From Hoeflea sp. (GTDB taxonomy: Bacteria > Pseudomonadota > Alphaproteobacteria > Rhizobiales > Rhizobiaceae), in the NCBI RefSeq assembly GCF_002733955.1, contig NZ_NVXQ01000003.1, forward strand, positions 186,001 to 250,000: a stretch of 64,000 bases of DNA, read 5' to 3'. Below are positions 1 through 64,000 of the stretch, one piece after another. The position numbers and the translations under genes were made by a program. The notes beneath the pieces are model-generated. The model saw only the letters and a list, made by a program, of their open reading frames with translations. It did not search any database and was not told the DNA's origin. Position 1 is the first letter of the stretch. Each line of letters begins with the position of its first letter.

Positions 1-2
1 GG

Positions 3-764
3 CAGATGTCGATGCCGCCGGCGCAACTCGGATGTGCCTATTTCAATTTCACCGCCTCCCATGACGGCATCGGCATGCGCCCGGCCGAGGGCCTGTTGAG
101 CGAGGACGACATAGAACGCGTCATCGAAACGGTTCAGCAATTCGGCGGCCTGCTGTCGATGCGCAAGATGCCCGATGGCACCACCCGGCCCTACGAGATC
201 AACATCGCGCTGATCGACGCGCTGAAGGGCACCGTCGACGGCGTCGACGAGTGGACCATCGAACGCTTCCTGTGCAGCCAGATCATCGCCATGGGGTTGG
301 AAGGCATCCCGGGCTTCTACATCCATTCGCTGCTGGGCACCGGCAATGACCATGACGGCGTCGAGAAGACCGGCCACAACCGGGCGATCAACCGCCACCG
401 CTGGCATTACCCGGATCTGCTCGAACAGCTCGACGACCCCTCGACCACCCATGCCCGGGTTTTTACCGCATTGACGCAAACGCTCAAGACCCGGTCGAAA
501 CAGGCGGCGTTTCATCCCAACGCAACCCAGTTCACATTGCAGCTCGGCGAGCAGTTCTTCGGCTTCTGGCGGCAGAGCATCGACCGGTCGCAAAGCATCT
601 TTGCCATCCACAATATGACGAATGAAACAGTCTCGATCCCGGTGATGTCGCTCAACCTGATCGGCGGCGAGAGCTGGAGCGATCTCATTTCCGGCGAGGA
701 CATCAGCGCCATCGGCGGCGAGATCGAGTTCACACCCTACCAGTGCCGCTGGATCACCAACTGA
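3..764 (+). CDS. Sucrose/glucosylglycerate phosphorylase (GH13_18), 3' part
   Basis: The frame is open to the left edge, so only the last ~250 residues of a roughly 500-580-residue protein are present. The segment NFTASHDGIGMRP near the start is the conserved region around the third catalytic Asp of GH13 subfamily 18 (sucrose phosphorylase group), and the QIIAMGLEGIPGFYIHSLLG and NRAINRHRW segments fit the same family. Members phosphorolyse an alpha-glucoside to glucose-1-phosphate. Because a phosphatase and glucosyl-3-phosphoglycerate synthase follow immediately, glucosylglycerate is the more likely substrate than sucrose (inference from context). The acceptor-site residues cannot be judged because the N-terminal half is missing. 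Confidence 0.85.
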   Translation, partial: QMSMPPAQLGCAYFNFTASHDGIGMRPAEGLLSEDDIERVIETVQQFGGLLSMRKMPDGTTRPYEINIALIDALKGTVDGVDEWTIERFLCSQIIAMGLEGIPGFYIHSLLGTGNDHDGVEKTGHNRAINRHRWHYPDLLEQLDDPSTTHARVFTALTQTLKTRSKQAAFHPNATQFTLQLGEQFFGFWRQSIDRSQSIFAIHNMTNETVSIPVMSLNLIGGESWSDLISGEDISAIGGEIEFTPYQCRWITN

Positions 765-775
765 ATGATGGCTTC

Positions 776-1579
776 GTGACGGCCCCCCTCATCCAGAACC
801 TGATCGTGTTCACCGACCTCGACGGCACGCTTCTGGATCATGCGACTTATTCCCACGCCGAAGCGGCTCCCGCGCTCATACAGTTACGCGACCTGAACAT
901 TCCGCTGGTGCTCGCTTCGAGCAAGACGGCGGCTGAAATAGCGCCACTGCGCGAAAAGCTAGGGTTCTCGCACTGCGAGGCAATCGTCGAAAACGGGTCC
1001 GGCATCCTCGAACCGCATGATGACGGCAGCCAGTCCGGCGAAACCTATCAGCTTCTGCGGCAAACACGGGACCGGATCCCGGCCCAGCAGCGCAAGCAAT
1101 ACCAGGGATTTGCCGACTGGAGCTCAGAGGAAGTCTCACGCCGCACCGGGCTGCCGCTTGAAGACGCGGCCAATGCCAAGGTCCGCAATTTTTCCGAACC
1201 CGGACTGTGGCTGGGCAGTGAGCAGGACCGCGACGAGTTTGTCTCCGCCGCCCGGGCAGCAGGCCTGACTGTGCAACAGGGCGGGCGCTTCCTCACCTTG
1301 TCATTTGGCGGCAACAAGGCGGAGCGTATGATGGAGATCGCCGGCCGCTACGCCAGTGCCGGCAAAGATCCGTTTGCCGTAGCACTTGGCGATGCTGAAA
1401 ACGACGTGGCAATGATCGAGCAGGCGGATCTGGGCGTGATCATCCCCAACCCGGCGCACAAGGGACTGCCGCGGCTTGAGGGCGAAGCCACCGGCGAAAT
1501 CATCAGGGCGGCATCCGCCGGCCCCGCGGGATGGAATGAAGTCATCATGTCGCTGCTCGAACAAGCAGCGAGAAAATAG
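776..1579 (+). CDS. HAD-family glucosyl/mannosyl-3-phosphoglycerate phosphatase
   Basis: A HAD phosphatase of the MPGP (Cof-like) type, about 267 residues. Motif I is FTDLDGTLLDH near the N terminus (nucleophile and acid Asp), motif II is LASSKT, the motif III lysine lies in GGNKAERM and motif IV is ALGDAENDVAMIE. It would dephosphorylate glucosyl-3-phosphoglycerate, the product of GpgS encoded next, to glucosylglycerate. I chose the GTG at 776, just after the stop of the upstream gene; an in-frame GTG at 743 would overlap that gene by 22 bases and add 11 residues not expected before motif I. Same transcript as its neighbours. Confidence 0.85.
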   Translation: MTAPLIQNLIVFTDLDGTLLDHATYSHAEAAPALIQLRDLNIPLVLASSKTAAEIAPLREKLGFSHCEAIVENGSGILEPHDDGSQSGETYQLLRQTRDRIPAQQRKQYQGFADWSSEEVSRRTGLPLEDAANAKVRNFSEPGLWLGSEQDRDEFVSAARAAGLTVQQGGRFLTLSFGGNKAERMMEIAGRYASAGKDPFAVALGDAENDVAMIEQADLGVIIPNPAHKGLPRLEGEATGEIIRAASAGPAGWNEVIMSLLEQAARK

Positions 1580-1587
1580 GAGTTCAA

Positions 1588-2802
1588 ATGGCCGATTTTC
1601 ACCAGAATGGCAGCGTCGCAACTCTCCACAATCTCACCCGCATGCCCCTGGAGATGATGGAAGGCCAGCTCCGGCAGTTCTCGGCCAACCGCAAGATCAC
1701 GCTGATCCTGCCGTCGCTGTTTTCCGAACTTGGCCGCGATGCCCTGTCCAACATTCTCGATGAGCTGAGCGGCGCAACCTACATCAACCACATCATCATC
1801 GGTCTCGATCAGGCGACGGAAGAGCAATACCGCTTCGCCAAGCAGTATTTCTCCCGCCTGCCGCAAAAGCACGACATATTGTGGAATGACGGGCCGCGCC
1901 TGAAAGCAATCGACAACCAGCTGCAGGAAGCGGGCCTTGCACCCAAGGAGCTCGGGAAGGGCCGCAATGTCTGGTACTGCATCGGCTACGCGCTGGCGTC
2001 GCAGAACTCCGATGTCGTGGCGCTGCATGATTGCGACATCACCACCTATTCCCGCGAGATGCTGGCCCGTCTGGTCTACCCGGTCGCCAATCCCGCCTTC
2101 CCCTACCAGTTCTGCAAGGGCTATTATCCGCGCATCGCCGACGGCAAGCTGAACGGCCGCGTTTCGCGGCTGCTGGTGTCACCGCTGCTGCTGTCGATCC
2201 AGAAGGTTTGCGGCCACCTCGATTACATCGAATATCTCAAGGGTTTCCGCTACCCGCTCGCTGGCGAATTCGCCATGCGGGTCAGCATGCTGCCCGACAT
2301 GCGCATTCCATCGGACTGGGGCCTGGAGATCGGCGTTCTGTCGGAAGTCTGGCGCAACCTGTCGCATCGCTCGGTCTGCCAGGTGGATATTTCAGACGCC
2401 TATGACCACAAGCATCAGGACCTGTCCAAGGCGGACTCCACCCAAGGCCTGTCGCGCATGTCGGTCGACATTTCCAAGGCCCTGTTCCGCAAGCTCGCCA
2501 CAGACGGCGTGGTCTTCAGCCAGGAAACCTTCCGCACCATCAAGGCGACCTACTACCGGACAGCCCTCGACCTGATCGAGATGTATCACCATGATGCGCT
2601 GATGAACGGACTTCACACCGACCGGCACCAGGAGGAAGAAGCGGTCGAACTGTTTGCGGCCAACATCGTCACCGCCGGCCAGATCTTCCTCGAAAACCCG
2701 ATGGAAACGCCGTTCATTCCCAACTGGAGCAGGGTCCAGTCGGCCAATCCGGACCTGTTGCGGAAACTGCATGAGGCGGTTGCCGCCGACAGTGCCTCTT
2801 AA
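1588..2802 (+). CDS. gpgS: Glucosyl-3-phosphoglycerate synthase (GT81)
   Basis: A 404-residue retaining GT-A glycosyltransferase of family GT81 that transfers glucose from a nucleotide sugar to 3-phosphoglycerate, the first step to the compatible solute glucosylglycerate. The metal-binding DCD motif lies in ALHDCDITTYSRE (about residue 150), followed by the FCKGYYPRI and PLAGEFAMR segments typical of GpgS, and WGLEIGVLSE further on. The start has a GGAG ribosome site a few bases upstream and lies 8 bases past the phosphatase gene. Glucosylglycerate accumulates under salt stress and nitrogen limitation in known producers. Confidence 0.9.
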   Translation: MADFHQNGSVATLHNLTRMPLEMMEGQLRQFSANRKITLILPSLFSELGRDALSNILDELSGATYINHIIIGLDQATEEQYRFAKQYFSRLPQKHDILWNDGPRLKAIDNQLQEAGLAPKELGKGRNVWYCIGYALASQNSDVVALHDCDITTYSREMLARLVYPVANPAFPYQFCKGYYPRIADGKLNGRVSRLLVSPLLLSIQKVCGHLDYIEYLKGFRYPLAGEFAMRVSMLPDMRIPSDWGLEIGVLSEVWRNLSHRSVCQVDISDAYDHKHQDLSKADSTQGLSRMSVDISKALFRKLATDGVVFSQETFRTIKATYYRTALDLIEMYHHDALMNGLHTDRHQEEEAVELFAANIVTAGQIFLENPMETPFIPNWSRVQSANPDLLRKLHEAVAADSAS

Positions 2803-2832
2803 GCTAAAGGGATATCCCAAGCATAGTCTGAA

Positions 2833-2866
2833 CCCGGGCGCGAACAGAAACCTGTCCGCGCCCGGG
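2833..2866. terminator. Strong hairpin between convergent gpgS and katG
   Basis: Perfect 10-base arms CCCGGGCGCG (2833-2842) and CGCGCCCGGG (2857-2866), with an inner 4-pair ACAG/CTGT stem and an AAAC loop. It lies in the 71-base gap between the stop codons of gpgS and katG. It lacks a clear T-run on either strand, so it may act as a bidirectional transcript end or RNA-stabilising hairpin rather than a classical intrinsic terminator. Confidence 0.6.
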
Positions 2867-2873
2867 GCATTGA

Positions 2874-5340
<2,467 letters not shown>

Positions 5341-6237
5341 ATGAGAAACCTGACCCTCAAACAGCTTCGTTATTTCGAGGCGCTGGCGCAGCACGGCCAT
5401 TTCGGCCGCGCGGCTCATGCCTGCTCGATTTCCCAGCCGGCATTGTCGGTGCAGATCCGGGAACTCGAGGAAACGGTGGGAACCGAACTCTTCGAACGCA
5501 GCGCCCGACAAGTCCGGCTGACCAATTTCGGCGAGGAGTTTGCCACACGCGCCCGCGGCATTCTCCGCTCTGTCGACGAGCTGGGCGAACTGGCCCGCGC
5601 CTCCCGCGATCAGCTGGTCGGGCGCCTGCGCATCGGCGTCATCCCGACCATCGCGCCCTACCTGCTGCCGGACATCATCACCAAGCTGACGGCGGCCAAC
5701 AGCAACATCGAGATCCAGATCCGCGAATCACTGACGCCCATTCTGGTTCGCGAACTCGCCGATGGGCTTCTTGACGCGGCCATTGTCGCCCTGCCGGTCT
5801 CCGAACCGTCCCTGACCGAAATTGCCTTGTTCGAGGAAAAATTCGTTCTGGTGCGCCCGGTGGGAGACGAGAACAAGCCTGTGCCCGATCACGAGGACCT
5901 GCGCGAGATGAAGCTGCTTCTGCTCGAGGAAGGCCACTGCTTTCGCGACCAGGCACTGTCGTTCTGCAACATCCAGTCGACACGGCCACGCGAGATGCTG
6001 GATGCCAGTTCACTCGCCACGCTGGTCCAGATGGTTGGCGCCGGGCTTGGCGTGACACTGATTCCGGAAATGGCCATTCCGGTCGAGACCCGTTCCGCAC
6101 CGGTTTCGATTGCGCATTTCAAGACCCCGCAACCATCGCGAACCATCGGCATGATCTGGCGCAAGACCAGCCCGCTCGCCAAACAGCTGCTGCAGATTTC
6201 CGAAGTGGTGCGGGAGGCGACCGGGGCCATCAAGTGA
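5341..6237 (+). CDS. oxyR: Hydrogen peroxide sensor/regulator OxyR (LysR family)
   Basis: A 298-residue LysR-type regulator. The N-terminal winged helix-turn-helix covers residues 1-60 (LKQLRYFEALAQHGHFGRAA), followed by the substrate-binding fold. The redox cysteines of OxyR are present as Cys200 and Cys209 in GHCFRDQALSFC, with the canonical spacing of 9. Together with divergent katG this identifies OxyR rather than a generic LysR. It senses peroxide through disulfide formation and activates katG. Confidence 0.95.
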   Translation: MRNLTLKQLRYFEALAQHGHFGRAAHACSISQPALSVQIRELEETVGTELFERSARQVRLTNFGEEFATRARGILRSVDELGELARASRDQLVGRLRIGVIPTIAPYLLPDIITKLTAANSNIEIQIRESLTPILVRELADGLLDAAIVALPVSEPSLTEIALFEEKFVLVRPVGDENKPVPDHEDLREMKLLLLEEGHCFRDQALSFCNIQSTRPREMLDASSLATLVQMVGAGLGVTLIPEMAIPVETRSAPVSIAHFKTPQPSRTIGMIWRKTSPLAKQLLQISEVVREATGAIK

Positions 6238-6251
6238 CGATCGCGTCACTT
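6232..6251. terminator. Hairpin between convergent oxyR and recQ
   Basis: Perfect 8-base arms AAGTGACG and CGTCACTT around an ATCG loop, overlapping the oxyR stop codon and lying between the convergent 3' ends of oxyR and recQ. No T-run follows, so this is only a terminator-like structure. Confidence 0.45.
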
Positions 6252-6261
6252 GGCATCGAAC

Positions 6262-8121
6262 CTACCTTTGATGCGCCAGGATGACTTCGAGGAATTTGTC
6301 GCCGTAGCGCTCCAGCTTGGATTGGCCGACGCCGGAAATACCCAGCAGCGCTTCGCGGTCCAGCGGCCGGTTGGTCGCGAAGGCCACCAGCGTCGTGTCG
6401 GGAAACACCACGTAAGGCGGCACGCCAAGTTCCTTGGCGATCGCCATGCGGGCAGCGCGAAGCGCTTCGAACAGTTCGCCATCCGCCTCCTCGAGAGCCG
6501 ATTTTGCATTCATCGAGCTTGCGGATGAGCTGCGCGCCGCCTTGCCCTTGGTCGGCCGGTCCTTGCGGAAGCGGACCTCGCGCTCGCGCTTGAACACCGC
6601 ACGCGCCTCTTGCTCCAGCTTCAGCGCGCCATAGGCCTCATGGTCGACACTGACCAATCCGCTGGCAAGCAGCTGGCGATAGACCGACTGCCATGTCTTG
6701 GCCGGAATATCCTTGCCTGCCCCGAAGACCGGCATGTCGACATGGCCGAAACGCGTGGTCTTGTCGTTCTCGTTGCCCGTCAGCACATCGATCAGATGCC
6801 CGGTTCCGAAGCGTTCGCCGGTCCGATACACCGCCGCCAGCGCCTTGATCGCGGCCTCGGTTCCGTCCCAGGTCTCGACCGGCTTCTGGCAGGTGTCGCA
6901 ATTGCCGCAATTGCCTGGATGCGCCTCGCCGAAATGCGCTAAAATCGCCTGCCGCCGGCAACCCGCTGTCTCGCAGATCGCCAGCAGCGCATTCAGCTTG
7001 GCCCGTTCCACCCGCTTGATGTCCTCGGCCGAGCCGCCGCCATCGATCATCCGGCCCCGCTGGATCACATCGGCCATGCCATAGGCCATCCAGACATCGG
7101 ATGGCAGGCCATCGCGGCCCGCACGACCGGTCTCCTGGTAATAGGCCTCGACGGAACCGGGCAGATCGAGATGGGCGACATAGCGCACATTCGGCTTGTC
7201 GATGCCCATGCCGAAGGCCACGGTGGCGACGAGACAAAGACCTTCTTCCTTGAGAAACGCATCCTGGTTGGCGTCGCGAACCTCGCGCGCCATGCCCGCA
7301 TGATAGGCGCGCGCCCGGATCCCCTGCTTGTTGAGCCAGTCTGCTGTGTCCTCGACCTTGGCGCGCGACAGGCAATAGACGATGCCGCTCGATCCCGTGT
7401 GGCGGGACAAAAACCGCAGCAACTGCTGGCGCGGCTGATCGCGCTCGACAATCTCATAGGCGATGTTCGGACGGTCAAATGACGTCGTGAACACGTCTGC
7501 CGAGTGCAGCGCCAGCTTGTCGATGATGTCGTCGCGGGTGTGCGGATCAGCCGTCGCCGTGAGCGCCATTCGCGGCACGCCTGGGTAGAGCTCTGCAAGA
7601 TGGCCAAGTTCGCGATATTCGGGCCGGAAATCATGCCCCCATTGCGAGACACAATGCGCTTCATCAATGGCAAACAGCGCGATCTTTGCCCTGCCGATCA
7701 TGTCCTTGAAGCCGGAGGTGACGATCCGTTCCGGTGTCACATAGAGAAGATCAAGCTCGCCGCTGCTGATCGCGTTGCGCACATCCAAGAATTCTTCGCG
7801 CGACAGCGAGGAATTGAGCGCTGCGGCGCGAACACCCAACTGCTTGAGCGCTTCGACCTGGTCGCGCATCAACGCGATCAGCGGCGAGACCACAATGCCG
7901 ACACCGTCCCGGCACAGCGCGGGAACCTGAAAGCACAGAGATTTGCCTGCGCCGGTCGGAAACAGCACCACCGCATCCCCGCCCGAAACAACTTGGTTCA
8001 CCACCTCGGCCTGCCGTCCCCGGAAGGCAGGATAGCCGTAGACCCGGTTCAGGATCGCGAGCGGATCTGTTGCAGCATGGCTGCTGGATACGGGCTGGTC
8101 ATGGCTTTGGGACTGCGGCAT
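6262..8121 (-). CDS. recQ: ATP-dependent DNA helicase RecQ
   Basis: A 619-residue superfamily 2 helicase with the standard RecQ layout: Walker [17 protein letters not shown] box in [19 protein letters not shown], motif [12 protein letters not shown], a zinc-binding cysteine set (CRRQ with GNCGNCDTC), winged helix, and a C-terminal HRDC domain ([17 protein letters not shown]). It unwinds DNA 3'-5' in recombinational repair and fork rescue. It is monocistronic, bounded by hairpins on both sides. Confidence 0.97.
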
Positions 8122-8217
8122 GGAATCGCTTTCTTGGGAAGACCCGGACTATGGCACAGATTCCAATGCTGCCGCGAGGCTTTCCCCTGAACTTCTCCCC
8201 AATTGCCCCATGCAAAA

Positions 8218-8242
8218 CGCCGCACATCATGGATGCGCGGCG
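8218..8242 (-). terminator. Rho-independent terminator of the ridA operon
   Basis: Read on the minus strand, a GC-rich stem (arms CGCCGC and GCGGCG with an inner CATC/GATG stem, a facing A-C pair and a 3-base loop) is followed directly by TTTT (8217-8214). It lies 39 bases beyond the ridA stop codon and defines the 3' end of the long minus-strand operon that begins near 17.5 kb, separating it from recQ. Confidence 0.75.
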
Positions 8243-8280
8243 TCGGATCAGGCTTCAGAGCCCCGTCTCTGGATGTTAGC

Positions 8281-8628
8281 TCAAACGGCTGCGATGCAGA
8301 GGATTTCGACGTTGTAGTCCGGTGTGGCCAGCTTGGATTCACCGGCAGCACGTGCAGGCGTATGACCCTGCGGCACCCAGGCATCCCAGACCGCGTTCAT
8401 CTCGGCAAAATCATCCATTGACGACAGCCAGATGGTGGTCTGCAGGATCTTTGTCTTGTCCGAACCGACCTCAGCCAGCAGCCGATCGACATTGGCGAGA
8501 ATGTCCTCAGTCTGCTTGGTGATGCTGGCGCCAGCCGTGCCAACCTGGCCCGCCAGATAGACAACGCCGCCATGGACCACGGCCTGGCTCATGCGCGGGC
8601 CGGTTTCGATGCGTTTGATCTCACTCAT
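8281..8628 (-). CDS. RidA-family enamine/imine deaminase
   Basis: A 115-residue YjgF/YER057c/UK114 (RidA) family protein, the normal size for this trimeric fold. Visible features are the N-terminal RMSQAVVHGGVVYLAGQVG, the central DILANVDRLLAEVG and the C-terminal PARAAGESKLATPDYNVEI. RidA proteins hydrolyse reactive enamines/imines released by PLP enzymes and flavin amine oxidases. It is the last gene of the operon, 5 bases after a FAD oxidase gene, which supports a role in clearing the imine made by that oxidase. It lacks the archetypal catalytic Arg context (R-x-C), so it may belong to a non-RidA subgroup. Confidence 0.88.
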   Translation of the reverse strand: MSEIKRIETGPRMSQAVVHGGVVYLAGQVGTAGASITKQTEDILANVDRLLAEVGSDKTKILQTTIWLSSMDDFAEMNAVWDAWVPQGHTPARAAGESKLATPDYNVEILCIAAV

Positions 8629-8633
8629 GTGTT

Positions 8634-9752
8634 TTATCCCTGTTGAAAATTCAGTGCGGCCCGACCGGGGCTAAGCGCTTCTATTACGGTCTGGCCCAGC
8701 TGCGAAAGCCGTCCCAGGCACAAATCTGCTGCCAGTTGCGACAGAGCCGGGGCCGTCTGCATGCCATAGCCGCCCTGCCCCGCAAGCCAGAAAAACCCTT
8801 CCGCTTCCGGCGCGAACCCGACCACAGGTGTCCGGTCCGGTGCAAAGGTCCGCATTCCCGCCCAGGAATGCTCGACCCGCGTGACCGGAACCGTCACGGC
8901 CTGCTCAAACCGGTGCAGCCCCTCGGCGACCACCATGTCGTCAGCCCAGACATCATGCGGTTCGACCGGATCCTCGTCCGCAGGCGAAATCATCATCTTG
9001 CCGGCTTCCGGCTTTGCGTACCACTGATCACCGGCATTGGCGAACAGCGGCCAGCGCGTGATGTCATGGCCGTCAGGCGCAGGGATCAGCACCGCCGACC
9101 GGCGCAAGGCCGCCAGACCTAAGGTACGGACACCGGCCATCTTTGCCACCGCATCGGCCCAGCCGCCGGCGGCATTGACCAGAACCGGCGCCGTGAATTC
9201 ACCCGCCGCTGTCATCACCGTCCACACGCCATCCCGGCGCGTAATCGACTGCACCCCAGCACCTGTGACGATGCTGCCGCCGAGATGGCGCAGCTTGCGG
9301 GCAAAGCCCTGCAGCATACGGTCGACATCGATGTCCTGCGCGTCCCACTCGATCGCCGCGGCGGCAATGGCGTCATGCCGCAGGATCGGCACCAGCTCCA
9401 AAGCCTGTTGCGGCGACAACCGCTCCAGCCCGTCGCTGCCATCAAGATAGGCATCGAACTTGACGAGATCTTCATCCGTCGCCAGCAGCAATTCACCGCG
9501 CGGCGACAAAAGACTGGTGTCGGAAACACCTTCAGACTGCGCCAGAAACGGCGACGAAGCTGCATTCAGCGCCCGCAGGGTGGCATTGCCGTAATTGCGG
9601 ATGAAAATCGCAGCCGAGCGGCCCGAGGAATGATGCCCGATCACCGGCTCGGATTCGAGCACGGTCACCTTGGCGTCCGGCGCCAGCCGGGCGGCAGCGC
9701 TGATCCCGGCGATGCCGCCGCCAATCACCACAATATCGGAGCTCGTGTTCAT
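8634..9752 (-). CDS. FAD-dependent amine/D-amino-acid oxidase (DAO family)
   Basis: A 372-residue DAO-type flavoprotein. The dinucleotide-binding GIGGGIAGISAA-like motif (VVIGGGIAGISAAARL) lies at the N terminus, and the C-terminal FAD-contacting segment is FFWLAGQGGYGMQTAPALS. Such enzymes oxidise secondary or primary amines and amino acids to imines. It overlaps the preceding deacetylase gene by 4 bases and precedes RidA, so the operon couples deacetylation, oxidation and imine removal. The exact amine cannot be told from the sequence. Confidence 0.88.
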   Translation of the reverse strand: MNTSSDIVVIGGGIAGISAAARLAPDAKVTVLESEPVIGHHSSGRSAAIFIRNYGNATLRALNAASSPFLAQSEGVSDTSLLSPRGELLLATDEDLVKFDAYLDGSDGLERLSPQQALELVPILRHDAIAAAAIEWDAQDIDVDRMLQGFARKLRHLGGSIVTGAGVQSITRRDGVWTVMTAAGEFTAPVLVNAAGGWADAVAKMAGVRTLGLAALRRSAVLIPAPDGHDITRWPLFANAGDQWYAKPEAGKMMISPADEDPVEPHDVWADDMVVAEGLHRFEQAVTVPVTRVEHSWAGMRTFAPDRTPVVGFAPEAEGFFWLAGQGGYGMQTAPALSQLAADLCLGRLSQLGQTVIEALSPGRAALNFQQG

Positions 9753-10771
9753 CCTGCCTGGTACCCGTCGAGAAAGCTGGTCAGATTGTCGCCCAGATCA
9801 GACGACAGATACCCGCCTTCCTGCACGATGACAGCAGGAAGATCCAGTGCAGCAATCGCCTGAGCGATCTGGCCGAAGCCCGGCGTCGTGACCCTGAAGC
9901 CGTGGAACGGATCATTCTCGTGCGCATCCAGCCCCATGGCTACCACCAGCACATCCGCGCCAAAAGAGCGTATCCGCTTGAGCGCAGTTTCCAGCGTCGC
10001 CAGATAGTCTGCATCGCCGGTTCCGCGCGGCAGCGGCAGGTTGAGATTGTAGCCCATCCCCTCGCCCTCGCCACGCTCGCCCGCATGTCCCCAGAAGAAC
10101 GGATAAAAGCGTGCCGGATCCGCATGGATCGACACCGTCAGCACATCGCGGCGGTGATAGAAGATGCCTTGCGTACCATTGCCGTGATGCACATCGACAT
10201 CAAGGATTGCCGGACGGCGGCCGGCACGCAACAGCGCTTGCGCCGCAATCGCGGAATTGTTGAGAAAACAGAACCCGCCGGCCAGATCGCCGAACGCATG
10301 GTGCCCGGGGGGCCGGCACAGCGCATAGGCAGCCGGTTCTCCACCAAGCACCGTATCGACGGCACTGAGTGCTGACTGCGCCGACCAGTAGGCCGACTGC
10401 CAGGTGCCGGACGTGATGGGGCAGGATGTATCGGCCTGGTGGAAACCGGACTGCCCGGTCGCGGACTTCGGATAGCTGACGGTTCGGCGATCGGGATGGA
10501 TATTCGGGATTACCTCGTCCGAAGCCCCCTCGGTTCTGATCCAGCGGGCGTGAATGGTCTCGAGGAAGGTCAGGTATTCCGGCGAGTGGATCTCGGCAAG
10601 CGGCCCCATGCCATGGTCGGAAGGCATGATGAACTCACATCCCGCCGCCCGGGCGCCTCGGCTCAACTCTTCAATGCGCTGCGGCTGCTCCGGATTAGGC
10701 GACATCCGGCCATTGGCCATGAAATGCTTCGGATCATGCGCCCACTGGCGCTCGTCGAATATCGCCTTCAT
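9749..10771 (-). CDS. Histone-deacetylase-fold hydrolase, acetylpolyamine amidohydrolase type
   Basis: A 340-residue member of the arginase/deacetylase superfamily. The charge-relay His pair is in RPPGHHAFGDLAGGFC, zinc ligands in LDVDVHHGNGTQGIFY and the second Asp in VVAMGLDAHENDPFHGF. Bacterial relatives deacetylate acetylpolyamines or other N-acetylated amines. The length and the N-terminal MKAIFDERQWAHDP with PxHF segment are typical of acetylpolyamine amidohydrolases. In an operon with a spermidine/putrescine-type transporter and amine oxidase, an N-acetyl-di/polyamine is the best guess for substrate (inference). It overlaps the GNAT gene upstream by 4 bases. Confidence 0.88.
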   Translation of the reverse strand: MKAIFDERQWAHDPKHFMANGRMSPNPEQPQRIEELSRGARAAGCEFIMPSDHGMGPLAEIHSPEYLTFLETIHARWIRTEGASDEVIPNIHPDRRTVSYPKSATGQSGFHQADTSCPITSGTWQSAYWSAQSALSAVDTVLGGEPAAYALCRPPGHHAFGDLAGGFCFLNNSAIAAQALLRAGRRPAILDVDVHHGNGTQGIFYHRRDVLTVSIHADPARFYPFFWGHAGERGEGEGMGYNLNLPLPRGTGDADYLATLETALKRIRSFGADVLVVAMGLDAHENDPFHGFRVTTPGFGQIAQAIAALDLPAVIVQEGGYLSSDLGDNLTSFLDGYQAG

Positions 10772-11259
10772 GCATTCTCTCCCAGGGACTGAAGCGCGTT
10801 GCCCGCCAGCGACATGAATTGGGTATCTTCGGCAGCAACAAAACCGATGCGCTCGTAAAAGGCGCGCGCCCTCGGGTTGTCATGGTAGACACCGAGCCGA
10901 ATGAAGCTCGCATCCCAGGCATCAACTCCAGCCCGGTGAACACCCGCCAGAAGTCTTTCACCCAGCCGCTGCCCCCGAACTTCCTGATCCACCCAGAGAT
11001 CGGAAACATAAATCCCGACGGAACCGTAGACGGTAGAGAAAAACGGCGAATAAGCCGCGACGCCGACGATGCTGCCATCTGCGGTTTCCGCAATGACCGC
11101 GTGCAGCACCGGGGCCGGACCGAAACAGGCGCGGGCAATATCTGCGTCACCCGCTCTGTGCTCGTCGCCCATATCCGCCGAGAGTTGCGACAGTGCCCGG
11201 TTCAGCACACTCGCGTCACCGGACACCGCTGGCCTGATGCTGATATCACTCACGCTCAA
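10768..11259 (-). CDS. GNAT N-acetyltransferase
   Basis: A 163-residue GCN5-related acetyltransferase. Acetyl-CoA-binding motif A is visible as DQEVRGQRLGERLLAG (about residues 90-105), and motif B as FIRLGVYHDNPRARAFYERIGF. The 4-base overlaps with genes on both sides show tight co-expression. An acetyltransferase next to a deacetylase in the same operon could mean an acetylation/deacetylation cycle on the same amine, or detoxification of an intermediate. The substrate is not predictable. Confidence 0.85.
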   Translation of the reverse strand: MSVSDISIRPAVSGDASVLNRALSQLSADMGDEHRAGDADIARACFGPAPVLHAVIAETADGSIVGVAAYSPFFSTVYGSVGIYVSDLWVDQEVRGQRLGERLLAGVHRAGVDAWDASFIRLGVYHDNPRARAFYERIGFVAAEDTQFMSLAGNALQSLGENA

Positions 11260-12182
11260 AACCCCACATTTTCCTTGCCTTTCAAACCCAGCATCGCCCG
11301 CGCTTCATCGGGTGTCGCCACCACGCGGCCCACGGATTCGACGATCTCTCGCACCATCGTCACCTGTTCGGCATTGGATTTGGCCAATTCTCCGCGCGCA
11401 ATATAGAGATTGTCTTCCAGCCCCACCCGCACATGTCCGCCCATGGTTGCACCCAGCTTGGCCAATGCCATCTGCTGACGCCCGGCAGCAAGCACCGAAA
11501 ACATGTAATCATCGCCGAACAGGCTGTTGGCAGTCTGCTTGAGATAGGCCAGATGCTCCGGTTCGGCAGGAATGCCACCCAGCACGCCCATGACGAACTG
11601 GATGAACATCGGCGCCTTGATCAGCCCCCGGTCAACGAAATGGCTGAGCATGTAGAGATGGCTGATGTCGTAGCATTCGAATTCGAACCGCGCACCGCGC
11701 TCATGCCCCATCTGCCTGAGCACGCCTTCGATGTCGCGTGGCGTGTTCTTGAACACCAGATCGTCGGAATTGCGCAGGAACGGTTCTTCCCAGTCATGCA
11801 GCCACTCTGTGCGTTTGCCGAGCATCGGATAGAGCGCGAAGTTCATCGAGCCCATGTTGAGCGAACACATTTCCGGCTTTAACGCCAGAGGCGCCGTTAG
11901 CCGCTGCTCCAGCGTCATCACCGCGCTGCCGCCGGTCGTCAGGTTCACTACCGCATCGGTGCCGGCCTTGATTGCGGGAAGAAAGCCCATGTAGTGCTCC
12001 AGCGCGGCAGAAGGCTGCCCGGTCTGGGGGTCCCGGGCATGCAGATGCAGGATGGCAGCCCCTGCTTCCGCCGCACCGATCGCCTGCCCGGCAATCTCCT
12101 CTGCAGTGACCGGCAGATAGGGTGACATGGATGGCGTGTGGATTGAGCCCGTGACGGCGCAGGAGATGATGATTTTCGACAT
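11256..12182 (-). CDS. Beta-keto acid cleavage enzyme (BKACE, DUF849)
   Basis: A 308-residue TIM-barrel enzyme of the family founded by 3-keto-5-aminohexanoate cleavage enzyme (Kce). The zinc-binding HLHARDP motif lies near residue 47 and the conserved GLEDNLYIARGELAKSN near the C terminus. The family uses acetyl-CoA to split a beta-keto acid, giving acetoacetate and a CoA thioester. Here it follows an aminotransferase, so it may cleave a beta-keto acid made by transamination of a beta-amino acid (inference). Many BKACE subfamilies have no known substrate. Confidence 0.9.
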   Translation of the reverse strand: MSKIIISCAVTGSIHTPSMSPYLPVTAEEIAGQAIGAAEAGAAILHLHARDPQTGQPSAALEHYMGFLPAIKAGTDAVVNLTTGGSAVMTLEQRLTAPLALKPEMCSLNMGSMNFALYPMLGKRTEWLHDWEEPFLRNSDDLVFKNTPRDIEGVLRQMGHERGARFEFECYDISHLYMLSHFVDRGLIKAPMFIQFVMGVLGGIPAEPEHLAYLKQTANSLFGDDYMFSVLAAGRQQMALAKLGATMGGHVRVGLEDNLYIARGELAKSNAEQVTMVREIVESVGRVVATPDEARAMLGLKGKENVGF

Positions 12183-12193
12183 GCGATTCTCCG

Positions 12194-13540
12194 TCAGGCC
12201 GTCTCGAGGGCAAGCCCGGCACGGGCCGCGAACTTGTCCAAGGCACTGGTCAACATGTCGATGATTTCATCCACCTGACCTTCCGAGATGATCATCGGCG
12301 GGCAGACCAGGAAATGATCACCCTCAAGCCCGCCGCGTGTCCGGCGCGAGTAAATGATCAGCCCTTCCGCATAGGCGAGTTCCACTAGCTCGTTGTAGGC
12401 ATTGAGCGCCTTGGGCAGCGGCTGCATGGTTTGCCGGTCAGCCACCAGCTCGAAGGCCAGCAACAGGCCTTCCCCGCGTACATCGCCAATGAAGGAAAAC
12501 CGCTGCATCAGGTTCTCGAGCCGTGCCTTGAGCAGACCGCCCATCCGGCCGGCGTTCTGCATCAGGCCGCCGGTTTCGATTTCCTCGATTACGGCAAGGC
12601 CTGCGGCACAGGCCAGCGGATTGCCGGCATAGGTATGACCATGCAGAAAGCCGCCCGCATCGAGCACCGGATCGACCAGCCGGTCATGCGCGATCATGGC
12701 GCCCAGCGGCGCGTAGCCTGCGCCAAACCCCTTGGAGATGGCAATGATATCCGGCTCGACGCCAAAATGCTCGGCTCCCATGAATTTGCCCGTGCGTCCG
12801 CCACCCGACATCACCTCGTCATGGATCAGCAACACGCCGTAGCGGTCGCAGATTTCGCGGACCGCCTGCATGTAGCCGGCCGGCGGCACCAGCGCGCCGG
12901 TCGACGCGCCGCCGATCGGTTCCACGATAAAGGCCAGCACGCTGTCCGCGCCTTCCTCCAGGATCTTGTTTTCCAACATCGCCGCATAATGGGCACCGGT
13001 TGCCGGGTTGTTGATGTCCAGTCCCTCGAGATAGGCCCGTGGCGCAGGGATCTTCGGCATCGGCTGCATCATCGGCAGGAACGGATCCGACAAAGGCGCA
13101 TAGCCGGTCAAGGCCAGCGCGCCCAGGGTGGAGCCGTGATAGCTCGGATCGCGCGAAATCACCTTCCAGCGCGAGCCTTGTCCGACTGTCACCGCATATT
13201 GCCGCGCCAGCTTGATGGCGCTTTCCACCGCTTCCGACCCTCCGGACACGAAGAACACCTTCTCCATCCCGGCAGGCGACAGCGACGCGACCTTCGCCGC
13301 AAGCCGCTCGCTGGGTTCGGTTTCGAAATGCAGCCGGTAGCCGAAGGTCGATTTCTCCATCTGCCGCCGCATGGCGTCGAGCACGCGCGGGTTGGAATGA
13401 CCGATATTGCTGACCATCGCGCCCGATGACCCGTCGAGATAGCGCTTGCCGTCGACATCCCACATATAGACCCCGCGCGCTTCGGCCAGCACCGGGCGCC
13501 GCGAACGGGTCTGGTAAAACAGATGACTTTCAGGTTTCAC
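12194..13540 (-). CDS. Class III (omega) aminotransferase
   Basis: A 448-residue fold-type I PLP enzyme. The conserved DEVMSGGGRTGKF segment holds the PLP Asp region and the Schiff-base Lys is in AISKGFGAGYAPLGAM; SGGSEAVESAIKLARQ binds phosphate. Relatives transaminate omega-amino acids, beta-alanine, putrescine or taurine with pyruvate or 2-oxoglutarate. The start is GTG and overlaps the stop of the ABC ATPase gene (GTGA). It precedes the beta-keto acid cleavage enzyme, suggesting consecutive steps. Confidence 0.9.
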   Translation of the reverse strand: MKPESHLFYQTRSRRPVLAEARGVYMWDVDGKRYLDGSSGAMVSNIGHSNPRVLDAMRRQMEKSTFGYRLHFETEPSERLAAKVASLSPAGMEKVFFVSGGSEAVESAIKLARQYAVTVGQGSRWKVISRDPSYHGSTLGALALTGYAPLSDPFLPMMQPMPKIPAPRAYLEGLDINNPATGAHYAAMLENKILEEGADSVLAFIVEPIGGASTGALVPPAGYMQAVREICDRYGVLLIHDEVMSGGGRTGKFMGAEHFGVEPDIIAISKGFGAGYAPLGAMIAHDRLVDPVLDAGGFLHGHTYAGNPLACAAGLAVIEEIETGGLMQNAGRMGGLLKARLENLMQRFSFIGDVRGEGLLLAFELVADRQTMQPLPKALNAYNELVELAYAEGLIIYSRRTRGGLEGDHFLVCPPMIISEGQVDEIIDMLTSALDKFAARAGLALETA

Positions 13541-14625
13541 GAACGCGCCTCCACCGGCAATGCCGCACAGTCCTTCGCCCGGAACTGCAAAGTGACCTTT
13601 GATCCCGTGGGAAGCGGATGATCATCAATCATGTTGATGGCTTGAAGCTGATGCTCTCCGACCCGAAGGAAATAACGGGCGGACTGGCCCTGATAATCGA
13701 CATTCTCGACCACCGCGTCGACGCTCAACCCATCTGTGTCAACCGTTCCAGCCGGTTTCAAAACCAGCCTTTCAGCCCGGATAACGAGCCGCACCGGACC
13801 GGGCGCGGAAATCTTCGGCGCGCGCTGCTTCGGGATCGCAATGTGCGGAAATCCGGGCAGCTCGACCGCAATGTCATTGCCCGAAACACCCGTGCAATTC
13901 GCGGCAAGCAGGTTCGAGGCACCCAGAAACTGGGCGACGAACTCGCTTGCCGGTGTGTTGTAGACCTCTTCCGGCGCCCCGATCTGCTCGACCCGGCCTT
14001 CCGACATGACGATGATCTTGTCCGACATGGCCAGCGCCTCGGTCTGGTCGTGGGTCACGAACACCGTGGTCACGCCGATGCTTTGCTGGATCCGCTTGAG
14101 CTCGACGCGCATGTCTTCACGCAGATTGGCGTCAAGCGCCGACAGCGGCTCGTCGAGCAGCAACACGTCAGGCTCGATGACAATGGCGCGGGCCAACGCA
14201 ATGCGCTGCTGCTGCCCGCCGGACAATTCCTTTGGATACCGCCCGCCCAGGTTGGGCAATTGCACCAGCTCCAGCGCCTGGGCCACCTTGCGCTTGGCGT
14301 CTTCCTTGCCGACATTGCGGTAGTTGAGACCGAAGGCCACGTTTTCGGCAACTGTCTTGTGCGGAAACAGCGCATAGTTCTGAAACACCAGCCCCAGATT
14401 GCGCTTGTGGATCGGCACGTCATTGACCCGCTTGCCCTTGATCGCGATTTCCCCCTCGCTGGGATCGAGCAGGCCGGCAATCATGCGCAAGGTCGTTGTC
14501 TTGCCACACCCGGAAGGGCCCAGCAGGGTGACAAAACTGCCCTCGCTGATATCCAGCGACATCTGGTGCACGGCGGTGTAGTCGCCAAAGCGCTTGACGA
14601 TATTGCTGAGAGTTACGGCGCTCAC
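13537..14625 (-). CDS. ABC transporter ATPase, spermidine/putrescine (PotA) type
   Basis: A 362-residue ATPase: Walker A GPSGCGKTTTLRM, signature LSGGQQQRIALARA, Walker B VLLLDEPLSALD, switch His in VFVTHDQTEAL, then a C-terminal TOBE domain. It starts with GTG at 14625. It energises the two permeases encoded upstream in the same operon. TOBE-containing ATPases of this class serve polyamine, iron or sugar importers; the PotB/PotC-like permeases favour a polyamine-type or other small cationic/amino substrate. Confidence 0.93.
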   Translation of the reverse strand: MSAVTLSNIVKRFGDYTAVHQMSLDISEGSFVTLLGPSGCGKTTTLRMIAGLLDPSEGEIAIKGKRVNDVPIHKRNLGLVFQNYALFPHKTVAENVAFGLNYRNVGKEDAKRKVAQALELVQLPNLGGRYPKELSGGQQQRIALARAIVIEPDVLLLDEPLSALDANLREDMRVELKRIQQSIGVTTVFVTHDQTEALAMSDKIIVMSEGRVEQIGAPEEVYNTPASEFVAQFLGASNLLAANCTGVSGNDIAVELPGFPHIAIPKQRAPKISAPGPVRLVIRAERLVLKPAGTVDTDGLSVDAVVENVDYQGQSARYFLRVGEHQLQAINMIDDHPLPTGSKVTLQFRAKDCAALPVEARS

Positions 14626-14688
14626 GATAGCGTGCCTCCGGTTGCGAGAAAAACCGACCCCACGCTTTCGGCGGGGCCGGAGACTGGC

Positions 14689-15834
14689 TTAGTAACCGCG
14701 CTGAACGCGGCCGAATTCCTTCGACCAGTCTGCTTCATTGCCGTTCCAGTAGGCCGGATTGGCGAATGTCAGGCCGGACAGCGTGCCGGTCGCATCAAAG
14801 GCCGGCAGCTTTGGAATCTTGTCGCCAAGATCGACCTTGGTCGGATCGAGCGCCGGTGGATAGCTCTGGCCTTCGGCCACCGCGATCGAGGTGTCCTTGT
14901 CGAGCATGAAGTTGAGCAGCTCCTCGCAGGCCGCCATCGGGCTGCCCTTGAGCACGAACAGGCATTCCTGCCAGCCAAAACCGTTCGGCGGATCGTAATA
15001 GCCGATATCATGGCCTTGCTCCTGCAGCGCGAAGATACGGCCCGACCAGCCTTCGGTGACGTGTATTTCTTCCTCGGCCAGCAGGCTCATCAGCTCGGCC
15101 CCGGACGCCCAGTACTTCAGCGCCAGGTCGCGGTGCTTGCGCACGGCATCCCACGCGGCTTCGACGTCCTCGATGTTGTTGGGATCCTGTCCGGTCTGCA
15201 ACGCCGCATACCACATCCGGGTGCGCCAATCGCTCCAGCCGCCGATCTTGCCCTTGTGCTTCTCGTCGATCAGGATCTTGGCGCCCTTTTCCTTCATCTC
15301 CTCGTCGGAAATGAACTTACGGTTATAGGCAAGACCCGTCGTGCCGTAGTCGTAAGGTGCCGCGCTCAGGCTGTCGGGCGTGATCGACTTGAACGCATTC
15401 ATCAGCGCCGGCATGACATTGGCCATGTTCGGAATATTGGCGAGGTTGAGTTCGCTGGTCAGATCGAAGCTGTGGTAGCGGGCATAATCGAACACACCGG
15501 ACAGGTGGGCGATGTTGTATTCGCCTGGCTGGCTGGCGCGCACCAGCGCGAGGTATTCGTCACCACCGGGAAAGGTACCGTCAATCACCTTGATGCCGGT
15601 CTTGTCGGTATACGGGTCAAAGGCATGCTTGCGGAAGGCTTCGGAAACGACACCGCCCCAGCCATCAAAGCGGACCTGGCTGACATCGCCGGCGGCCAGT
15701 GCCTGGCGCGCAAACGGCATCTGCAGACCATAGGCAGCACCTGCAGCGCCGAGAAGACCGAAAAACCTGCGGCGACTGATGTCGCCATTCTGGAACCGCT
15801 CGCGCAGTCGTTCATAGCGTTTTGTATCGTCCAT
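14689..15834 (-). CDS. ABC substrate-binding protein (PotD/PotF type), Tat-exported
   Basis: About 381 residues. The N terminus contains a twin-arginine motif (ISRRRFFGLLG) followed by a hydrophobic stretch and an AxA-like cleavage region (RQALAAGD), so it is exported folded by Tat. The mature part has the polyamine-binding-protein pattern (VRFDGWGGVVSEAFRKH, FPGGDEYLALV). I chose ATG 15834, which has GGAG six bases upstream, over an in-frame TTG four codons earlier. It lies between the permease and ATPase genes of the operon. Confidence 0.88.
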   Translation of the reverse strand: MDDTKRYERLRERFQNGDISRRRFFGLLGAAGAAYGLQMPFARQALAAGDVSQVRFDGWGGVVSEAFRKHAFDPYTDKTGIKVIDGTFPGGDEYLALVRASQPGEYNIAHLSGVFDYARYHSFDLTSELNLANIPNMANVMPALMNAFKSITPDSLSAAPYDYGTTGLAYNRKFISDEEMKEKGAKILIDEKHKGKIGGWSDWRTRMWYAALQTGQDPNNIEDVEAAWDAVRKHRDLALKYWASGAELMSLLAEEEIHVTEGWSGRIFALQEQGHDIGYYDPPNGFGWQECLFVLKGSPMAACEELLNFMLDKDTSIAVAEGQSYPPALDPTKVDLGDKIPKLPAFDATGTLSGLTFANPAYWNGNEADWSKEFGRVQRGY

Positions 15835-15872
15835 TTTGTTCTCCAACTCTGGTTCAGGTTCAATCGGGCGGT

Positions 15873-16658
15873 TTATCCGCCGCTTTTTGTTGCAAGTCTT
15901 CGGGCAAGGGCCGCACCGATCAGCGGCAGCCCGACCGTCAGCACGATGATGACCGTGCCGAGGGCGTTGATCTCCGGAGAGATCGAATTGCGAAGCATCG
16001 AGAAGATCTGCGTCGGCACGGTTTCAATCCCGCCCGGCTTCCAGAACAGCGTTCCGGTGATGTCGTCGAAGCTGATGGTGAAGGCGAACAACCCGCCCGC
16101 TGCCACTGCCGGCATCAGCTGCGGCAGCGTGATCTTCAGGAAGGTCTGCATCGGCGAGGCACCAAGGCTCAGCGCCGCCTCCTCGACATCTCGCCGGATG
16201 CTGACCAGCCGCGCCTGCACCACCAGGATGACGAAGGGCAGCGTGAAGATCACATGGCCTGCCAAGAGCAGCGTGAAGCTCTTGCCGATATCGAGGAAAT
16301 TGAGAAACAGCAGCAGCGCCACCGCCAGCACCACTTCCGGCACCAGGATCGGGGCGATCAGCAGCGTGGTGATCATGTTGCGGCTAGGAATCTGGTACCT
16401 GACCAGCGCCAGGCTGGCCAATACGCCAAGTACGGTCGAGATCACAGCCGTCATCAGCCCGAGCACGATCGAGGTCCGGAACGCCCGCATGATGGCGTCA
16501 TTGTTCCACAGCACTTCAAACCAGCGGGTCGACAATCCGGTCATCGGAAAACTGCCGAACTGGTTGGCGTTGAACGACAGCAGCACCACAACCGCAATCG
16601 GCAGGAACATGAAAAGATACACAAGAATTGTGTAAACCCGGATCAGACGCCAACCCAT
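15873..16658 (-). CDS. ABC permease (PotC type)
   Basis: A 261-residue inner-membrane permease with about six hydrophobic segments and the EAA loop EEAALSLGASPMQTFLKITLP facing the ATPase. It begins with ATG overlapping the stop codon of the companion permease. It is the second transmembrane subunit of the polyamine-type importer. Confidence 0.92.
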   Translation of the reverse strand: MGWRLIRVYTILVYLFMFLPIAVVVLLSFNANQFGSFPMTGLSTRWFEVLWNNDAIMRAFRTSIVLGLMTAVISTVLGVLASLALVRYQIPSRNMITTLLIAPILVPEVVLAVALLLFLNFLDIGKSFTLLLAGHVIFTLPFVILVVQARLVSIRRDVEEAALSLGASPMQTFLKITLPQLMPAVAAGGLFAFTISFDDITGTLFWKPGGIETVPTQIFSMLRNSISPEINALGTVIIVLTVGLPLIGAALARRLATKSGG

Positions 16659-17524
16659 CAGCCCAACCCTTTCGCCAGTTGTGCCATGCCGAGATAGCGG
16701 TTGTAGATGATCACAAGCACCCCGAGCACGACGAGAAGCAGCAGCGACAGCGCCGAGCCGAGCGGCCAGTTGAGCTGCCGGATGATCGCCTCATAGACAA
16801 GATTGGCAAACATCGCGTCGCGCGGCCCGCCGAGGATCACCGGTGTGATGTAAGTGCCTGCTGACAGCACGAAGCAGAGCAGCCCGCCAGCTGCCAGCCC
16901 GGGCAGCGACAGCGGCAGCGTCACCTGCAGGAAGCCCTGCCAGCGCGTCGCCCCCAACGATGACGCGGCGTCTTCGAGATTGGTATCGATGCCGTCGAGA
17001 CTGACGAAGATATTGAGCACCATGAACGGCAGCAGGAAATGCACCAGGCCGAGGATCACGGTTGTTTCGTTGTAGAGCATCTGGATCGGCTCGTTGATGA
17101 TCCCGAGCCAGATCATTGCCGAGTTGAGCGCGCCCGAGACGCCGAGAATATTGATCCAGCTCATCGTGCGGATGATGTAGCTGATCCAGAACGGCAGCAT
17201 CAGCAGCACCAGAAGCACAACCTTGTTGCCCTGGGATCGGGCGATGAAAAAGGCCGCAGGGTAGCCAAGAAGCGCGCAGACAAGTGTCGTGATTGCCGCG
17301 ATCTTCAAAGTGTTGAGCAGGATGTCCCTGTAGAATGGATCGGTCAGCGCCTCTTGCCAGTTGTCGAGGAAAAACCCTGGCGTATCGGCACCGGCGGCAC
17401 TCTTGAGCCAGAACGAATAGACGACGATGAAGACCAGCGGCACGATCAGCAGCATCACGATCGCCGTCAGTGCCGGCGCCAGCAGAATCCACGGCTGCCG
17501 CGCCTCGCGTTGTTCGATGCTCAT
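16658..17524 (-). CDS. ABC permease (PotB type)
   Basis: A permease of about 288 residues with six predicted membrane helices and an EAA loop (LEDAASSLGATRWQGFLQV). I chose ATG 17524 because GGGGAG lies 10 bases upstream and the first helix (WILLAPALTAIVMLL) then follows shortly after; in-frame ATG 17560 and TTG 17585 upstream lack ribosome sites. It is the first gene of the ten-gene operon running to 8281 and is divergent from a LysR gene. Confidence 0.9.
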   Translation of the reverse strand: MSIEQREARQPWILLAPALTAIVMLLIVPLVFIVVYSFWLKSAAGADTPGFFLDNWQEALTDPFYRDILLNTLKIAAITTLVCALLGYPAAFFIARSQGNKVVLLVLLMLPFWISYIIRTMSWINILGVSGALNSAMIWLGIINEPIQMLYNETTVILGLVHFLLPFMVLNIFVSLDGIDTNLEDAASSLGATRWQGFLQVTLPLSLPGLAAGGLLCFVLSAGTYITPVILGGPRDAMFANLVYEAIIRQLNWPLGSALSLLLLVVLGVLVIIYNRYLGMAQLAKGLG

Positions 17525-17608
17525 GGTCCCGACGCTCCCCGGCGTTCTTGTTGAAGGCATGATGTTGGGGAAATCTTCATTGATCAAATAGATAATTGAT
17601 ATTCTAAC

Positions 17609-17625
17609 TATAGATGGTACCTATA
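17609..17625. promoter_or_regulatory. Candidate LysR operator in divergent promoter
   Basis: The dyad TATAG-N7-CTATA is centred on GGTACC and lies immediately before the LysR start codon, in an AT-rich 100-base region between the divergent regulator and the transporter operon. Size and position suit a LysR-type autoregulatory and activating site. TATAAT at 17622-17627 is too close to the ATG to serve that start unless initiation is internal. Confidence 0.45.
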
Positions 17626-17630
17626 ATGAC

Positions 17631-18590
17631 ATGAGCAGCCTCACGCCCCCCGAACGCCTCGCCCGTGATCTCGACTGGAATCTGTTGCGCACGTTTCTCG
17701 TACTTGCCGATTCTCGATCGGTCACCGAAGCCGCAGAACGCTTGAGTCTTAAGCAGCCGACAGTCTCCAGCGCTCTCAAGCGTCTGGAGGAACGGCTGGG
17801 CAAGCAGCTGATCAACCGCAAGCCGGGGCGGTTCGAACTCACCGCCGCCGGACGCCTGCTCTATGACGAGGCGATCGATATCCACGGCGCCATCCTGCGT
17901 CTTGGCACTGCCATCCGGGATGTCGAGGACGAGGTCAGCGGCCATGTCCGCATCGTTATGGCGAGCCACGTCATAAGCCCGTTGTTCGATCAGACCCTGA
18001 CCCAGTTTCACAAGGACCACCCCCGCGCCACGCTGTCGATCGAGGCGATGGCAAGCCGCAGTGCGCTAACCGCGGTTGCCGCCCGCCGCGCCTCGCTTGC
18101 CATCTGCCTGGTGATGGAACGCAGTCCGCAACTCGAGTACCGGCGCCTGTTCCGCGAGTTCTTTGGCCTGTTCTGCGGCCCCACCCATCCGCTCTATGGC
18201 CGCGAAGGCATCAGCATTGCCGATCTCGCAGGCCATTCCTCGGTGAGCTTCGTCACCGACCAGATGGATGATGCGCTCAGGCCCGTCGCGCAGATGCGCG
18301 CCGAGGCCCAGCTCGAGGCCCGCATTGTCGGCACCTCGCCCAATCTCGAAGAAGTGCGTCGGATGATCATCGCCGGTCTCGGCATCGGCCCGCTGCCGCT
18401 GCATGTGGTGCGGGAGGATGTCGAACGCGGGCGATTATGGCGGCTTCCGCCCTATGAGGCGCCGCCGGCGATTGACGTCCATGTGGTCTGGAACCCGTAT
18501 GCCAAGCCCAATCGCGCCGAGATCGCCATGCTGACCGGCCTGACCGACCTCATTGCCCAGACCCCCATGGAACAGCGTATTTACAGCTGA
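17631..18590 (+). CDS. LysR-family regulator, likely controls the divergent amine operon
   Basis: A 319-residue LysR-type regulator: helix-turn-helix at about residues 18-75 (LLRTFLVLADSRSVTEAAERL and QPTVSSALKRLEE), then a substrate-binding fold. Divergent placement next to the polyamine-type operon is the standard LysR arrangement, with an inducer expected among that pathway's substrates or intermediates. There is no clear Shine-Dalgarno before the ATG. Confidence 0.88.
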   Translation: MSSLTPPERLARDLDWNLLRTFLVLADSRSVTEAAERLSLKQPTVSSALKRLEERLGKQLINRKPGRFELTAAGRLLYDEAIDIHGAILRLGTAIRDVEDEVSGHVRIVMASHVISPLFDQTLTQFHKDHPRATLSIEAMASRSALTAVAARRASLAICLVMERSPQLEYRRLFREFFGLFCGPTHPLYGREGISIADLAGHSSVSFVTDQMDDALRPVAQMRAEAQLEARIVGTSPNLEEVRRMIIAGLGIGPLPLHVVREDVERGRLWRLPPYEAPPAIDVHVVWNPYAKPNRAEIAMLTGLTDLIAQTPMEQRIYS

Positions 18591-18613
18591 GCTCTCTGCC
18601 GCCGCACACTGCC

Positions 18614-18631
18614 GCCGGGTTGGGACCCGGC
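18614..18631 (+). terminator. Hairpin after the LysR gene
   Basis: GCCGGGT-TGGG-ACCCGGC, seven perfect pairs with a four-base loop, 24 bases after the LysR stop codon. Only a short TTT follows, so termination is plausible but not proven by the sequence. Confidence 0.5.
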
Positions 18632-18779
18632 AGTTTGCGAGCAGCTCTTCTCCAATCCGCCGAACGCGAGACCTTTCACAGTTCTCACCAGGACCTACCG
18701 TGAAAACAAGCGGGCCCCGCTTCATACAATATTTATTAGTGAAAGATTATGTAGAACGACCTAACTGCTGGAGCAAAGT

Positions 18780-19610
18780 ATGTATCGGCCTTGTTTGCGT
18801 ATCGGAACTACTCTTGCCATGGCGACAACGGCAGTTTGCTTGGGATCAATATCTTCTGCACAGGCAGACACGCTCCGCATCGGCGGAACCGGTTCTGCAA
18901 CGGTTTTGATGCAGCGGCTAGGTGCAGCATTCGAGGCCAGTCATGCAGACACTTCCGTCGAGGTGATACCCGGTCTGGGCAGCTCTGGCGGAATTGCAGC
19001 TGTTCTGGATAATGTACTGGATCTCGCTGTTTCCGCGCGTCCCCTGAAACCCGTTGAACAGGGATTGACCGCCATAGTCGCGGTCCGCACGCCCTATGGA
19101 CTTGTCAGCTCCAATCCGCATCCCGGCGACGTCGCGAAGACCGAGGTCGCGGCATTTTATGCCAACCCGGCAGCAACATGGCCGGACGGCACGTCGGTCC
19201 GGGTGATCCTCAGACCCAAGAGCGAAAGCGACACCGCGTTGCTGGGGGAGACTTTCCCCGGAATGGCGGCAGCCATCGAAAAGATCAGGTCCCGGATCGA
19301 CGTTCCTGTTGCGGCCACGGACCAGGATAATCTCGAAATGGCGTCGACCATCAAAGGTTCGCTTGTGGGTACAAGCCTGACCCAGATTGTGACCGAAAAC
19401 TATCAGTCGCAGTTGCACTTTCTCACCATAGACGGAGCCGAGCCAACCCTGGAAAACCTCGAAAACGGTGTTTATCCCTATTCCAAGCCTTACCGCTTTG
19501 TCTTTGCCGAGGAGCCTTCGCCGCTTGTACAGCGCTTCATGGACTTCATTGCATCCAGCGAAGGCAAAAGCATCTTGCGCGCATCAGGGAGCCTTTCGGC
19601 AACCCGGTGA
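18780..19610 (+). CDS. Periplasmic phosphate-binding-like (PstS-like) protein
   Basis: A 276-residue protein with a signal peptide (hydrophobic stretch to about residue 28, cleavage near SSAQA-DT). The mature part resembles PstS-type binding proteins: GGTGSATVLMQRLGAAFEA, PGLGSSGGIAAVLD and DLAVSARPLKP. There are no permease or ATPase genes nearby. Instead its stop codon overlaps the start of a membrane GGDEF-EAL gene (GTGA), so it probably works as a periplasmic sensor subunit rather than in transport. The start has GGAG six bases upstream. A 15-base palindrome AAGCGGGCCCCGCTT lies upstream at 18708-18722. Confidence 0.8.
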   Translation: MYRPCLRIGTTLAMATTAVCLGSISSAQADTLRIGGTGSATVLMQRLGAAFEASHADTSVEVIPGLGSSGGIAAVLDNVLDLAVSARPLKPVEQGLTAIVAVRTPYGLVSSNPHPGDVAKTEVAAFYANPAATWPDGTSVRVILRPKSESDTALLGETFPGMAAAIEKIRSRIDVPVAATDQDNLEMASTIKGSLVGTSLTQIVTENYQSQLHFLTIDGAEPTLENLENGVYPYSKPYRFVFAEEPSPLVQRFMDFIASSEGKSILRASGSLSATR

Positions 19611-21877
19611 TAAAGGCTCTCAACACCACAGGAAAACGGATGGCGCTGGCGATCGCACTGACGATCGCTGCGGTTCCGCCTTTGGCCTATGGCGTAGCTT
19701 CCTACCAGCTCCTGAATGGCAAGATCCAGTTCATCGCCGACATGCAGGCTGCAAGAGTATCCAAATATATCTACGCCCACGAAGCCTTGTGGCAGTACCA
19801 GAAACTGCGGCTTACAGAGCTTGTCGAGCTCCACACCGCCAGTTCCGTTGAAATCGAACAGAGAATTATCGACAGCAAGGGCAAGCTTGTTCTCACCGTC
19901 GGCCCGTTTCCAGGCGCACTGCAGCTGCAGGCCAGCGCCCCGATCCGCGTTGCCGAGAAGACCATCGGCAACCTAGTTGTTGCCAGCCCGTTTACTCAGA
20001 AATCGCTGGAGCTGCTTCTGCTCGGCATCTTCACGAGTTTTCTCGGTGCTTTTGCCTATTTCGGCCGCGCTATCCCGATGCGCAAACTCGAGCGCGCGGT
20101 TCGCCAGATCGAGAATGCGCGCGATGTGCTTGCCCGCCGTTCGGCCCAGTTGAATGAAGCCCAGCATCTGGGAAAGATTGGCGACTGGAGCTACAATTTC
20201 GGCGAGCTTGACGTTTACTGGGCGGACGAAATCTACAATCTCCTGTCCTACCAGCCGGACACATTCCGGCCCACACGCGATGCCGTCATGAATCTGTACA
20301 AGGAGGGTGGCGCAACCCGGCTGCTTGATGTTCAGGCCGAAGTGATCCGCTATGGCGTGGTCAGAAGCATTGACGTTCCGGTTCAGCGCGGCGACGGGAC
20401 CATCGGACATTTCGCCGTTACAACCAAGCTCAGGACCGACAGTGATGGCCGCAAGACAGGTATTTACGGCACCATTCAGGATGTGACCGACAGAAAGACC
20501 GCCGCCGAACAGCTCGAAAAGCTGGCCTTTCACGACCCGCTGACGGGGCTGGCCAACCGGACCCTGTTTCACCGTCGGATCGACGACGTTTTCGCGCGCA
20601 GCAAGCGGACCGGTGAGCTTGGCGCACTGCTCCTGCTGGACCTGGACCGGTTCAAGGATGTCAATGATACGCTCGGCCATGCCGTCGGCGACGCGCTGCT
20701 GGTCAAGGTCGCCCATCTGCTGGCACGAACCCTCGGCAATGCGCATTTTGTCGCCCGGCTGGGCGGTGACGAGTTCGCAATCCTGCTCGAAGGCGTGACC
20801 GGTATGGAAGAATGCGAACGCATAGCCGCAGAGATCGTGACCGTAATCTCGGGTATGACCGTGCTCGACCGTGTCGAGGTTACCGTGGGCACAAGCATCG
20901 GCATCGCTCTCATCCCCGATCATGGCACAACCTCCACCGATCTGCTGCGCAATGCCGATCTCGCCCTGTACCGCGCCAAGGAAGAAGGCCGCGGCCGCTT
21001 CAAGGTGTTCGAAAGCGGCATGGATGAAGCTGTGCAGGAGAAGGTCGCCCTTGCACTTGATCTGCGCAACGCATTGGCAAATGACGAGGGGCTTTCGGTT
21101 CACTACCAGCCGCAGATCGACCTTTCCACCGGTCGGGTGATCAGCTACGAGGCGCTTATCCGCTGGAACCACTCGGAACGCGGCAACATTTCGCCCGGCG
21201 TCTTTATTCCGATCGCCGAAAGCTCACATCTCATTTGCGATCTCGGCTACTGGATTCTCAGGCAGTCTGCCCGCCAGGCTAAACAGTGGCTGGATGAGGG
21301 CGTGCCCGCACCGGCGATTGCCGTCAATGTGTCCGCGGCCCAGATCTGGAATTCGGATCTGGTCAGCGATGTCAGCAGCGTGCTTGACGAAACCGGACTT
21401 CCGCCCGAACTGCTCTGCCTGGAACTGACCGAAAGCCTGCTGGTCGACCAAAACGAGACCCGGGTGCGAAGCGTGTTGAAATCGCTCAAGCAGCTGGGTG
21501 TGTCACTGGCGCTGGACGATTTCGGGACAGGCTATTCCTCTCTCGGCTATCTGACGCAGCTTCCGTTCGACAAGCTGAAGATCGACCGCATCTTCATCGA
21601 CCGGGCGCCGGAATCCGAGCGTGCGATCGAATTGCTCAGGGGTATCATCGCGTTGGGACGAGGACTTGGCATGACCACCATCGCCGAAGGTGCAGAGCAG
21701 CAGCAGGAGATTGCACTCTTGCAGGAACTCGGCTGCGACCAGGTTCAGGGTTTCGTCTACGCGAGACCGGTACCGCCGAATGAAGCCATTGCCTTCGCGC
21801 TAAGGCTTGATGCCAATGTCCTTGCCGCCAAGATCAAGGACCAGCAATCGCCCCGGGCTGCCACAGCCCAGGCCTGA
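19607..21877 (+). CDS. Membrane PAS-GGDEF-EAL cyclic-di-GMP protein
   Basis: A 756-residue protein. Membrane helix 1 is at about residues 12-34, a periplasmic loop at 35-130 and helix 2 at about 132-152; a PAS-like domain follows (about 185-295), then GGDEF (intact GGDEF at 386-390) and EAL (EAL at 515-517, with DDFGTGYSSLGYL and KIDRIFID). Both catalytic motifs are intact, so it could make and degrade c-di-GMP. The RxxD inhibition site normally just before GGDEF is absent (GNAH occupies it). It starts with GTG overlapping the upstream binding-protein stop codon; the periplasmic loop is the likely contact point for that protein. Confidence 0.92.
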   Translation: MIKALNTTGKRMALAIALTIAAVPPLAYGVASYQLLNGKIQFIADMQAARVSKYIYAHEALWQYQKLRLTELVELHTASSVEIEQRIIDSKGKLVLTVGPFPGALQLQASAPIRVAEKTIGNLVVASPFTQKSLELLLLGIFTSFLGAFAYFGRAIPMRKLERAVRQIENARDVLARRSAQLNEAQHLGKIGDWSYNFGELDVYWADEIYNLLSYQPDTFRPTRDAVMNLYKEGGATRLLDVQAEVIRYGVVRSIDVPVQRGDGTIGHFAVTTKLRTDSDGRKTGIYGTIQDVTDRKTAAEQLEKLAFHDPLTGLANRTLFHRRIDDVFARSKRTGELGALLLLDLDRFKDVNDTLGHAVGDALLVKVAHLLARTLGNAHFVARLGGDEFAILLEGVTGMEECERIAAEIVTVISGMTVLDRVEVTVGTSIGIALIPDHGTTSTDLLRNADLALYRAKEEGRGRFKVFESGMDEAVQEKVALALDLRNALANDEGLSVHYQPQIDLSTGRVISYEALIRWNHSERGNISPGVFIPIAESSHLICDLGYWILRQSARQAKQWLDEGVPAPAIAVNVSAAQIWNSDLVSDVSSVLDETGLPPELLCLELTESLLVDQNETRVRSVLKSLKQLGVSLALDDFGTGYSSLGYLTQLPFDKLKIDRIFIDRAPESERAIELLRGIIALGRGLGMTTIAEGAEQQQEIALLQELGCDQVQGFVYARPVPPNEAIAFALRLDANVLAAKIKDQQSPRAATAQA

Positions 21878-21920
21878 GCAAGCCTTTTCAACAGGGTTTC
21901 ACGCCTGGCCGAGCGCGCGA

Positions 21921-23111
21921 TCACCTGCCACACGCTGAAAAGCGTTCGCCAAGCTGCCCGATGGTGGCGACATCCGCATTGGCAAACGCCACCCGCAGAT
22001 AGCCCTCCAGCCCCTCTCCGAAGAACGATCCGGGAATGGTTATGACGCCAGCCTCCCGCGCCAGCTTGTGGGCAGCGTCATAGGCGCTCAGTTCCGCGAA
22101 TGGATGGCGCACGAAGGCGAAATAGGCGCCGAGCGCTGTAATTTCCCAGCCCCTCGTTTCGTCCATGACTTCTTTGAGCGCCGCCGCCCGGTCGGCAATC
22201 TCTTGCGTGTTGCCACGGCGCCAGTCGCCGAGCGCCGGGATGGCTTTCGCCAATGCGGATTGCGGTGGCCGTGGCGCACAGATCTGCAGATTGTCCATCA
22301 CTTTCGCGATCTGGCCGACCAGGGCTTCGCCGGCAGTTATGGCCCCGACCCTGTGGCCCGGAATGCAGAAGGATTTGGAAAAGCTGTAGAGCCCGACCAG
22401 GTTGTCCTGCCAGTTAGGCAGCGCAAACAATCCGTGTGGCGCGCCGCCATCGAGCGGCAGAAAATCACGATAGGTCTCGTCCACGATCAACCAGATGCCG
22501 CGCGCCCGGCAAAGCTGCAACAGCTCCTGTAGCAGACCGCCCGGATAGGTGGCGCCGGTGGGATTGTTCGGTGTTACCACCGCCAGCGCCCGGACATCCT
22601 CGGCAATCATCGCCTCCACGGCCGCCGTTGTCGGCAAGAATCCGTCCTCAGCCCGGCAATCGACATAGTCGACCCCGACGCCGTTCATCTTCAGCGTCGT
22701 CTCGTGATTGAAATAGCACGGATTGGTCAAGAGCACCCGGTCGCCAGGACCGGCGATCGCCATCGCTGCCACCATGAAGGCCTGGTTGCAGCCCGATGTG
22801 ACGTGGATGTTCGACGGCTTGATCTCCGCCGCGTAGATAGTGCTGACCCATGTCGCATAGGCATCACGCAGCTCAGGCTCACCCTCGATATTGCCATAAC
22901 CTGTCATTGCCACCGAACTGGCCGCCTCACCGAGCCAGCGCAACATGTCGGGATGCGACGGATATCCCGGAACGGCCTGCGACAGATCAAGCAGCGGGCC
23001 AAGTCGGCCGTCATAATCATGTTTCCAGGCCTGCACTTCCGGAATGGGGGGTGAAGACAGGGTTTCGACAAGCGGGTTGATGCGAGCTCTCGGCATGATG
23101 GACGCTTTCAT
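21921..23111 (-). CDS. Class I/II aminotransferase
   Basis: A 396-residue fold-type I aminotransferase. The PLP-binding segments are VVTPNNPTGATYP (about residue 180), LIVDETYRDF, and the Schiff-base Lys in YSFSKSFCIPGHRVGAI. It follows a LysR gene by 35 bases on the same strand, and that pair is divergent from the ureohydrolase operon. In that context it may transaminate arginine or a related amino acid (inference by analogy to the arginine transaminase pathway). Substrate specificity is not readable. Confidence 0.88.
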   Translation of the reverse strand: MKASIMPRARINPLVETLSSPPIPEVQAWKHDYDGRLGPLLDLSQAVPGYPSHPDMLRWLGEAASSVAMTGYGNIEGEPELRDAYATWVSTIYAAEIKPSNIHVTSGCNQAFMVAAMAIAGPGDRVLLTNPCYFNHETTLKMNGVGVDYVDCRAEDGFLPTTAAVEAMIAEDVRALAVVTPNNPTGATYPGGLLQELLQLCRARGIWLIVDETYRDFLPLDGGAPHGLFALPNWQDNLVGLYSFSKSFCIPGHRVGAITAGEALVGQIAKVMDNLQICAPRPPQSALAKAIPALGDWRRGNTQEIADRAAALKEVMDETRGWEITALGAYFAFVRHPFAELSAYDAAHKLAREAGVITIPGSFFGEGLEGYLRVAFANADVATIGQLGERFSACGR

Positions 23112-23146
23112 GTTTCTGTCAGTTCGACCGGTTCGATTTCAATGTG

Positions 23147-24100
23147 TTAAACGCTCGGGCTCTGCTGCGCCCGGCGGATGGTACGGCGCGCGGCAATCAT
23201 CGGCTCGGCCCGGGCGTCATCTTCCTCGATGCTGGAAAACAGCCAGTCGATGAAGGCATCCACCGCTGGTGTCGAGCGCACATCATTGCTGCAGGCAACA
23301 TAAAACGCGTCGACCGCCGGCACGGCAAGCTTGAACGGCACGATAACCTGACCGCGGGTCAACAGGCTGGCCGCAGTCAGCGTGTCACCAAGCGCAATGC
23401 CATGACCAAGCAGCGCTGCCTCGATCGCCAGCCGCGCATCGGAGAAATGATGCTGCTGCACCCCGGAAATGCCGCGGACATCAGCCGCCGTCAGCCAGAT
23501 ATGCCATTCATGCCCGCCATCTCCGTGCAGGATGGTATGCTCGGCAAGATCACGCGCCGTGCGGATTGGCTTGTTGTTGATCAGCGACGGGCTGGCGATC
23601 GGAAACAGGTCGAGATGCGACCACAACTTGAGCCAGCAATCCGTCCAGCTGCCGTCACCATAAAGAATGGCGATGTCGACATCGGGAGAATGGATCGCCG
23701 CCGGATCATTGGCGGCATTGAGCGTAAGCCTTATGTCCGGGTACCGCGCGGTGAAGCTCGCCAGCCGCGGCATCAGCCAAAGCGACAGCAGCGCCGACAC
23801 GCAGGTGATCGACAGCGATCCGGATTTCGCCGGCCGCGTCATCCGCGCCGTGGCGGTAGCAATCTCCTCGAAGGCCGATGTCACCGAGGGTAACAGGTCG
23901 GCGCCATGTTCGGTCAGGGTCAGCCGCTGCCCGGTACGGTTGAACAGCTTCACTTTCAGCGAATTTTCCAGCGCCTTGATCTGGTGGCTGATCGCCCCGT
24001 GGGTGACACAAAGCTCTTTTGCCGCCTTGGTCAGCGAACGGTTCCGGGCGGTCGCCTCGAACGCCCGGAGCGGGTTCAGCGGCGGCAGTCTCTGTGTCAT
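23147..24100 (-). CDS. LysR-family regulator (GcvA-like)
   Basis: About 317 residues from ATG 24100, chosen because the helix-turn-helix begins right after it (LPPLNPLRAFEATARNRSLT) and AGGA lies about nine bases upstream; the frame is open further upstream without family resemblance. The pattern FEATAR-x4-LTKAAKELCVTHGAISHQI is typical of the GcvA/AmpR subgroup. It should control the divergent ureohydrolase-transporter operon and its own aminotransferase partner. Confidence 0.9.
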   Translation of the reverse strand: MTQRLPPLNPLRAFEATARNRSLTKAAKELCVTHGAISHQIKALENSLKVKLFNRTGQRLTLTEHGADLLPSVTSAFEEIATATARMTRPAKSGSLSITCVSALLSLWLMPRLASFTARYPDIRLTLNAANDPAAIHSPDVDIAILYGDGSWTDCWLKLWSHLDLFPIASPSLINNKPIRTARDLAEHTILHGDGGHEWHIWLTAADVRGISGVQQHHFSDARLAIEAALLGHGIALGDTLTAASLLTRGQVIVPFKLAVPAVDAFYVACSNDVRSTPAVDAFIDWLFSSIEEDDARAEPMIAARRTIRRAQQSPSV

Positions 24101-24114
24101 CGGCTCAATCCTGA

Positions 24115-24131
24115 TGTGAGATTTTCTCACA
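24115..24131. promoter_or_regulatory. Candidate LysR operator, perfect 7-base dyad
   Basis: TGTGAGA-TTT-TCTCACA: perfect 7-base inverted repeats around a 3-base spacer, 15 bases upstream of the LysR start and about 108 bases before the ureohydrolase start. It includes a LysR-type T-N11-A arrangement. It probably serves autorepression and activation of the divergent operon. Confidence 0.6.
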
Positions 24132-24238
24132 CAAATGGTGCTAACAATATCAATTGCTTTCCTTTCGCTGCTTTGCAACATTTTATTCAACGACAGGGCC
24201 GATTGTCGCGGCGCTGCATTTTCCGGGATGGCAAACAC

Positions 24239-25300
24239 ATGGCTTGGGACAAGGCGAAGCTCGACGAACTGAAGGGCAAGTATGGCGAAAGCCATGGCGG
24301 CGAACTGTTCAATCCGAAGTTCCGCCGCGTCGCCGACAAGATCTTCACCGAAAGCGGCACACGGCTGGCGCCCTATTCCGGCATCCCGACCTTCCTCACA
24401 GCACCTTACGTCGAAGTCGACAATGACGAGCCCGATTTCGGCGACCTGCAGGTGGCGATGATCGGCATGCCGATGGATCTCGGCGTCACCAACCGCAACG
24501 GCTCACGCTTCGGCCCGCGCGCCTTGCGCACCATCGAGCGCATCGGCCCCTACAACCACGTTCTCGATTGCGCTCCGGTGCATGAATTGCGCGTCGCCGA
24601 TATCGGCGATGTCAGCTTCCAGAGCCGCTACCGGCTCGAGCTCTGTCACGAGGATATCGAGCGCCGTCTGCACCAGATCGTCGATGCCGGCGTTCTGCCG
24701 CTCTCGGTTGGCGGCGACCATTCGATCACCCACCCGATCCTCAAGGCGGTTGGCAAGAACCGTCCCGTCGGCATGATCCATATCGACGCCCACTGCGACA
24801 CGGGCGGCGCTTTCGACATGACCAAGTTCCACCATGGCGGCCCATTCCGCAACGCGGTGCTCGACGGCGTGCTCGACCCGACCCGGACGATCCAGATCGG
24901 CATCCGCGGCCCGGCCGAGTATCTTTGGGAATTCTCCTACGAATCCGGCATGACCGTGATCCACGCGGAAGAAGTCACCGGCATGGGCATGCCCGCGATC
25001 ATCGAGCGCGTGCGCGAAATCATCGGCGACGGTCCGACCTATCTCTCCTTCGATATCGACAGCCTCGACCCCGCCTTTGCGCCTGGAACCGGAACGCCCG
25101 AAGTCGGCGGCCTGACCACACGCGAGGTATTGGAACTGATACGTGGCCTCAAGGGCATGAACATTGTCGGCGGCGACGTGGTCGAAGTTGCGCCGCAATA
25201 TGATTCCACCACCAACACCGCCCATGCCGGTGCGCAGGTGCTGTTCGAAATCCTCAGCCTGATGGTCTTCAGCCCCGCTATCACCGGTGAGACATCATGA
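24239..25300 (+). CDS. Ureohydrolase (agmatinase/guanidinobutyrase family)
   Basis: A 353-residue Mn-dependent ureohydrolase. Metal ligands are His161 (GGDHSITHP), Asp183, His185 and Asp187 (IDAHCDTGG), and Asp272 and Asp274 (SFDIDSLDPAFAPG). It hydrolyses a guanidino compound to urea plus an amine. Subfamily (agmatine, 4-guanidinobutyrate or 3-guanidinopropionate) cannot be fixed from motifs. Co-transcription with an amidase of the aminovaleramidase/guanidinobutyramidase kind favours guanidinobutyrate (inference). The reading frame is open far upstream, but ATG 24239 begins the conserved region. Confidence 0.88.
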   Translation: MAWDKAKLDELKGKYGESHGGELFNPKFRRVADKIFTESGTRLAPYSGIPTFLTAPYVEVDNDEPDFGDLQVAMIGMPMDLGVTNRNGSRFGPRALRTIERIGPYNHVLDCAPVHELRVADIGDVSFQSRYRLELCHEDIERRLHQIVDAGVLPLSVGGDHSITHPILKAVGKNRPVGMIHIDAHCDTGGAFDMTKFHHGGPFRNAVLDGVLDPTRTIQIGIRGPAEYLWEFSYESGMTVIHAEEVTGMGMPAIIERVREIIGDGPTYLSFDIDSLDPAFAPGTGTPEVGGLTTREVLELIRGLKGMNIVGGDVVEVAPQYDSTTNTAHAGAQVLFEILSLMVFSPAITGETS

Positions 25301-25416
25301 TAAGCTTCCTTCCGGAACGCTGAGACAGACAGACACATCCGCACCTTGAGGCAAAGAACCTCAGGCGAGACAACAAGGGAACGCCGGCTTGCGTCCGGCA
25401 AACAAAGGAGCAGACA

Positions 25417-26505
25417 ATGCGAAAGATTCTCAATTCATCCATCAGCCGGCGGGCAATGCTCGGTGGCACTGCAGCAGCCATCGGCGCCCTGTCGATGCCG
25501 TCGATCCTGCGCGCCCAGGACCGCTCGCTCAAGGTCGGCGTCTATGGCGGCTACTTCAAGGATTCGTTCGACAAGAACATCTTCCCCGATTTCACCGCCG
25601 CAACCGGCATCGCGGTGGAGTCGATTGCCGAACCGACCGGCGAAGCCTGGCTGGTGCAGCTCGAGCAGGCCGCAAGGGCCGGCGTTGCACCCGCCGATGT
25701 CTCGATGATGTCGCAGGTTGCCATGCTCAAGGGCCAGTCCACAGAGCTCTGGGCTCCGATCGATACCGCCAGGATCGGCAACTACGACGACCTGCTGCCA
25801 CAGTTCGTCAACAAGTATCCCGATGGCCGGGTTGCCGGCATCGGCGCGGTGGCCTGGTACATCACGCTGGTCAGCAACACCGACGCCTATCCCGAAGCTC
25901 CCGAAAGCTGGGCCAGCCTGTGGGATCCTGCCAATGCCGACAAGCTCGGCCTGCTGGCGCTGGTGTCGAACTCGTTCCTGCTTGAAGTCACCGCCAAGAC
26001 ATTTATGGGCGGCACCGATGCGCTCGACACCGAGGAAGGCCTCAACAAGGCCTTCGAGAAGCTCGCCGAAGTCAAGCCCAACGTGCGCCTCTGGTACCGC
26101 GACGAAGCCCAGTTCGAGCAGGCGCTGAAATCCGGCGAGATCCCGATGGGCCAGTATTACCACGACGTCACAGGCCTGGCTGCCGCCGACGGTCACCCGG
26201 TCCGCTCCACCTTCCCCAAGGAAGGCGGCATTCAGGATTCGGGCTGCTGGGCGCTCTCGCGCGCATCTGACAAGGTCGAGGAAGCCCATGTCTTCATCGA
26301 TTACATGAGCCAGCCGGAAATCCAGGCGGCCCTGTCGCGCAAAGTCGGCACCGCGCCGACGCTGAAGCGTGATCTTCTCGACCTCACGGCCGAGGAATTC
26401 GCCAGCGTGTCGTCCGACATCGTCCCGATCATCCCGCGCTACGATCTCTACCAGACAAAGTCCGACTGGCTGAACCAGAAGTGGACCGAGCTGATCGTCG
26501 GCTGA
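25417..26505 (+). CDS. ABC substrate-binding protein (PotD type), Tat signal
   Basis: 362 residues. The N terminus carries SISRRAMLGGTAAAIGAL, a twin-arginine export signal, with cleavage near ILRAQD. The mature part (LKVGVYGGYFKDSFDKNIF, AEPTGEAWLVQLEQA) belongs to the spermidine/putrescine-binding protein family. AGGAG lies eight bases upstream of the ATG. It is followed by a hairpin and then by the ATPase and permease genes. Substrate probably a guanidino compound or polyamine. Confidence 0.9.
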   Translation: MRKILNSSISRRAMLGGTAAAIGALSMPSILRAQDRSLKVGVYGGYFKDSFDKNIFPDFTAATGIAVESIAEPTGEAWLVQLEQAARAGVAPADVSMMSQVAMLKGQSTELWAPIDTARIGNYDDLLPQFVNKYPDGRVAGIGAVAWYITLVSNTDAYPEAPESWASLWDPANADKLGLLALVSNSFLLEVTAKTFMGGTDALDTEEGLNKAFEKLAEVKPNVRLWYRDEAQFEQALKSGEIPMGQYYHDVTGLAAADGHPVRSTFPKEGGIQDSGCWALSRASDKVEEAHVFIDYMSQPEIQAALSRKVGTAPTLKRDLLDLTAEEFASVSSDIVPIIPRYDLYQTKSDWLNQKWTELIVG

Positions 26506-26548
26506 CACCCGATTGCGCCCCCAACGGGGACGTGATTGGCTGAAGAAC

Positions 26549-26575
26549 GGGAGGGGCAGGCTCAACGCCCCTCCC
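26549..26575 (+). terminator. Intercistronic hairpin after the binding-protein gene
   Basis: Perfect 9-base arms GGGAGGGGC and GCCCCTCCC around a 9-base loop, between the binding-protein stop and the ATPase start. No T-run follows, so partial termination or 3' end protection that keeps binding-protein mRNA in excess is likely. Confidence 0.55.
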
Positions 26576-26613
26576 TGTCCCCGGTCAGGCGGGGCAAGGA
26601 CAATGGGGACACA

Positions 26614-27651
26614 ATGTCTGGATTGACGCTCAATTCGGTCCGCAAGGACTTCGGCAGCTTCACCGCAGTCAACGACGTACAGCTTGCCGTGCCGCACGGC
26701 ACATTCGTCTGCATGCTTGGACCTTCCGGCTGCGGCAAGACTACGCTGCTCAGGATGATCGCCGGCCTTGACCTCCCCACCAGCGGCGAGATCCTGCTTG
26801 ATGGCGAAGACATCACCGCCGTCCCGACCCACAAGCGCAACCTGGGCATGGTGTTTCAGTCCCTGGCGCTGTTTCCGCATCTGACCGTCGGGGAGAACAT
26901 CGCCTACCCGCTGAGGATCCGTGGCGCCCCGCGCGAGGAACAGAAAAAACGCGTCGACGAATTGCTGGCGATGATCCATCTCCCCGGGTATGCCGACCGC
27001 CCGGTGGCCAAGCTTTCCGGCGGCCAGCGCCAGCGCGTGGCGATTGCCCGTGCGCTCACCCGTTCGCCCAAGCTGTTCCTGCTCGACGAGCCGCTGTCCG
27101 CGCTCGACGCCAAGCTGCGCGAGGCCATGCAAGTGGAGCTGAGGCAATTGCAGCAGCAGCTCGGCATCACCACCATCGTCGTCACCCACGACCAGCGCGA
27201 AGCCATGACCATGGCCGACACCGTGGTGGTGATGAACCAGGGCGAGATCCGCCAGGCGGCAAGCCCGATGGAGATCTACCGCAGGCCCGCCGACACATTC
27301 GTGGCCGACTTCATCGGCTCCACCAATCTCATCGACATGGACACCGACAGCTCCGGTCGCGCCGTGGCACTTGGCCACGCCATACCGGGACTGAGCGCAC
27401 CGGGGGGCGGCAGGGCGATCATTTCCGTTCGCCCCGAAGACGTGCACCTGACAGCACCCGGCAGCGACGGCACTGTTACCGGGACCGTGACCTTCGTTCG
27501 CGATCTCGGCGGCACCATCGAGACCTTCATCGACTGCGCCGGCAAGCAGATCATCGCGGTCTCCACCCCGCGCTCCCGGCCCGAAGTCACGGTCGGTCAG
27601 CCGGTCGGTGTCCTGCTCGACCCCGGCGTTTGTGTGGTGCTCGACAGATGA
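26614..27651 (+). CDS. ABC transporter ATPase (PotA type)
   Basis: About 345 residues: Walker A GPSGCGKTTLLRMIAG, signature LSGGQRQRVAIARA, Walker B LFLLDEPLSALD, His switch VVTHDQREAMTM, C-terminal TOBE domain. ATG 26614 is chosen because similarity begins there and GGGGA lies upstream. Its stop overlaps the next start (ATGA). It powers the importer of this cluster and is a paralogue of the ATPase at 13.5-14.6 kb. Confidence 0.93.
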   Translation: MSGLTLNSVRKDFGSFTAVNDVQLAVPHGTFVCMLGPSGCGKTTLLRMIAGLDLPTSGEILLDGEDITAVPTHKRNLGMVFQSLALFPHLTVGENIAYPLRIRGAPREEQKKRVDELLAMIHLPGYADRPVAKLSGGQRQRVAIARALTRSPKLFLLDEPLSALDAKLREAMQVELRQLQQQLGITTIVVTHDQREAMTMADTVVVMNQGEIRQAASPMEIYRRPADTFVADFIGSTNLIDMDTDSSGRAVALGHAIPGLSAPGGGRAIISVRPEDVHLTAPGSDGTVTGTVTFVRDLGGTIETFIDCAGKQIIAVSTPRSRPEVTVGQPVGVLLDPGVCVVLDR

Positions 27652-28505
27652 GACGCGAGGCGCCGCAAAAACTGACCGATTACGCACCGCTCGCCTTCCC
27701 GGCGATCATGCTCGTCGTGTTCTTCGTCATCCCCTTCGGGACCATGATCTCGGTCAGCTTCTTCCAGCGCCAGCAGGGCGGCTTCTACACGCCCGCCTTT
27801 GTGTTCTCCAATTACGAGCGGTTCCTCAGCCTCTTCTTCGCCAATGTGCTTGGCTTCTCGCTGATGCTGGCGGTTCTCGTCGCCATCTGCTGCGTCGTCA
27901 TCGGGGTGCCGTTCACCTATCTGCTGACCCGGCTGACCCGGCGGGCGCAGATCATCTGGATGGTGGCGCTCCTGTCGGTGCTGTCCCTTTCCGAAGTCAT
28001 CATCGGCTTTGCCTGGTCGACGCTGTTTTCCCGTACCGCCGGCATCACCAACCTGCTGGTCGCACTCGGACTGATGGAGAAGGCCGTGGCGCTGTCACCC
28101 GGTTTTCCGGCGGTGCTCACCGCGATGGTCTATCAGGCCCTGCCCTACACCATCCTGGTTCTCTATCCGGCCCTGGTCCGGCTTGATCCGACGCTGACCG
28201 AAGCCGCCCGAACGCTCGGAGCCTCGCCGCTCAGGGCCTTTTTCACCGTGGTCGTACCGGCGCTGAGAGCCACCATTCTCGCCACGCTGATCATGGTCTT
28301 CATCTTCGCGCTCGGCTCCTACCTGCTGCCCCAGATCCTTGGCCGGCCGCAGCACTGGACGCTGTCGGTGCTGATCACCGACCAGGCCATCTACCAGTCC
28401 AACATGCCCTTCGCCGCCGCCATGGCCGTGTTCCTTGTGCTGGTCACGCTCGCCATGGTCGCACTGACGCTGTTTGCCGGACGCAAGCGGGAGTCCGCCG
28501 CATGA
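27648..28505 (+). CDS. ABC permease (PotB type)
   Basis: A 285-residue permease with about six membrane helices and EAA loop LTEAARTLGASPLRAFFTVVV. ATG 27648 overlaps the stop of the ATPase gene. Translationally coupled subunit of the importer. Confidence 0.92.
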   Translation: MRREAPQKLTDYAPLAFPAIMLVVFFVIPFGTMISVSFFQRQQGGFYTPAFVFSNYERFLSLFFANVLGFSLMLAVLVAICCVVIGVPFTYLLTRLTRRAQIIWMVALLSVLSLSEVIIGFAWSTLFSRTAGITNLLVALGLMEKAVALSPGFPAVLTAMVYQALPYTILVLYPALVRLDPTLTEAARTLGASPLRAFFTVVVPALRATILATLIMVFIFALGSYLLPQILGRPQHWTLSVLITDQAIYQSNMPFAAAMAVFLVLVTLAMVALTLFAGRKRESAA

Positions 28506-29302
28506 GCCTCTTTTTGCGCCGCTTCTACTTCGTCCTCGTCGGCCTGTTCCTTGCGGCACCGCTGATCGTGGTCGCCGGTGTCTCGGTCAACGCCAGACAG
28601 ACGCTGGCCTTCCCGCCGCAAGGCTTCTCGCTCGCCTGGTATGTCGAGATCTTCGCCGACACCGGCTGGCGCAACGCGCTGTTTGCCTCTCTGACCCTGG
28701 CAACCCTGTCCGCGGCACTTGCCGTCGCCATTGCCCTGCCGCTGGCTTGGTTCCTGTGGCGCCGGATCGCGCCCTGGGCCAACATCTTCCAGCTGCTCGG
28801 CATCGCGCCTTTCACATTGCCGCCGGTGATCACCGCACTGGGGCTTTTGACCTTCTGGGCCACCACCGGTTTCTACGGCCAGCCCTGGACGGCGGTGATC
28901 AGCCACGCGATCTTCTTCGTCACCCTGCCGCTCGTGACCCTGTCGCTCGGGTTCTCCGCCATCGACCGCTCGCTGGTCGAGGCGGCGGCCACCATGGGGG
29001 CCGATGACCGCACCATCTTCCGCACCGTCGTGCTGCCGCTGATCACGCCTTACCTGGTCTCGGGCTATGCCTTTGCCTTCGTGCTGTCGCTCAACGAATA
29101 CATCGTCGCCTACATGACCGTCGGCTTCACCATGGAAACCCTGCCGATCAAGATCTTCAATGCGCTGCGCTACGGCTACACCCCGACCATGGCCTCCGTC
29201 ACCGTTCTGTTCGTGGTCCTGGCCGCCGTCATCTATTCGCTGATTGCCCGCTACGGCGACCTGCTCAAACTGCTGGGCGCCAATTCCGGGGAAAAGCCAT
29301 GA
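28502..29302 (+). CDS. ABC permease (PotC type)
   Basis: A 266-residue permease with six hydrophobic segments and EAA loop LVEAAATMGADDRTIFRTVVLP. It overlaps the preceding permease and the following amidase gene by four bases each, so the amidase is co-translated with the transporter. Confidence 0.92.
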   Translation: MSLFLRRFYFVLVGLFLAAPLIVVAGVSVNARQTLAFPPQGFSLAWYVEIFADTGWRNALFASLTLATLSAALAVAIALPLAWFLWRRIAPWANIFQLLGIAPFTLPPVITALGLLTFWATTGFYGQPWTAVISHAIFFVTLPLVTLSLGFSAIDRSLVEAAATMGADDRTIFRTVVLPLITPYLVSGYAFAFVLSLNEYIVAYMTVGFTMETLPIKIFNALRYGYTPTMASVTVLFVVLAAVIYSLIARYGDLLKLLGANSGEKP

Positions 29303-30066
29303 TCCGCATCGCGGCCTTGCAGATGCAGACGGCAGGCGCCGATACCTCCGCCAACCTCGCGCGCATCGAAAGCGCCGCCCGCGAGGCCGCCGAAGCCGGC
29401 GCCACGCTTCTTGTCACCCCGGAACTGGGGGTAACAAGCTACGGCGGCGGCGAAGACATTCTTGCACTGGCCGAGCCGGCCGACGGTGTGATCGCAGCCC
29501 GGCTTGGCCAGATCGCCCGCGAGACCAGCGTCGCCCTCGTTGCCGGCTTCGCCGAAAAGGCCGGGGATGCAATCTACAATTCCGCCATCTACACCGATGG
29601 CAGCGGCGATCCATCTGTCTACCGCAAGTCGCATCTTTATGGCGACTACGAGCGCAACCTGTTCGCGCCGGCGAAACCCTCGACCTGCCTGTTCAGCCAT
29701 CACGGCATGAAGCTTGGCATGCTAATCTGCTACGACGTGGAATTTCCGGAAAACGTGCGGCGGCTGGCGCTGGCCGGTGCAGACATGATCCTCGTTCCGA
29801 CCGCGACGCCAGCGGGATATTCAGGCAGCTTCATCGCCGAAAAGATGATCCCGGTGCGCGCCTTCGAGAACCAGGTCTTCATCGCCTATGTCAACAATGT
29901 GGGCCGCGACGGCGAATTCGACTATGCCGGTCAGTCCGTCATTGCAGCGCCCGACGGCTCGGTGCTGGCTCAGGCCCGGCTGTCGGAAGCGCTGCTGACA
30001 GCAGAAATCGATCCCGCGCTCTACGCCCGCTCGCGTAGCGAAAATACCTATCTGAACGATCTGTAG
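29299..30066 (+). CDS. Nitrilase-superfamily amidase (aminovaleramidase/guanidinobutyramidase-like)
   Basis: A 255-residue carbon-nitrogen hydrolase with the Glu-Lys-Cys triad: Glu42 (TPELGVTSYGG), Lys110 (YRKSHLYGDYERNLF) and Cys144 (LICYDVEFPENVRR). The segments around Lys110 and Cys144 and the later ENQVFIAYVNNVG resemble the delta-aminovaleramidase (DavA) and 4-guanidinobutyramide hydrolase group as I recall that family. It is the last gene of the ureohydrolase operon. An amide-to-acid step before urea release would give a route guanidinobutyramide, guanidinobutyrate, GABA plus urea. This is inference. Confidence 0.85.
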   Translation: MIRIAALQMQTAGADTSANLARIESAAREAAEAGATLLVTPELGVTSYGGGEDILALAEPADGVIAARLGQIARETSVALVAGFAEKAGDAIYNSAIYTDGSGDPSVYRKSHLYGDYERNLFAPAKPSTCLFSHHGMKLGMLICYDVEFPENVRRLALAGADMILVPTATPAGYSGSFIAEKMIPVRAFENQVFIAYVNNVGRDGEFDYAGQSVIAAPDGSVLAQARLSEALLTAEIDPALYARSRSENTYLNDL

Positions 30067-30091
30067 AGACGTCGGCTGCGATCGATCAGGC

Positions 30092-31048
30092 TTACGCTGT
30101 CGCCACAGCTTCCTTGACCGCAATCTCTGCCATGGCCAGCACGGCGTCGCGGGTTTTCGCGGCAGCGATGAACCGGCCATTGTGGCAGAAACTCGCGCCG
30201 TCCACGCCGCAGGCCTTCTCCAGATCGCCATTCGTCAGGCCAGCCCAGGCCGCCGGAAGATCGGCCCGCAGCTCGAACCCTTCGTCAGCACGGCGGATGC
30301 CGGTCAGGCACCAGTCCTTGTCACGCGGGTGAACCACAAACAAGAGGTGATCGGCGCCGGATTTCATCACCGCCGAGCGGAAAGGCATCCCCATTGGCAG
30401 CTCCAGAACACGGGCCTCTCCTGCTTCAGCGACGGCCTTGAGCACGATGTCCTCGGCGCGCAACTTGGCAGCGCTTCCGGCGATCTTGGCCTCAAGGAAA
30501 CTCCGCGCGATGGCGAGTGCCTCGCCGAACGCCCGCTCCAGAGCTTCCGGATCCGTGTCGTCGAACACCGGCTTCAGCGTCTCAAGCAGAACCGGCAAGG
30601 TCAGCACCGCCAGCGGCCCTGCAACCGAGGGGCTCATGGCGCCATTGTCCATCAGGTCGATCGGCAGCACGAAGCTCGCATCGAACCCGGCGTGGACCGT
30701 CTCGATATGCGCCTCGGGCAAGCCCGTGGCGGCAAGATAGTCGCGCCCGTAATGCTTCCAGATCAGGCCGAACGAGCTGTAGGGCTGCCCGTCCTCGCGC
30801 AACGGCGCGCCGCGCTGGTGGTGATCGAAGATCCGCGCTTCGGCATCATAGGCGCCACCCACATCATAGATGATCCGGTCACTTGCCGGTGTGATCCATT
30901 CCGACGACCGGCTGCGCACGATCCGCGCATTCGGAAATAGCCGTGTCAGAACGACGCTGGACAGCAACTCGTCGGCATGGAAGCCGCCGGAGTGGGTAAC
31001 GAGATAATCTGGGATCATGCGTGGATGCGTCTTTGTGGTTGCGGCCAT
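30092..31048 (-). CDS. MYG1 family (UPF0160) DHH-type hydrolase
   Basis: About 318 residues, MYG1/GAMM1 family. Family motifs are VTHSGGFHADELLSSV near the N terminus, the DVGGAYDAEARIFDHHQRG segment with DHH-like metal ligands, and YSSFGLIWKHYGRDYL. Eukaryotic MYG1 is a 3'-5' RNA exonuclease; bacterial roles are not established. I chose ATG 31048 with AGGCGGA just upstream; ATG 31018 (MIPDYLVTH) is an alternative. Convergent with the amidase gene. Confidence 0.85.
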   Translation of the reverse strand: MAATTKTHPRMIPDYLVTHSGGFHADELLSSVVLTRLFPNARIVRSRSSEWITPASDRIIYDVGGAYDAEARIFDHHQRGAPLREDGQPYSSFGLIWKHYGRDYLAATGLPEAHIETVHAGFDASFVLPIDLMDNGAMSPSVAGPLAVLTLPVLLETLKPVFDDTDPEALERAFGEALAIARSFLEAKIAGSAAKLRAEDIVLKAVAEAGEARVLELPMGMPFRSAVMKSGADHLLFVVHPRDKDWCLTGIRRADEGFELRADLPAAWAGLTNGDLEKACGVDGASFCHNGRFIAAAKTRDAVLAMAEIAVKEAVATA

Positions 31049-31190
31049 TCCGCCTGTGGCGCTCCCCAGATAGCCGCACTCGCAACCCAACTCAACCCCA
31101 ACCAGCTCGACACCTGCAGTCAGGACGAGGCTGAAGCCGGTCCGCTGTTTCCTTCAAGGCCTTGTATCGTGCAGGCCTGTGCGCTGGTAA

Positions 31191-31208
31191 AATTGCCGCG
31201 CGACAATT
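31191..31208. promoter_or_regulatory. Candidate LacI-family operator
   Basis: AATTGCCGCGCGACAATT is an 18-base even palindrome with 8 of 9 pairs matching and a central CG, the geometry preferred by LacI-family repressors. It lies about 80 bases upstream of the LacI-type gene. A second, weaker dyad ATTGC-N9-GCAAT is at 31211-31229. Confidence 0.5.
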
Positions 31209-31288
31209 ACATTGCAGCCTTGGCGCAATTTTCGGATGCCCGGCCTCCCGGGTCTTTCGTACCAGCATGAATACAAAGGCTTTCCCGG

Positions 31289-32320
31289 ATGAACGACTCA
31301 CGAATCAAGAACATGGACGAGTTCGCATCCGTGAGCGGCATTTCCCGGCCCACGCTCTCCAAATATTTCAACGATGCCGACAGCGTCCGCAAATCGACGC
31401 GCGAACGCATAGAGAAAGCGCTTGAGCAATATGATTACCGGCCGAATTTCTATGCCATGAACCAGAACCGCCGACTGACCAAGAATGTCGGCATCGTCAT
31501 TCCCTACATGGCCGATCCCTTCTTTGCCGAGATCGCGCGAAACATCGAAAATCACGTGATTGAAGCCGGGTACCGTCCGATCGTGCTCGGCTCCCACGGC
31601 GACCCCGAGCAGGAAATCGAAAACCTCAACAATCTGCGGCTCATCAAGCCAGCAGGTGTCCTGCTCGGCCCGCTTGGGCGCGTGTCGGATGCCGACCGCA
31701 TTGCCGAGTTTTGCGAGGAGGTTCCAACGGTCCTGTTTGACGCCAATATCGACAGTGTCGGTGAAGCCTTTATCGGCTCCGACAATGACCAGAGCATTGG
31801 CCTGATCGTCGACTATCTTTGCCGGACGGGGCAGCCGCCGGCATTCTTCGAAATGCGGTTGCCGACCAACCCGAACGCGCTCAAACGCCGCGCCGCCTAT
31901 ATCAAGGCCATGAACCGGCTGGGGCATGAACCAACCCTGCTGCAAGCCGAAGGCGATGGCTGGGATTTCGAGGAAATCGGCTTCCGTGAAGGCTCCCGGG
32001 TGATCACCGAGCGCACATTGCCGACGGACACTATTCTGTGCAGCAACGACCGTCTGGCAATAGGGCTTCTGTCAGCTGCCTATCAGCTCGGGCTCAGGGT
32101 TGGACTGGGTCCGAATTGCGCGCTGCGCGTTGCCGGGCACGATGACCATCCTTTCTCGCGCTACACCTGCCCGACCCTGACAACAGTCTCGCAGGATTAC
32201 ACCTCCATCGCATCGAAGAGCGCAGAAACCCTTTTCAGCCTGATCGATTCGGGACAGCAGGAAACCCCGCGTGTGGAAACCTTGTTTGACGGCAAGCTGG
32301 TGATGAGAGGATCGGCTTAG
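31289..32320 (+). CDS. LacI-family transcriptional regulator
   Basis: A 343-residue LacI/GalR-type regulator. The DNA-binding domain with hinge is at residues 9-60 (MDEFASVSGISRPTLSKYFND and RIEKALEQYDYRPN), followed by a periplasmic-binding-protein-like effector domain (VGIVIPYMADPFFAEIARNI, VLLGPLG). Its target is not obvious: the divergent gene is a MYG1-like protein and the downstream permease is convergent. Autoregulation through the upstream palindrome is plausible. Confidence 0.9.
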   Translation: MNDSRIKNMDEFASVSGISRPTLSKYFNDADSVRKSTRERIEKALEQYDYRPNFYAMNQNRRLTKNVGIVIPYMADPFFAEIARNIENHVIEAGYRPIVLGSHGDPEQEIENLNNLRLIKPAGVLLGPLGRVSDADRIAEFCEEVPTVLFDANIDSVGEAFIGSDNDQSIGLIVDYLCRTGQPPAFFEMRLPTNPNALKRRAAYIKAMNRLGHEPTLLQAEGDGWDFEEIGFREGSRVITERTLPTDTILCSNDRLAIGLLSAAYQLGLRVGLGPNCALRVAGHDDHPFSRYTCPTLTTVSQDYTSIASKSAETLFSLIDSGQQETPRVETLFDGKLVMRGSA

Positions 32321-32341
32321 GACCTGGGACCAGAACCAGTC

Positions 32342-33754
32342 TTACTGCTTCAAAGCGCTCATGTCGCCGCCCGAAACCTTCTCGCCGCTGCGCCGCATCA
32401 GCCAGACTGTCACACCCCACATCACGACCCCGATACCCAGCAGAACCCCTGCGATAAGATATTGCGACGGATCGCGACCGGTCCATGGGCCGACGAAGAA
32501 GGCACAGCTGAGTGCGCCGATATAGGGCAGGAAGGCAGGGCTCTTGAAATGATCGTGATCGACCCGGTCCTTCCTCAGAACCAGAACCGCGACATTCACC
32601 ACTGCAAAGACCATAAGCAACAGCAAGGCCGTGGTCCCGCCCAGCTCCGGCACCGCGCCGACGAAAGTGATCAATGCCACCGCAAGCACAGTCGTGAACA
32701 GGATCGCCACATAGGGCGTCTGGCGCTTGGGCAGCAATTTGCCCAGGACCTTCGGCAACACCCGCTCCCGGCTCATGCCGTAGAGAAGGCGGCTGGCCAT
32801 CAGCATGTTGATAAGCGCCGAGTTGGCAACCGCACACATGGTGATGATCCCGAAGATGCTCAGCGGGAACCACGGCGCGCCCGCTTCCACCACCTTGAGC
32901 AAGGGTGTCGCGCCGTCGCTTAATTCATCGGCCGGAACCAGCGCGATGGCAGTCACCGACACCAGCAGGTAGATCACGCCTGTGATCAGCAAGCCGCCGA
33001 GCAGCACCTTGGGAAAGATCCGTACCGGGTCCTTCGCCTCCTCGGCCATGTTGACCGAATCCTCAAACCCGACCATGGCAAAAAACGCCAGCGTGGTGGC
33101 CGCAATGACCGGCCAGAAAAGCCCGGTCTCATCAGTCTGGCTGAAGTCGAAGGCCCGGCCAAAATCGCCCTGCCCGCCAGCCAGTGCGGCGGCACCGATC
33201 ATGATGATGATCAGCAGGCCGGTCAGTTCGATGCAGGTGAAGACGACATTTGCCTTAACGCTCTCGCCGACACCCCGGACATTGACTGCAGCAGTCAGCG
33301 CAATGAAGGCGATGCCGATGGCTGTAATCCCGAAGGCGCCGCCGCCAAATCCAAAGCTCTCGGCAAAGTTTTCTGCAAAGGCACGAGACGCCGTCGAGGC
33401 CGAGGTCACACCCGAAGACATCACCGCAAAGGCGACCAGAAACGTGACGAAGTGAATGCCGAAAGCCTTGTGCGTGTAGAGAGCCGCACCGGCTGCCTTT
33501 GGATATTTGGTGACCAGCTCGAGATAGCTGCAGGCGGTTACCGCGGCCAGCACGAAGGCCACCAGAAACGGCAGCCAGACGATACTGCCGACTTCGCCTG
33601 CGACCTTTCCGGTCAGCGCATATATGCCTGTTCCGAGCACATCACCGACGATGAAAAGCAGCAGCAGGCCGGGACCCATCACCCGTTTGAGTTTTGTCTC
33701 CGGCTCACCGGTCTGGTCCGAAGAAGCGTTGCGCGGCTGCGAGGTCGTGGCCAT
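32342..33754 (-). CDS. APC-superfamily amino acid permease
   Basis: A 470-residue membrane protein with about 12 hydrophobic helices. The first helix holds the substrate-binding GDVLGTGIYALTGKVAGEVG and helix 6 has FFAMVGFEDSVNMAEEAKDP, both typical of the cationic-amino-acid/APC group. The last residues are hydrophilic. The substrate is probably an amino acid or amine. A GGAAC-N17-CGTT promoter upstream suggests stress-sigma control. Confidence 0.9.
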   Translation of the reverse strand: MATTSQPRNASSDQTGEPETKLKRVMGPGLLLLFIVGDVLGTGIYALTGKVAGEVGSIVWLPFLVAFVLAAVTACSYLELVTKYPKAAGAALYTHKAFGIHFVTFLVAFAVMSSGVTSASTASRAFAENFAESFGFGGGAFGITAIGIAFIALTAAVNVRGVGESVKANVVFTCIELTGLLIIIMIGAAALAGGQGDFGRAFDFSQTDETGLFWPVIAATTLAFFAMVGFEDSVNMAEEAKDPVRIFPKVLLGGLLITGVIYLLVSVTAIALVPADELSDGATPLLKVVEAGAPWFPLSIFGIITMCAVANSALINMLMASRLLYGMSRERVLPKVLGKLLPKRQTPYVAILFTTVLAVALITFVGAVPELGGTTALLLLMVFAVVNVAVLVLRKDRVDHDHFKSPAFLPYIGALSCAFFVGPWTGRDPSQYLIAGVLLGIGVVMWGVTVWLMRRSGEKVSGGDMSALKQ

Positions 33755-33839
33755 GGCAATAGATCCCGATAAAGCCTTGCAAAAGAGGCTTCAGCTTGAA
33801 AACACAAGGCAGAGTTCGCAGCTGCCTTGTGTATTCTGA

Positions 33840-33865
33840 AACGCCGACTTAGGTACTTGAGTTCC
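33840..33865 (-). promoter_or_regulatory. Candidate EcfG (general stress) promoter of the permease gene
   Basis: On the minus strand GGAAC (33865-33861), a 17-base spacer, and CGTT (33843-33840) match the alphaproteobacterial EcfG/RpoE2 consensus. It is correctly oriented and about 85 bases upstream of the permease start. Confidence 0.6.
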
Positions 33866-33934
33866 CGGTTGAGATGCCGATTTGCCGATCGCATCCAATC
33901 CGTTATCTGTTTGTGAACGTGTGGAGGTGTCGAG

Positions 33935-34423
33935 ATGTGGGAGCAAATCAGCGCTGAACTGAGTTCCGGTGGCGGACCGCCATTTGTGATCATCGCTGTC
34001 CGGATCATCGGGACCATCGTGTTTTGCGGCATGATCGGTTACGAGCGCGAGCTGCACAAGAACAGCGCCGGCCTGCGCACCAACATCCTGGTTGGGATTG
34101 CCGCTGCGGCCTTCGCGTTGATCACGCTCACGATGCTCGACACGCCGATGGCTGGCGATGATGTCCAGGCCGATCCGCTGCGCCTCGTCGAGGCCGTAAC
34201 CAATGGCGTGGCCTTCCTTGCCGCCGGCATCATTGTCTTTTCAAAAGGCGAGGTCCGTGGCCTGACCACCGGCGCCAGCCTGTGGATTTCCGCCTCGATC
34301 GGCCTCGCCGTCGGCCTCGGCTACTGGTCGATTGCAGCCATGGTGACGCTGGTGGGTGTCTTCGTGCTGATCGTCCTGCGCCAGGCTCAGATTGCGGTTG
34401 GCCTGAAGGACGAGAACGAATAG
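33935..34423 (+). CDS. MgtC/SapB-family membrane protein
   Basis: A 162-residue inner-membrane protein with about four to five helices. The family signature is intact: GMIGYERELHKNSAGLRTN and VAFLAAGIIVFSKGEVRGLTTGASLW. It lacks the C-terminal ACT-like domain of Salmonella MgtC, as in the short SapB-type members. MgtC inhibits the F1Fo ATPase and helps survival at low Mg2+ in pathogens; the role here is unknown. Convergent with the cytochrome c gene. Confidence 0.9.
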   Translation: MWEQISAELSSGGGPPFVIIAVRIIGTIVFCGMIGYERELHKNSAGLRTNILVGIAAAAFALITLTMLDTPMAGDDVQADPLRLVEAVTNGVAFLAAGIIVFSKGEVRGLTTGASLWISASIGLAVGLGYWSIAAMVTLVGVFVLIVLRQAQIAVGLKDENE

Positions 34424-34442
34424 CCAGCCTTCTTCACCGGCA

Positions 34443-35552
34443 TTAGCGCGATGGCGGCAAGGAGGCGTAGTACTGCGCCAGCGCCAGCATGTCGGCCTTG
34501 GTGAGGTCGGGAATGGCTTCGTGCATCATCAAGGCACGATCAGTCCCACCGCGACGACCTGATTTCCACAGCATCAGCTGGTCGCGCAAGAACACCTCGC
34601 TTTGACCCGCCAGCGGAGGAAAGTGATCCGACCGGGGTGATGAGGCTGGACCGTGGCAGGACACACAGGACGGGATATTCGCCTTCTCGTCTCCCCCATG
34701 CGCCAGCACATCGCCACGCGAAACCAATTCCGGGTCCAGATTGCCGACCTCATGCTCCGCAAGCCTGTCGCGAGACTGGTTTGCAATGTAGGCGGCAAGC
34801 GCGGCGATTTGCGGGTCGCTGAGTTGCGACGCCGCCTGCTGCATGATGCCGCTTTGCCGGGCACCGCTGCGGTAAGCCTGCAGGCTTGCTGCGACATAGG
34901 CAGCGGGAAGCGTGTCCAGGCGCGGGATAAAGACATTGCCACCGGCGAACCCGTCCCGGCCATGACAGCTCAGGCATTGATCTCGATAGACGGCTGCCGC
35001 AGGCGCAAGCGGCAGCGACCCAGTCTCGCCGGCGAGATCGCCGCCGGCCGGCAACTCAGTCTGCGCTTCACCGTGCCGTTCCCCCCGTTTCACTGCAGTC
35101 AGAAATGCCACCACCGCCCAGACGTCGTCGTCGCGCCGCTGAGACGGCCAGGCCGGCATGCCGCTCATTTTCACCCCGTTCTTGACGATCCAGAACATGT
35201 GCCGCGGCTCCCAATCCGCAACTGCTTCGGTGATATGCGGTGGTGCGGGCAGCATCGACAACGCAGTTTCTGCGCGTGATTGCCCAGGCATCGCATGGCA
35301 GAAGGCGCAGGCGTTTTCATAATGGCCTTGCCCGAGATCGACCAGCGATGGCGGAGTCAGGTCCGGCACCTCCTCCTCGGATGGCGCGCGCAGCCAGACA
35401 GCGTTCTTATAGGCTGTATGAAGCACCCACGACACACCCGGCAGATGCCCTTGCCGGGCCGACACATTGTAAAGCCCGAGCCCGACGACGAGCACGGCAC
35501 CGATGGCTGCAAGAATGGCCCAGACGAGGGTCGCTTTCAAAAACGCTCTCAT
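34443..35552 (-). CDS. Membrane-anchored triheme cytochrome c
   Basis: About 369 residues with an N-terminal anchor helix (residues 8-28) and three CxxCH haem sites: Cys82-His86 (CAFCH), Cys193-His197 (CLSCH) and Cys296-His300 (CVSCH). Layout is one class I domain followed by a diheme c4-like pair. ATG 35552 overlaps the stop of the CtaG-like gene. Last gene of the oxidase operon; probably passes electrons to the CuA/cytochrome c subunit II or takes them from the PQQ dehydrogenase side (inference). Confidence 0.9.
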   Translation of the reverse strand: MRAFLKATLVWAILAAIGAVLVVGLGLYNVSARQGHLPGVSWVLHTAYKNAVWLRAPSEEEVPDLTPPSLVDLGQGHYENACAFCHAMPGQSRAETALSMLPAPPHITEAVADWEPRHMFWIVKNGVKMSGMPAWPSQRRDDDVWAVVAFLTAVKRGERHGEAQTELPAGGDLAGETGSLPLAPAAAVYRDQCLSCHGRDGFAGGNVFIPRLDTLPAAYVAASLQAYRSGARQSGIMQQAASQLSDPQIAALAAYIANQSRDRLAEHEVGNLDPELVSRGDVLAHGGDEKANIPSCVSCHGPASSPRSDHFPPLAGQSEVFLRDQLMLWKSGRRGGTDRALMMHEAIPDLTKADMLALAQYYASLPPSR

Positions 35553-36139
35553 GGTGTCAGCTCGCCATTTCTGCCGCTGCGCAGCTCCTTGGACAAGAGC
35601 ACCAAGCTGGCGATCAGATAGACCGGAGTGCCGATGGCCAGCATGATCATCCCGCCCATCTGCTGATCGGGAATGCCGCCAAGCCGGCATATTTCAGCCT
35701 GATAGAGCAGACGCGGACTGAGGATAAGGATCGCGCCCAGCAATGTCATGTGCATTGAGGTCAGGAACAGTCCGCCCGCACCGGCAAGGGCTTCCCGCGG
35801 CTTGAGAACCGACGCCCACAACAGCAACCCTGCCAGGAGAAAGGAAAGCTGCTCAGAGGCAAGCATGACCGGATTGGCCCTCGCATGGTCGTGAAACGCC
35901 GGCAAATGCCAGCCCCAGACGATGAGGAATTCAACTACGGAAGCCAGCAGCGGCGAGACCTTGATGTCACTGAATAGCCTCGGCGCGCCCAGCACGATCA
36001 ATGGTGTGGCAAGTGCCACCACCGTCATGTGACGCAGCATGTGGGCCGAAAAATACCCACCGGTAGCGCCCTCGACCGGAACCATCCAGACCAGAAGCAA
36101 CAGGCTCAAGCCAGCCAGAAGAAAACAATTCTGTTTCAT
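35549..36139 (-). CDS. Cytochrome c oxidase assembly protein, caa3_CtaG type
   Basis: A 196-residue membrane protein with about six helices and the conserved histidines of the CtaG (caa3) family: FSAHMLRHMTVV, VWGWHLPAFHD and LTSMHMTLLGA. Family members are needed for CuB insertion or assembly of caa3 oxidases. Overlaps its neighbours by four bases on both sides. Confidence 0.88.
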   Translation of the reverse strand: MKQNCFLLAGLSLLLLVWMVPVEGATGGYFSAHMLRHMTVVALATPLIVLGAPRLFSDIKVSPLLASVVEFLIVWGWHLPAFHDHARANPVMLASEQLSFLLAGLLLWASVLKPREALAGAGGLFLTSMHMTLLGAILILSPRLLYQAEICRLGGIPDQQMGGMIMLAIGTPVYLIASLVLLSKELRSGRNGELTP

Positions 36140-36543
36140 TGGCAGGTCTCCAGAAACAGCACTGGAAGAGAGACATAGATCACGCCGATAAAGGAAATGA
36201 TCGAGAGCAGGAACGAGGCATGGCCGAGGAATTCATGCCGGTCCTCTTTCCGCGCCAGGTTGTGCACGTAGTCCCCGTCGTCAAGAAAATCCCACTGCAG
36301 CCAGGAGCGCCAGCCGACAAATGCGATGCCGGCCAGCGCCACCAGGGTAACGCCGCCAAGCGCCAGTCTCAGCATCAGGATGGCTGCCGCGTCGCCACCC
36401 AGCTTGGCACAGATGACGGCCGTGGCGCAGTAGCAGACGAGGAAGTGCACCGCCCATATCGACCCCGCGAAGGTGATCAGCCACAGGCTGTCAGCCTCCT
36501 CCGCCAGTGTTTTGGTTTCTTCGTTCTTGCCTGTTCCAGCCAT
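36136..36543 (-). CDS. Small membrane protein of the oxidase operon
   Basis: 135 residues with three hydrophobic helices (about 22-45, 52-75, 108-130). ATG 36543 overlaps the stop of the fused oxidase gene and the 3' end overlaps the CtaG-like gene, so it is certainly part of the operon. I do not recognise a named family; it may be an extra oxidase subunit, in place of subunit IV, or an assembly factor. Confidence 0.75.
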   Translation of the reverse strand: MAGTGKNEETKTLAEEADSLWLITFAGSIWAVHFLVCYCATAVICAKLGGDAAAILMLRLALGGVTLVALAGIAFVGWRSWLQWDFLDDGDYVHNLARKEDRHEFLGHASFLLSIISFIGVIYVSLPVLFLETCQ

Positions 36544-39128
36544 CACATCACCCTCGGCATCAGGCCAATGGTCAAGCCGGCCACGACCACCGTCAGACAA
36601 ACAAAGTGCCAGTAGAGCGTTACGTTCCACAAATCGGAATCATGTTCGGGCGTCACCTTTCCGAACAGGCTGCCCGCCAGGCAATAACACTGCATGATAA
36701 CCCCGCCGCCGGTATGTACGATCGTCCAGATCATCACCGCCCAGATGATGGCCGGATAAACGTGGCTTGTCGGATCGAGGCCGGAACCGGCAACAGAGAA
36801 GTAAAACAAACCGCTGCCAAGGATCGCCAGCACCGGGGCAGCAATCAGCAACGTCCGCGCTGTTGCCACCTTGCCTTTGCGGTTGACGACACGCGCGCCA
36901 TAGATCGACGCCCACGATGCAATCAACGCCGCCACACCAAGCGTCAAAGGTCCTGCCAAGGCATGCTCGGTTCCGGCGGGCGGGAAATCCGGCTTGGCCG
37001 TCCAGTAGAAGAAATAGCCGAACACCAGGCTGGCAAACGCCGTCGCATCGCCGAGCATGGTGATCCACACACCCCACCAGCCCACGGAGTCGGGACCCGA
37101 CGCATAGACCGGAAGCTTGAGCGACAGGCCGACATCGCGCATCTCCTTGTCTTTTGCGGGGATCTGCGAGGTCGCCGTCCACAGCCAGTAGATGATGCAG
37201 GCAATGGCCGCACCGCCTGAGACAATGGCCGGCGGATACCAGTGAAAGGTCGGAAAGATGAAGGCCCCGCCGGTAAAGACCGCCGCCAGAATGGTGATCC
37301 AGGTCGGGCCGGTCACCCGAAGACACTGGATCGGACGCGCATCAAGCACGGTGGTAACGAGCGTTTCGCGTTTCAGATCGGGCGCGTCGGGCAAATAATA
37401 TCGGCCCTTGTCCATGCGTTCGACAATGTTTTCCTGCTCCCACAGCGGATAGCGGCTGGTGATATAGGGGACCGAACGCGAGCCCCAGTTTTCCTCAGGC
37501 ACATTGTGCGACCATTCCAGCGTTCCCGCCTTCCACGGATTGCGTGCCGCCAGCGGCTGCTTGCCGCGAGGCCGCAGCAGATCGATCGCAAACAGCACAA
37601 AGCCCGCGGCAACAATGAACGCCCCGATCGTGGAGATCAGGTTGAGCAGATCCCATCCCATCACCGAAGGGTAGGTATAGACCCGGCGCGGCATCCCCAT
37701 CAGCCCGGTGAAATGCATCGGCATGAAGGTGACGTTGAAGCCGACAAACATCAGCCAGAACACGATCCGGCCGGTCCGCACCGACAGGGTCTTCTTGGTG
37801 AAGAACGGGTAGAAATAATAGACCCCCGCCATCAGCGGAAACACCATGCCGCCAAACAGCGTGTAATGCAGGTGGGCAACGACGAAGTAGGTGTCATGCG
37901 CCTGCCAGTCGAACGGCGCCAGCGCCACCATCACCCCGGTCAATCCACCAGCGGTAAAAATGGCCAGCGCGCCGGCGATGAACAACATCGGCAGGCTCAT
38001 CTTCACCCGGCCGACCATCAAGGTGGCGACGAAGGCGAAAAGCTGGATGCCCGTCGGAATCACCACCGCTTCTGATGCAGCGGAGAAGAACCCGAGCGAC
38101 ATTGACGGCAGACCTGTGGTGAACATGTGGTGTACCCACAGCCCGAACGACAGGAACCCGGTGCCGACAGCCGAAAGCACGATCCAGGAGTACCCGACAA
38201 TCGGCCGCTGTGCCGCCGTCGGCACCACCATGGCCGCGATGGCAATGGAAGGCAGGAAGATGATGTAAACTTCCGGGTGCCCGAAGATCCAGAACAGGTG
38301 CTGCCACAGCATCGGATCGCCACCACGCTCGGGATCAAAGAACGGCCAGTCGAAACTGCGCTGCAATTCGAACAGGAAATCGCCTGCGATGAGCGGTGGA
38401 AACGCAAACAGGATCATGCCGCCGACCACCAGCACATACCATCCATACAGCGGCATCAAGTTGATGCGCATGCCTGGCGGGCGGCATTTCAGCACGCCGA
38501 CAATCAGTTCCACCGCTGCAGCGATCGAGGCGACCTCGATAAACGACAGCCCCAAGAGCCAGATGTCGGAGCCGATGCCCTCGGCTTCGGTGGCGAGCGG
38601 CGGATACATGAACCAGCCGCTGTTTGGCGCAACACCAAACAGGATCGAGCCCATGACAAAGACACCGCCGATGATGAAGCACCAGAACCCGTAGGCCGAG
38701 AGCCTCGGAAACGGCATGTCGCGCGCGCCGAGCAGACCCGGCAGCAGCAGGATCGAAATCGCCTCGAACATCGGCACGGCAAACAGGAACATCATGGCCG
38801 AGCCATGCATGGTGAAGAACTGGTTGAACCGGTCGGCCGACAGGAAATCATTGCCCGGCACAGCCAGCTGCAGCCGGATCAGAAGTCCCAGCACACCCGC
38901 ACACATCATGAAGAAGAAGGCGCTGAGCGCATACCACTTGCCAACTTCGGAATTGTTGACCGCCGTCAGGTAGCGAAATCCCTTCGGCGTCTTCCAGGTT
39001 TCGCGAAGTTCTTCCGCGCCGCGCCGGGTCGCTGCTTCGTCGACCGGTTTCGCCAGCATTTCCTCGGTCGGTGGGTAGACATTGTTGCTGTCCGGCGCAG
39101 CGCCGGTGAGAGTGCTCGCCATGATCAC
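36543..39128 (-). CDS. Cytochrome c oxidase, fused subunits I and III
   Basis: An 861-residue fusion; residues 1-~600 are subunit I and the rest subunit III (YWHFVCLTVVV at the end). Metal ligands are all present with the same numbering as the Rhodobacter sphaeroides enzyme: His284, Glu286 and Tyr288 (GHPEVY), His333-His334, His411, Asp412, His419, His421; His108 serves haem a. The K-channel residues are changed: Ala299 and Gln362 (PTGIQ) where Ser and Lys are normal. In the D-channel Asp137 is kept but Ser144 replaces the usual Asn. GTG 39128 has GAGGGG five bases upstream and overlaps the subunit II stop; ATG 39122 is possible. Confidence 0.95.
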   Translation of the reverse strand: MIMASTLTGAAPDSNNVYPPTEEMLAKPVDEAATRRGAEELRETWKTPKGFRYLTAVNNSEVGKWYALSAFFFMMCAGVLGLLIRLQLAVPGNDFLSADRFNQFFTMHGSAMMFLFAVPMFEAISILLLPGLLGARDMPFPRLSAYGFWCFIIGGVFVMGSILFGVAPNSGWFMYPPLATEAEGIGSDIWLLGLSFIEVASIAAAVELIVGVLKCRPPGMRINLMPLYGWYVLVVGGMILFAFPPLIAGDFLFELQRSFDWPFFDPERGGDPMLWQHLFWIFGHPEVYIIFLPSIAIAAMVVPTAAQRPIVGYSWIVLSAVGTGFLSFGLWVHHMFTTGLPSMSLGFFSAASEAVVIPTGIQLFAFVATLMVGRVKMSLPMLFIAGALAIFTAGGLTGVMVALAPFDWQAHDTYFVVAHLHYTLFGGMVFPLMAGVYYFYPFFTKKTLSVRTGRIVFWLMFVGFNVTFMPMHFTGLMGMPRRVYTYPSVMGWDLLNLISTIGAFIVAAGFVLFAIDLLRPRGKQPLAARNPWKAGTLEWSHNVPEENWGSRSVPYITSRYPLWEQENIVERMDKGRYYLPDAPDLKRETLVTTVLDARPIQCLRVTGPTWITILAAVFTGGAFIFPTFHWYPPAIVSGGAAIACIIYWLWTATSQIPAKDKEMRDVGLSLKLPVYASGPDSVGWWGVWITMLGDATAFASLVFGYFFYWTAKPDFPPAGTEHALAGPLTLGVAALIASWASIYGARVVNRKGKVATARTLLIAAPVLAILGSGLFYFSVAGSGLDPTSHVYPAIIWAVMIWTIVHTGGGVIMQCYCLAGSLFGKVTPEHDSDLWNVTLYWHFVCLTVVVAGLTIGLMPRVM

Positions 39129-40108
39129 TTCAACCCCTCGAGATAGGCACTCAAAGCTGAAAGCTTTTCGTCAGACAGATGGACGTAAGGCGGCATTTTC
39201 ACCCCCGGTTTGATGCGCTTGGTGTGGCGCACCCAGTCGGCGAAAGCCTCTCTGTCCGAAGGCAGGACTGCAGCCCCGAGCGAGAGCCTGCTGCCGACAT
39301 GGGTGAGGTCAGGCCCGGCCGGACCGCGGGCCTCGGTGCCGCGCACCGTGTGGCAGGCGCCGCATCCTTCTTCTAAAAAGATCGCCTCGCCCTGCCGCGC
39401 AAGATCACTTGCTGGCATGACCGCGTCCTGGCGTTCTTTCTCCAGCCACGCGGCAAACTCGTCCTGCTCCATCACGACCGCCTGAAACGCCATCAGCGCA
39501 TGCGCCTCGCCACAGAATTCGGCGCACTGGCCACGATAGACACCGACCTTCGTAGGCTCGACGGCAAGCCGCGTTTCACGGCCCGGGAACATGTCCATCT
39601 TGCCGGCCAGCGCCGGGATCCAGAACGAATGGATGAACTTGTCCGCGCCAAGCTTGATTTCGGTCCGGTGATCGACCGGCAGCCGGATCTCGTTGGCCGC
39701 AACGATCGGCTCGGCGCCGGGCTCGGGGATATATTCCACCCGCCACCACCATTGCTCACCGGTCACCCTGATCTGAACGCCGGTTCCTTCGAGCCTCTGG
39801 TCGGGCATGATCGACAAGGCGTAGGCGAGCAGTCCCGACAACAGGAAGAATGGAAACACGATACCGCCACCGATCACCAGCGTTTCCGCCAGCCGCCGCG
39901 ACAATGACCGCGGCTCGATCCGGGTGACATAGAAAAACAGCCCGTTGACCGCCAGCCAGAGGACAGTCGCACCAATCAGCAGGACCCAGAAAAGGTCTGC
40001 CAGCACGCTTGCATCCTTGCCGGCGGGATCAAGCGCCGATTGCGTTCCTGTGCAGCCTGCCAACAGCAGCAACGCAACCGGCGAAAAACGGAGCGCGCGC
40101 CCCCTCAC
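39125..40108 (-). CDS. Cytochrome c oxidase subunit II with fused cytochrome c (caa3 type)
   Basis: A 327-residue lipoprotein-type subunit II. The lipobox LLAGC ends at Cys19 and two membrane helices follow. The CuA site is complete: His160, Cys195, Glu197, Cys199, His203 and Met206 (GQCAEFCGEAHALM). A C-terminal cytochrome c domain carries Cys249-x-x-Cys252-His253 (CGACH) and a PPYVHL/KMPPY axial-Met region. It accepts electrons from cytochrome c and delivers them to subunit I. One base separates its start from the end of the PQQ dehydrogenase gene. Confidence 0.95.
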   Translation of the reverse strand: MRGRALRFSPVALLLLAGCTGTQSALDPAGKDASVLADLFWVLLIGATVLWLAVNGLFFYVTRIEPRSLSRRLAETLVIGGGIVFPFFLLSGLLAYALSIMPDQRLEGTGVQIRVTGEQWWWRVEYIPEPGAEPIVAANEIRLPVDHRTEIKLGADKFIHSFWIPALAGKMDMFPGRETRLAVEPTKVGVYRGQCAEFCGEAHALMAFQAVVMEQDEFAAWLEKERQDAVMPASDLARQGEAIFLEEGCGACHTVRGTEARGPAGPDLTHVGSRLSLGAAVLPSDREAFADWVRHTKRIKPGVKMPPYVHLSDEKLSALSAYLEGLK

Positions 40109-40109
40109 G

Positions 40110-42659
40110 TCACTGACCTTCGGGCAGCGCGTAAGCGATGACGTAGTCTCCTATCTTGGTTTCCATGAAATGGTGGCCGCCCGGAGCGATCACCAGATAC
40201 TGGCGGCCGTCCACCTCATAGGTCATCGGCGTCGTCTGGCCACCTGCTGGCAGGACCGTCTGCCACAGGACTTCGCCGGTCTCGATATCAATGGCGCGCA
40301 GCAGATCATCGGTCGCCGCAGCGATGAAAATCAGTCCGCCTGCGGTGACCAGGGGGCCGCCATTGTTGGGTGTGCCAATCCTGAGCGGCAGCATCGACGG
40401 AATGCCGAACGGACCATTGTTGCGGGCCGTACCGATCGGCTGGTCCCAAAGCGTCTCGCCGGTCTTCAGGTCGATCGCCCGGATCCCGCCATAGGGAGGC
40501 TCCTTGCACAACAGACCGGTCGACATCCGCCAGCCGGCATTGACGGCGATGGCATAGGGTGAGCCGGCCTGCGCGCCTGCTTCACCGCCGCCGCCTTCGC
40601 CGCCTTCATTGATCGGCTTGATGCCCTGCTCATCCGCTTCTTCGCGCGGGATCAGACGATTGTAATTGGGCATGTCGTTGTAGTTGGCAATCAGGATGCC
40701 GCGCTCGACGTCGACGGCGACACCGCCCCAGTCAGACCCGCCATTGTAGCCCGGATACTGGATCCAGCGCCGATCTGCGGTCGGTGGTGTATACTCGCCA
40801 TCATAGGCGGCGCGGCGGAACTGGATGCGGCACCACAGCTGGTCCAGCGGGCTCATGCCCCACATGTCCTTCTCCGTCAGCGGCGGCTTGTTGAGGGCCG
40901 CATAGGTGGAATAGGGCTGCGTCGGGGAAAGGTTCTCAGGCTCGACGCCGCCGGTCGGCACCTCACGCTCCTCCACGGGGAACAGCGGCTCGCCAGTCTC
41001 GCGATTGAGAACGTAGATCTGTCCCTGTTTGCTGGGCAGGATCAGAGCTGGAATCTGGCCGTTGTCTGCGGGGAAATCAATCAGTGTCGGCTGCGAACCC
41101 AGGTCATAATCCCAGACGTCATAATGAACGGTCTGGAATTTCCAGGCGACTTCGCCGGTTTCAACGTCCAGGGCGACGAGGGCCGTGGAATATTCGTTTT
41201 CAGCCTCAGAGCGGTTGGCGCCGTAATAATCGACAGAGGAATTGCCCATTGGCAGATAGACCAGGCCAAGCTCTTCATCGCCGGCTGCAAGCGTCCACAT
41301 GTTCGGAGTGCCGCGGGTGTAGGCTTCGCCTTCCGGCGGCAGGCCCTTGAGGTCAGGCTTGCCCATGTCCCACGCCCACGCCAGTTCACCGGTGACCGCA
41401 TCATAGCCGCGGATGACGCCGGATGGCGCATCCTCGGCCTGCCCGTCCTTCACCTGCGCACCGGTGACAGCAATACCGCGAACGATTGTCGGCGGCCCCG
41501 AAACAGCGTACCAGCCTGGAACGGTTTCCCCGATGCCTACATTGAGATCAACGATACCGTTCTGTCCGAAATCGGTGCAAAGCTGGCCGGTGCCTGCGTC
41601 TACCGCGATCATCCGCGCGTCGAGCGTGGCCTCGATCACCCGTTCGGCGCACAGCGCGTTTGGCTCAGCCGTCTCGTCCTTGTAATAGGCAACCCCACGG
41701 CAGGTGGCGCCATAGGGGATTGCGTCATCGGAGACACCCGGATCGTAGCGCCATTCTTCCTTGCCGGTGGCGGCATCGATGCCGATCATGATGTTCTTGC
41801 CGGTACAGACGAACAGACTGTCTCCCACCTTGAGTGGCGTGTTTTCAGGCGAATATTTGCCTTCAGCCTCGTCGGAGGGCATGTCGCCGGTGCGGAACTG
41901 CCAGACCTGCTCCAGGTCTTTCACATTGTCGCGCGTGATCTGGTTGAGTGGGGAGTAGCGGCGGCCTTCATATGTGCCGCCATAGGCCGGCCAGTCAGTG
42001 CCCGCTTCGAGCCTTTGCACCGGCCGCAGCGGGGATGTCTCACTCGCCTGTTCGGTTTCGGCCTGCTCTGCAGGCATTTCACCAGCGATGGGCCCCTCGG
42101 ACGGTTCAGCTTCGCTTTCGTCTGGCTCAACGGCTGGCGCAGTCTGTTCCTGTGCAGACGCAGGTTCCACGCCCGGAGAGGCCATGGCCACCAGTGCCGC
42201 AGCCAGCAACCAGGCCATCGAATGCGCAGGCCTGCCGCGAGTGGCCCCGTATCTGGCCGATGACTGCCTTGCGGCAAACGCCGGAATGGTCAGCGCCACC
42301 AGAACAAGAATGATCGTCGGCGCCACCACGCGAGGGACCAGAGGCCAAAGCTCGAGACCGACTTCCCACACCGCCCAGACCAGCGTGCCGATCCAGATCA
42401 ACAGATAGAGACCCACGCCGATTATTCTCCGGCGCATCAGCAAGTATCCGCTCGCAACCAGCCCAATGCCCGCGATGGCATAATACCAGGAGCCACCCAG
42501 CGACATCAGCCAGACACCGCCCGCGGCCAGAACGAGACCGATGGCAAGAACAATAAAACCGACAAAAGAGGTGTAGATGGCACCTAAGGACGTTCCCGTC
42601 CCCCTCGAACCTGAATGCGTTTCGGCGTGGTGCGTGGTGACGGATTCGTCCGTGCGCAT
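40110..42659 (-). CDS. Membrane-bound PQQ-dependent dehydrogenase (glucose/quinate family)
   Basis: 849 residues. About five N-terminal membrane helices (residues 25-170) anchor an eight-bladed propeller with tryptophan motifs (AATGKEEWRYDPG, DVETGEVAWKFQT, DLKTGETLWDQP, DIETGEVLWQTV). Between helix 5 and the propeller is an unusually long acidic Glu/Pro/Ala linker of about 50 residues. The enzyme oxidises a sugar, cyclitol or alcohol in the periplasm and passes electrons to quinone. First gene of the operon with the oxidase subunits; the exact substrate is unclear. Confidence 0.9.
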   Translation of the reverse strand: MRTDESVTTHHAETHSGSRGTGTSLGAIYTSFVGFIVLAIGLVLAAGGVWLMSLGGSWYYAIAGIGLVASGYLLMRRRIIGVGLYLLIWIGTLVWAVWEVGLELWPLVPRVVAPTIILVLVALTIPAFAARQSSARYGATRGRPAHSMAWLLAAALVAMASPGVEPASAQEQTAPAVEPDESEAEPSEGPIAGEMPAEQAETEQASETSPLRPVQRLEAGTDWPAYGGTYEGRRYSPLNQITRDNVKDLEQVWQFRTGDMPSDEAEGKYSPENTPLKVGDSLFVCTGKNIMIGIDAATGKEEWRYDPGVSDDAIPYGATCRGVAYYKDETAEPNALCAERVIEATLDARMIAVDAGTGQLCTDFGQNGIVDLNVGIGETVPGWYAVSGPPTIVRGIAVTGAQVKDGQAEDAPSGVIRGYDAVTGELAWAWDMGKPDLKGLPPEGEAYTRGTPNMWTLAAGDEELGLVYLPMGNSSVDYYGANRSEAENEYSTALVALDVETGEVAWKFQTVHYDVWDYDLGSQPTLIDFPADNGQIPALILPSKQGQIYVLNRETGEPLFPVEEREVPTGGVEPENLSPTQPYSTYAALNKPPLTEKDMWGMSPLDQLWCRIQFRRAAYDGEYTPPTADRRWIQYPGYNGGSDWGGVAVDVERGILIANYNDMPNYNRLIPREEADEQGIKPINEGGEGGGGEAGAQAGSPYAIAVNAGWRMSTGLLCKEPPYGGIRAIDLKTGETLWDQPIGTARNNGPFGIPSMLPLRIGTPNNGGPLVTAGGLIFIAAATDDLLRAIDIETGEVLWQTVLPAGGQTTPMTYEVDGRQYLVIAPGGHHFMETKIGDYVIAYALPEGQ

Positions 42660-42691
42660 GATGGTCTCCCCGATTCCAAGACAGACCCTTC

Positions 42692-42716
42692 AACGCGTTC
42701 GGCCGCGAAAAGTTCC
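42692..42716 (-). promoter_or_regulatory. Candidate EcfG promoter of the PQQ dehydrogenase/oxidase operon
   Basis: Minus-strand GGAAC (42716-42712), 16-base spacer, CGTT (42695-42692), 33 bases upstream of the dehydrogenase start codon. This matches the EcfG/RpoE2 general stress consensus exactly. Confidence 0.6.
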
Positions 42717-42819
42717 CGGCAAAACTGCACTTCCAGATGAGGCCTCAACCCGATCGGCAACCAAATCGCGTCTCAGCCGTTTTCTTTTCATCATTCAAAC
42801 GAGAAGAGGAACCCCACTC

Positions 42820-43173
42820 ATGACCGATTTTCCCGCCCAGCCCCGCGTCGGCACGCTCGGCGACCCTGTGGCCCCCGAGCAGCCTTCTGGGAAACTCAAC
42901 ATCTACCGGCTGGAACCCAACACCCGCCCGGACGATCCGCGATGGGACAACGCACCCAATCACGGCATACTCCGGGTGCGGGCCTTTTCGCCGGCCGATG
43001 CCCGCGTCGTGGCCGCCGAAGCCGAAGTCGACTTTCTCGACGTCGACGCCAAGCCTGGTGATGGCACGACAACCGATTTTGCCAGCGCCTTTCGCGACGA
43101 CAAGCTCTATCATGTCAGCCTCGAGGAAGAAGACGGCGGCGTCGGCCCCCGCGGCCTGATACGCGACGCCTGA
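42820..43173 (+). CDS. Conserved-looking small protein of unknown function
   Basis: 117 residues with AGAAGAGGA upstream of the ATG. The protein is acidic, without Cys, without membrane segments, and begins MTDFPAQPRVGTLGDPVAPEQ; the middle (HGILRVRAFSPADARVVAAEAE) looks like a small alpha/beta domain. I recognise no family. It lies between the PQQ dehydrogenase (divergent) and katE (convergent), and ends before an intrinsic terminator. Confidence 0.7.
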   Translation: MTDFPAQPRVGTLGDPVAPEQPSGKLNIYRLEPNTRPDDPRWDNAPNHGILRVRAFSPADARVVAAEAEVDFLDVDAKPGDGTTTDFASAFRDDKLYHVSLEEEDGGVGPRGLIRDA

Positions 43174-43210
43174 GAAAGCTCCGCGGCCTTCGAAGCTTGG
43201 AGCAAACCAA

Positions 43211-43236
43211 AAAAGCCCGCCATTCGGCGGGCTTTT
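43211..43236. terminator. Bidirectional intrinsic terminator
   Basis: AAAAGCCCGCC-ATTC-GGCGGGCTTTT: an 11-base perfect stem with T-run on the plus strand and the mirrored A-run serving the minus strand. It sits between the convergent 3' ends of the 117-residue gene and katE and suits both. Confidence 0.9.
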
Positions 43237-43261
43237 TCGTTTTCGGCTGAGAACTGCAATC

Positions 43262-45373
43262 TCAGCCTAGTTTTTCCTCGCGGTCCCAGAAGCGCAGGTC
43301 ACGGCACATTTCGACGAATGCCTGGCCATCGCTCTTCTTCGAAAGCGCCTTGCAGCCGCCATCAAGCTCGGCCCAGATTCCGGCTTTTTCGAGCAGTGGC
43401 TGGACCTCCTCGGTATAACCGATGAACTTGCAATGAGCGAAGGCGTCGGCGGCGAAATCACGGGCCGGCGGCATTTTCGCAAGCTCGGACGCTCCCTCTT
43501 TCGTTGCCAGGATGACGACGGCATCATAGAGCAGCGAAGGTCCGCCATCGATTTTCTCGTCGGCCTCGATCCAGGTTCCGTCGCTGGCTTCAACGCCGCC
43601 CACATGAGGTGCGATGAACTCGATCTGCGCGCCTTCTTCCTCGATGGCGCTCTTGAGCGCGGTCACCAGATCGATGTCGACGCCATCAGTCACCAGCGCG
43701 CCGAGCTTCCGGCCCTTGAAGCTGCCCGGTCCGTTGAGCACGATCGACAGTTTTTCCGAAACCTTCAGATCTGTGAGCGTCGGCCGCGCCGCGTCCGCCG
43801 GTTTTGGCATCGTCTTCAGCCGCAAACCGTCTGCAACCTGCTTGGCGAGATCTTCGTCGACATTGAGCAGATGCGAGACCATGCGTTCCCGGATTGCCGT
43901 GGTTTCCACTTTCGACAGCTCGAAGACGAAGGCGTCGGCGATGTGGCTCTGCTCGACCGCAGTCTGCGAGAGATAGAACTGCCGCGCCTGGCTGTAATGG
44001 TCGGCGAATGTTTCAGACCGGTACCGGCCCTTCGCGCCCTCGATCTCCTCGGGATAGGAGTGAAATCCTTTTTCCGGGTTCTCGCGCGGTCCGCCATCCT
44101 TGCCCCAGGAATTCGGCTCGTAATTGGCCCTCCCCTTCGGGTTGTGGAACGCCATGTGGCCGTCCTGCTGGAAGTGATGGAACGGGCAGCGCGGCGCGTT
44201 GATCGGCAAATGGTTGAAATTGGTCGACCCGAGGCGGCTCAACTGGGTGTCGAGGTAGGAGAAGGTACGCCCCTGCAGCAGCGGATCATTGGTAAAGTCG
44301 ATGCCGGGCACCAGATTGCCGGTCTGGAAGGCGACCTGCTCAGTTTCCGCAAAGAAATTGTCGACGCAGCGATCGAGCACCATGCGGCCGACGATCCGGA
44401 TCGGCACCTGTTCTTCGGGGATGATCTTGGTCGGGTCGAGCACGTCGAACTCGAACTCTTCGGCGAATTTCTCGTCGAACACCTGCAGGCCGAGTTCCCA
44501 TTCCGGATAGTCGCCCATCTTGATCGCATCCCACATGTCGCGGCGATGGAAATCGGGATCGGCGCCGTTGAGCTTCAGCGCCTCGTTCCAGACCACCGAC
44601 TGCAACCCCTGCTTCGGCTTCCATTGGAACTTGACGAAGCTCGACTTGCCCTCGGCATTGACCATACGGAAAGTATGGACGCCGAACCCTTCCATGAATC
44701 GCAGCGAACGCGGGATGGTGCGGTCGGACATGATCCACAAGGCCATGTTGATCGATTCCGGTGTCAGCGAAATGAAGTCCCAGAAATTGTCGTGCGCGGT
44801 CTGGGCCTGCGGGAAACCGCGATCAGGCTCCTGCTTGGCCGAATGGATCAGGTCGGGAAACTTGATCGCATCCTGGATGAAGAAGACCGGGATGTTGTTG
44901 CCGACCAGATCCCAGTTGCCTTCCTTGGTGTAGAACTTGACCGCAAACCCGCGCACGTCGCGCGCCAGGTCCGGCGATCCCTTGTTGCCCGCAACCGTCG
45001 AGAAGCGCGCAAACAGCTCGGTCTTCTCGCCCTTGCGCTGGAAGATGTCGGCGCGGGTGATATCGGAAAGCGATTCATAGGTTTCGAAATAGCCGTGAGC
45101 GCCAAATCCTCGGGCGTGGACCACGCGCTCGGGAATGCGTTCGTGATCGAAATGAAAGATCTTTTCGCGGAAATGCTGGTCTTCGATCAGGGTGGGTCCG
45201 CGCTGCCCCGCCTTGAGAGAGTTCTGGTCATCGGCGACCGGGGTTCCCTGCTGTGTCGTCAGTGTCGGAATGTCGCCGCCTGCGGTCTGATGCAGTTCGC
45301 CACCGGTCCCGCGCAAGACTTTCTGGTCCCCAATCGTCGCCGTTTCAAATTCACCGGATGTATTTTTCGCCAT
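43262..45373 (-). CDS. katE: Large-subunit catalase (HPII/KatE type)
   Basis: About 703 residues, the size of clade 2 catalases. Distal His lies in [14 protein letters not shown], the Asn region in [15 protein letters not shown] and the proximal haem Tyr in [16 protein letters not shown]-terminal class I amidotransferase-like (DJ-1-like) domain of about 150 residues follows ([15 protein letters not shown] to the end). ATG 45373 has GGAGAG four bases upstream; upstream in-frame codons lack family similarity. A GGAAC-N16-CGTT promoter lies about 80 bases upstream. Confidence 0.95.
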
Positions 45374-45452
45374 GTCGCTCTCCAAATCCTGCTGAAAGAC
45401 GGAACTGGCTTTCGCGCCGCGCAACACGGGCATGCCAGCATCCAGCAAGGGG

Positions 45453-45477
45453 AACGTCGTTGGGAAAGCTTGGTTCC
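45453..45477 (-). promoter_or_regulatory. Candidate EcfG promoter of katE
   Basis: Minus-strand GGAAC (45477-45473), 16-base spacer, CGTT (45456-45453), giving a leader of about 70 bases before the katE ATG. Catalase genes are known members of the general stress regulon in rhizobia. Confidence 0.7.
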
Positions 45478-45602
45478 GGAAGAACAGAGGATCTTCCGCC
45501 GACCCGCGGCAAAACACGCTGGGGGACCGGACGGCGGCATGGGCTTTTAATCTGAAGAAGCTGATTCAGACCACAAGGGGGTGGATGGCCGCGATCAGGC
45601 TG

Positions 45603-45821
45603 TTACTCGGCCTCGCCCCGCTTCTCGAGAACGCCGAAATCGCTTGATTTTTCATGAGATTCGGCAATGGTCACGCCTTCCCCCTGAAGCCCGCGTCGCA
45701 GCAATTCGCGAACCGCGGAAGCGCGGCTGGGCATGCGTTGCTGGAACCGCCAGTCGTCGATAGCGCTGAGCTCTTCCGGCGATAGCATGATCTGCAGGCG
45801 CTCATTTCTTTCACGGTACAT
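45603..45821 (-). CDS. Ribbon-helix-helix (CopG/Arc-type) DNA-binding protein
   Basis: 72 residues. The N-terminal beta strand ERLQIMLSPEEL followed by AIDDWRFQQRMPSRASAVRELLRRGL is the classical RHH fold. A hydrophilic tail follows. No toxin gene adjoins it, so it looks like an orphan regulator rather than an antitoxin. ATG 45821 is preferred; GTG 45830 is three codons upstream. Confidence 0.75.
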   Translation of the reverse strand: MYRERNERLQIMLSPEELSAIDDWRFQQRMPSRASAVRELLRRGLQGEGVTIAESHEKSSDFGVLEKRGEAE

Positions 45822-46035
45822 TCTGCACACCCAAAAAACTGCTCCCTTCTATATGTTAGTAACTGGCGCACAGTTTGCAAGAGGCAGACAGTCAGACAGG
45901 GTCACCGTGTATGCAGCCGGTGCAACCGTGGCCTTTATTCTGCCTGCGATTCACACCATTATCTGGCATGCCCGCAGCTTGTGTGCGTCGGCGCCTTGAG
46001 TGCCGGATCACGGCAGCGCGCCTTAAGGAGTGCAC

Positions 46036-46458
46036 ATGAATGAGAGCCCAAGAATTCTGATAGTCACCGACGAGCCGATGCTCCTTGTTGACATGCTCTA
46101 TGAGTTTGAGGCCCGGGGTCTGACTGTGGTGCCCGGCACCAGGGGCGATTACGGCCTGTGCACGGCGCATCGCAACCTTGATGCCGCGGTGTTCGATTTC
46201 CGTCATCCGGATCAGCAGGACTTGAAATTTGCATCCAGCCTGCGCCTTGCCGGAATTCCGATTGTCATGATCGGCGGTGGATCCTCAACGATCCCCGTGG
46301 AGATTGGCGGTGCTGCGACCTGCATCTCCAAACCGGTCGATTATGATGAGCTGACAGCCACGATCCGCGATCTGTCCGGGCACTTTGCGATTGGCAATGG
46401 CCAGGAACGGGGCGGCGCAATGCCATTGGCGCAGAACATTCCGGCCGACAAGTCCTGA
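46036..46458 (+). CDS. Single-domain response regulator (receiver)
   Basis: 140 residues. A CheY-like receiver with the acidic pair in IVTDEPML, phospho-acceptor Asp in AAVFDFRHPD and the conserved Lys in ISKPVDYDEL. No output domain is present. AAGGAG lies five bases before ATG 46036. No kinase gene adjoins it; it may be a relay or sink protein. Confidence 0.82.
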   Translation: MNESPRILIVTDEPMLLVDMLYEFEARGLTVVPGTRGDYGLCTAHRNLDAAVFDFRHPDQQDLKFASSLRLAGIPIVMIGGGSSTIPVEIGGAATCISKPVDYDELTATIRDLSGHFAIGNGQERGGAMPLAQNIPADKS

Positions 46459-46499
46459 ACCGCCGGCCACCGGAAAGCCACCGCTTCCAGAACGACGCT

Positions 46500-47273
46500 C
46501 TAAAGCCCCTTGGGATGAGCCATGAACTCCTCGATGATGTCGAGGGGTGGCTTGACGTAATCGGAAGTGCGGCTGATGCCGAGCCCGATCAGTTCACGCA
46601 GTCGCACCGCCATCTCGGCCATCTTGACGACAATGGGAATACCGTTGATCACCGGCGCGCCATCGACACGATGATCCTGAAGCTGAGAAAACAACAACAT
46701 CGGAATGCCGCCGCCGGGGATCAGGACATCGACGCCCTGCTCCACCAGCGGCCTCGCCTGGGTTTCAAACAGCGCCCGGACCTCTTCCAACCGCTCATCC
46801 GAGCCGAAGGCGGAAAGGATCTGGCCGGGTTCGAAATCCATCGCGTGGACGCCGGTGACGCGCTCCTTCAATCCGTATTTGCCGATCTGATGATGAAACC
46901 AGGGAATGAACCGGCGGTTGATGGTGACAATGCCCGAGCGCTGACCGAGCTGGCAGGAATGCAGCATCGACGCCTCGCCCATGCCGAGCACCGGAATGTC
47001 GACAACGGAGCGCGCCTCATAAAGGCCTGCATCCTGGAAGTGCCCGATGATGAAGGCGTCATAGCCCTCGCGTTCGGCCTTCACCGCATTGCAGATCACC
47101 TCGCGGGCGCAGCGAAACTCGACAATCGCGTGGGCATAATTGTCGTGCGGCGTGATCCCCTTGATGTCGACCTGTGTGCCGGGATCGACAATCTTGTCGA
47201 GATGCTTGCGCAATTCGTCCCAGTATTCGGCGCCGTGCTCGTAATCGACATAGCTCTGGTACCAGATCTTCAT
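46500..47273 (-). CDS. Asp/Glu/hydantoin racemase-fold protein lacking both catalytic Cys
   Basis: A 257-residue member of the Asp/Glu/hydantoin racemase superfamily (DAGLYEARSVVDIPVLGMGEASM is the family core). The first catalytic Cys position holds His78 (IIGHFQDAGL instead of the usual CF-DPGL), and the second holds Gly188 (IPGGGIPM instead of a GCxGM motif). It is thus unlikely to be a two-base racemase and may be a decarboxylase, isomerase or hydrolase on the same scaffold. Last gene of the opine/TRAP operon, four bases after the TRAP large permease. Confidence 0.85.
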   Translation of the reverse strand: MKIWYQSYVDYEHGAEYWDELRKHLDKIVDPGTQVDIKGITPHDNYAHAIVEFRCAREVICNAVKAEREGYDAFIIGHFQDAGLYEARSVVDIPVLGMGEASMLHSCQLGQRSGIVTINRRFIPWFHHQIGKYGLKERVTGVHAMDFEPGQILSAFGSDERLEEVRALFETQARPLVEQGVDVLIPGGGIPMLLFSQLQDHRVDGAPVINGIPIVVKMAEMAVRLRELIGLGISRTSDYVKPPLDIIEEFMAHPKGL

Positions 47274-47277
47274 GGTT

Positions 47278-48597
47278 CTAACTCCTCATCAGGCCAGGCA
47301 GCCAAAGCGCCAGCTCCGGGAAGACCGCAAGGATGAGCACCAGCAGCAGCGTGCAGGCGATAAAGGGAGCGGCAGCCCAGGCCACCTGGCCGATTGTCGT
47401 GCCGGGCGGACTGACGCCGACCATGACGAACAGCAACAGCCCGAAAGGCGGCGTGGCAAGGCTCAGCTCCAGCGCCAGCAACATGATGACACCGAACCAG
47501 ATCGGATCGAAGCCATAGCTCGACGCGAGCGGCATGAAGATCGGCAGCGTCAGCATCATGATCGAGAGCTGGTCCATGAACATGCCGAGGATGAGCAGCA
47601 CCAGAAACATCAGCGCCAGAATGGCATAGAAACCGAAATCGAAGCTCATCGCGTAGGAGATCAGTCCGCTCGAAGCGCCGGAAAAAGCCAGTATCTGGGA
47701 GAAGGTGGTCGAGCCGACAATGATCATCAGCATCATCGCCGACACCATCAGCGTGCCCTTCATCGCCGCGATAACCGCTGTCCAGGTCAGCTTCCGGTAG
47801 ATTGCCGCCAGAATGGCCACAGCCAGAGTGCCGAAGGCTGCCGATTCCGTCGGTGTCGCCCAGCCGAGAAGGATGAGACCCACCACGGCGAAGATGACCA
47901 GGCCCATTGGCAGAATATCTCTCGCAATGGCGGAGATGATCTCGCCGAAGGTCGCGCGGTCAGCGGCATAACCGGGTGCCGCATCAGGATCGAGTGCGAT
48001 CTGCAGCCGGATGGTGGCGACAAACATCAGCGCCAGCACCAGGCCGGGAACAAGACCGGCGATCAGCAGGGCGCCGACATCGATCCGCGCCAGTGACCCC
48101 AGAAGCACCGCCAGCGAGGAAGGCGGGATGATCATCGCCAGACCACCGGTCGCAAGAATGGGCCCCATGATCATCTTCGGCTTGTAGCCGCGTTTGATCA
48201 TGTCGGGCATCAGCGTGGTGCCGAGCATTGCCGTATTGGCCATCGACGAGCCCGACAGGGTGGCAAAGATGGTGCCGCCGCCGACCGTCAGGTACGACAG
48301 CCGCCCCCTGATGCCCCCGAAACACTTGTCGAGCGCATCGAACACCCGCACCGCGAGGCCGGTGTGAAACAGCAGCTCCCCCATGATCAGGAACAGTGGC
48401 ACCGGCACCAGCGCGAAGCTGGTGACAGAGGTCGTGGCGTTGGCGACTAACTGGTCGATGCCGATCATGCCGCCCATGAACAGATAGACGCCGACGACAT
48501 TGATGGTGAGAAAGGCAATTGCCACCGGCGTTCCGAAGAACATCAGGAACAGCAGACCGCCAACCATCAGGCCGGCTGCTTCATACCACGGCATCAT
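47278..48597 (-). CDS. TRAP transporter large permease (DctM type)
   Basis: A 439-residue membrane protein with about 12 helices and repeated family segments (GGGTIFATLSGSSMANTAMLGT, IPPSSLAVLLGSLARIDVGAL). It is the ion-coupled translocation subunit that imports an organic acid-type substrate in Na+ symport. Works with the small permease and binding protein encoded just upstream. Confidence 0.95.
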   Translation of the reverse strand: MMPWYEAAGLMVGGLLFLMFFGTPVAIAFLTINVVGVYLFMGGMIGIDQLVANATTSVTSFALVPVPLFLIMGELLFHTGLAVRVFDALDKCFGGIRGRLSYLTVGGGTIFATLSGSSMANTAMLGTTLMPDMIKRGYKPKMIMGPILATGGLAMIIPPSSLAVLLGSLARIDVGALLIAGLVPGLVLALMFVATIRLQIALDPDAAPGYAADRATFGEIISAIARDILPMGLVIFAVVGLILLGWATPTESAAFGTLAVAILAAIYRKLTWTAVIAAMKGTLMVSAMMLMIIVGSTTFSQILAFSGASSGLISYAMSFDFGFYAILALMFLVLLILGMFMDQLSIMMLTLPIFMPLASSYGFDPIWFGVIMLLALELSLATPPFGLLLFVMVGVSPPGTTIGQVAWAAAPFIACTLLLVLILAVFPELALWLPGLMRS

Positions 48598-48628
48598 GGG
48601 CGTCTCGTTTCAAGGTGATGGGGCCGGG

Positions 48629-49123
48629 TCAATGGCTTGCCTCGTTGCCGGTGTAGATCTCGCCGCGCAGCAGCATGCGCAGGAATTCAAGCGTCATCAG
48701 CCCGAAACCACCGGCAAGCATGGCGTAGAGAACCCAGGATGGAATGTTGATCGAGCGCATGTCGACGGATCGGGCCGCCAGCATTTCCAGCCCGACCGCG
48801 CCCGAGCGCCAGGCCAGAAGTCCCAGTATGATGATGCATAGGATCAGCACCGCGCGTCCGGCAAGGAGCCGCAGGGTGTTGGGCAGGCGCTGGATGAAGG
48901 ATGTGATCGCCACGTGCCCGTTCTTGCGCACCAGCCAGGGGGCGGCCGCCATGGTGGAATAGAGCATGACATACTCGACCAGCGCACTGGTCGACTGCGA
49001 TGGGCGAAAGCCTGTGTTGCGCAGGACCACGTCAATGATGATGGCGATGGTGATGGCAACAAGACTGATGCCGCCGGTGACCGCCAGACCGGTAATTATC
49101 CTGTCGTAAACACGCACAAGCAT
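48629..49123 (-). CDS. TRAP transporter small permease (DctQ type)
   Basis: About 164 residues with four helices, DctQ family. ATG 49123 is chosen for GGGAG five bases upstream; two further in-frame ATGs lie upstream. Lies between the binding-protein and large-permease genes as usual. Confidence 0.9.
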   Translation of the reverse strand: MLVRVYDRIITGLAVTGGISLVAITIAIIIDVVLRNTGFRPSQSTSALVEYVMLYSTMAAAPWLVRKNGHVAITSFIQRLPNTLRLLAGRAVLILCIIILGLLAWRSGAVGLEMLAARSVDMRSINIPSWVLYAMLAGGFGLMTLEFLRMLLRGEIYTGNEASH

Positions 49124-49183
49124 GAAAGCTCCCATGGCAAAATTGGCAGCGGGCGCCGCTGTGACGCCCGCCATCAAACTTGT

Positions 49184-50194
49184 TTAGCGGTTGTAGTAGG
49201 CCTTGCGAAGCGCATCGTAATGCGGCGACCCGGCGTCCTTCATCCGCTTCCAGGCACTTTCAAAGGCGCCATCAAGAAACTTCTCCGCAGCATCGCCTTC
49301 CAGCGAGATCACGGTCATGCCCTCGTCCCGGACAGCCTTGTCGGTTTCCGAGATCACAGCCTGGAAGTTATCATAGGAGGTCTGCTCGAATTCCGCCGAT
49401 GCTTCGTTGATGATGGTCTTGGCCTCATCGCTCAGCGCATCCCACTTTGCAGGATTGATCACCACCGCTAGGTCGGTCTGGAAGAAACCGGGATCGATCC
49501 TGTAGCGCAGGAACTTGTCCCAGGAGAGATCCTTGATCGCCACGATCGGCCAGCCTGACCCATCGAAGGTGTGGCGTTCAAGACCGGTGTAGACGTCAGG
49601 CACCGGAACCGAGACCGGAATGGCGCCAAGCGATTCAAAGAAGGAGTTGTAGATCGGCTGCGACCGGATGCGCAGACCATCGAGATCGACGCCGCCATCC
49701 GCGGTGCGCTTGGGCTCGTCGATGGTGTAGATATGGAACTGGATTCCGGTGTCGAGATGAGCCAGCAGATTGACGCCGAGCTTTTCCGAGAACGCAGTCT
49801 GCATGACCTCGAAGCCGCCATTGGCGCGTGCATCGACGGCGGAGACGGTAGAGCCGACCCAGGCGTCGGCTTCCGGCATGGTGCCGAGATAATAGGACGC
49901 CGGGCCATACTGCATGTCGACGACACCGCGTCGAACTGCATCGACCTGCTGGTTGGGCGGGAAGATCTCCGGACCGCCGATATAGTCGATCCTGATGACG
50001 CCCTTGCCCTTCTCGTTGACGAGATCAACAAAGCCCTGAAAGCTCTGCGAGAACGCCAGCGGCTTTGGGAAGGCGGAAACCGCCCGCAGTGTTTCCTCTG
50101 CATTGGCCGCACCGGCCATGAAAACAAGCGCCAGTGCGGTACCGGAAACGGCCATTCCGGCGAAGCGCCGGCCAAGATGATGTGTGTGTTTCAT
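49184..50194 (-). CDS. TRAP transporter solute-binding protein (DctP type)
   Basis: A 336-residue periplasmic protein with a signal peptide cleaved near AANA-EE. DctP-family segments include YIGGPEIFPPNQQVDAVRRG, the YTIDEPK and LDGLRIRSQPIYNSFFESLG (carboxylate-binding Arg). Substrates of this family generally carry a carboxylate bound by that Arg; an opine or N-substituted amino acid would fit the neighbouring dehydrogenase (inference). Confidence 0.93.
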   Translation of the reverse strand: MKHTHHLGRRFAGMAVSGTALALVFMAGAANAEETLRAVSAFPKPLAFSQSFQGFVDLVNEKGKGVIRIDYIGGPEIFPPNQQVDAVRRGVVDMQYGPASYYLGTMPEADAWVGSTVSAVDARANGGFEVMQTAFSEKLGVNLLAHLDTGIQFHIYTIDEPKRTADGGVDLDGLRIRSQPIYNSFFESLGAIPVSVPVPDVYTGLERHTFDGSGWPIVAIKDLSWDKFLRYRIDPGFFQTDLAVVINPAKWDALSDEAKTIINEASAEFEQTSYDNFQAVISETDKAVRDEGMTVISLEGDAAEKFLDGAFESAWKRMKDAGSPHYDALRKAYYNR

Positions 50195-50246
50195 TGTTTC
50201 GTTCTCCTCTGGTTACACGGATTTTGACCATCCGTTTAAGATGCCG

Positions 50247-51239
50247 TCATTGTTCGTCGAGTACCGGACCCCTTGTCATTCCGGCGGTTTCGAGCGCTCT
50301 GAGAAAATCCGCCATGCGGCGCTGGCGGTATGCCTCGACATCCATTTTCGAATAGTCGAAGAATCCTGATCCGGTTTTCAGGCCGATACGGCCCTGGTCC
50401 ATGTTTTGCGAGATGACATCAGGCGCCTTGAAGCGGTCATCATCAAAGGCGTCGCGCAGATAATTGCTGGCGTAGTAGAGAATGTCGCCGCCGCCCCAGT
50501 CAATGAACTCGAGCAGACCCAGGACGCCGAAGCGAAGCCCGAAGCCGTAGGTTACCGCCTTGTCGACATCCTCGGCACTGGCAACCCCTTCTTCAACCAG
50601 ACGCGCCGCCTCGTTCATGGCCAGGGCCTGGATCCGCGGGACGATGTAGCCGGGCGATGCCTTGCAGACGATAGGAACCTTGCCCATCGCTTCCAGCACC
50701 TCGCGCAGCCGCGCAAGCGTTTGCGCATCGGTGGCATCGGTGGGGCTGAGTTCAATCAGCGGCATCAGGAAAGCCGGGTTGAGCCAGTGGGCATTAAGAA
50801 AATTTTCCGGACGCTGCGTGAATCCGGCAAGTTCGGTCGACAGGATGGTGGATGTCGTTGAGGCGAGGATCGCGCCGGGATCGGCGTGGGTGTCAAACAG
50901 CGCGAAAGCCTCGCGCTTGGCATCCAGCACTTCTGGCACCGCTTCGAACACGATTTCGCAGCCATCAAGGCCCCGAGCGGCATCCGCCAGGCTGCAGACC
51001 GTGATCCTTTGCATGATCGCCGGAATGGCAGCGGCGTCGAACGCTCCGAGCGCGGCCACCGAAGCAAGACCGCTCTCGATTTCCGCGAGAGCCTCGCCGC
51101 TTAATTGTGCGAAATCCTCTTCGCTGCGGCTCTTTGCGTCGACAAGCACGGCCCGGTGACCGGCATAGGCGACACTGTGGGCGATGCCACGCCCCATCCG
51201 TCCTGCACCAATGCAGGCGATCGCGGGCCGGGTGCTCAT
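50247..51239 (-). CDS. 3-hydroxyacyl-CoA/3-hydroxy-acid dehydrogenase family protein
   Basis: 330 residues: Rossmann domain with CIGAGRMGRGIAHSVAYAG at the N terminus, catalytic His-Asn region NAHWLNPAFLMPLIELSP, then a single C-terminal 3HCDH domain (GYIVPRIQALAMNEAARLVEEG). This size and layout also fits L-carnitine or L-gulonate 3-dehydrogenases, so the substrate may be a free hydroxy acid and not a CoA ester. Its start abuts the stop of the opine dehydrogenase gene. Confidence 0.87.
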   Translation of the reverse strand: MSTRPAIACIGAGRMGRGIAHSVAYAGHRAVLVDAKSRSEEDFAQLSGEALAEIESGLASVAALGAFDAAAIPAIMQRITVCSLADAARGLDGCEIVFEAVPEVLDAKREAFALFDTHADPGAILASTTSTILSTELAGFTQRPENFLNAHWLNPAFLMPLIELSPTDATDAQTLARLREVLEAMGKVPIVCKASPGYIVPRIQALAMNEAARLVEEGVASAEDVDKAVTYGFGLRFGVLGLLEFIDWGGGDILYYASNYLRDAFDDDRFKAPDVISQNMDQGRIGLKTGSGFFDYSKMDVEAYRQRRMADFLRALETAGMTRGPVLDEQ

Positions 51240-52315
51240 TACAATCCCTCGCGCAGCATGGTCTGCATCGTGGCCAGGTCCAGATCCGACAGGCCAACTG
51301 TCGTCATGGTCCGGCCATCCTTGCGGAAATCACATTCCGAAACCGCTTCGGCGACCGCCAGAAGCCCTTGCGCCACCGGACAGGGAACACCGGCCCACTC
51401 CCCGACAGACACGAGAAAGGCAAGACCTTGCCCGATGTCTTCCTGCATGTAGCGGTGTGTTTTCAGCTCAAGATGTTCATGCCAGTCCCCGGATCCGACG
51501 AGCTTGTCGTGCGCGAGATTGCCATACATCCAGTTGCTGGTCTCATAGTGATCTGCCAGTGGAAAATGCGGCGCGCCATAGCCAAGCGCCTCGCGGATCG
51601 CGATGCGCTCATTGTCGAGTGCAGTGTGGACCCGGCGGATCGCAGGCTGGGTGCCTTCGTTGTGAATGTCCCAGCGCTCGAAATGCTCGATCGGACCGGC
51701 ATTCATCAGGATCAGCGGCGGATGGATGATCGGACCGGCATTCATGAGCGCCCCCGACAACGCATCCTCGATCGGCTCGATCGCATCCGGAAAGGCCTGC
51801 GATATGATGGCGATGGCTTCGTCCGTTTTGCGCGCAGGCAGCACACCGGTCGGCAGCCGCGAGGCGCGGGTCGAGATCCGCACTTCGGTCTGGCTCTGCT
51901 TGCGGGTGAGCCAGGGCAGCGTACCGGTTTCGGCAATCGCGAAATCAGCGGTGCAGCCGGCATCCCGCATCCGCTTCATCATGATGTAGGAGCCAAACGT
52001 GCCCGGCGGCAGGTAGATCACCTGTCCGTCAGCCATATGCGGCGCCAGCCTGTCGGCAATGTCGGCTTGGGCATTGGCCGGTGTCGGCGCGACGATCAAC
52101 TCGGCGCCGGACATCGCGGCCGCCAGATCATCCGTCGGCACCAGCTTGACCGGCCGGCTGCCCTTGTAATCGGTGACGGTGATGCCACCAGCCTTGGTTA
52201 CCTCGGCAAAATCGCTCGCGTTGCGCCGCCACCAGCGGACATCATGACCAGCCTCTGCAAAATCCGCCGCTGCCGCGTAGGATCCGTTACCACCGCCGAT
52301 TACAACAATCTTCAT
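51239..52315 (-). CDS. Octopine/nopaline (opine) dehydrogenase family enzyme
   Basis: About 358 residues. N-terminal Rossmann domain (KIVVIGGGNGSYAAAADFAEAGHDV) and C-terminal opine-dehydrogenase domain (IIHPPLILMNAGPIEH, DIHNEGTQPAIRRVHTALDNERI). The family interconverts opines (secondary-amine dicarboxylates) with an amino acid plus a 2-oxo acid using NAD(P). With a TRAP importer downstream a catabolic direction is likely. ATG 52315 with AGGA upstream is preferred over ATG 52324. First gene of the six-gene operon. Confidence 0.88.
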   Translation of the reverse strand: MKIVVIGGGNGSYAAAADFAEAGHDVRWWRRNASDFAEVTKAGGITVTDYKGSRPVKLVPTDDLAAAMSGAELIVAPTPANAQADIADRLAPHMADGQVIYLPPGTFGSYIMMKRMRDAGCTADFAIAETGTLPWLTRKQSQTEVRISTRASRLPTGVLPARKTDEAIAIISQAFPDAIEPIEDALSGALMNAGPIIHPPLILMNAGPIEHFERWDIHNEGTQPAIRRVHTALDNERIAIREALGYGAPHFPLADHYETSNWMYGNLAHDKLVGSGDWHEHLELKTHRYMQEDIGQGLAFLVSVGEWAGVPCPVAQGLLAVAEAVSECDFRKDGRTMTTVGLSDLDLATMQTMLREGL

Positions 52316-53287
52316 TCTACTCATCCTGGAAATTGGGTTGATAACTTGTCGGGCAAACCGGCTGCCGCCTGGAATTCTATCGCCGCGTCACGGTACACCA
52401 GACGCCCTCCCGACAGGGGCCATCGCCGGAAAACACCAGTCAGGCACCGTACGGCAGACCGCCCAAGCCCGGTCGTGAGGGCTGGAGAACTATCGATACG
52501 GGTGCTGTTGCGAACCAGTCGCGGAAGGCGCTCGGGGCTGGCCGCACAGACGTTTTCGGCTTTGGTCTTCACACCTTCGACGGAGCCGCGCTGCACAGGT
52601 ACAGCGCCGGGCTGACGCACGGTTTTGCCGAGCCTGGCCACGGAAGGTTTCGGAAGCCGGGGAATTTTCACGCTCATGGCTGCACCCCGGCGCGGTCTCG
52701 TGCAGTCGGGTCTGGACCGAACCTCGGCAGAACGCTCGCAGTCCGAACTTCAGCACCACGGCGGGCGGCTCTGCACGGCCAGTTGCATGCATACGCAAAT
52801 ATATTGGCTGTCGCATTCATCCGTCACGTCCACCCCGATAGCCGCGTCACAAACGAAAGCTCACACAGCTTTGAATTCACTTCAAGCTTAAAATATGAAA
52901 ACGCACTCTTTTAAAACCGTGGCTTACCGGTCAGCACATGAAATTTCATATTCTTTCAAGCACATGGCCACCGCACGCCTGGCCTCGTTTTTTCGGACCT
53001 GTTGAATGCCCAACCCGACAGCGACGGGCGGATCAACCAAGCCGCGGACACAGACCCCGAGGCCACAACTTCGACAGTCGCGGAGAAGCAGCTTACCGCG
53101 TCAAACCGCGCGGCCACCTGTTCCAATGTCAATGCATTTTGCCATGCCATCCTGGCGCGAAGGCACAACCGGATTGGCGCAATTATCCCGCTGCAGCAAA
53201 CCAACCGACGCCTGCTTGATGATTGACATGAATATTGATTCATGTTTCATGTTTTTACCGTCATTCGCTCAGGGGAGGAGACCCGAA
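52316..53287. other. About 970 bases without a recognisable gene
   Basis: Divergent region between the opine operon and the ABC operon. Translation of all frames gives only short, low-complexity Arg/Pro-rich peptides without family resemblance. From about 52790 the DNA becomes AT-rich and contains the perfect palindrome ATGAAATTTCAT (52938-52949), TTTTAAAA-type tracts and, at 53226-53249, the TetR-type operator. It may hold a decayed gene, long leader or small RNA, but I cannot support one. Confidence 0.5.
53226..53249. promoter_or_regulatory. TetR-type operator before the ABC operon
   Basis: Contains ATGAAT-ATTG-ATTCAT followed by GTTTCA; 22 of 24 bases match the element at 62453-62476 in front of the TetR gene. 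It overlaps a TTGACA -35-like hexamer (53223-53228), so bound repressor would block RNA polymerase. Confidence 0.75.
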
Positions 53288-54466
53288 ATGAAGATGAAAA
53301 CGATACTGGCAACCAGTGCAGCAGCTTTGATGCTGGCATCACCGGTGCTTGCCGATGAAATCCGCGTCGCCCATGTCTATGGCAAGACCGGAGCGCTTGA
53401 GGCCTATGCAGCGCAGTCGCACAACGGCCTGATGCTCGGCCTCGAATACGCCACCGGAGGCACCATGGAGATCAATGGCGACAAGATTGTCGTCATCGAG
53501 AAGGACACCCAGATCAAGCCCGACATCGGCAAGGCCGTGCTGGCGGAAGCCTATGGCGATGACGAGGCCGACATCGCGGTCGGGCCGGTCAGCTCGGGCG
53601 TTGCGCTGGCCATGCTGCCGGTTGCCCAGGAATACGAAAAGATCCTGATCGTCGAGCCTGCGGTGGCCGACTCGATCACCGGCGAAAACTGGAACCGCTA
53701 CATCTTCCGCACCGGTCGCAACTCGTCGCAGGACGCGATTTCCAACGCTGTGGCCCTGGGTGGCGAAGGCGTGACGATCGCAACGCTGGCACAGGACTAC
53801 GCATTCGGACGCGACGGCGTGGCAGCCTTCCGCGAGGCGCTGGCAAGCTCCGGCGCCACGATCGCACATGAGGAATATGTGCCCACCGACACCACCGACT
53901 TCACCGCGGCGGCCGAACGCATCTTCAACGCCATGGAAGGCGTCGACGGCAAGAAGAAACTGTTCATCATCTGGGCCGGCGGCGGCAACCCGATGGGCAA
54001 GATCAACGCCATGGATCCCTCGCGCTTCGGCATCGAGATCGCCACCGGCGGCAACATCCTGGCAGCCCTGAAGGCCTACAAGGAACTGCCGGGCATGGAA
54101 GGCGCGACCTATTACTACTACGAGATCCCGAAAAATCCGGTCAATGACTGGCTGGTCAAGGAGCATATGGACCGCTTCGGCTCGCCTCCGGATTTCTTCA
54201 CAGCCGGCGGCATGGCGGCAGGCATTGCCGTGGTCGAGGCCATCAAGAAGGCCGGGTCCACCGACACCGAAGCGCTGATCACCGCCATGGAAGGCATGGA
54301 ATGGGAGACGCCCAAGGGCACCATGCGCTTCCGCAAGGAAGACCACCAGGCGCTGCAGTCGATGTATCACTTCCGCACCGAGGTCCAGGACGGCAAGGAC
54401 TATGGCGTCCCGGTCCTGGTCCGCGAGATCGGCATTGACGACATGAACATCCCTGTCCGCAACTAG
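53288..54466 (+). CDS. ABC substrate-binding protein, branched-chain amino acid (HAAT) type
   Basis: A 392-residue periplasmic protein with signal peptide (cleavage near PVLA-DE). Peripla_BP_6 family features: VGPVSSGVALAMLPVAQEYEK and LAQDYAFGRDGVAAFREAL. GGGGAGGAG lies about eight bases before the ATG. Relatives bind amino acids but also aromatic acids and short acids; acyl-CoA ligase genes in the partner operon favour a carboxylic acid substrate (inference). Confidence 0.92.
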   Translation: MKMKTILATSAAALMLASPVLADEIRVAHVYGKTGALEAYAAQSHNGLMLGLEYATGGTMEINGDKIVVIEKDTQIKPDIGKAVLAEAYGDDEADIAVGPVSSGVALAMLPVAQEYEKILIVEPAVADSITGENWNRYIFRTGRNSSQDAISNAVALGGEGVTIATLAQDYAFGRDGVAAFREALASSGATIAHEEYVPTDTTDFTAAAERIFNAMEGVDGKKKLFIIWAGGGNPMGKINAMDPSRFGIEIATGGNILAALKAYKELPGMEGATYYYYEIPKNPVNDWLVKEHMDRFGSPPDFFTAGGMAAGIAVVEAIKKAGSTDTEALITAMEGMEWETPKGTMRFRKEDHQALQSMYHFRTEVQDGKDYGVPVLVREIGIDDMNIPVRN

Positions 54467-54474
54467 CTCTTCAA

Positions 54475-54505
54475 GCCGCGGACGCCCGCTTGTGGCGTCC
54501 GCGGC
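54475..54505 (+). terminator. Hairpin between binding protein and ATPase genes
   Basis: Perfect 12-base arms GCCGCGGACGCC and GGCGTCCGCGGC around a 7-base loop, nine bases after the binding-protein stop. No U-run is evident (ATTCTCTC). Likely causes partial termination or 3' protection so that the binding protein is made in excess. Confidence 0.65.
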
Positions 54506-54532
54506 ATTCTCTCTTCCTTCCATGGGTACGCC

Positions 54533-55297
54533 ATGACACAGATGCTTCTGGAAACGGATGGCCTGACCGTCCGCTTTGGCGGTCACGTGGCCGTGGACGC
54601 GGTCACCTGCGGCTTTCGCGCCGGTGAGCTGACCGCCATCGTCGGCCCCAATGGCGCAGGCAAGACCACCTATTTCAACCTGATTTCCGGCCAGGTAACG
54701 GCGTCTGCGGGCACCGTGCGGCTGATGGGTGAGGATGTGACCCGCGACCCCGTGGCCACACGCTGCCACAAGGGGCTGGGCCGGGCCTTCCAGCTCACCA
54801 ATCTGTTTCCCGATCTCACCGTGCTTGAAAATGTCCGGCTGGTCATCCAGGCCCGGCGCAAGATGGGCTTCAACCTGTTCTCCATGGCAGGCTCACACAC
54901 CGAACTCACGGTCGCGGCAATGGCGGTGCTTGAGCGGGTTCGTCTCCACGACCTGGCCGAACAGAAGGTCGGCGGTCTCAGCCACGGCAACCAGCGCAAG
55001 CTCGAGGTTGCCATCCTGATCGCGCTCGAACCCGCTGTTTACATGTTTGATGAACCGACCGCCGGCATGAGCGTCGACGAAGCCCCGGTGGTCCTCGACC
55101 TGATTGCCGAACTCAAGGCCGACACCGATCGGACGATCCTGCTGGTTGAACACAAGATGGATGTCATCCGGTCGCTCGCCGATCGCATCATTGTGCTGCA
55201 CAACGGCGCACTTGCCGCTGACGGCGACCCGGCCACGGTGATGGCCTCGGATGTGGTCCAGGAAGCCTATATGGGACGGGATCTTGCCGATGTCTGA
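54533..55297 (+). CDS. ABC ATPase, LivG type
   Basis: 254 residues: Walker A VGPNGAGKTTYFNLISG, signature-like GGLSHGNQRKLEVAI, Walker B VYMFDEPTAGMS and LVEHKMDVIRSLADRI. Pairs with the LivF-type ATPase encoded next, which it overlaps by eight bases. Confidence 0.93.
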   Translation: MTQMLLETDGLTVRFGGHVAVDAVTCGFRAGELTAIVGPNGAGKTTYFNLISGQVTASAGTVRLMGEDVTRDPVATRCHKGLGRAFQLTNLFPDLTVLENVRLVIQARRKMGFNLFSMAGSHTELTVAAMAVLERVRLHDLAEQKVGGLSHGNQRKLEVAILIALEPAVYMFDEPTAGMSVDEAPVVLDLIAELKADTDRTILLVEHKMDVIRSLADRIIVLHNGALAADGDPATVMASDVVQEAYMGRDLADV

Positions 55298-56012
55298 TCC
55301 GATCCTCGAACTGTCCGCTGTCCACACCGACATCGCCCAGTATCACATCCTGCAAGGCGTCGACCTGACCGTGCCACGCGGCGGCGTTACCATGCTTCTG
55401 GGCCGCAACGGCGTCGGCAAGACCACGACCCTGCGCACCATCATTGGCCACTGGCAGGCAAAATCCGGCAGCCTGCACTTCAATGGCGCCGACATCACCA
55501 CCATGCCCACCCCTGCCCGCGCCCGTGCCGGCATTGGCTTCGTGCCCGAGGACATGGGCATCTTCTCCGATCTGACAGTGGAGGAAAACATGATCCTCGC
55601 GGCCGCATCCGGTCCGCTTGACCCGGCCCGCATGCAGTGGATCTTCGAGGCATTCCCGCCGCTCAAGACATTCTGGCGCTCCGAGGCCGGCAACCTGTCC
55701 GGCGGACAGAAGCAGATGCTGTCCATCGCCCGCGCCATGGCCGAGGAACGGCAATTATACCTGATCGACGAACCGACCAAGGGACTGGCGCCGGCAATCA
55801 TCTCGACCATGGCCGGCGCACTTCGCGACCTGAAGGCAAAGGGCGCCTCGATCCTGCTGGTCGAACAGAATTTCGCCGTCGCGAGGGCGCTCGGCGACAC
55901 CGCAGCCGTGATGGACGACGGCCGCATCGTATGGGCCGGCGAGATGGCCGAGCTGGCTGGCGACGCAACCCTTCAGGAACGGCTGATGGGCCTGAGCATG
56001 GAGGCGCACTGA
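55290..56012 (+). CDS. ABC ATPase, LivF type
   Basis: 240 residues: Walker A LGRNGVGKTTTLRTIIG, signature LSGGQKQMLSIARAM, Walker B LYLIDEPTKGLAP and LVEQNFAVARALGD. Second ATPase subunit; its stop overlaps the permease start (ATGA-type overlap at 56012). Confidence 0.93.
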   Translation: MSDPILELSAVHTDIAQYHILQGVDLTVPRGGVTMLLGRNGVGKTTTLRTIIGHWQAKSGSLHFNGADITTMPTPARARAGIGFVPEDMGIFSDLTVEENMILAAASGPLDPARMQWIFEAFPPLKTFWRSEAGNLSGGQKQMLSIARAMAEERQLYLIDEPTKGLAPAIISTMAGALRDLKAKGASILLVEQNFAVARALGDTAAVMDDGRIVWAGEMAELAGDATLQERLMGLSMEAH

Positions 56013-57046
56013 TGACCACCGCCGCACCCGACCACGCCCCGAAATATGCGCAACTGTCGCTGGCCGACAGGCTCGGCAAGGCCATGCCCTTGCTGCTTGT
56101 GCCGCTGCTGGTGATTTTCGGCTTCCTGTCGATCGGCTCGACTTCGAGCTGGTTGACGCTGACGGTCTCCGGGCTTGCGATGGGAATGATGATCTTCATC
56201 ATGGCCTCCGGTCTGACCCTGGTGTTCGGGCTGATGGACGTGATCAATTTCGGCCATGGCGCCTTCATCTCCGTGGGCGCCTATGTCGGCATTTCCGCCC
56301 TGCTGGCGCTCGAGAGCTGGACCGGCGTGCCATCGCTGCTGCTCAACGTTTCTGCCGTCCTGGCGGCAGTGATCGCTGCCATGTGCGTTACCGGCGCGCT
56401 CGGCTGGGGCTTCGAGCGGGTAATCGTGCGACCGGTCTACGGCGCCCACCTCAAGCAGATCCTGGTCACCGTTGGCGGCCTCATCGTTATCGAGCAGCTG
56501 ATCCATGTGGTCTGGGGCCCTGACGAGATCTTCCTCACCCGGCCGGAAATGCTGAAGGGTGCCGTCACCTTTGCAGGCGCTGCGATCGAGAAATACCGCT
56601 TGCTCGCCGTGGTGTTCGGCCTGGTGCTGTTCGTGGCGATGCGGCTGGTGCTCAAGCGCACCAAGATCGGCCTGATTGTCCGCGCCGGGGTGCAGAACGG
56701 GGAGATGGTCGAGGCGCTGGGCTACCGGCTGCGGCTGGTCTTCATCGGCGTGTTTGTTGCCGGCTCCGCGCTGGCCGGGCTGGGCGGCGTCATGTGGGGT
56801 CTCTACCAGGAGGTCATTACCGCCGGCATGGGCGAGGAGATGATGATCCTGGTCTTCATCGTCGTCATCATCGGCGGCCTCGGATCGGTCGAGGGGGCCT
56901 TCATTGGCGCACTGCTGGTCGGGTTGTTGCAAAACTACGTGGCGTTCCTCGAACCCAAGCTGGCGCTGATTTCCAACATCGCTCTGATGACGGCGGTGCT
57001 GATGTGGCGACCGCAGGGCATGATGCCCGTTGTGAAGGCGAAATAA
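56012..57046 (+). CDS. ABC permease, LivH type
   Basis: 344 residues with about eight helices; family segments GLTLVFGLMDVINFGHGAF and IGGLGSVEGAFIGALLVGL are clear. The hydrophilic N terminus (first 25 residues) precedes the first helix. Forms the channel with the LivM-type permease. Confidence 0.92.
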   Translation: MTTAAPDHAPKYAQLSLADRLGKAMPLLLVPLLVIFGFLSIGSTSSWLTLTVSGLAMGMMIFIMASGLTLVFGLMDVINFGHGAFISVGAYVGISALLALESWTGVPSLLLNVSAVLAAVIAAMCVTGALGWGFERVIVRPVYGAHLKQILVTVGGLIVIEQLIHVVWGPDEIFLTRPEMLKGAVTFAGAAIEKYRLLAVVFGLVLFVAMRLVLKRTKIGLIVRAGVQNGEMVEALGYRLRLVFIGVFVAGSALAGLGGVMWGLYQEVITAGMGEEMMILVFIVVIIGGLGSVEGAFIGALLVGLLQNYVAFLEPKLALISNIALMTAVLMWRPQGMMPVVKAK

Positions 57047-57047
57047 G

Positions 57048-58100
57048 ATGCTCACAAATCTCCTCTCCGGCGATCACCCCCGCTCCCTGATCCTGACACT
57101 CCTGCTGCTTGCCATTCTCGCCGCACTGGCGCTGGCACCGTTCCTGTTCCCCGGCGTCCGCTCGCTCGAAACCGCGGCGCGGATCTGCATCTTCATCGTG
57201 CTGGTGGCGAGCTACGATCTTCTGCTCGGCTATTCCGGCATTGTCAGCTTCGCCCACACCATGTTTTTCGGCCTTGGCGCCTATGGTGTTGCGCTGGCTT
57301 CAACCCATATGGGCCGCGGCTTCGACGCGCTGATCGTCGGCACTCTTGCCGGCGCCGTCGCCGCAGCGATACTGGCGCTGCTGATCGGATTGTTCTCATT
57401 GAGAGTCCGGGCGATCTTCTTCGCCATGATCACGCTCGCGGTCGCCTCCGCAGTGGCGGTGCTTGTGAGCCAGCTGTCCGGCCTGACCGGCGGCGAGGAT
57501 GGGCTCAACTATTCGATCCCGCGCGAACTCACGCCCGCCTTCAAGCTGGGCAAGCTGTTCGGCATTTCCGTCACCGGCAAGATCCTGAACTACTACCTGG
57601 TGTTTTTCGCCTCGCTGGCCCTGTTCCTGCTGCTGCTCAGGATCGTCAATTCGCCGTTCGGGCGGGTGCTCAAGGCGATCCGCGAAAACGATTTCCGGGC
57701 AGAGGCGATCGGCTACCGGGTGGTGCTCTACCGGACGCTTGCGACCTGCCTGTCGGCGGCCGTTGCAGCTCTCGCCGGCAGCCTGTTTGCCATCTGGCTG
57801 CGCTATGTCGGCCCGGCCACCACGCTGTCCTTTGAGATCATGCTCGATATTCTCTTGATGGTGGTGATCGGCGGCATGGGCACCATGTATGGCGCCGTGA
57901 TCGGCACCACGATCTTCGTGCTGGCGCAGAATTACCTGCAGAACCTGATGGGCGTCGCGGCAAGCGCAACCGAAGGCCTGCCGCTGATCCCGCAACTGCT
58001 TGACCCGGATCGCTGGCTGCTGTGGCTCGGCGTACTGTTCATCCTCAGTGTCTATTTCTTTCCCACCGGGATCGTCGGACGGCTAAGGGCGGAAGATTGA
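57048..58100 (+). CDS. ABC permease, LivM type
   Basis: 350 residues with about nine helices; family segments YSGIVSFAHTMFFGLGAYG, GLTGGEDGL and IGGMGTMYGAVIGT. Follows the LivH-type gene after one base; its stop overlaps the TTG start of the hydrolase gene. Confidence 0.92.
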   Translation: MLTNLLSGDHPRSLILTLLLLAILAALALAPFLFPGVRSLETAARICIFIVLVASYDLLLGYSGIVSFAHTMFFGLGAYGVALASTHMGRGFDALIVGTLAGAVAAAILALLIGLFSLRVRAIFFAMITLAVASAVAVLVSQLSGLTGGEDGLNYSIPRELTPAFKLGKLFGISVTGKILNYYLVFFASLALFLLLLRIVNSPFGRVLKAIRENDFRAEAIGYRVVLYRTLATCLSAAVAALAGSLFAIWLRYVGPATTLSFEIMLDILLMVVIGGMGTMYGAVIGTTIFVLAQNYLQNLMGVAASATEGLPLIPQLLDPDRWLLWLGVLFILSVYFFPTGIVGRLRAED

Positions 58101-58876
58101 CTTCTGTGCAGATCACGCCCCGGCAGCGGCCCGTGGTTCTGTTGCACGGCTGGACCATGCGTGGATCGATCTTCGATGATCTCGTCGCCAGATTGCCGGC
58201 AGAGTTTGACTGTCATGCACCGGACCTGCCCGGACACGGCGAGCGCGCACTGGTCGAGCCGTCGCTCGAGGCCGCGGCGCAAACGCTGGCCGATGTGCTG
58301 GAGGCACAAGACCTTCGCGATGTTGTGCTCGTCGGCTGGTCGATGGGTGCAGCGGTCGCCTGGCAATTCATCGAGCAGTTCGGCGCTGACCGGATCGCGG
58401 GCCTGATGACCGTCGACATGAGCCCCAAGCTTGGCTGCAACGCGGACTGGCCGCACGGGCTGATCGATCAGGGCGAAGACGATCTCAACGTGACCACCGC
58501 GCGCATGATCGCGGACTGGCCCGGCATGACCGAAGCGATCGCAACCACCATGTTTGCCCGGCGCGACGGTGCTCCCGGGTATAGCAGGCAGGAGGCGCTT
58601 GATCAGATCCTGACCAACGATCCGGCAAGAATGATCGCCATGTGGGAAGCTCTGGTTGAAATGGACAGGAGAGAGTTGATCGGGCAATTGCCCTGCCCGC
58701 TGCTTGCAAGTTGCGGTGGGCGCAGCCGGGTCTATCCGAAGTCGGCTGCCGAGTGGCTCGCCCGCACTGCCCCGCGCGGCCGCATGCATGTGTTCGAAGA
58801 TTCAGGCCATTCTCCGCATCTGGAAGAACCCGAAGCCTTCGCAAGAACGCTCGTCGATTTTGCCCACAGTCTCTAG
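58097..58876 (+). CDS. Alpha/beta hydrolase
   Basis: About 259 residues. Oxyanion-hole region VVLLHGWTMRG, nucleophile elbow GWSMGAAVAW (Ser), and catalytic His in EDSGHSPHLEEPEAF. TTG 58097 overlapping the LivM stop is taken as the start; GTG 58106 is an alternative. Encoded with the importer, it may hydrolyse an imported ester, lactone or amide, or an acyl-CoA pathway product. Substrate unknown. Confidence 0.85.
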   Translation: MTSVQITPRQRPVVLLHGWTMRGSIFDDLVARLPAEFDCHAPDLPGHGERALVEPSLEAAAQTLADVLEAQDLRDVVLVGWSMGAAVAWQFIEQFGADRIAGLMTVDMSPKLGCNADWPHGLIDQGEDDLNVTTARMIADWPGMTEAIATTMFARRDGAPGYSRQEALDQILTNDPARMIAMWEALVEMDRRELIGQLPCPLLASCGGRSRVYPKSAAEWLARTAPRGRMHVFEDSGHSPHLEEPEAFARTLVDFAHSL

Positions 58877-58900
58877 CTCTCGGCGAAAGCCGGTTAGAGC
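58876..58900. terminator. Hairpin between convergent operons
   Basis: GCTCT CGGC-GAAA-GCCG (GTT bulge) AGAGC, a GAAA-tetraloop hairpin overlapping the 3' ends of the hydrolase gene and the convergent MaoC-like gene. Probably a shared transcript end for both operons. Confidence 0.5.
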
Positions 58901-59250
58901 ACCACGTCCCTGGCCTTGACCAGCGAGCGGCCTTCGCAGACCAGCACGCCTTTGGCGTCGGTGCAGGTCGCCCAGAGGTCGACAAGATGCTTGTCCGGGC
59001 GCAGCCTTGTGATCTCGACCTTTGCGGTCAGCTCGGATCCCGTTGAAGCTGGCGCCAAAAACCTGAGCTCCTGCTTGAGATAATTCGTGCCCGGACCCGG
59101 AAGCTCGACTCCGAGCAGGTAGGAAAACAGCGCCGCGATCAGCGGTTCCGGAATGGTTTCGGGAACAGCCGTTCCGCTCAATTCGGCGAAGCCTTCCAGA
59201 TCCGCGCGGCTATAGCTGCGGCTGACGCTTGCTGACTGCCCGACCTGCAT
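58894..59250 (-). CDS. MaoC-like hot-dog protein lacking catalytic residues
   Basis: 118 residues with a MaoC-like dehydratase fold pattern (YSRADLEGFAELSG, then LIAALFSYLLG and FLAPASTGSELTAKVEITRLRPDKH). The Asp and His of the (R)-hydratase motif are replaced (Thr27 and Thr32 in SGTAVPET). It overlaps the catalytic MaoC gene by four bases, as expected for the non-catalytic half of a heteromeric hydratase. Confidence 0.8.
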   Translation of the reverse strand: MQVGQSASVSRSYSRADLEGFAELSGTAVPETIPEPLIAALFSYLLGVELPGPGTNYLKQELRFLAPASTGSELTAKVEITRLRPDKHLVDLWATCTDAKGVLVCEGRSLVKARDVVL

Positions 59251-59606
59251 CACGCCACCTCCGCTTCGCCAACAAGAAGCTCCGCGCCATCGGCAGACCT
59301 GACCGCGCGCACCAACAGTGTTCCCGGACATTCACCGCTGATCATCAGATCGACCGGTTCACCGGTGTAGCAGGGATTGGGAAACATCATCGTCTGGCCC
59401 TTTTGCGAGACTTCCGGATGCGCGGCGATCAGCAATCCCCAAAGCTTGGCGTAGATCAGCATGCCGTGGCTGACCGTGCGCCCGAAGGCCGTCCGGGCCG
59501 AGAATTCCGGATCGACATGGATCGGATTGTCATCGCCGGAAATCTGCGCGAACAGGTCGAACTCGTTCTGGGTCGGCGTCCATTCAGAAGACAGTTCAAT
59601 TTTCAT
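59250..59606 (-). CDS. MaoC-like (R)-specific enoyl-CoA hydratase subunit
   Basis: 118 residues with the intact hydratase-2 motif: Asp25 and His30 in ISGDDNPIHVDPEFS, then GRTVSHGML. It hydrates a 2-enoyl-CoA to an (R)-3-hydroxyacyl-CoA. Overlaps the ligase gene upstream and the degenerate MaoC gene downstream. Confidence 0.88.
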   Translation of the reverse strand: MKIELSSEWTPTQNEFDLFAQISGDDNPIHVDPEFSARTAFGRTVSHGMLIYAKLWGLLIAAHPEVSQKGQTMMFPNPCYTGEPVDLMISGECPGTLLVRAVRSADGAELLVGEAEVA

Positions 59607-61087
59607 GGCAGCAAAGACCTCAATTCCGGTTTGCGGACTTTTCCGGCTGCCGTGCGCGGGAAGTCCTCCACCAGCGTGACTTTCACCGGCACCTTGTAGG
59701 CGGCCATCCGCTCCCGGCACCAGCTCCTGAGCTTGGCCGGGTCAAGGCTGGCGCCGGGGCGGGCAATGATGAAGGCCGCCCCCACCTCGCCCCATTTGGC
59801 GTCGGGCATGCTGATCACCGCAGCTTCCAGCACATCCTCATGCTCGTTGAGCACGCGCTCGACTTCGGCCGGATAAACATTCTCGCCACCGGAAATGTAC
59901 ATGTCCTTGATCCGGTCGACGATGAAGATGTAGCCATCCTCGTCGCGCCGCCCGATATCGCCGGTCCGGAGCCAGCCGTCTTCGGTGAAGGCGTCGCGCG
60001 TCGCCCTTTCGTTCAGATAATATCCCGGCGTGATGTTGGGTCCCCTGAGCTGGATCTCGCCGGCGCCCGGTTCGCCGGCCGCAACGCCGTCAAGCCGCAT
60101 CTCGGTCAGCATCTGCGCCCGCCCGACCGAGCCGATCTTCCTCTCGGCGTTTTCCGGATCCATCAGGAACACTGTCGGCCCGGTTTCGGTCATGCCCATG
60201 CCATTAAGCACCTTGGCCCCGAGCCCCGCAAACAGCCGGATCAACGGCTCAGGCAACGGCGCGCCGCCACAGCCACAGCGGATCGCACCCCAGTTTATCT
60301 CGCCGACGTCGGGCAACAGGCTGAAGGCCTGGTAGATCGCCGGAACGCCGAAGAACTGCGTGACCTTGCCCTGCTTGAGCAGATCAAAGATCTGAGCCGG
60401 CTCGAACTTCGGCAAAACCGTCGAAGAACCGCCCAAGAGAAACAGCGGCAGCGTGTAGAGATTGATCCCGGCGGTGTGAAACAAGGGCAGGAAATTGACC
60501 GAGCGGTCATCGGCGGTCATCCGCGTCGCCTGGGAAATGTTGACCGCATTGGCCCAGGCCATCTGCGCCGTCTGGATTACGGCCTTCGGCTGGCCGGTGG
60601 TGCCGGATGTGAACAGCAGATACCACGGCTGGCCCGGCGCTACCTCTACTGCGGGAACCCCACCACCGGTCTCGATCCACCCGGCGATATCGGTTTCAAT
60701 GGCAAATTTCGGGATCCGGAAGGCCTGCGCCACATTCCCGGCAAGCCCGGCCTGCGCCACGTCATGGATGATCGCCTTGGCACCCACCGGCTCGAGCGTC
60801 TCGACCAGTTCCGGCGCCGGCTGTCGCCAGTTGAGCGGACACAGGATGATGCCGGTCTTCTGGCAGGCAAACAGCGTGATGAAAAACTCGACCCGGTTGA
60901 GACACAGGATCGCCAGCCGGTCGCCCTGCTGCAACCCGGCTTGCCCCAACCCGGCGGCGACCGCATTGGCCGCGGCGTTGATGTCCGAGAACAGCCACTC
61001 CCGGCCGCTGCCAGCGTCAATAAAGGCCGTGGCGTCAGGCGAGATTTCGGCCCGCTTTGCGGCCATGTCGGCAATTGCATCAAACAT
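59603..61087 (-). CDS. Acyl-CoA synthetase/ligase (AMP-binding)
   Basis: About 494 residues. Adenylate-forming motifs: P-loop LLFTSGTTGQPKAV, GMGMTETGPTVF, GWLRTGDIGRRDEDGYIF, RIKDMYISGGENVYPAEVE, and the C-terminal catalytic Lys in PRTAAGKVRKPEL. Activates a carboxylic acid to its CoA thioester. ATG 61087 begins the conserved region and overlaps the stop of the enoyl-CoA hydratase gene by eight bases. Confidence 0.92.
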   Translation of the reverse strand: MFDAIADMAAKRAEISPDATAFIDAGSGREWLFSDINAAANAVAAGLGQAGLQQGDRLAILCLNRVEFFITLFACQKTGIILCPLNWRQPAPELVETLEPVGAKAIIHDVAQAGLAGNVAQAFRIPKFAIETDIAGWIETGGGVPAVEVAPGQPWYLLFTSGTTGQPKAVIQTAQMAWANAVNISQATRMTADDRSVNFLPLFHTAGINLYTLPLFLLGGSSTVLPKFEPAQIFDLLKQGKVTQFFGVPAIYQAFSLLPDVGEINWGAIRCGCGGAPLPEPLIRLFAGLGAKVLNGMGMTETGPTVFLMDPENAERKIGSVGRAQMLTEMRLDGVAAGEPGAGEIQLRGPNITPGYYLNERATRDAFTEDGWLRTGDIGRRDEDGYIFIVDRIKDMYISGGENVYPAEVERVLNEHEDVLEAAVISMPDAKWGEVGAAFIIARPGASLDPAKLRSWCRERMAAYKVPVKVTLVEDFPRTAAGKVRKPELRSLLP

Positions 61088-61862
61088 CGGCTCTGCCCCC
61101 GATGCGCTCCAGAAAGCGGGACATGCCCCGTGTGGCGTCAGGCTGAGCGATCCGGTCCAGAAAGGCCTCGGACTCGGCCTTGAGCCGCGCATCGATCCGT
61201 TCGCGGCGAGCGGCATCCCAGAGCAGCGCCTTGGTCGTAAGCCGCGTGCCTATTTCACCACTTGCCGCAAGCTCAGCCGCCGTCTCCTCCGGATGATCGG
61301 AAACCCGCGTGGCCAACCCCAGATCGCAGAGCTCCCGCGCGGATAACCTCCGATCAGATTGCAACCACTCCAGCGCGCGTCCGGCGCCGATACGTTCGGG
61401 CAGCAGCGCGGTCCAGCCCCCGTCGGGGGCAAAGCCGACCTGCTGATAATAGGGCTGCACAAAGGCGTCCGGGGCCAGCACTGCAAGATCGGCGGCGAAC
61501 AGCAATCCGGCAGATCCACCGGTGATCGCGCCGCGCGCGGCGACCACCACAAGGCGCGGCATGGTGATCAGCCGGGCGACGATGGTCTGCAGACGCGGCA
61601 CCACCTCGCCGGCATAGGCAACCGCTTCCCCGGCCAGCGATGCCTTGTGAAAGCCGCGCACGTCTCCGCCGCTCGAGAAGTTCCGGCCACCGCACAGCAG
61701 GATGACTTTTGCGTCCGTCGCCTCGGCCTCGTCGAGGGCAGCAGCCAGATCCCGCAGCAAATCCGGCTCGAGAGAATTGGCCCGGCCGCCGGCCAGTGTC
61801 AGCCGCGCGCACAAGGTGCCGTCAGCGAGGTCAAGCGTTTCCGAAGTGATCCGGGCAGTCAT
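61080..61862 (-). CDS. Enoyl-CoA hydratase/isomerase family protein
   Basis: 260 residues, crotonase fold. CoA/oxyanion-hole segments are LCGGRNFSSGGDVRGFH and AARGAITGGSAGLLFAADLAVL; the region AFVQPYYQQVGFAPDGGWT resembles isomerase (PaaG-like) members rather than classical hydratases. Overlaps the TetR gene by four bases. Acts on the CoA ester formed by the neighbouring ligase. Confidence 0.9.
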   Translation of the reverse strand: MTARITSETLDLADGTLCARLTLAGGRANSLEPDLLRDLAAALDEAEATDAKVILLCGGRNFSSGGDVRGFHKASLAGEAVAYAGEVVPRLQTIVARLITMPRLVVVAARGAITGGSAGLLFAADLAVLAPDAFVQPYYQQVGFAPDGGWTALLPERIGAGRALEWLQSDRRLSARELCDLGLATRVSDHPEETAAELAASGEIGTRLTTKALLWDAARRERIDARLKAESEAFLDRIAQPDATRGMSRFLERIGGRADV

Positions 61863-62449
61863 GGCGCCAGGCCATCCCGGATCATTGCGAAGGCTTCATC
61901 GACGACGTGGTCGATATCGGATGTGTCGTCCCATAACACGTACCGCTCGCCCAGCGTCTTGGCGATGCCCATCAGCGCCCAGGCGCGGACCTCCGCATCA
62001 CCGGGTCGCAGCTCGCCCGCTGCAGCAGCCTCGGAAAGCTGCACGGCATAGGCCTTGGCGAAACTGGTGAAATAGGCCTTGTAGGCTTCGGCATCGATGA
62101 AGCGGGCTTCCTCGACAATCCGGTACAGCGACGGACGTTCGGCGACAAAGCGCAGGAAGGCCTTGAGTCCGGCCCGCTCGGCATCCAGCCGGTTCGGCGC
62201 GTCGGTCACGGCTTCGGTGACGACGGCGCGCGTCAGCTGGCCCATTTCCAGAACCAGTTCCCGAAACACGTCTTCCTTGCTGGAAAAGTAGATGTAGAAC
62301 GTTCCAAGCGCGGTCTTGGCATGCCGGGTGATATCGGCAATCGATGCCGCGGAAAATCCCTGCGCGCCGATCATGGCTTCCGCCGCACGCAGGATCTGCT
62401 CGCGCCGGGCGATGCCTCTCTTGGTTCTCGGGTAAGCATTGGTCGACAT
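61859..62449 (-). CDS. TetR-family regulator of the acyl-CoA/ABC regulon
   Basis: About 196 residues. TetR helix-turn-helix at residues 12-55 (REQILRAAEAMIGAQGFSAASI and TALGTFYIYFSSKEDVF), then a ligand-binding domain. The start is ATG 62449 or ATG 62470; neither has a Shine-Dalgarno sequence. First gene of the operon with crotonase, ligase and MaoC genes. The same operator lies before the ABC operon, so it probably represses both until an acyl-CoA or acid inducer binds. Confidence 0.9.
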   Translation of the reverse strand: MSTNAYPRTKRGIARREQILRAAEAMIGAQGFSAASIADITRHAKTALGTFYIYFSSKEDVFRELVLEMGQLTRAVVTEAVTDAPNRLDAERAGLKAFLRFVAERPSLYRIVEEARFIDAEAYKAYFTSFAKAYAVQLSEAAAAGELRPGDAEVRAWALMGIAKTLGERYVLWDDTSDIDHVVDEAFAMIRDGLAP

Positions 62450-62476
62450 GAAACATGAATACTGATTCATATTTCA
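62449..62476. promoter_or_regulatory. TetR-type operator, 28-base palindrome
   Basis: TGAAA-C-ATGAAT-ACTG-ATTCAT-A-TTTCA: inverted arms with only one mismatched pair outside the 4-base centre, directly upstream of the TetR start. Bases 62453-62476 match the element at 53226-53249 at 22 of 24 positions. Confidence 0.8.
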
Positions 62477-62558
62477 ATTGGCAAGCTCTCAGATTGTTGC
62501 GCGTCGTTCACCTTGGCGAAGGCACAGCGACGGTACAGGGCACCCGAGACAGCCGCGG

Positions 62559-64000
62559 CTAGGCCGAGATCAGAGCCTCGAGCGCGTCGACCACCGCTTG
62601 CGATATCGACTGCTTCGTCTCGACCGACTGAAGCGGACAGGGCTTGTCGAGCCGTTTCAGAGCCTTGCCGATATCAGACGAATTCGCCGAGCGCAGGCGC
62701 GACAGCTCCTGCCATGTCACAGGGACTGCAACTGGCGCGCCCTTGCGGGCCCGGATCGAATAGGGCGCCACAGCCGTCGATCCCCTGTCATTGCGCAACC
62801 AGTCGATGAAGATCTTGCCCTTGCGTTTTGCCTTCGACATTGTCGCCACGTAGCGGTCCGGATGGCGCTGCGCCATGAAGCTGGCGACGGTGCGCGCAAA
62901 GAATGTGACCGTCTCCCATTCGGCTGTCCGTCTGAGCGGCACCACCACATGCACGCCCTTGCCACCGGTGACCATCGGCACGCTCTCAAGCCCGATCTCG
63001 GCAAGCAGTTCGCGCACATCCTTGGCAGCCTTCTTGACGTCGGAGAATGACAGCCCCTCATCCGGATCAAGATCGAACACCAGCCGGTCGGGCTTCTCGA
63101 GAATGTCGGTGCGCGAGCCCCAGATGTGAAACTCGATGGTTCCCATCTGCGCCGCAGCGGCAAAGCCCGCCGCCTCGCTGATCACCATGTAGGGTTCGGT
63201 CTTGCCGGAACTTTCCTTGATGTCGACGGTCCCTATCCCGTCGGGAAAACCCTTGCCCGCGTGTTTTTGGAAAAAACAGTCGCCATCCCTGCCATCCGGG
63301 CATCTGAGCAGCGACACAGGGCGGTCTCCCGAATGCTCCAGCATCCGCTCGGAAGCCTTCGCGTAATAACCGGCGACATCGCCCTTGGTGCATCCGGCGT
63401 CGGGGAACACCACCCGGTCAGGGCTGCTGATCCGCACGCCCAACACGGTTATGGTTTCGCCGCTGGACTTCTCCGGTTTCTCGAGTTTCACCACAGTTGC
63501 CTCCTTGTCCTCACGCACGCCCTGAAACACGCCATGGCGGATACTGCCCTGATCCGTGAGCTCGGCATACTCCACCTCGACCACAAGATCGGGCCTGACC
63601 CATCGGGCGGAGCGCGCAACATCGCCCGGGACCTCCGAAAAGGGGCTGGTCTGGCGCTCGCGCTTCCCCATCAGGGAGGAAAGCTTGTCGAGAGCGGCTT
63701 CACCGAACCCGCCGCCGACGCGCCCGCGATAGATCAACTCGCTATTTTCGCGCGAACCGACCAGCAGTGACGCAAATGGCCTGTGCTTGGCTGACGACGG
63801 CGAGAAACCGCCAACAATGAATTCCTGTCTCAGCTTGGTCTTGATCTTCAGCCAGCTGCCGCTGCGGCTGCCTGCATAGGTGCTGTCGCAGGCCTTGCTG
63901 ATGATCCCTTCCCCACCCGCTTTCTCCACCGCCGCGTAAACCTCGGGCCCGTGTCCGGCCACGTGTTCGGAATATCGGATTGGCGTGTCCTTGTCCTGCC
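62559..64000 (-). CDS. ligD: Multifunctional DNA ligase LigD, 3' part (ligase-polymerase)
   Basis: The reading frame runs off the right edge; about 480 C-terminal residues are present. It begins inside the ATP-dependent ligase domain (motif IV EGIISK, motif V WLKIKTK, OB fold), followed by the LigD polymerase/primase domain (catalytic Asp pair in VFDLDPDEGLSF, later FIDWLRNDRGSTAVAPYS). Order in view is ligase then polymerase; whether a phosphoesterase domain precedes cannot be seen. Works with Ku in non-homologous end joining. Confidence 0.93.
   Translation of the reverse strand, partial: QDKDTPIRYSEHVAGHGPEVYAAVEKAGGEGIISKACDSTYAGSRSGSWLKIKTKLRQEFIVGGFSPSSAKHRPFASLLVGSRENSELIYRGRVGGGFGEAALDKLSSLMGKRERQTSPFSEVPGDVARSARWVRPDLVVEVEYAELTDQGSIRHGVFQGVREDKEATVVKLEKPEKSSGETITVLGVRISSPDRVVFPDAGCTKGDVAGYYAKASERMLEHSGDRPVSLLRCPDGRDGDCFFQKHAGKGFPDGIGTVDIKESSGKTEPYMVISEAAGFAAAAQMGTIEFHIWGSRTDILEKPDRLVFDLDPDEGLSFSDVKKAAKDVRELLAEIGLESVPMVTGGKGVHVVVPLRRTAEWETVTFFARTVASFMAQRHPDRYVATMSKAKRKGKIFIDWLRNDRGSTAVAPYSIRARKGAPVAVPVTWQELSRLRSANSSDIGKALKRLDKPCPLQSVETKQSISQAVVDALEALISA

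Follow-up and report, generated by a model that had tools for sequence, protein, structure and literature searches.

A conserved TRAP transporter and dehydrogenase operon of Hoeflea sp., a probable accessory arm of aerobic auxin catabolism

Bacterial breakdown of auxin influences plant growth. Two distinct routes for IAA, iac and iad, are distinguished in the consulted sections of PMC9613470, which also report that MarR_3CDH binds IAA with a KD of 0.237 uM. According to the consulted part of PMC12633357, a set of nine genes (iadC-K2) is sufficient for the conversion of IAA to anthranilate, so that the iad pathway has no known missing step. As far as the excerpts consulted extend, the published auxin loci concern IAA itself; the terms TRAP, opine and octopine do not occur in those of PMC11630574, nor octopine and hydroxybutyryl in those of PMC10374108. 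Among the matches listed by a literature search on the six-gene set considered here, no description of it was recognised from the titles and the beginnings of the abstracts. This set is located in a stretch of 64,000 nucleotides of Hoeflea sp. (hereafter the window), and its most probable reading, to which we assign a probability of about 0.68, is that of an operon forming an accessory arm of aerobic auxin (IAA) catabolism.

The operon runs from position 52324 to 46500 of the window on the minus strand, and the ORF calls and Pfam families bear out the original prediction of six co-directional genes with a complete TRAP importer (DctP, DctQ and DctM; Table 1). The genes are closely packed, ODH and HAD overlapping by one base (TAATG) and the remaining intergenic gaps measuring, in operon order, 52, 6, 31 and 4 bases. 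Position 52315, previously given as the gene end, is the second in-frame ATG of ODH, a start that agrees with most orthologues in the alignment. The divergent LIV-type ABC transporter is outside the six-gene operon and may have a putative operator in common with it. A DNA search of the Hoeflea genome returned four short matches elsewhere, all against the DctM part of the query, and no relative of the operon was found on viral contigs, where two pattern matches occurred.

Table 1. Features of the operon and of the adjacent divergent region (positions in the window)
Feature	Coordinates	Strand	Description
RAC, Asp/Glu/hydantoin-racemase-fold protein	46500..47273	-	PF01177, E 7.5e-26
DctM, TRAP large permease	47278..48597	-	PF06808
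DctQ, TRAP small permease	48629..49177	-	PF04290
DctP, TRAP solute-binding protein	49184..50194	-	PF03480
HAD, 3-hydroxyacyl-CoA dehydrogenase-family oxidoreductase	50247..51239	-	330 aa; Pfam PF02737/PF00725
ODH, octopine/nopaline dehydrogenase-family oxidoreductase	51239..52324	-	361 aa; Pfam PF02317, E 3.6e-29
TTCAAGCTTAAA element	52881..52892	+	also present upstream of ODH in L075 and L082
Putative IadR (MarR) operator, ATGAAATTTCAT	52938..52949		divergent region between ODH and LivK
Divergent LIV-type ABC transporter	53288..58100	+	LivK 53288-54466, then ATPase and permease frames

HAD lies directly beside ODH, on the same strand, in 102 of 104 ODH loci, with no more than 287 bases between the matched stretches, a frequency showing that the pairing is not due to chance; in the two loci without HAD (L084 and L132) the contig stops soon after ODH. 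A DctP relative is present in 32 of the 104 loci and a RAC gene in 23. The original prediction had made conservation of the gene set its own test, and the same six genes recur in the same order in 14 other fetched loci (15/104 with the window). In the phylum sample, which was left out of the co-occurrence statistics, nine of 349 genomes had an ODH, and all but one of the nine came from the order of the window.

The affiliation of ODH to the opine dehydrogenase family is upheld by a PF02317 C-terminal domain associated with a Rossmann N-domain (Pfam, Foldseek) and by a conserved His/Arg/Asp signature. Its nearest solved structure is 1bg6 (CENDH), matched over the full length with an E-value of 3.4e-35, and Foldseek aligned its AlphaFold model (mean pLDDT 89.5) to 1bg6 with a TM of 0.84 at 28% identity. 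His201, Arg291 and Asp296, aligned to 1bg6, are invariant in 17 and 19 sequences; we take the His-Asp pair (H201 and D296) to be catalytic and the arginine (R291) to bind the substrate. The first five Foldseek matches of the model are also opine dehydrogenases, in line with an opine-type catabolism in which TRAP would import an N-substituted amino acid, ODH would cleave it oxidatively to an amino acid and a 2-oxo acid, and HAD would handle a hydroxy acid. However, ketopantoate reductases and D-mandelate dehydrogenase likewise match the model, so that opine chemistry does not necessarily follow from the fold, the gene context is aromatic, and five annotated plasmid neighbourhoods carry no opine-related names, save a MocE-type ferredoxin by L038 (a sixth record came unannotated). 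Opine catabolism is thus improbable: neighbourhood, co-occurrence and the common palindrome presented below point instead to auxin or aromatic-acid catabolism. The more general part of the original prediction, uptake with subsequent oxidation, is supported in so far as the complete TRAP importer and the families of the two dehydrogenases predict it, the oxidation presumably being NAD(P)-linked. A mixed form with an indolic opine-like compound as substrate is possible, in that ODH, having kept the opine dehydrogenase signature, could accept an N-substituted indolic molecule.

Read from its annotation as "3-hydroxybutyryl-CoA dehydrogenase", HAD would imply a beta-oxidation-like use of a CoA thioester. 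It scores 477 bits against the corresponding NCBIfam model (NF006125), above the curated cut-off of 427, and AMP-ligases are encoded near some loci, including the window (59603-61216). The histidine aligned with that of 6aa8 is retained in all 102 rows, but the helix lysines at positions 66, 70 and 73 of 6aa8, which presumably contact CoA, are not conserved: a lysine occurs at position 66 in 8 of the 102 rows and does not figure among the six most frequent residues at positions 70 and 73. Furthermore, the ligases of the other loci all have less than 40% identity to that of the window, which was for this reason dropped as a member of the system. A CoA-thioester pathway is very improbable, and HAD is possibly a free-acid enzyme.

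The genomic surroundings of the ODH/HAD pair link it with auxin in part of the loci. At least three iad genes are found nearby in 17 of the 104 loci, indolepyruvate oxidoreductase (iorA) in 7 and at least two iac genes in 3, while 77 have none of iad, iac or iorA. The ODH nearest to that of the window (Martelella, L070) adjoins iac and the next nearest adjoins iad; in the window's starred clade of the ODH tree, 12 of 18 rows are linked, and five of these 12 are Nitratireductor-type loci closely related to one another. On this tree no fewer than 11 changes are required to account for the iad label, which is also clustered (0 of 500 shuffles as low), so that the linkage is partly inherited. An iad locus (iadCDE with F-J) was not found within the window, and the Hoeflea genome carries all eight genes iadC-J on contig C10, together with a MarR and a second TRAP, and IorA on contig C14. 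In the order sample (n = 297), ODH is present in 7/8 IadD-positive versus 14/289 IadD-negative genomes (p 2.4e-8), 14 of the 21 ODH-positive genomes having no IadD at the cut-off, and a RAC relative in 8/8 iadD-positive versus 4/289 iadD-negative genomes (p 6e-7 after collapsing by genus). In the class sample (n = 337), ODH occurs in 3/5 versus 9/332 genomes when IadD is counted only for the 5 matches at 62% identity or more, and in 5/12 versus 7/325 with all 12 IadD matches at E <= 1e-100.

The 77 unlinked loci could also reflect a general pathway for aromatic 2-hydroxy acids that meets auxin catabolism in some lineages only, the linkage then resulting from the clustering of aromatic catabolism genes. 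Short contigs are no explanation for these loci, since, leaving the window aside, 47 of the other 76 are flanked on each side by 8 kb or more. The pair adjoins homoprotocatechuate/kynureninase genes in L049 and salicylyl/2-aminobenzoyl-CoA-type genes in L054, lies near HpaE/HpaG-type genes and kynureninase in the f21 loci, and is adjoined only by porin, MFS and AraC genes in Pseudomonas L127. Given the number of unlinked loci, other aromatic acids are probably also among the substrates of the pair. As an account of the window-type operon, a general aromatic pathway is nevertheless doubtful, because the distribution of RAC and the common palindrome tie this operon to iad.

The palindrome ATGAANNTTCAT is that of the iad promoter of the Hoeflea genome. 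It has three perfect sites in these 4.86 Mb, where 0.9 are expected from composition and the reversed control gave 0: one at MarR-iadC, one at position 52938, the sole perfect copy in the window, and a third by an RND efflux operon. Lying 614 bases away from the start of ODH and about 340 from LivK, the window copy might act on LivK alone. A perfect palindrome occurs in 4 of 103 ODH upstreams, random windows and shuffled sequences giving means of 0.16 and 0.01, respectively; the motif was initially noticed by visual inspection of two sequences, including L068, itself among these four, and three of the four are kin. A perfect copy is absent from most iad loci. The closest match of the MarR encoded next to ODH in L080 is 3CDH (E 9.9e-44). 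From these sequence patterns we infer that IadR would bind the palindrome and that this IAA-sensing MarR would regulate the operon. The neighbouring TTCAAGCTTAAA element was given little weight, as it occurs 28 times, with at most one mismatch, in 2.04 Mb of other loci.

DctP has its nearest solved relative in 4mnc/4mni (E 1.5e-51), and its residues R177 and W225 are invariant in 26 sequences. The ligand of 4mni is, we believe, benzoylformate, which, if right, favours an aromatic 2-oxo acid over a C4-dicarboxylate as the ligand of DctP. The sixth gene was predicted to encode a racemase-fold enzyme; structure comparison confirmed the fold (TM 0.73 to 3qvj), whereas in the alignment to 3qvj/3qvk H78 and G188 stand in place of the two catalytic cysteines and are invariant in 25 and in 27 sequences (two alignments). 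Since both cysteines are absent, "racemase" is to be read here as the name of a fold, and the annotation of the RAC family is at odds with its active site. Of the 17 iad-linked ODH loci, only 8 include RAC (at 45% identity or more) in the stretch that was fetched. Relatives are encoded beside iadG-H-I and away from iadCDE in G112 (L212), beside iadF-G-H-I in G295 (L213), a genome without IadD match, and with TRAP, iadG-H-I and iorA in Pukyongiella (L152), iadCDE being absent from the fetched stretch of the latter.

These three neighbourhoods are also consistent with a role of TRAP and RAC in handling an external oxidised auxin or a late iad intermediate (dioxindole-3-acetate, dioxindole or isatinate, i.e. 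2-aminobenzoylformate), of which ODH and HAD would process the hydroxy and oxo forms. The presumed 4mni ligand is the des-amino analogue of isatinate, and the formula of the latter, C8H7NO3, is that of an iad metabolite reported in the consulted part of PMC12633357. However, ODH and HAD adjoin iac and homoprotocatechuate genes, a context in which no role of isatinate is known, and dioxindole-3-acetate is devoid of an oxidisable secondary hydroxyl, which makes this scenario unlikely, though less so than opine catabolism.

In the preferred reading as an accessory auxin arm, the TRAP importer would take up a presumably aromatic, most likely indolic, carboxylate, which ODH and HAD, of opine dehydrogenase and 3-HAD fold respectively, would oxidise in NAD(P)-linked reactions; the product would feed the iad pathway encoded elsewhere in the genome, and RAC would work alongside the iadF-G-H-I steps, although the nine-gene iad pathway has no gap known to need filling. 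Tentatively, the favoured candidate substrate would be an aryl-lactate or arylpyruvate such as indole-3-lactate, ODH and HAD converting opposite enantiomers to indole-3-pyruvate and indolepyruvate:ferredoxin oxidoreductase yielding indoleacetyl-CoA. Tryptophol was set aside as a substrate because TRAP ligands are, as a rule, carboxylates, as were IAA-amino-acid amides, the six-gene unit encoding no amidohydrolase. More broadly, and still speculatively, auxin degraders might possess an unrecognised IAA-controlled arm in which TRAP and two dehydrogenases draw in precursors of auxin or its oxidised forms (indole-3-lactate, or acids of the dioxindole/isatinate type), with a cysteine-free RAC performing a new chemistry alongside iadF-G-H-I. 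If the operon belongs to the auxin regulon, its carriers import further indolic acids, and the described nine-gene pathway omits a companion protein, RAC.

Compared with known systems, ODH has the fold, PF02317 and His/Arg/Asp signature in common with N-(1-D-carboxyethyl)-L-norvaline dehydrogenase (1bg6) and octopine dehydrogenase, but shares 28% identity with 1bg6 and differs in its aromatic catabolism context. For DctP, 4mnc/4mni, with its presumed benzoylformate ligand, is the best solved relative. RAC shares its fold with allantoin/hydantoin racemase (3qvj/3qvk), from which it differs by a histidine and a glycine at both cysteine sites, and with OpaE, which retains Cys90/Cys199 (PMC12661438, consulted in part), both absent in RAC. 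Arylmalonate decarboxylase (AMDase), of the same fold, features Gly74/Cys188 and thus keeps Cys188 (PMC4996985, consulted in part), whereas RAC differs at both sites mapped via 3qvj, with H78 at the first and G188 at the second; an AMDase identity was ruled out by the absence of the cysteine. ODH, HAD, the operon TRAP and RAC are outside the nine iad genes reported to be sufficient, a comparison that covered this set rather than the complete 25-gene Variovorax locus. Variovorax paradoxus CL14 carries an iad locus with the MarR IadR (PMC9613470, PMC10374108 and PMC12633357, in the sections consulted), and the Hoeflea genome likewise has iadC-J with a MarR.

The six genes of the operon (table) encode, in order, an opine-dehydrogenase-family protein (ODH), a 3-hydroxyacyl-CoA-dehydrogenase-family protein (HAD), the TRAP components DctP, DctQ and DctM, and an Asp/Glu/hydantoin-racemase-fold protein (RAC). 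ODH and HAD are joined by a TAATG overlap, and the later gaps are of 52, 6, 31 and 4 bases. ODH aligns with 1bg6 over its full length (TM 0.84 for its model) and retains the His/Arg/Asp set of opine dehydrogenases; D-mandelate dehydrogenase is also among its fold matches. HAD exceeds the cut-off of NF006125, and in its alignment the aligned His is kept in 102/102 rows and the putatively CoA-binding lysines are not, so that its substrate may be a hydroxy acid in free form. The nearest solved relatives of DctP are 4mnc and 4mni. A hydantoin-racemase fold was found for RAC, with His78 and Gly188, both invariant in 25 sequences, at the cysteine positions of 3qvj.

Features of the window in and around the operon
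Feature	Position	Strand or direction	Remark
Six-gene operon	52324 to 46500	minus	ODH, HAD, DctP, DctQ, DctM, RAC
GC-rich stretch	52325-52870		546 bases, 62.6% GC; separates ODH from the AT-rich operator region
Perfect ATGAANNTTCAT site	52938
LIV-type ABC transporter	53288-58100	divergent from operon
AMP-dependent acyl-CoA ligase	59603-61216	operon's strand	7 kb upstream

The six-gene unit is conserved. ODH orthologues (identity of at least 56%) occur in 21 of the 297 genomes of an order-wide sample, own genome counted, clearly separated from the relatives at 28-31% of 7 further genomes. A total of 104 loci were compared, namely relatives from named genomes (the best 80 of at least 590, a selection favouring near kin), 20 loci of the order sample, six from plasmids and that of the window itself, minus three duplicates. 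HAD adjoins ODH in 102 of them, a DctP relative is close by in 32 and RAC in 23, and all six genes stand in identical order in 15, window counted. Three loci labelled as Bordetella parapertussis (L090), Thermincola ferriacetica (L091) and Clostridiales MAGs (L134) look unexpected for such genes and are possibly mislabelled or contaminated. Homoprotocatechuate-type genes adjoin ODH-HAD in L049, L051 and L059, with kynureninase in the first two (HpaE and HpaG-like assignments tested in L049, the other two loci assigned by common clusters). In L054 and similar Bradyrhizobium-like loci the neighbour is a bifunctional salicylyl-CoA 5-hydroxylase/oxidoreductase (PRK08255, above cut-off), a family associated with 2-aminobenzoyl-CoA catabolism. 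In Prosthecomicrobium, hydantoinase A, hydantoinase B and an Ldh_2 dehydrogenase immediately precede ODH-HAD-TRAP-RAC (L081, by Pfam; L042, by common clusters).

The genomic context of the operon is that of auxin (IAA). Neighbours of ODH loci match the published iad set (iad and iac are two different routes for IAA): a reductase, Rieske alpha and beta subunits, an AMP-ligase, a thiolase, an SDR with ChsH2 domain, a protein of cyclase/kynurenine-formamidase type and a further SDR; two more are indolepyruvate oxidoreductase subunits. Linkage was scored by tblastn against genes of L034, L037 (Acinetobacter) and L052 (iorA), the first two of which we take to be iad and iac clusters, respectively, because the names in their annotation and the order of their genes resemble published descriptions. 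At least three iad genes were found in 17/104 loci, iorA in 7 more, at least two iac genes in 3, and none in 77. The iad label requires at least 11 changes on the ODH tree (shuffled mean 15.9; 0/500 shuffles as low) and is thus clustered yet recurrent; the closest kin of the window ODH adjoins iac and the next adjoins iad. Gene roles follow PMC12633357, and PMC9613470 gives the indolepyruvate oxidoreductase subunits as iad markers.

The own genome carries iadC-J, MarR and a second TRAP on contig C10, and IorA on C14. In the order sample, ODH is present in 7/8 genomes with IadD vs 14/289 others (Fisher 2.4e-8); class-wide, in 3/5 vs 9/332 when IadD is counted at 62% or more, and in 5/12 vs 7/325 when 7 weaker matches (38-47%) are kept. 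For RAC the order sample gives 8/8 vs 4/289 (p 3.6e-13; three of the eight are 41-42% relatives rather than close orthologues), or 5/5 vs 4/118 collapsed by genus (p 6e-7). RAC precedes iadG-H-I, separate from iadCDE, in genome G112, adjoins iadG in G171 and G194, and adjoins iadF-G-H-I in G295, where IadD has no match.

The original prediction proposed opine-type catabolism; we favour an accessory arm of auxin catabolism, at a probability of roughly two in three, judged from sequence and gene context, and the ligands named below are candidates. Against it stand the 77 of 104 loci that lack auxin genes nearby (window aside, 47 of these 76 extend for 8 kb or more in either direction), and IadD missing at cut-off in 14 of the 21 ODH genomes of the order sample. 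RAC (at least 45%) is present in the fetched stretch of 8/17 iad-linked loci; its absence near half of these clusters and the commonness of long unlinked loci slightly weaken the auxin reading. The iad pathway is also reported complete without the operon genes in PMC12633357. A substrate able to enter IAA, homoprotocatechuate (L049: HpaE, kynureninase) and general aromatic routes would be an aryl-lactate/arylpyruvate, our leading guess, a tentative and rather doubtful one; the rival candidate is an oxidised auxin or isatinate-type acid, for which the tie of RAC to iadG-H-I speaks.

Upstream of the operon, the GC-rich stretch had no blastn match in the loci of other genomes and returned itself alone from its own, and the operon promoter may be displaced. 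LivK of the ABC transporter is very close to the solved binding proteins 3n0x/3nnd (E 6.6e-173), and the ligase fell under the curated cut-off of every one of the 25 NCBIfam families shown. The palindrome ATGAANNTTCAT, spotted by eye between MarR and iadC of the own genome as well as ahead of ODH in L068 and tested afterwards, has three perfect sites in the own genome (at MarR-iadC, in the window and beside an RND efflux operon); their number is unremarkable, since composition predicts 0.9 (the reversed pattern has zero perfect sites genome-wide), whereas their placement is striking. Among the regions upstream of ODH, those of L068, L089, L108 and L112 contain perfect sites (4, vs a mean of 0.16 per 103 random 300-base windows and 0.01 in shuffles), few of them independent because the last three loci are related and the motif had first been noticed in L068. 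Others lie at MarR or iadC in L071, L089 and L159, and most iad loci have none. In the window, 614 bases separate the site from the start of ODH and about 340 separate it from LivK, so its role may be confined to the ABC transporter. The third own-genome site (L197 7951-7962; G000:C31:319951) is embedded in a longer palindrome, GAATGAATATTCATTC, which looks like another regulator's site; the frames downstream resemble, by eye, an RND efflux system. A perfect, IadR-like site also occurs at L072:17893, within 17124-19205, between an Asp/Glu-racemase/decarboxylase-like frame (judged by eye) and a kynureninase-like frame sharing a blast cluster with the L049 kynureninase. In Nitratireductor (L080), the MarR adjoining the operon has 3CDH as its closest match, followed by 7KKI/7KFO, and MarR_3CDH binds IAA with a KD of 0.237 uM according to PMC9613470.
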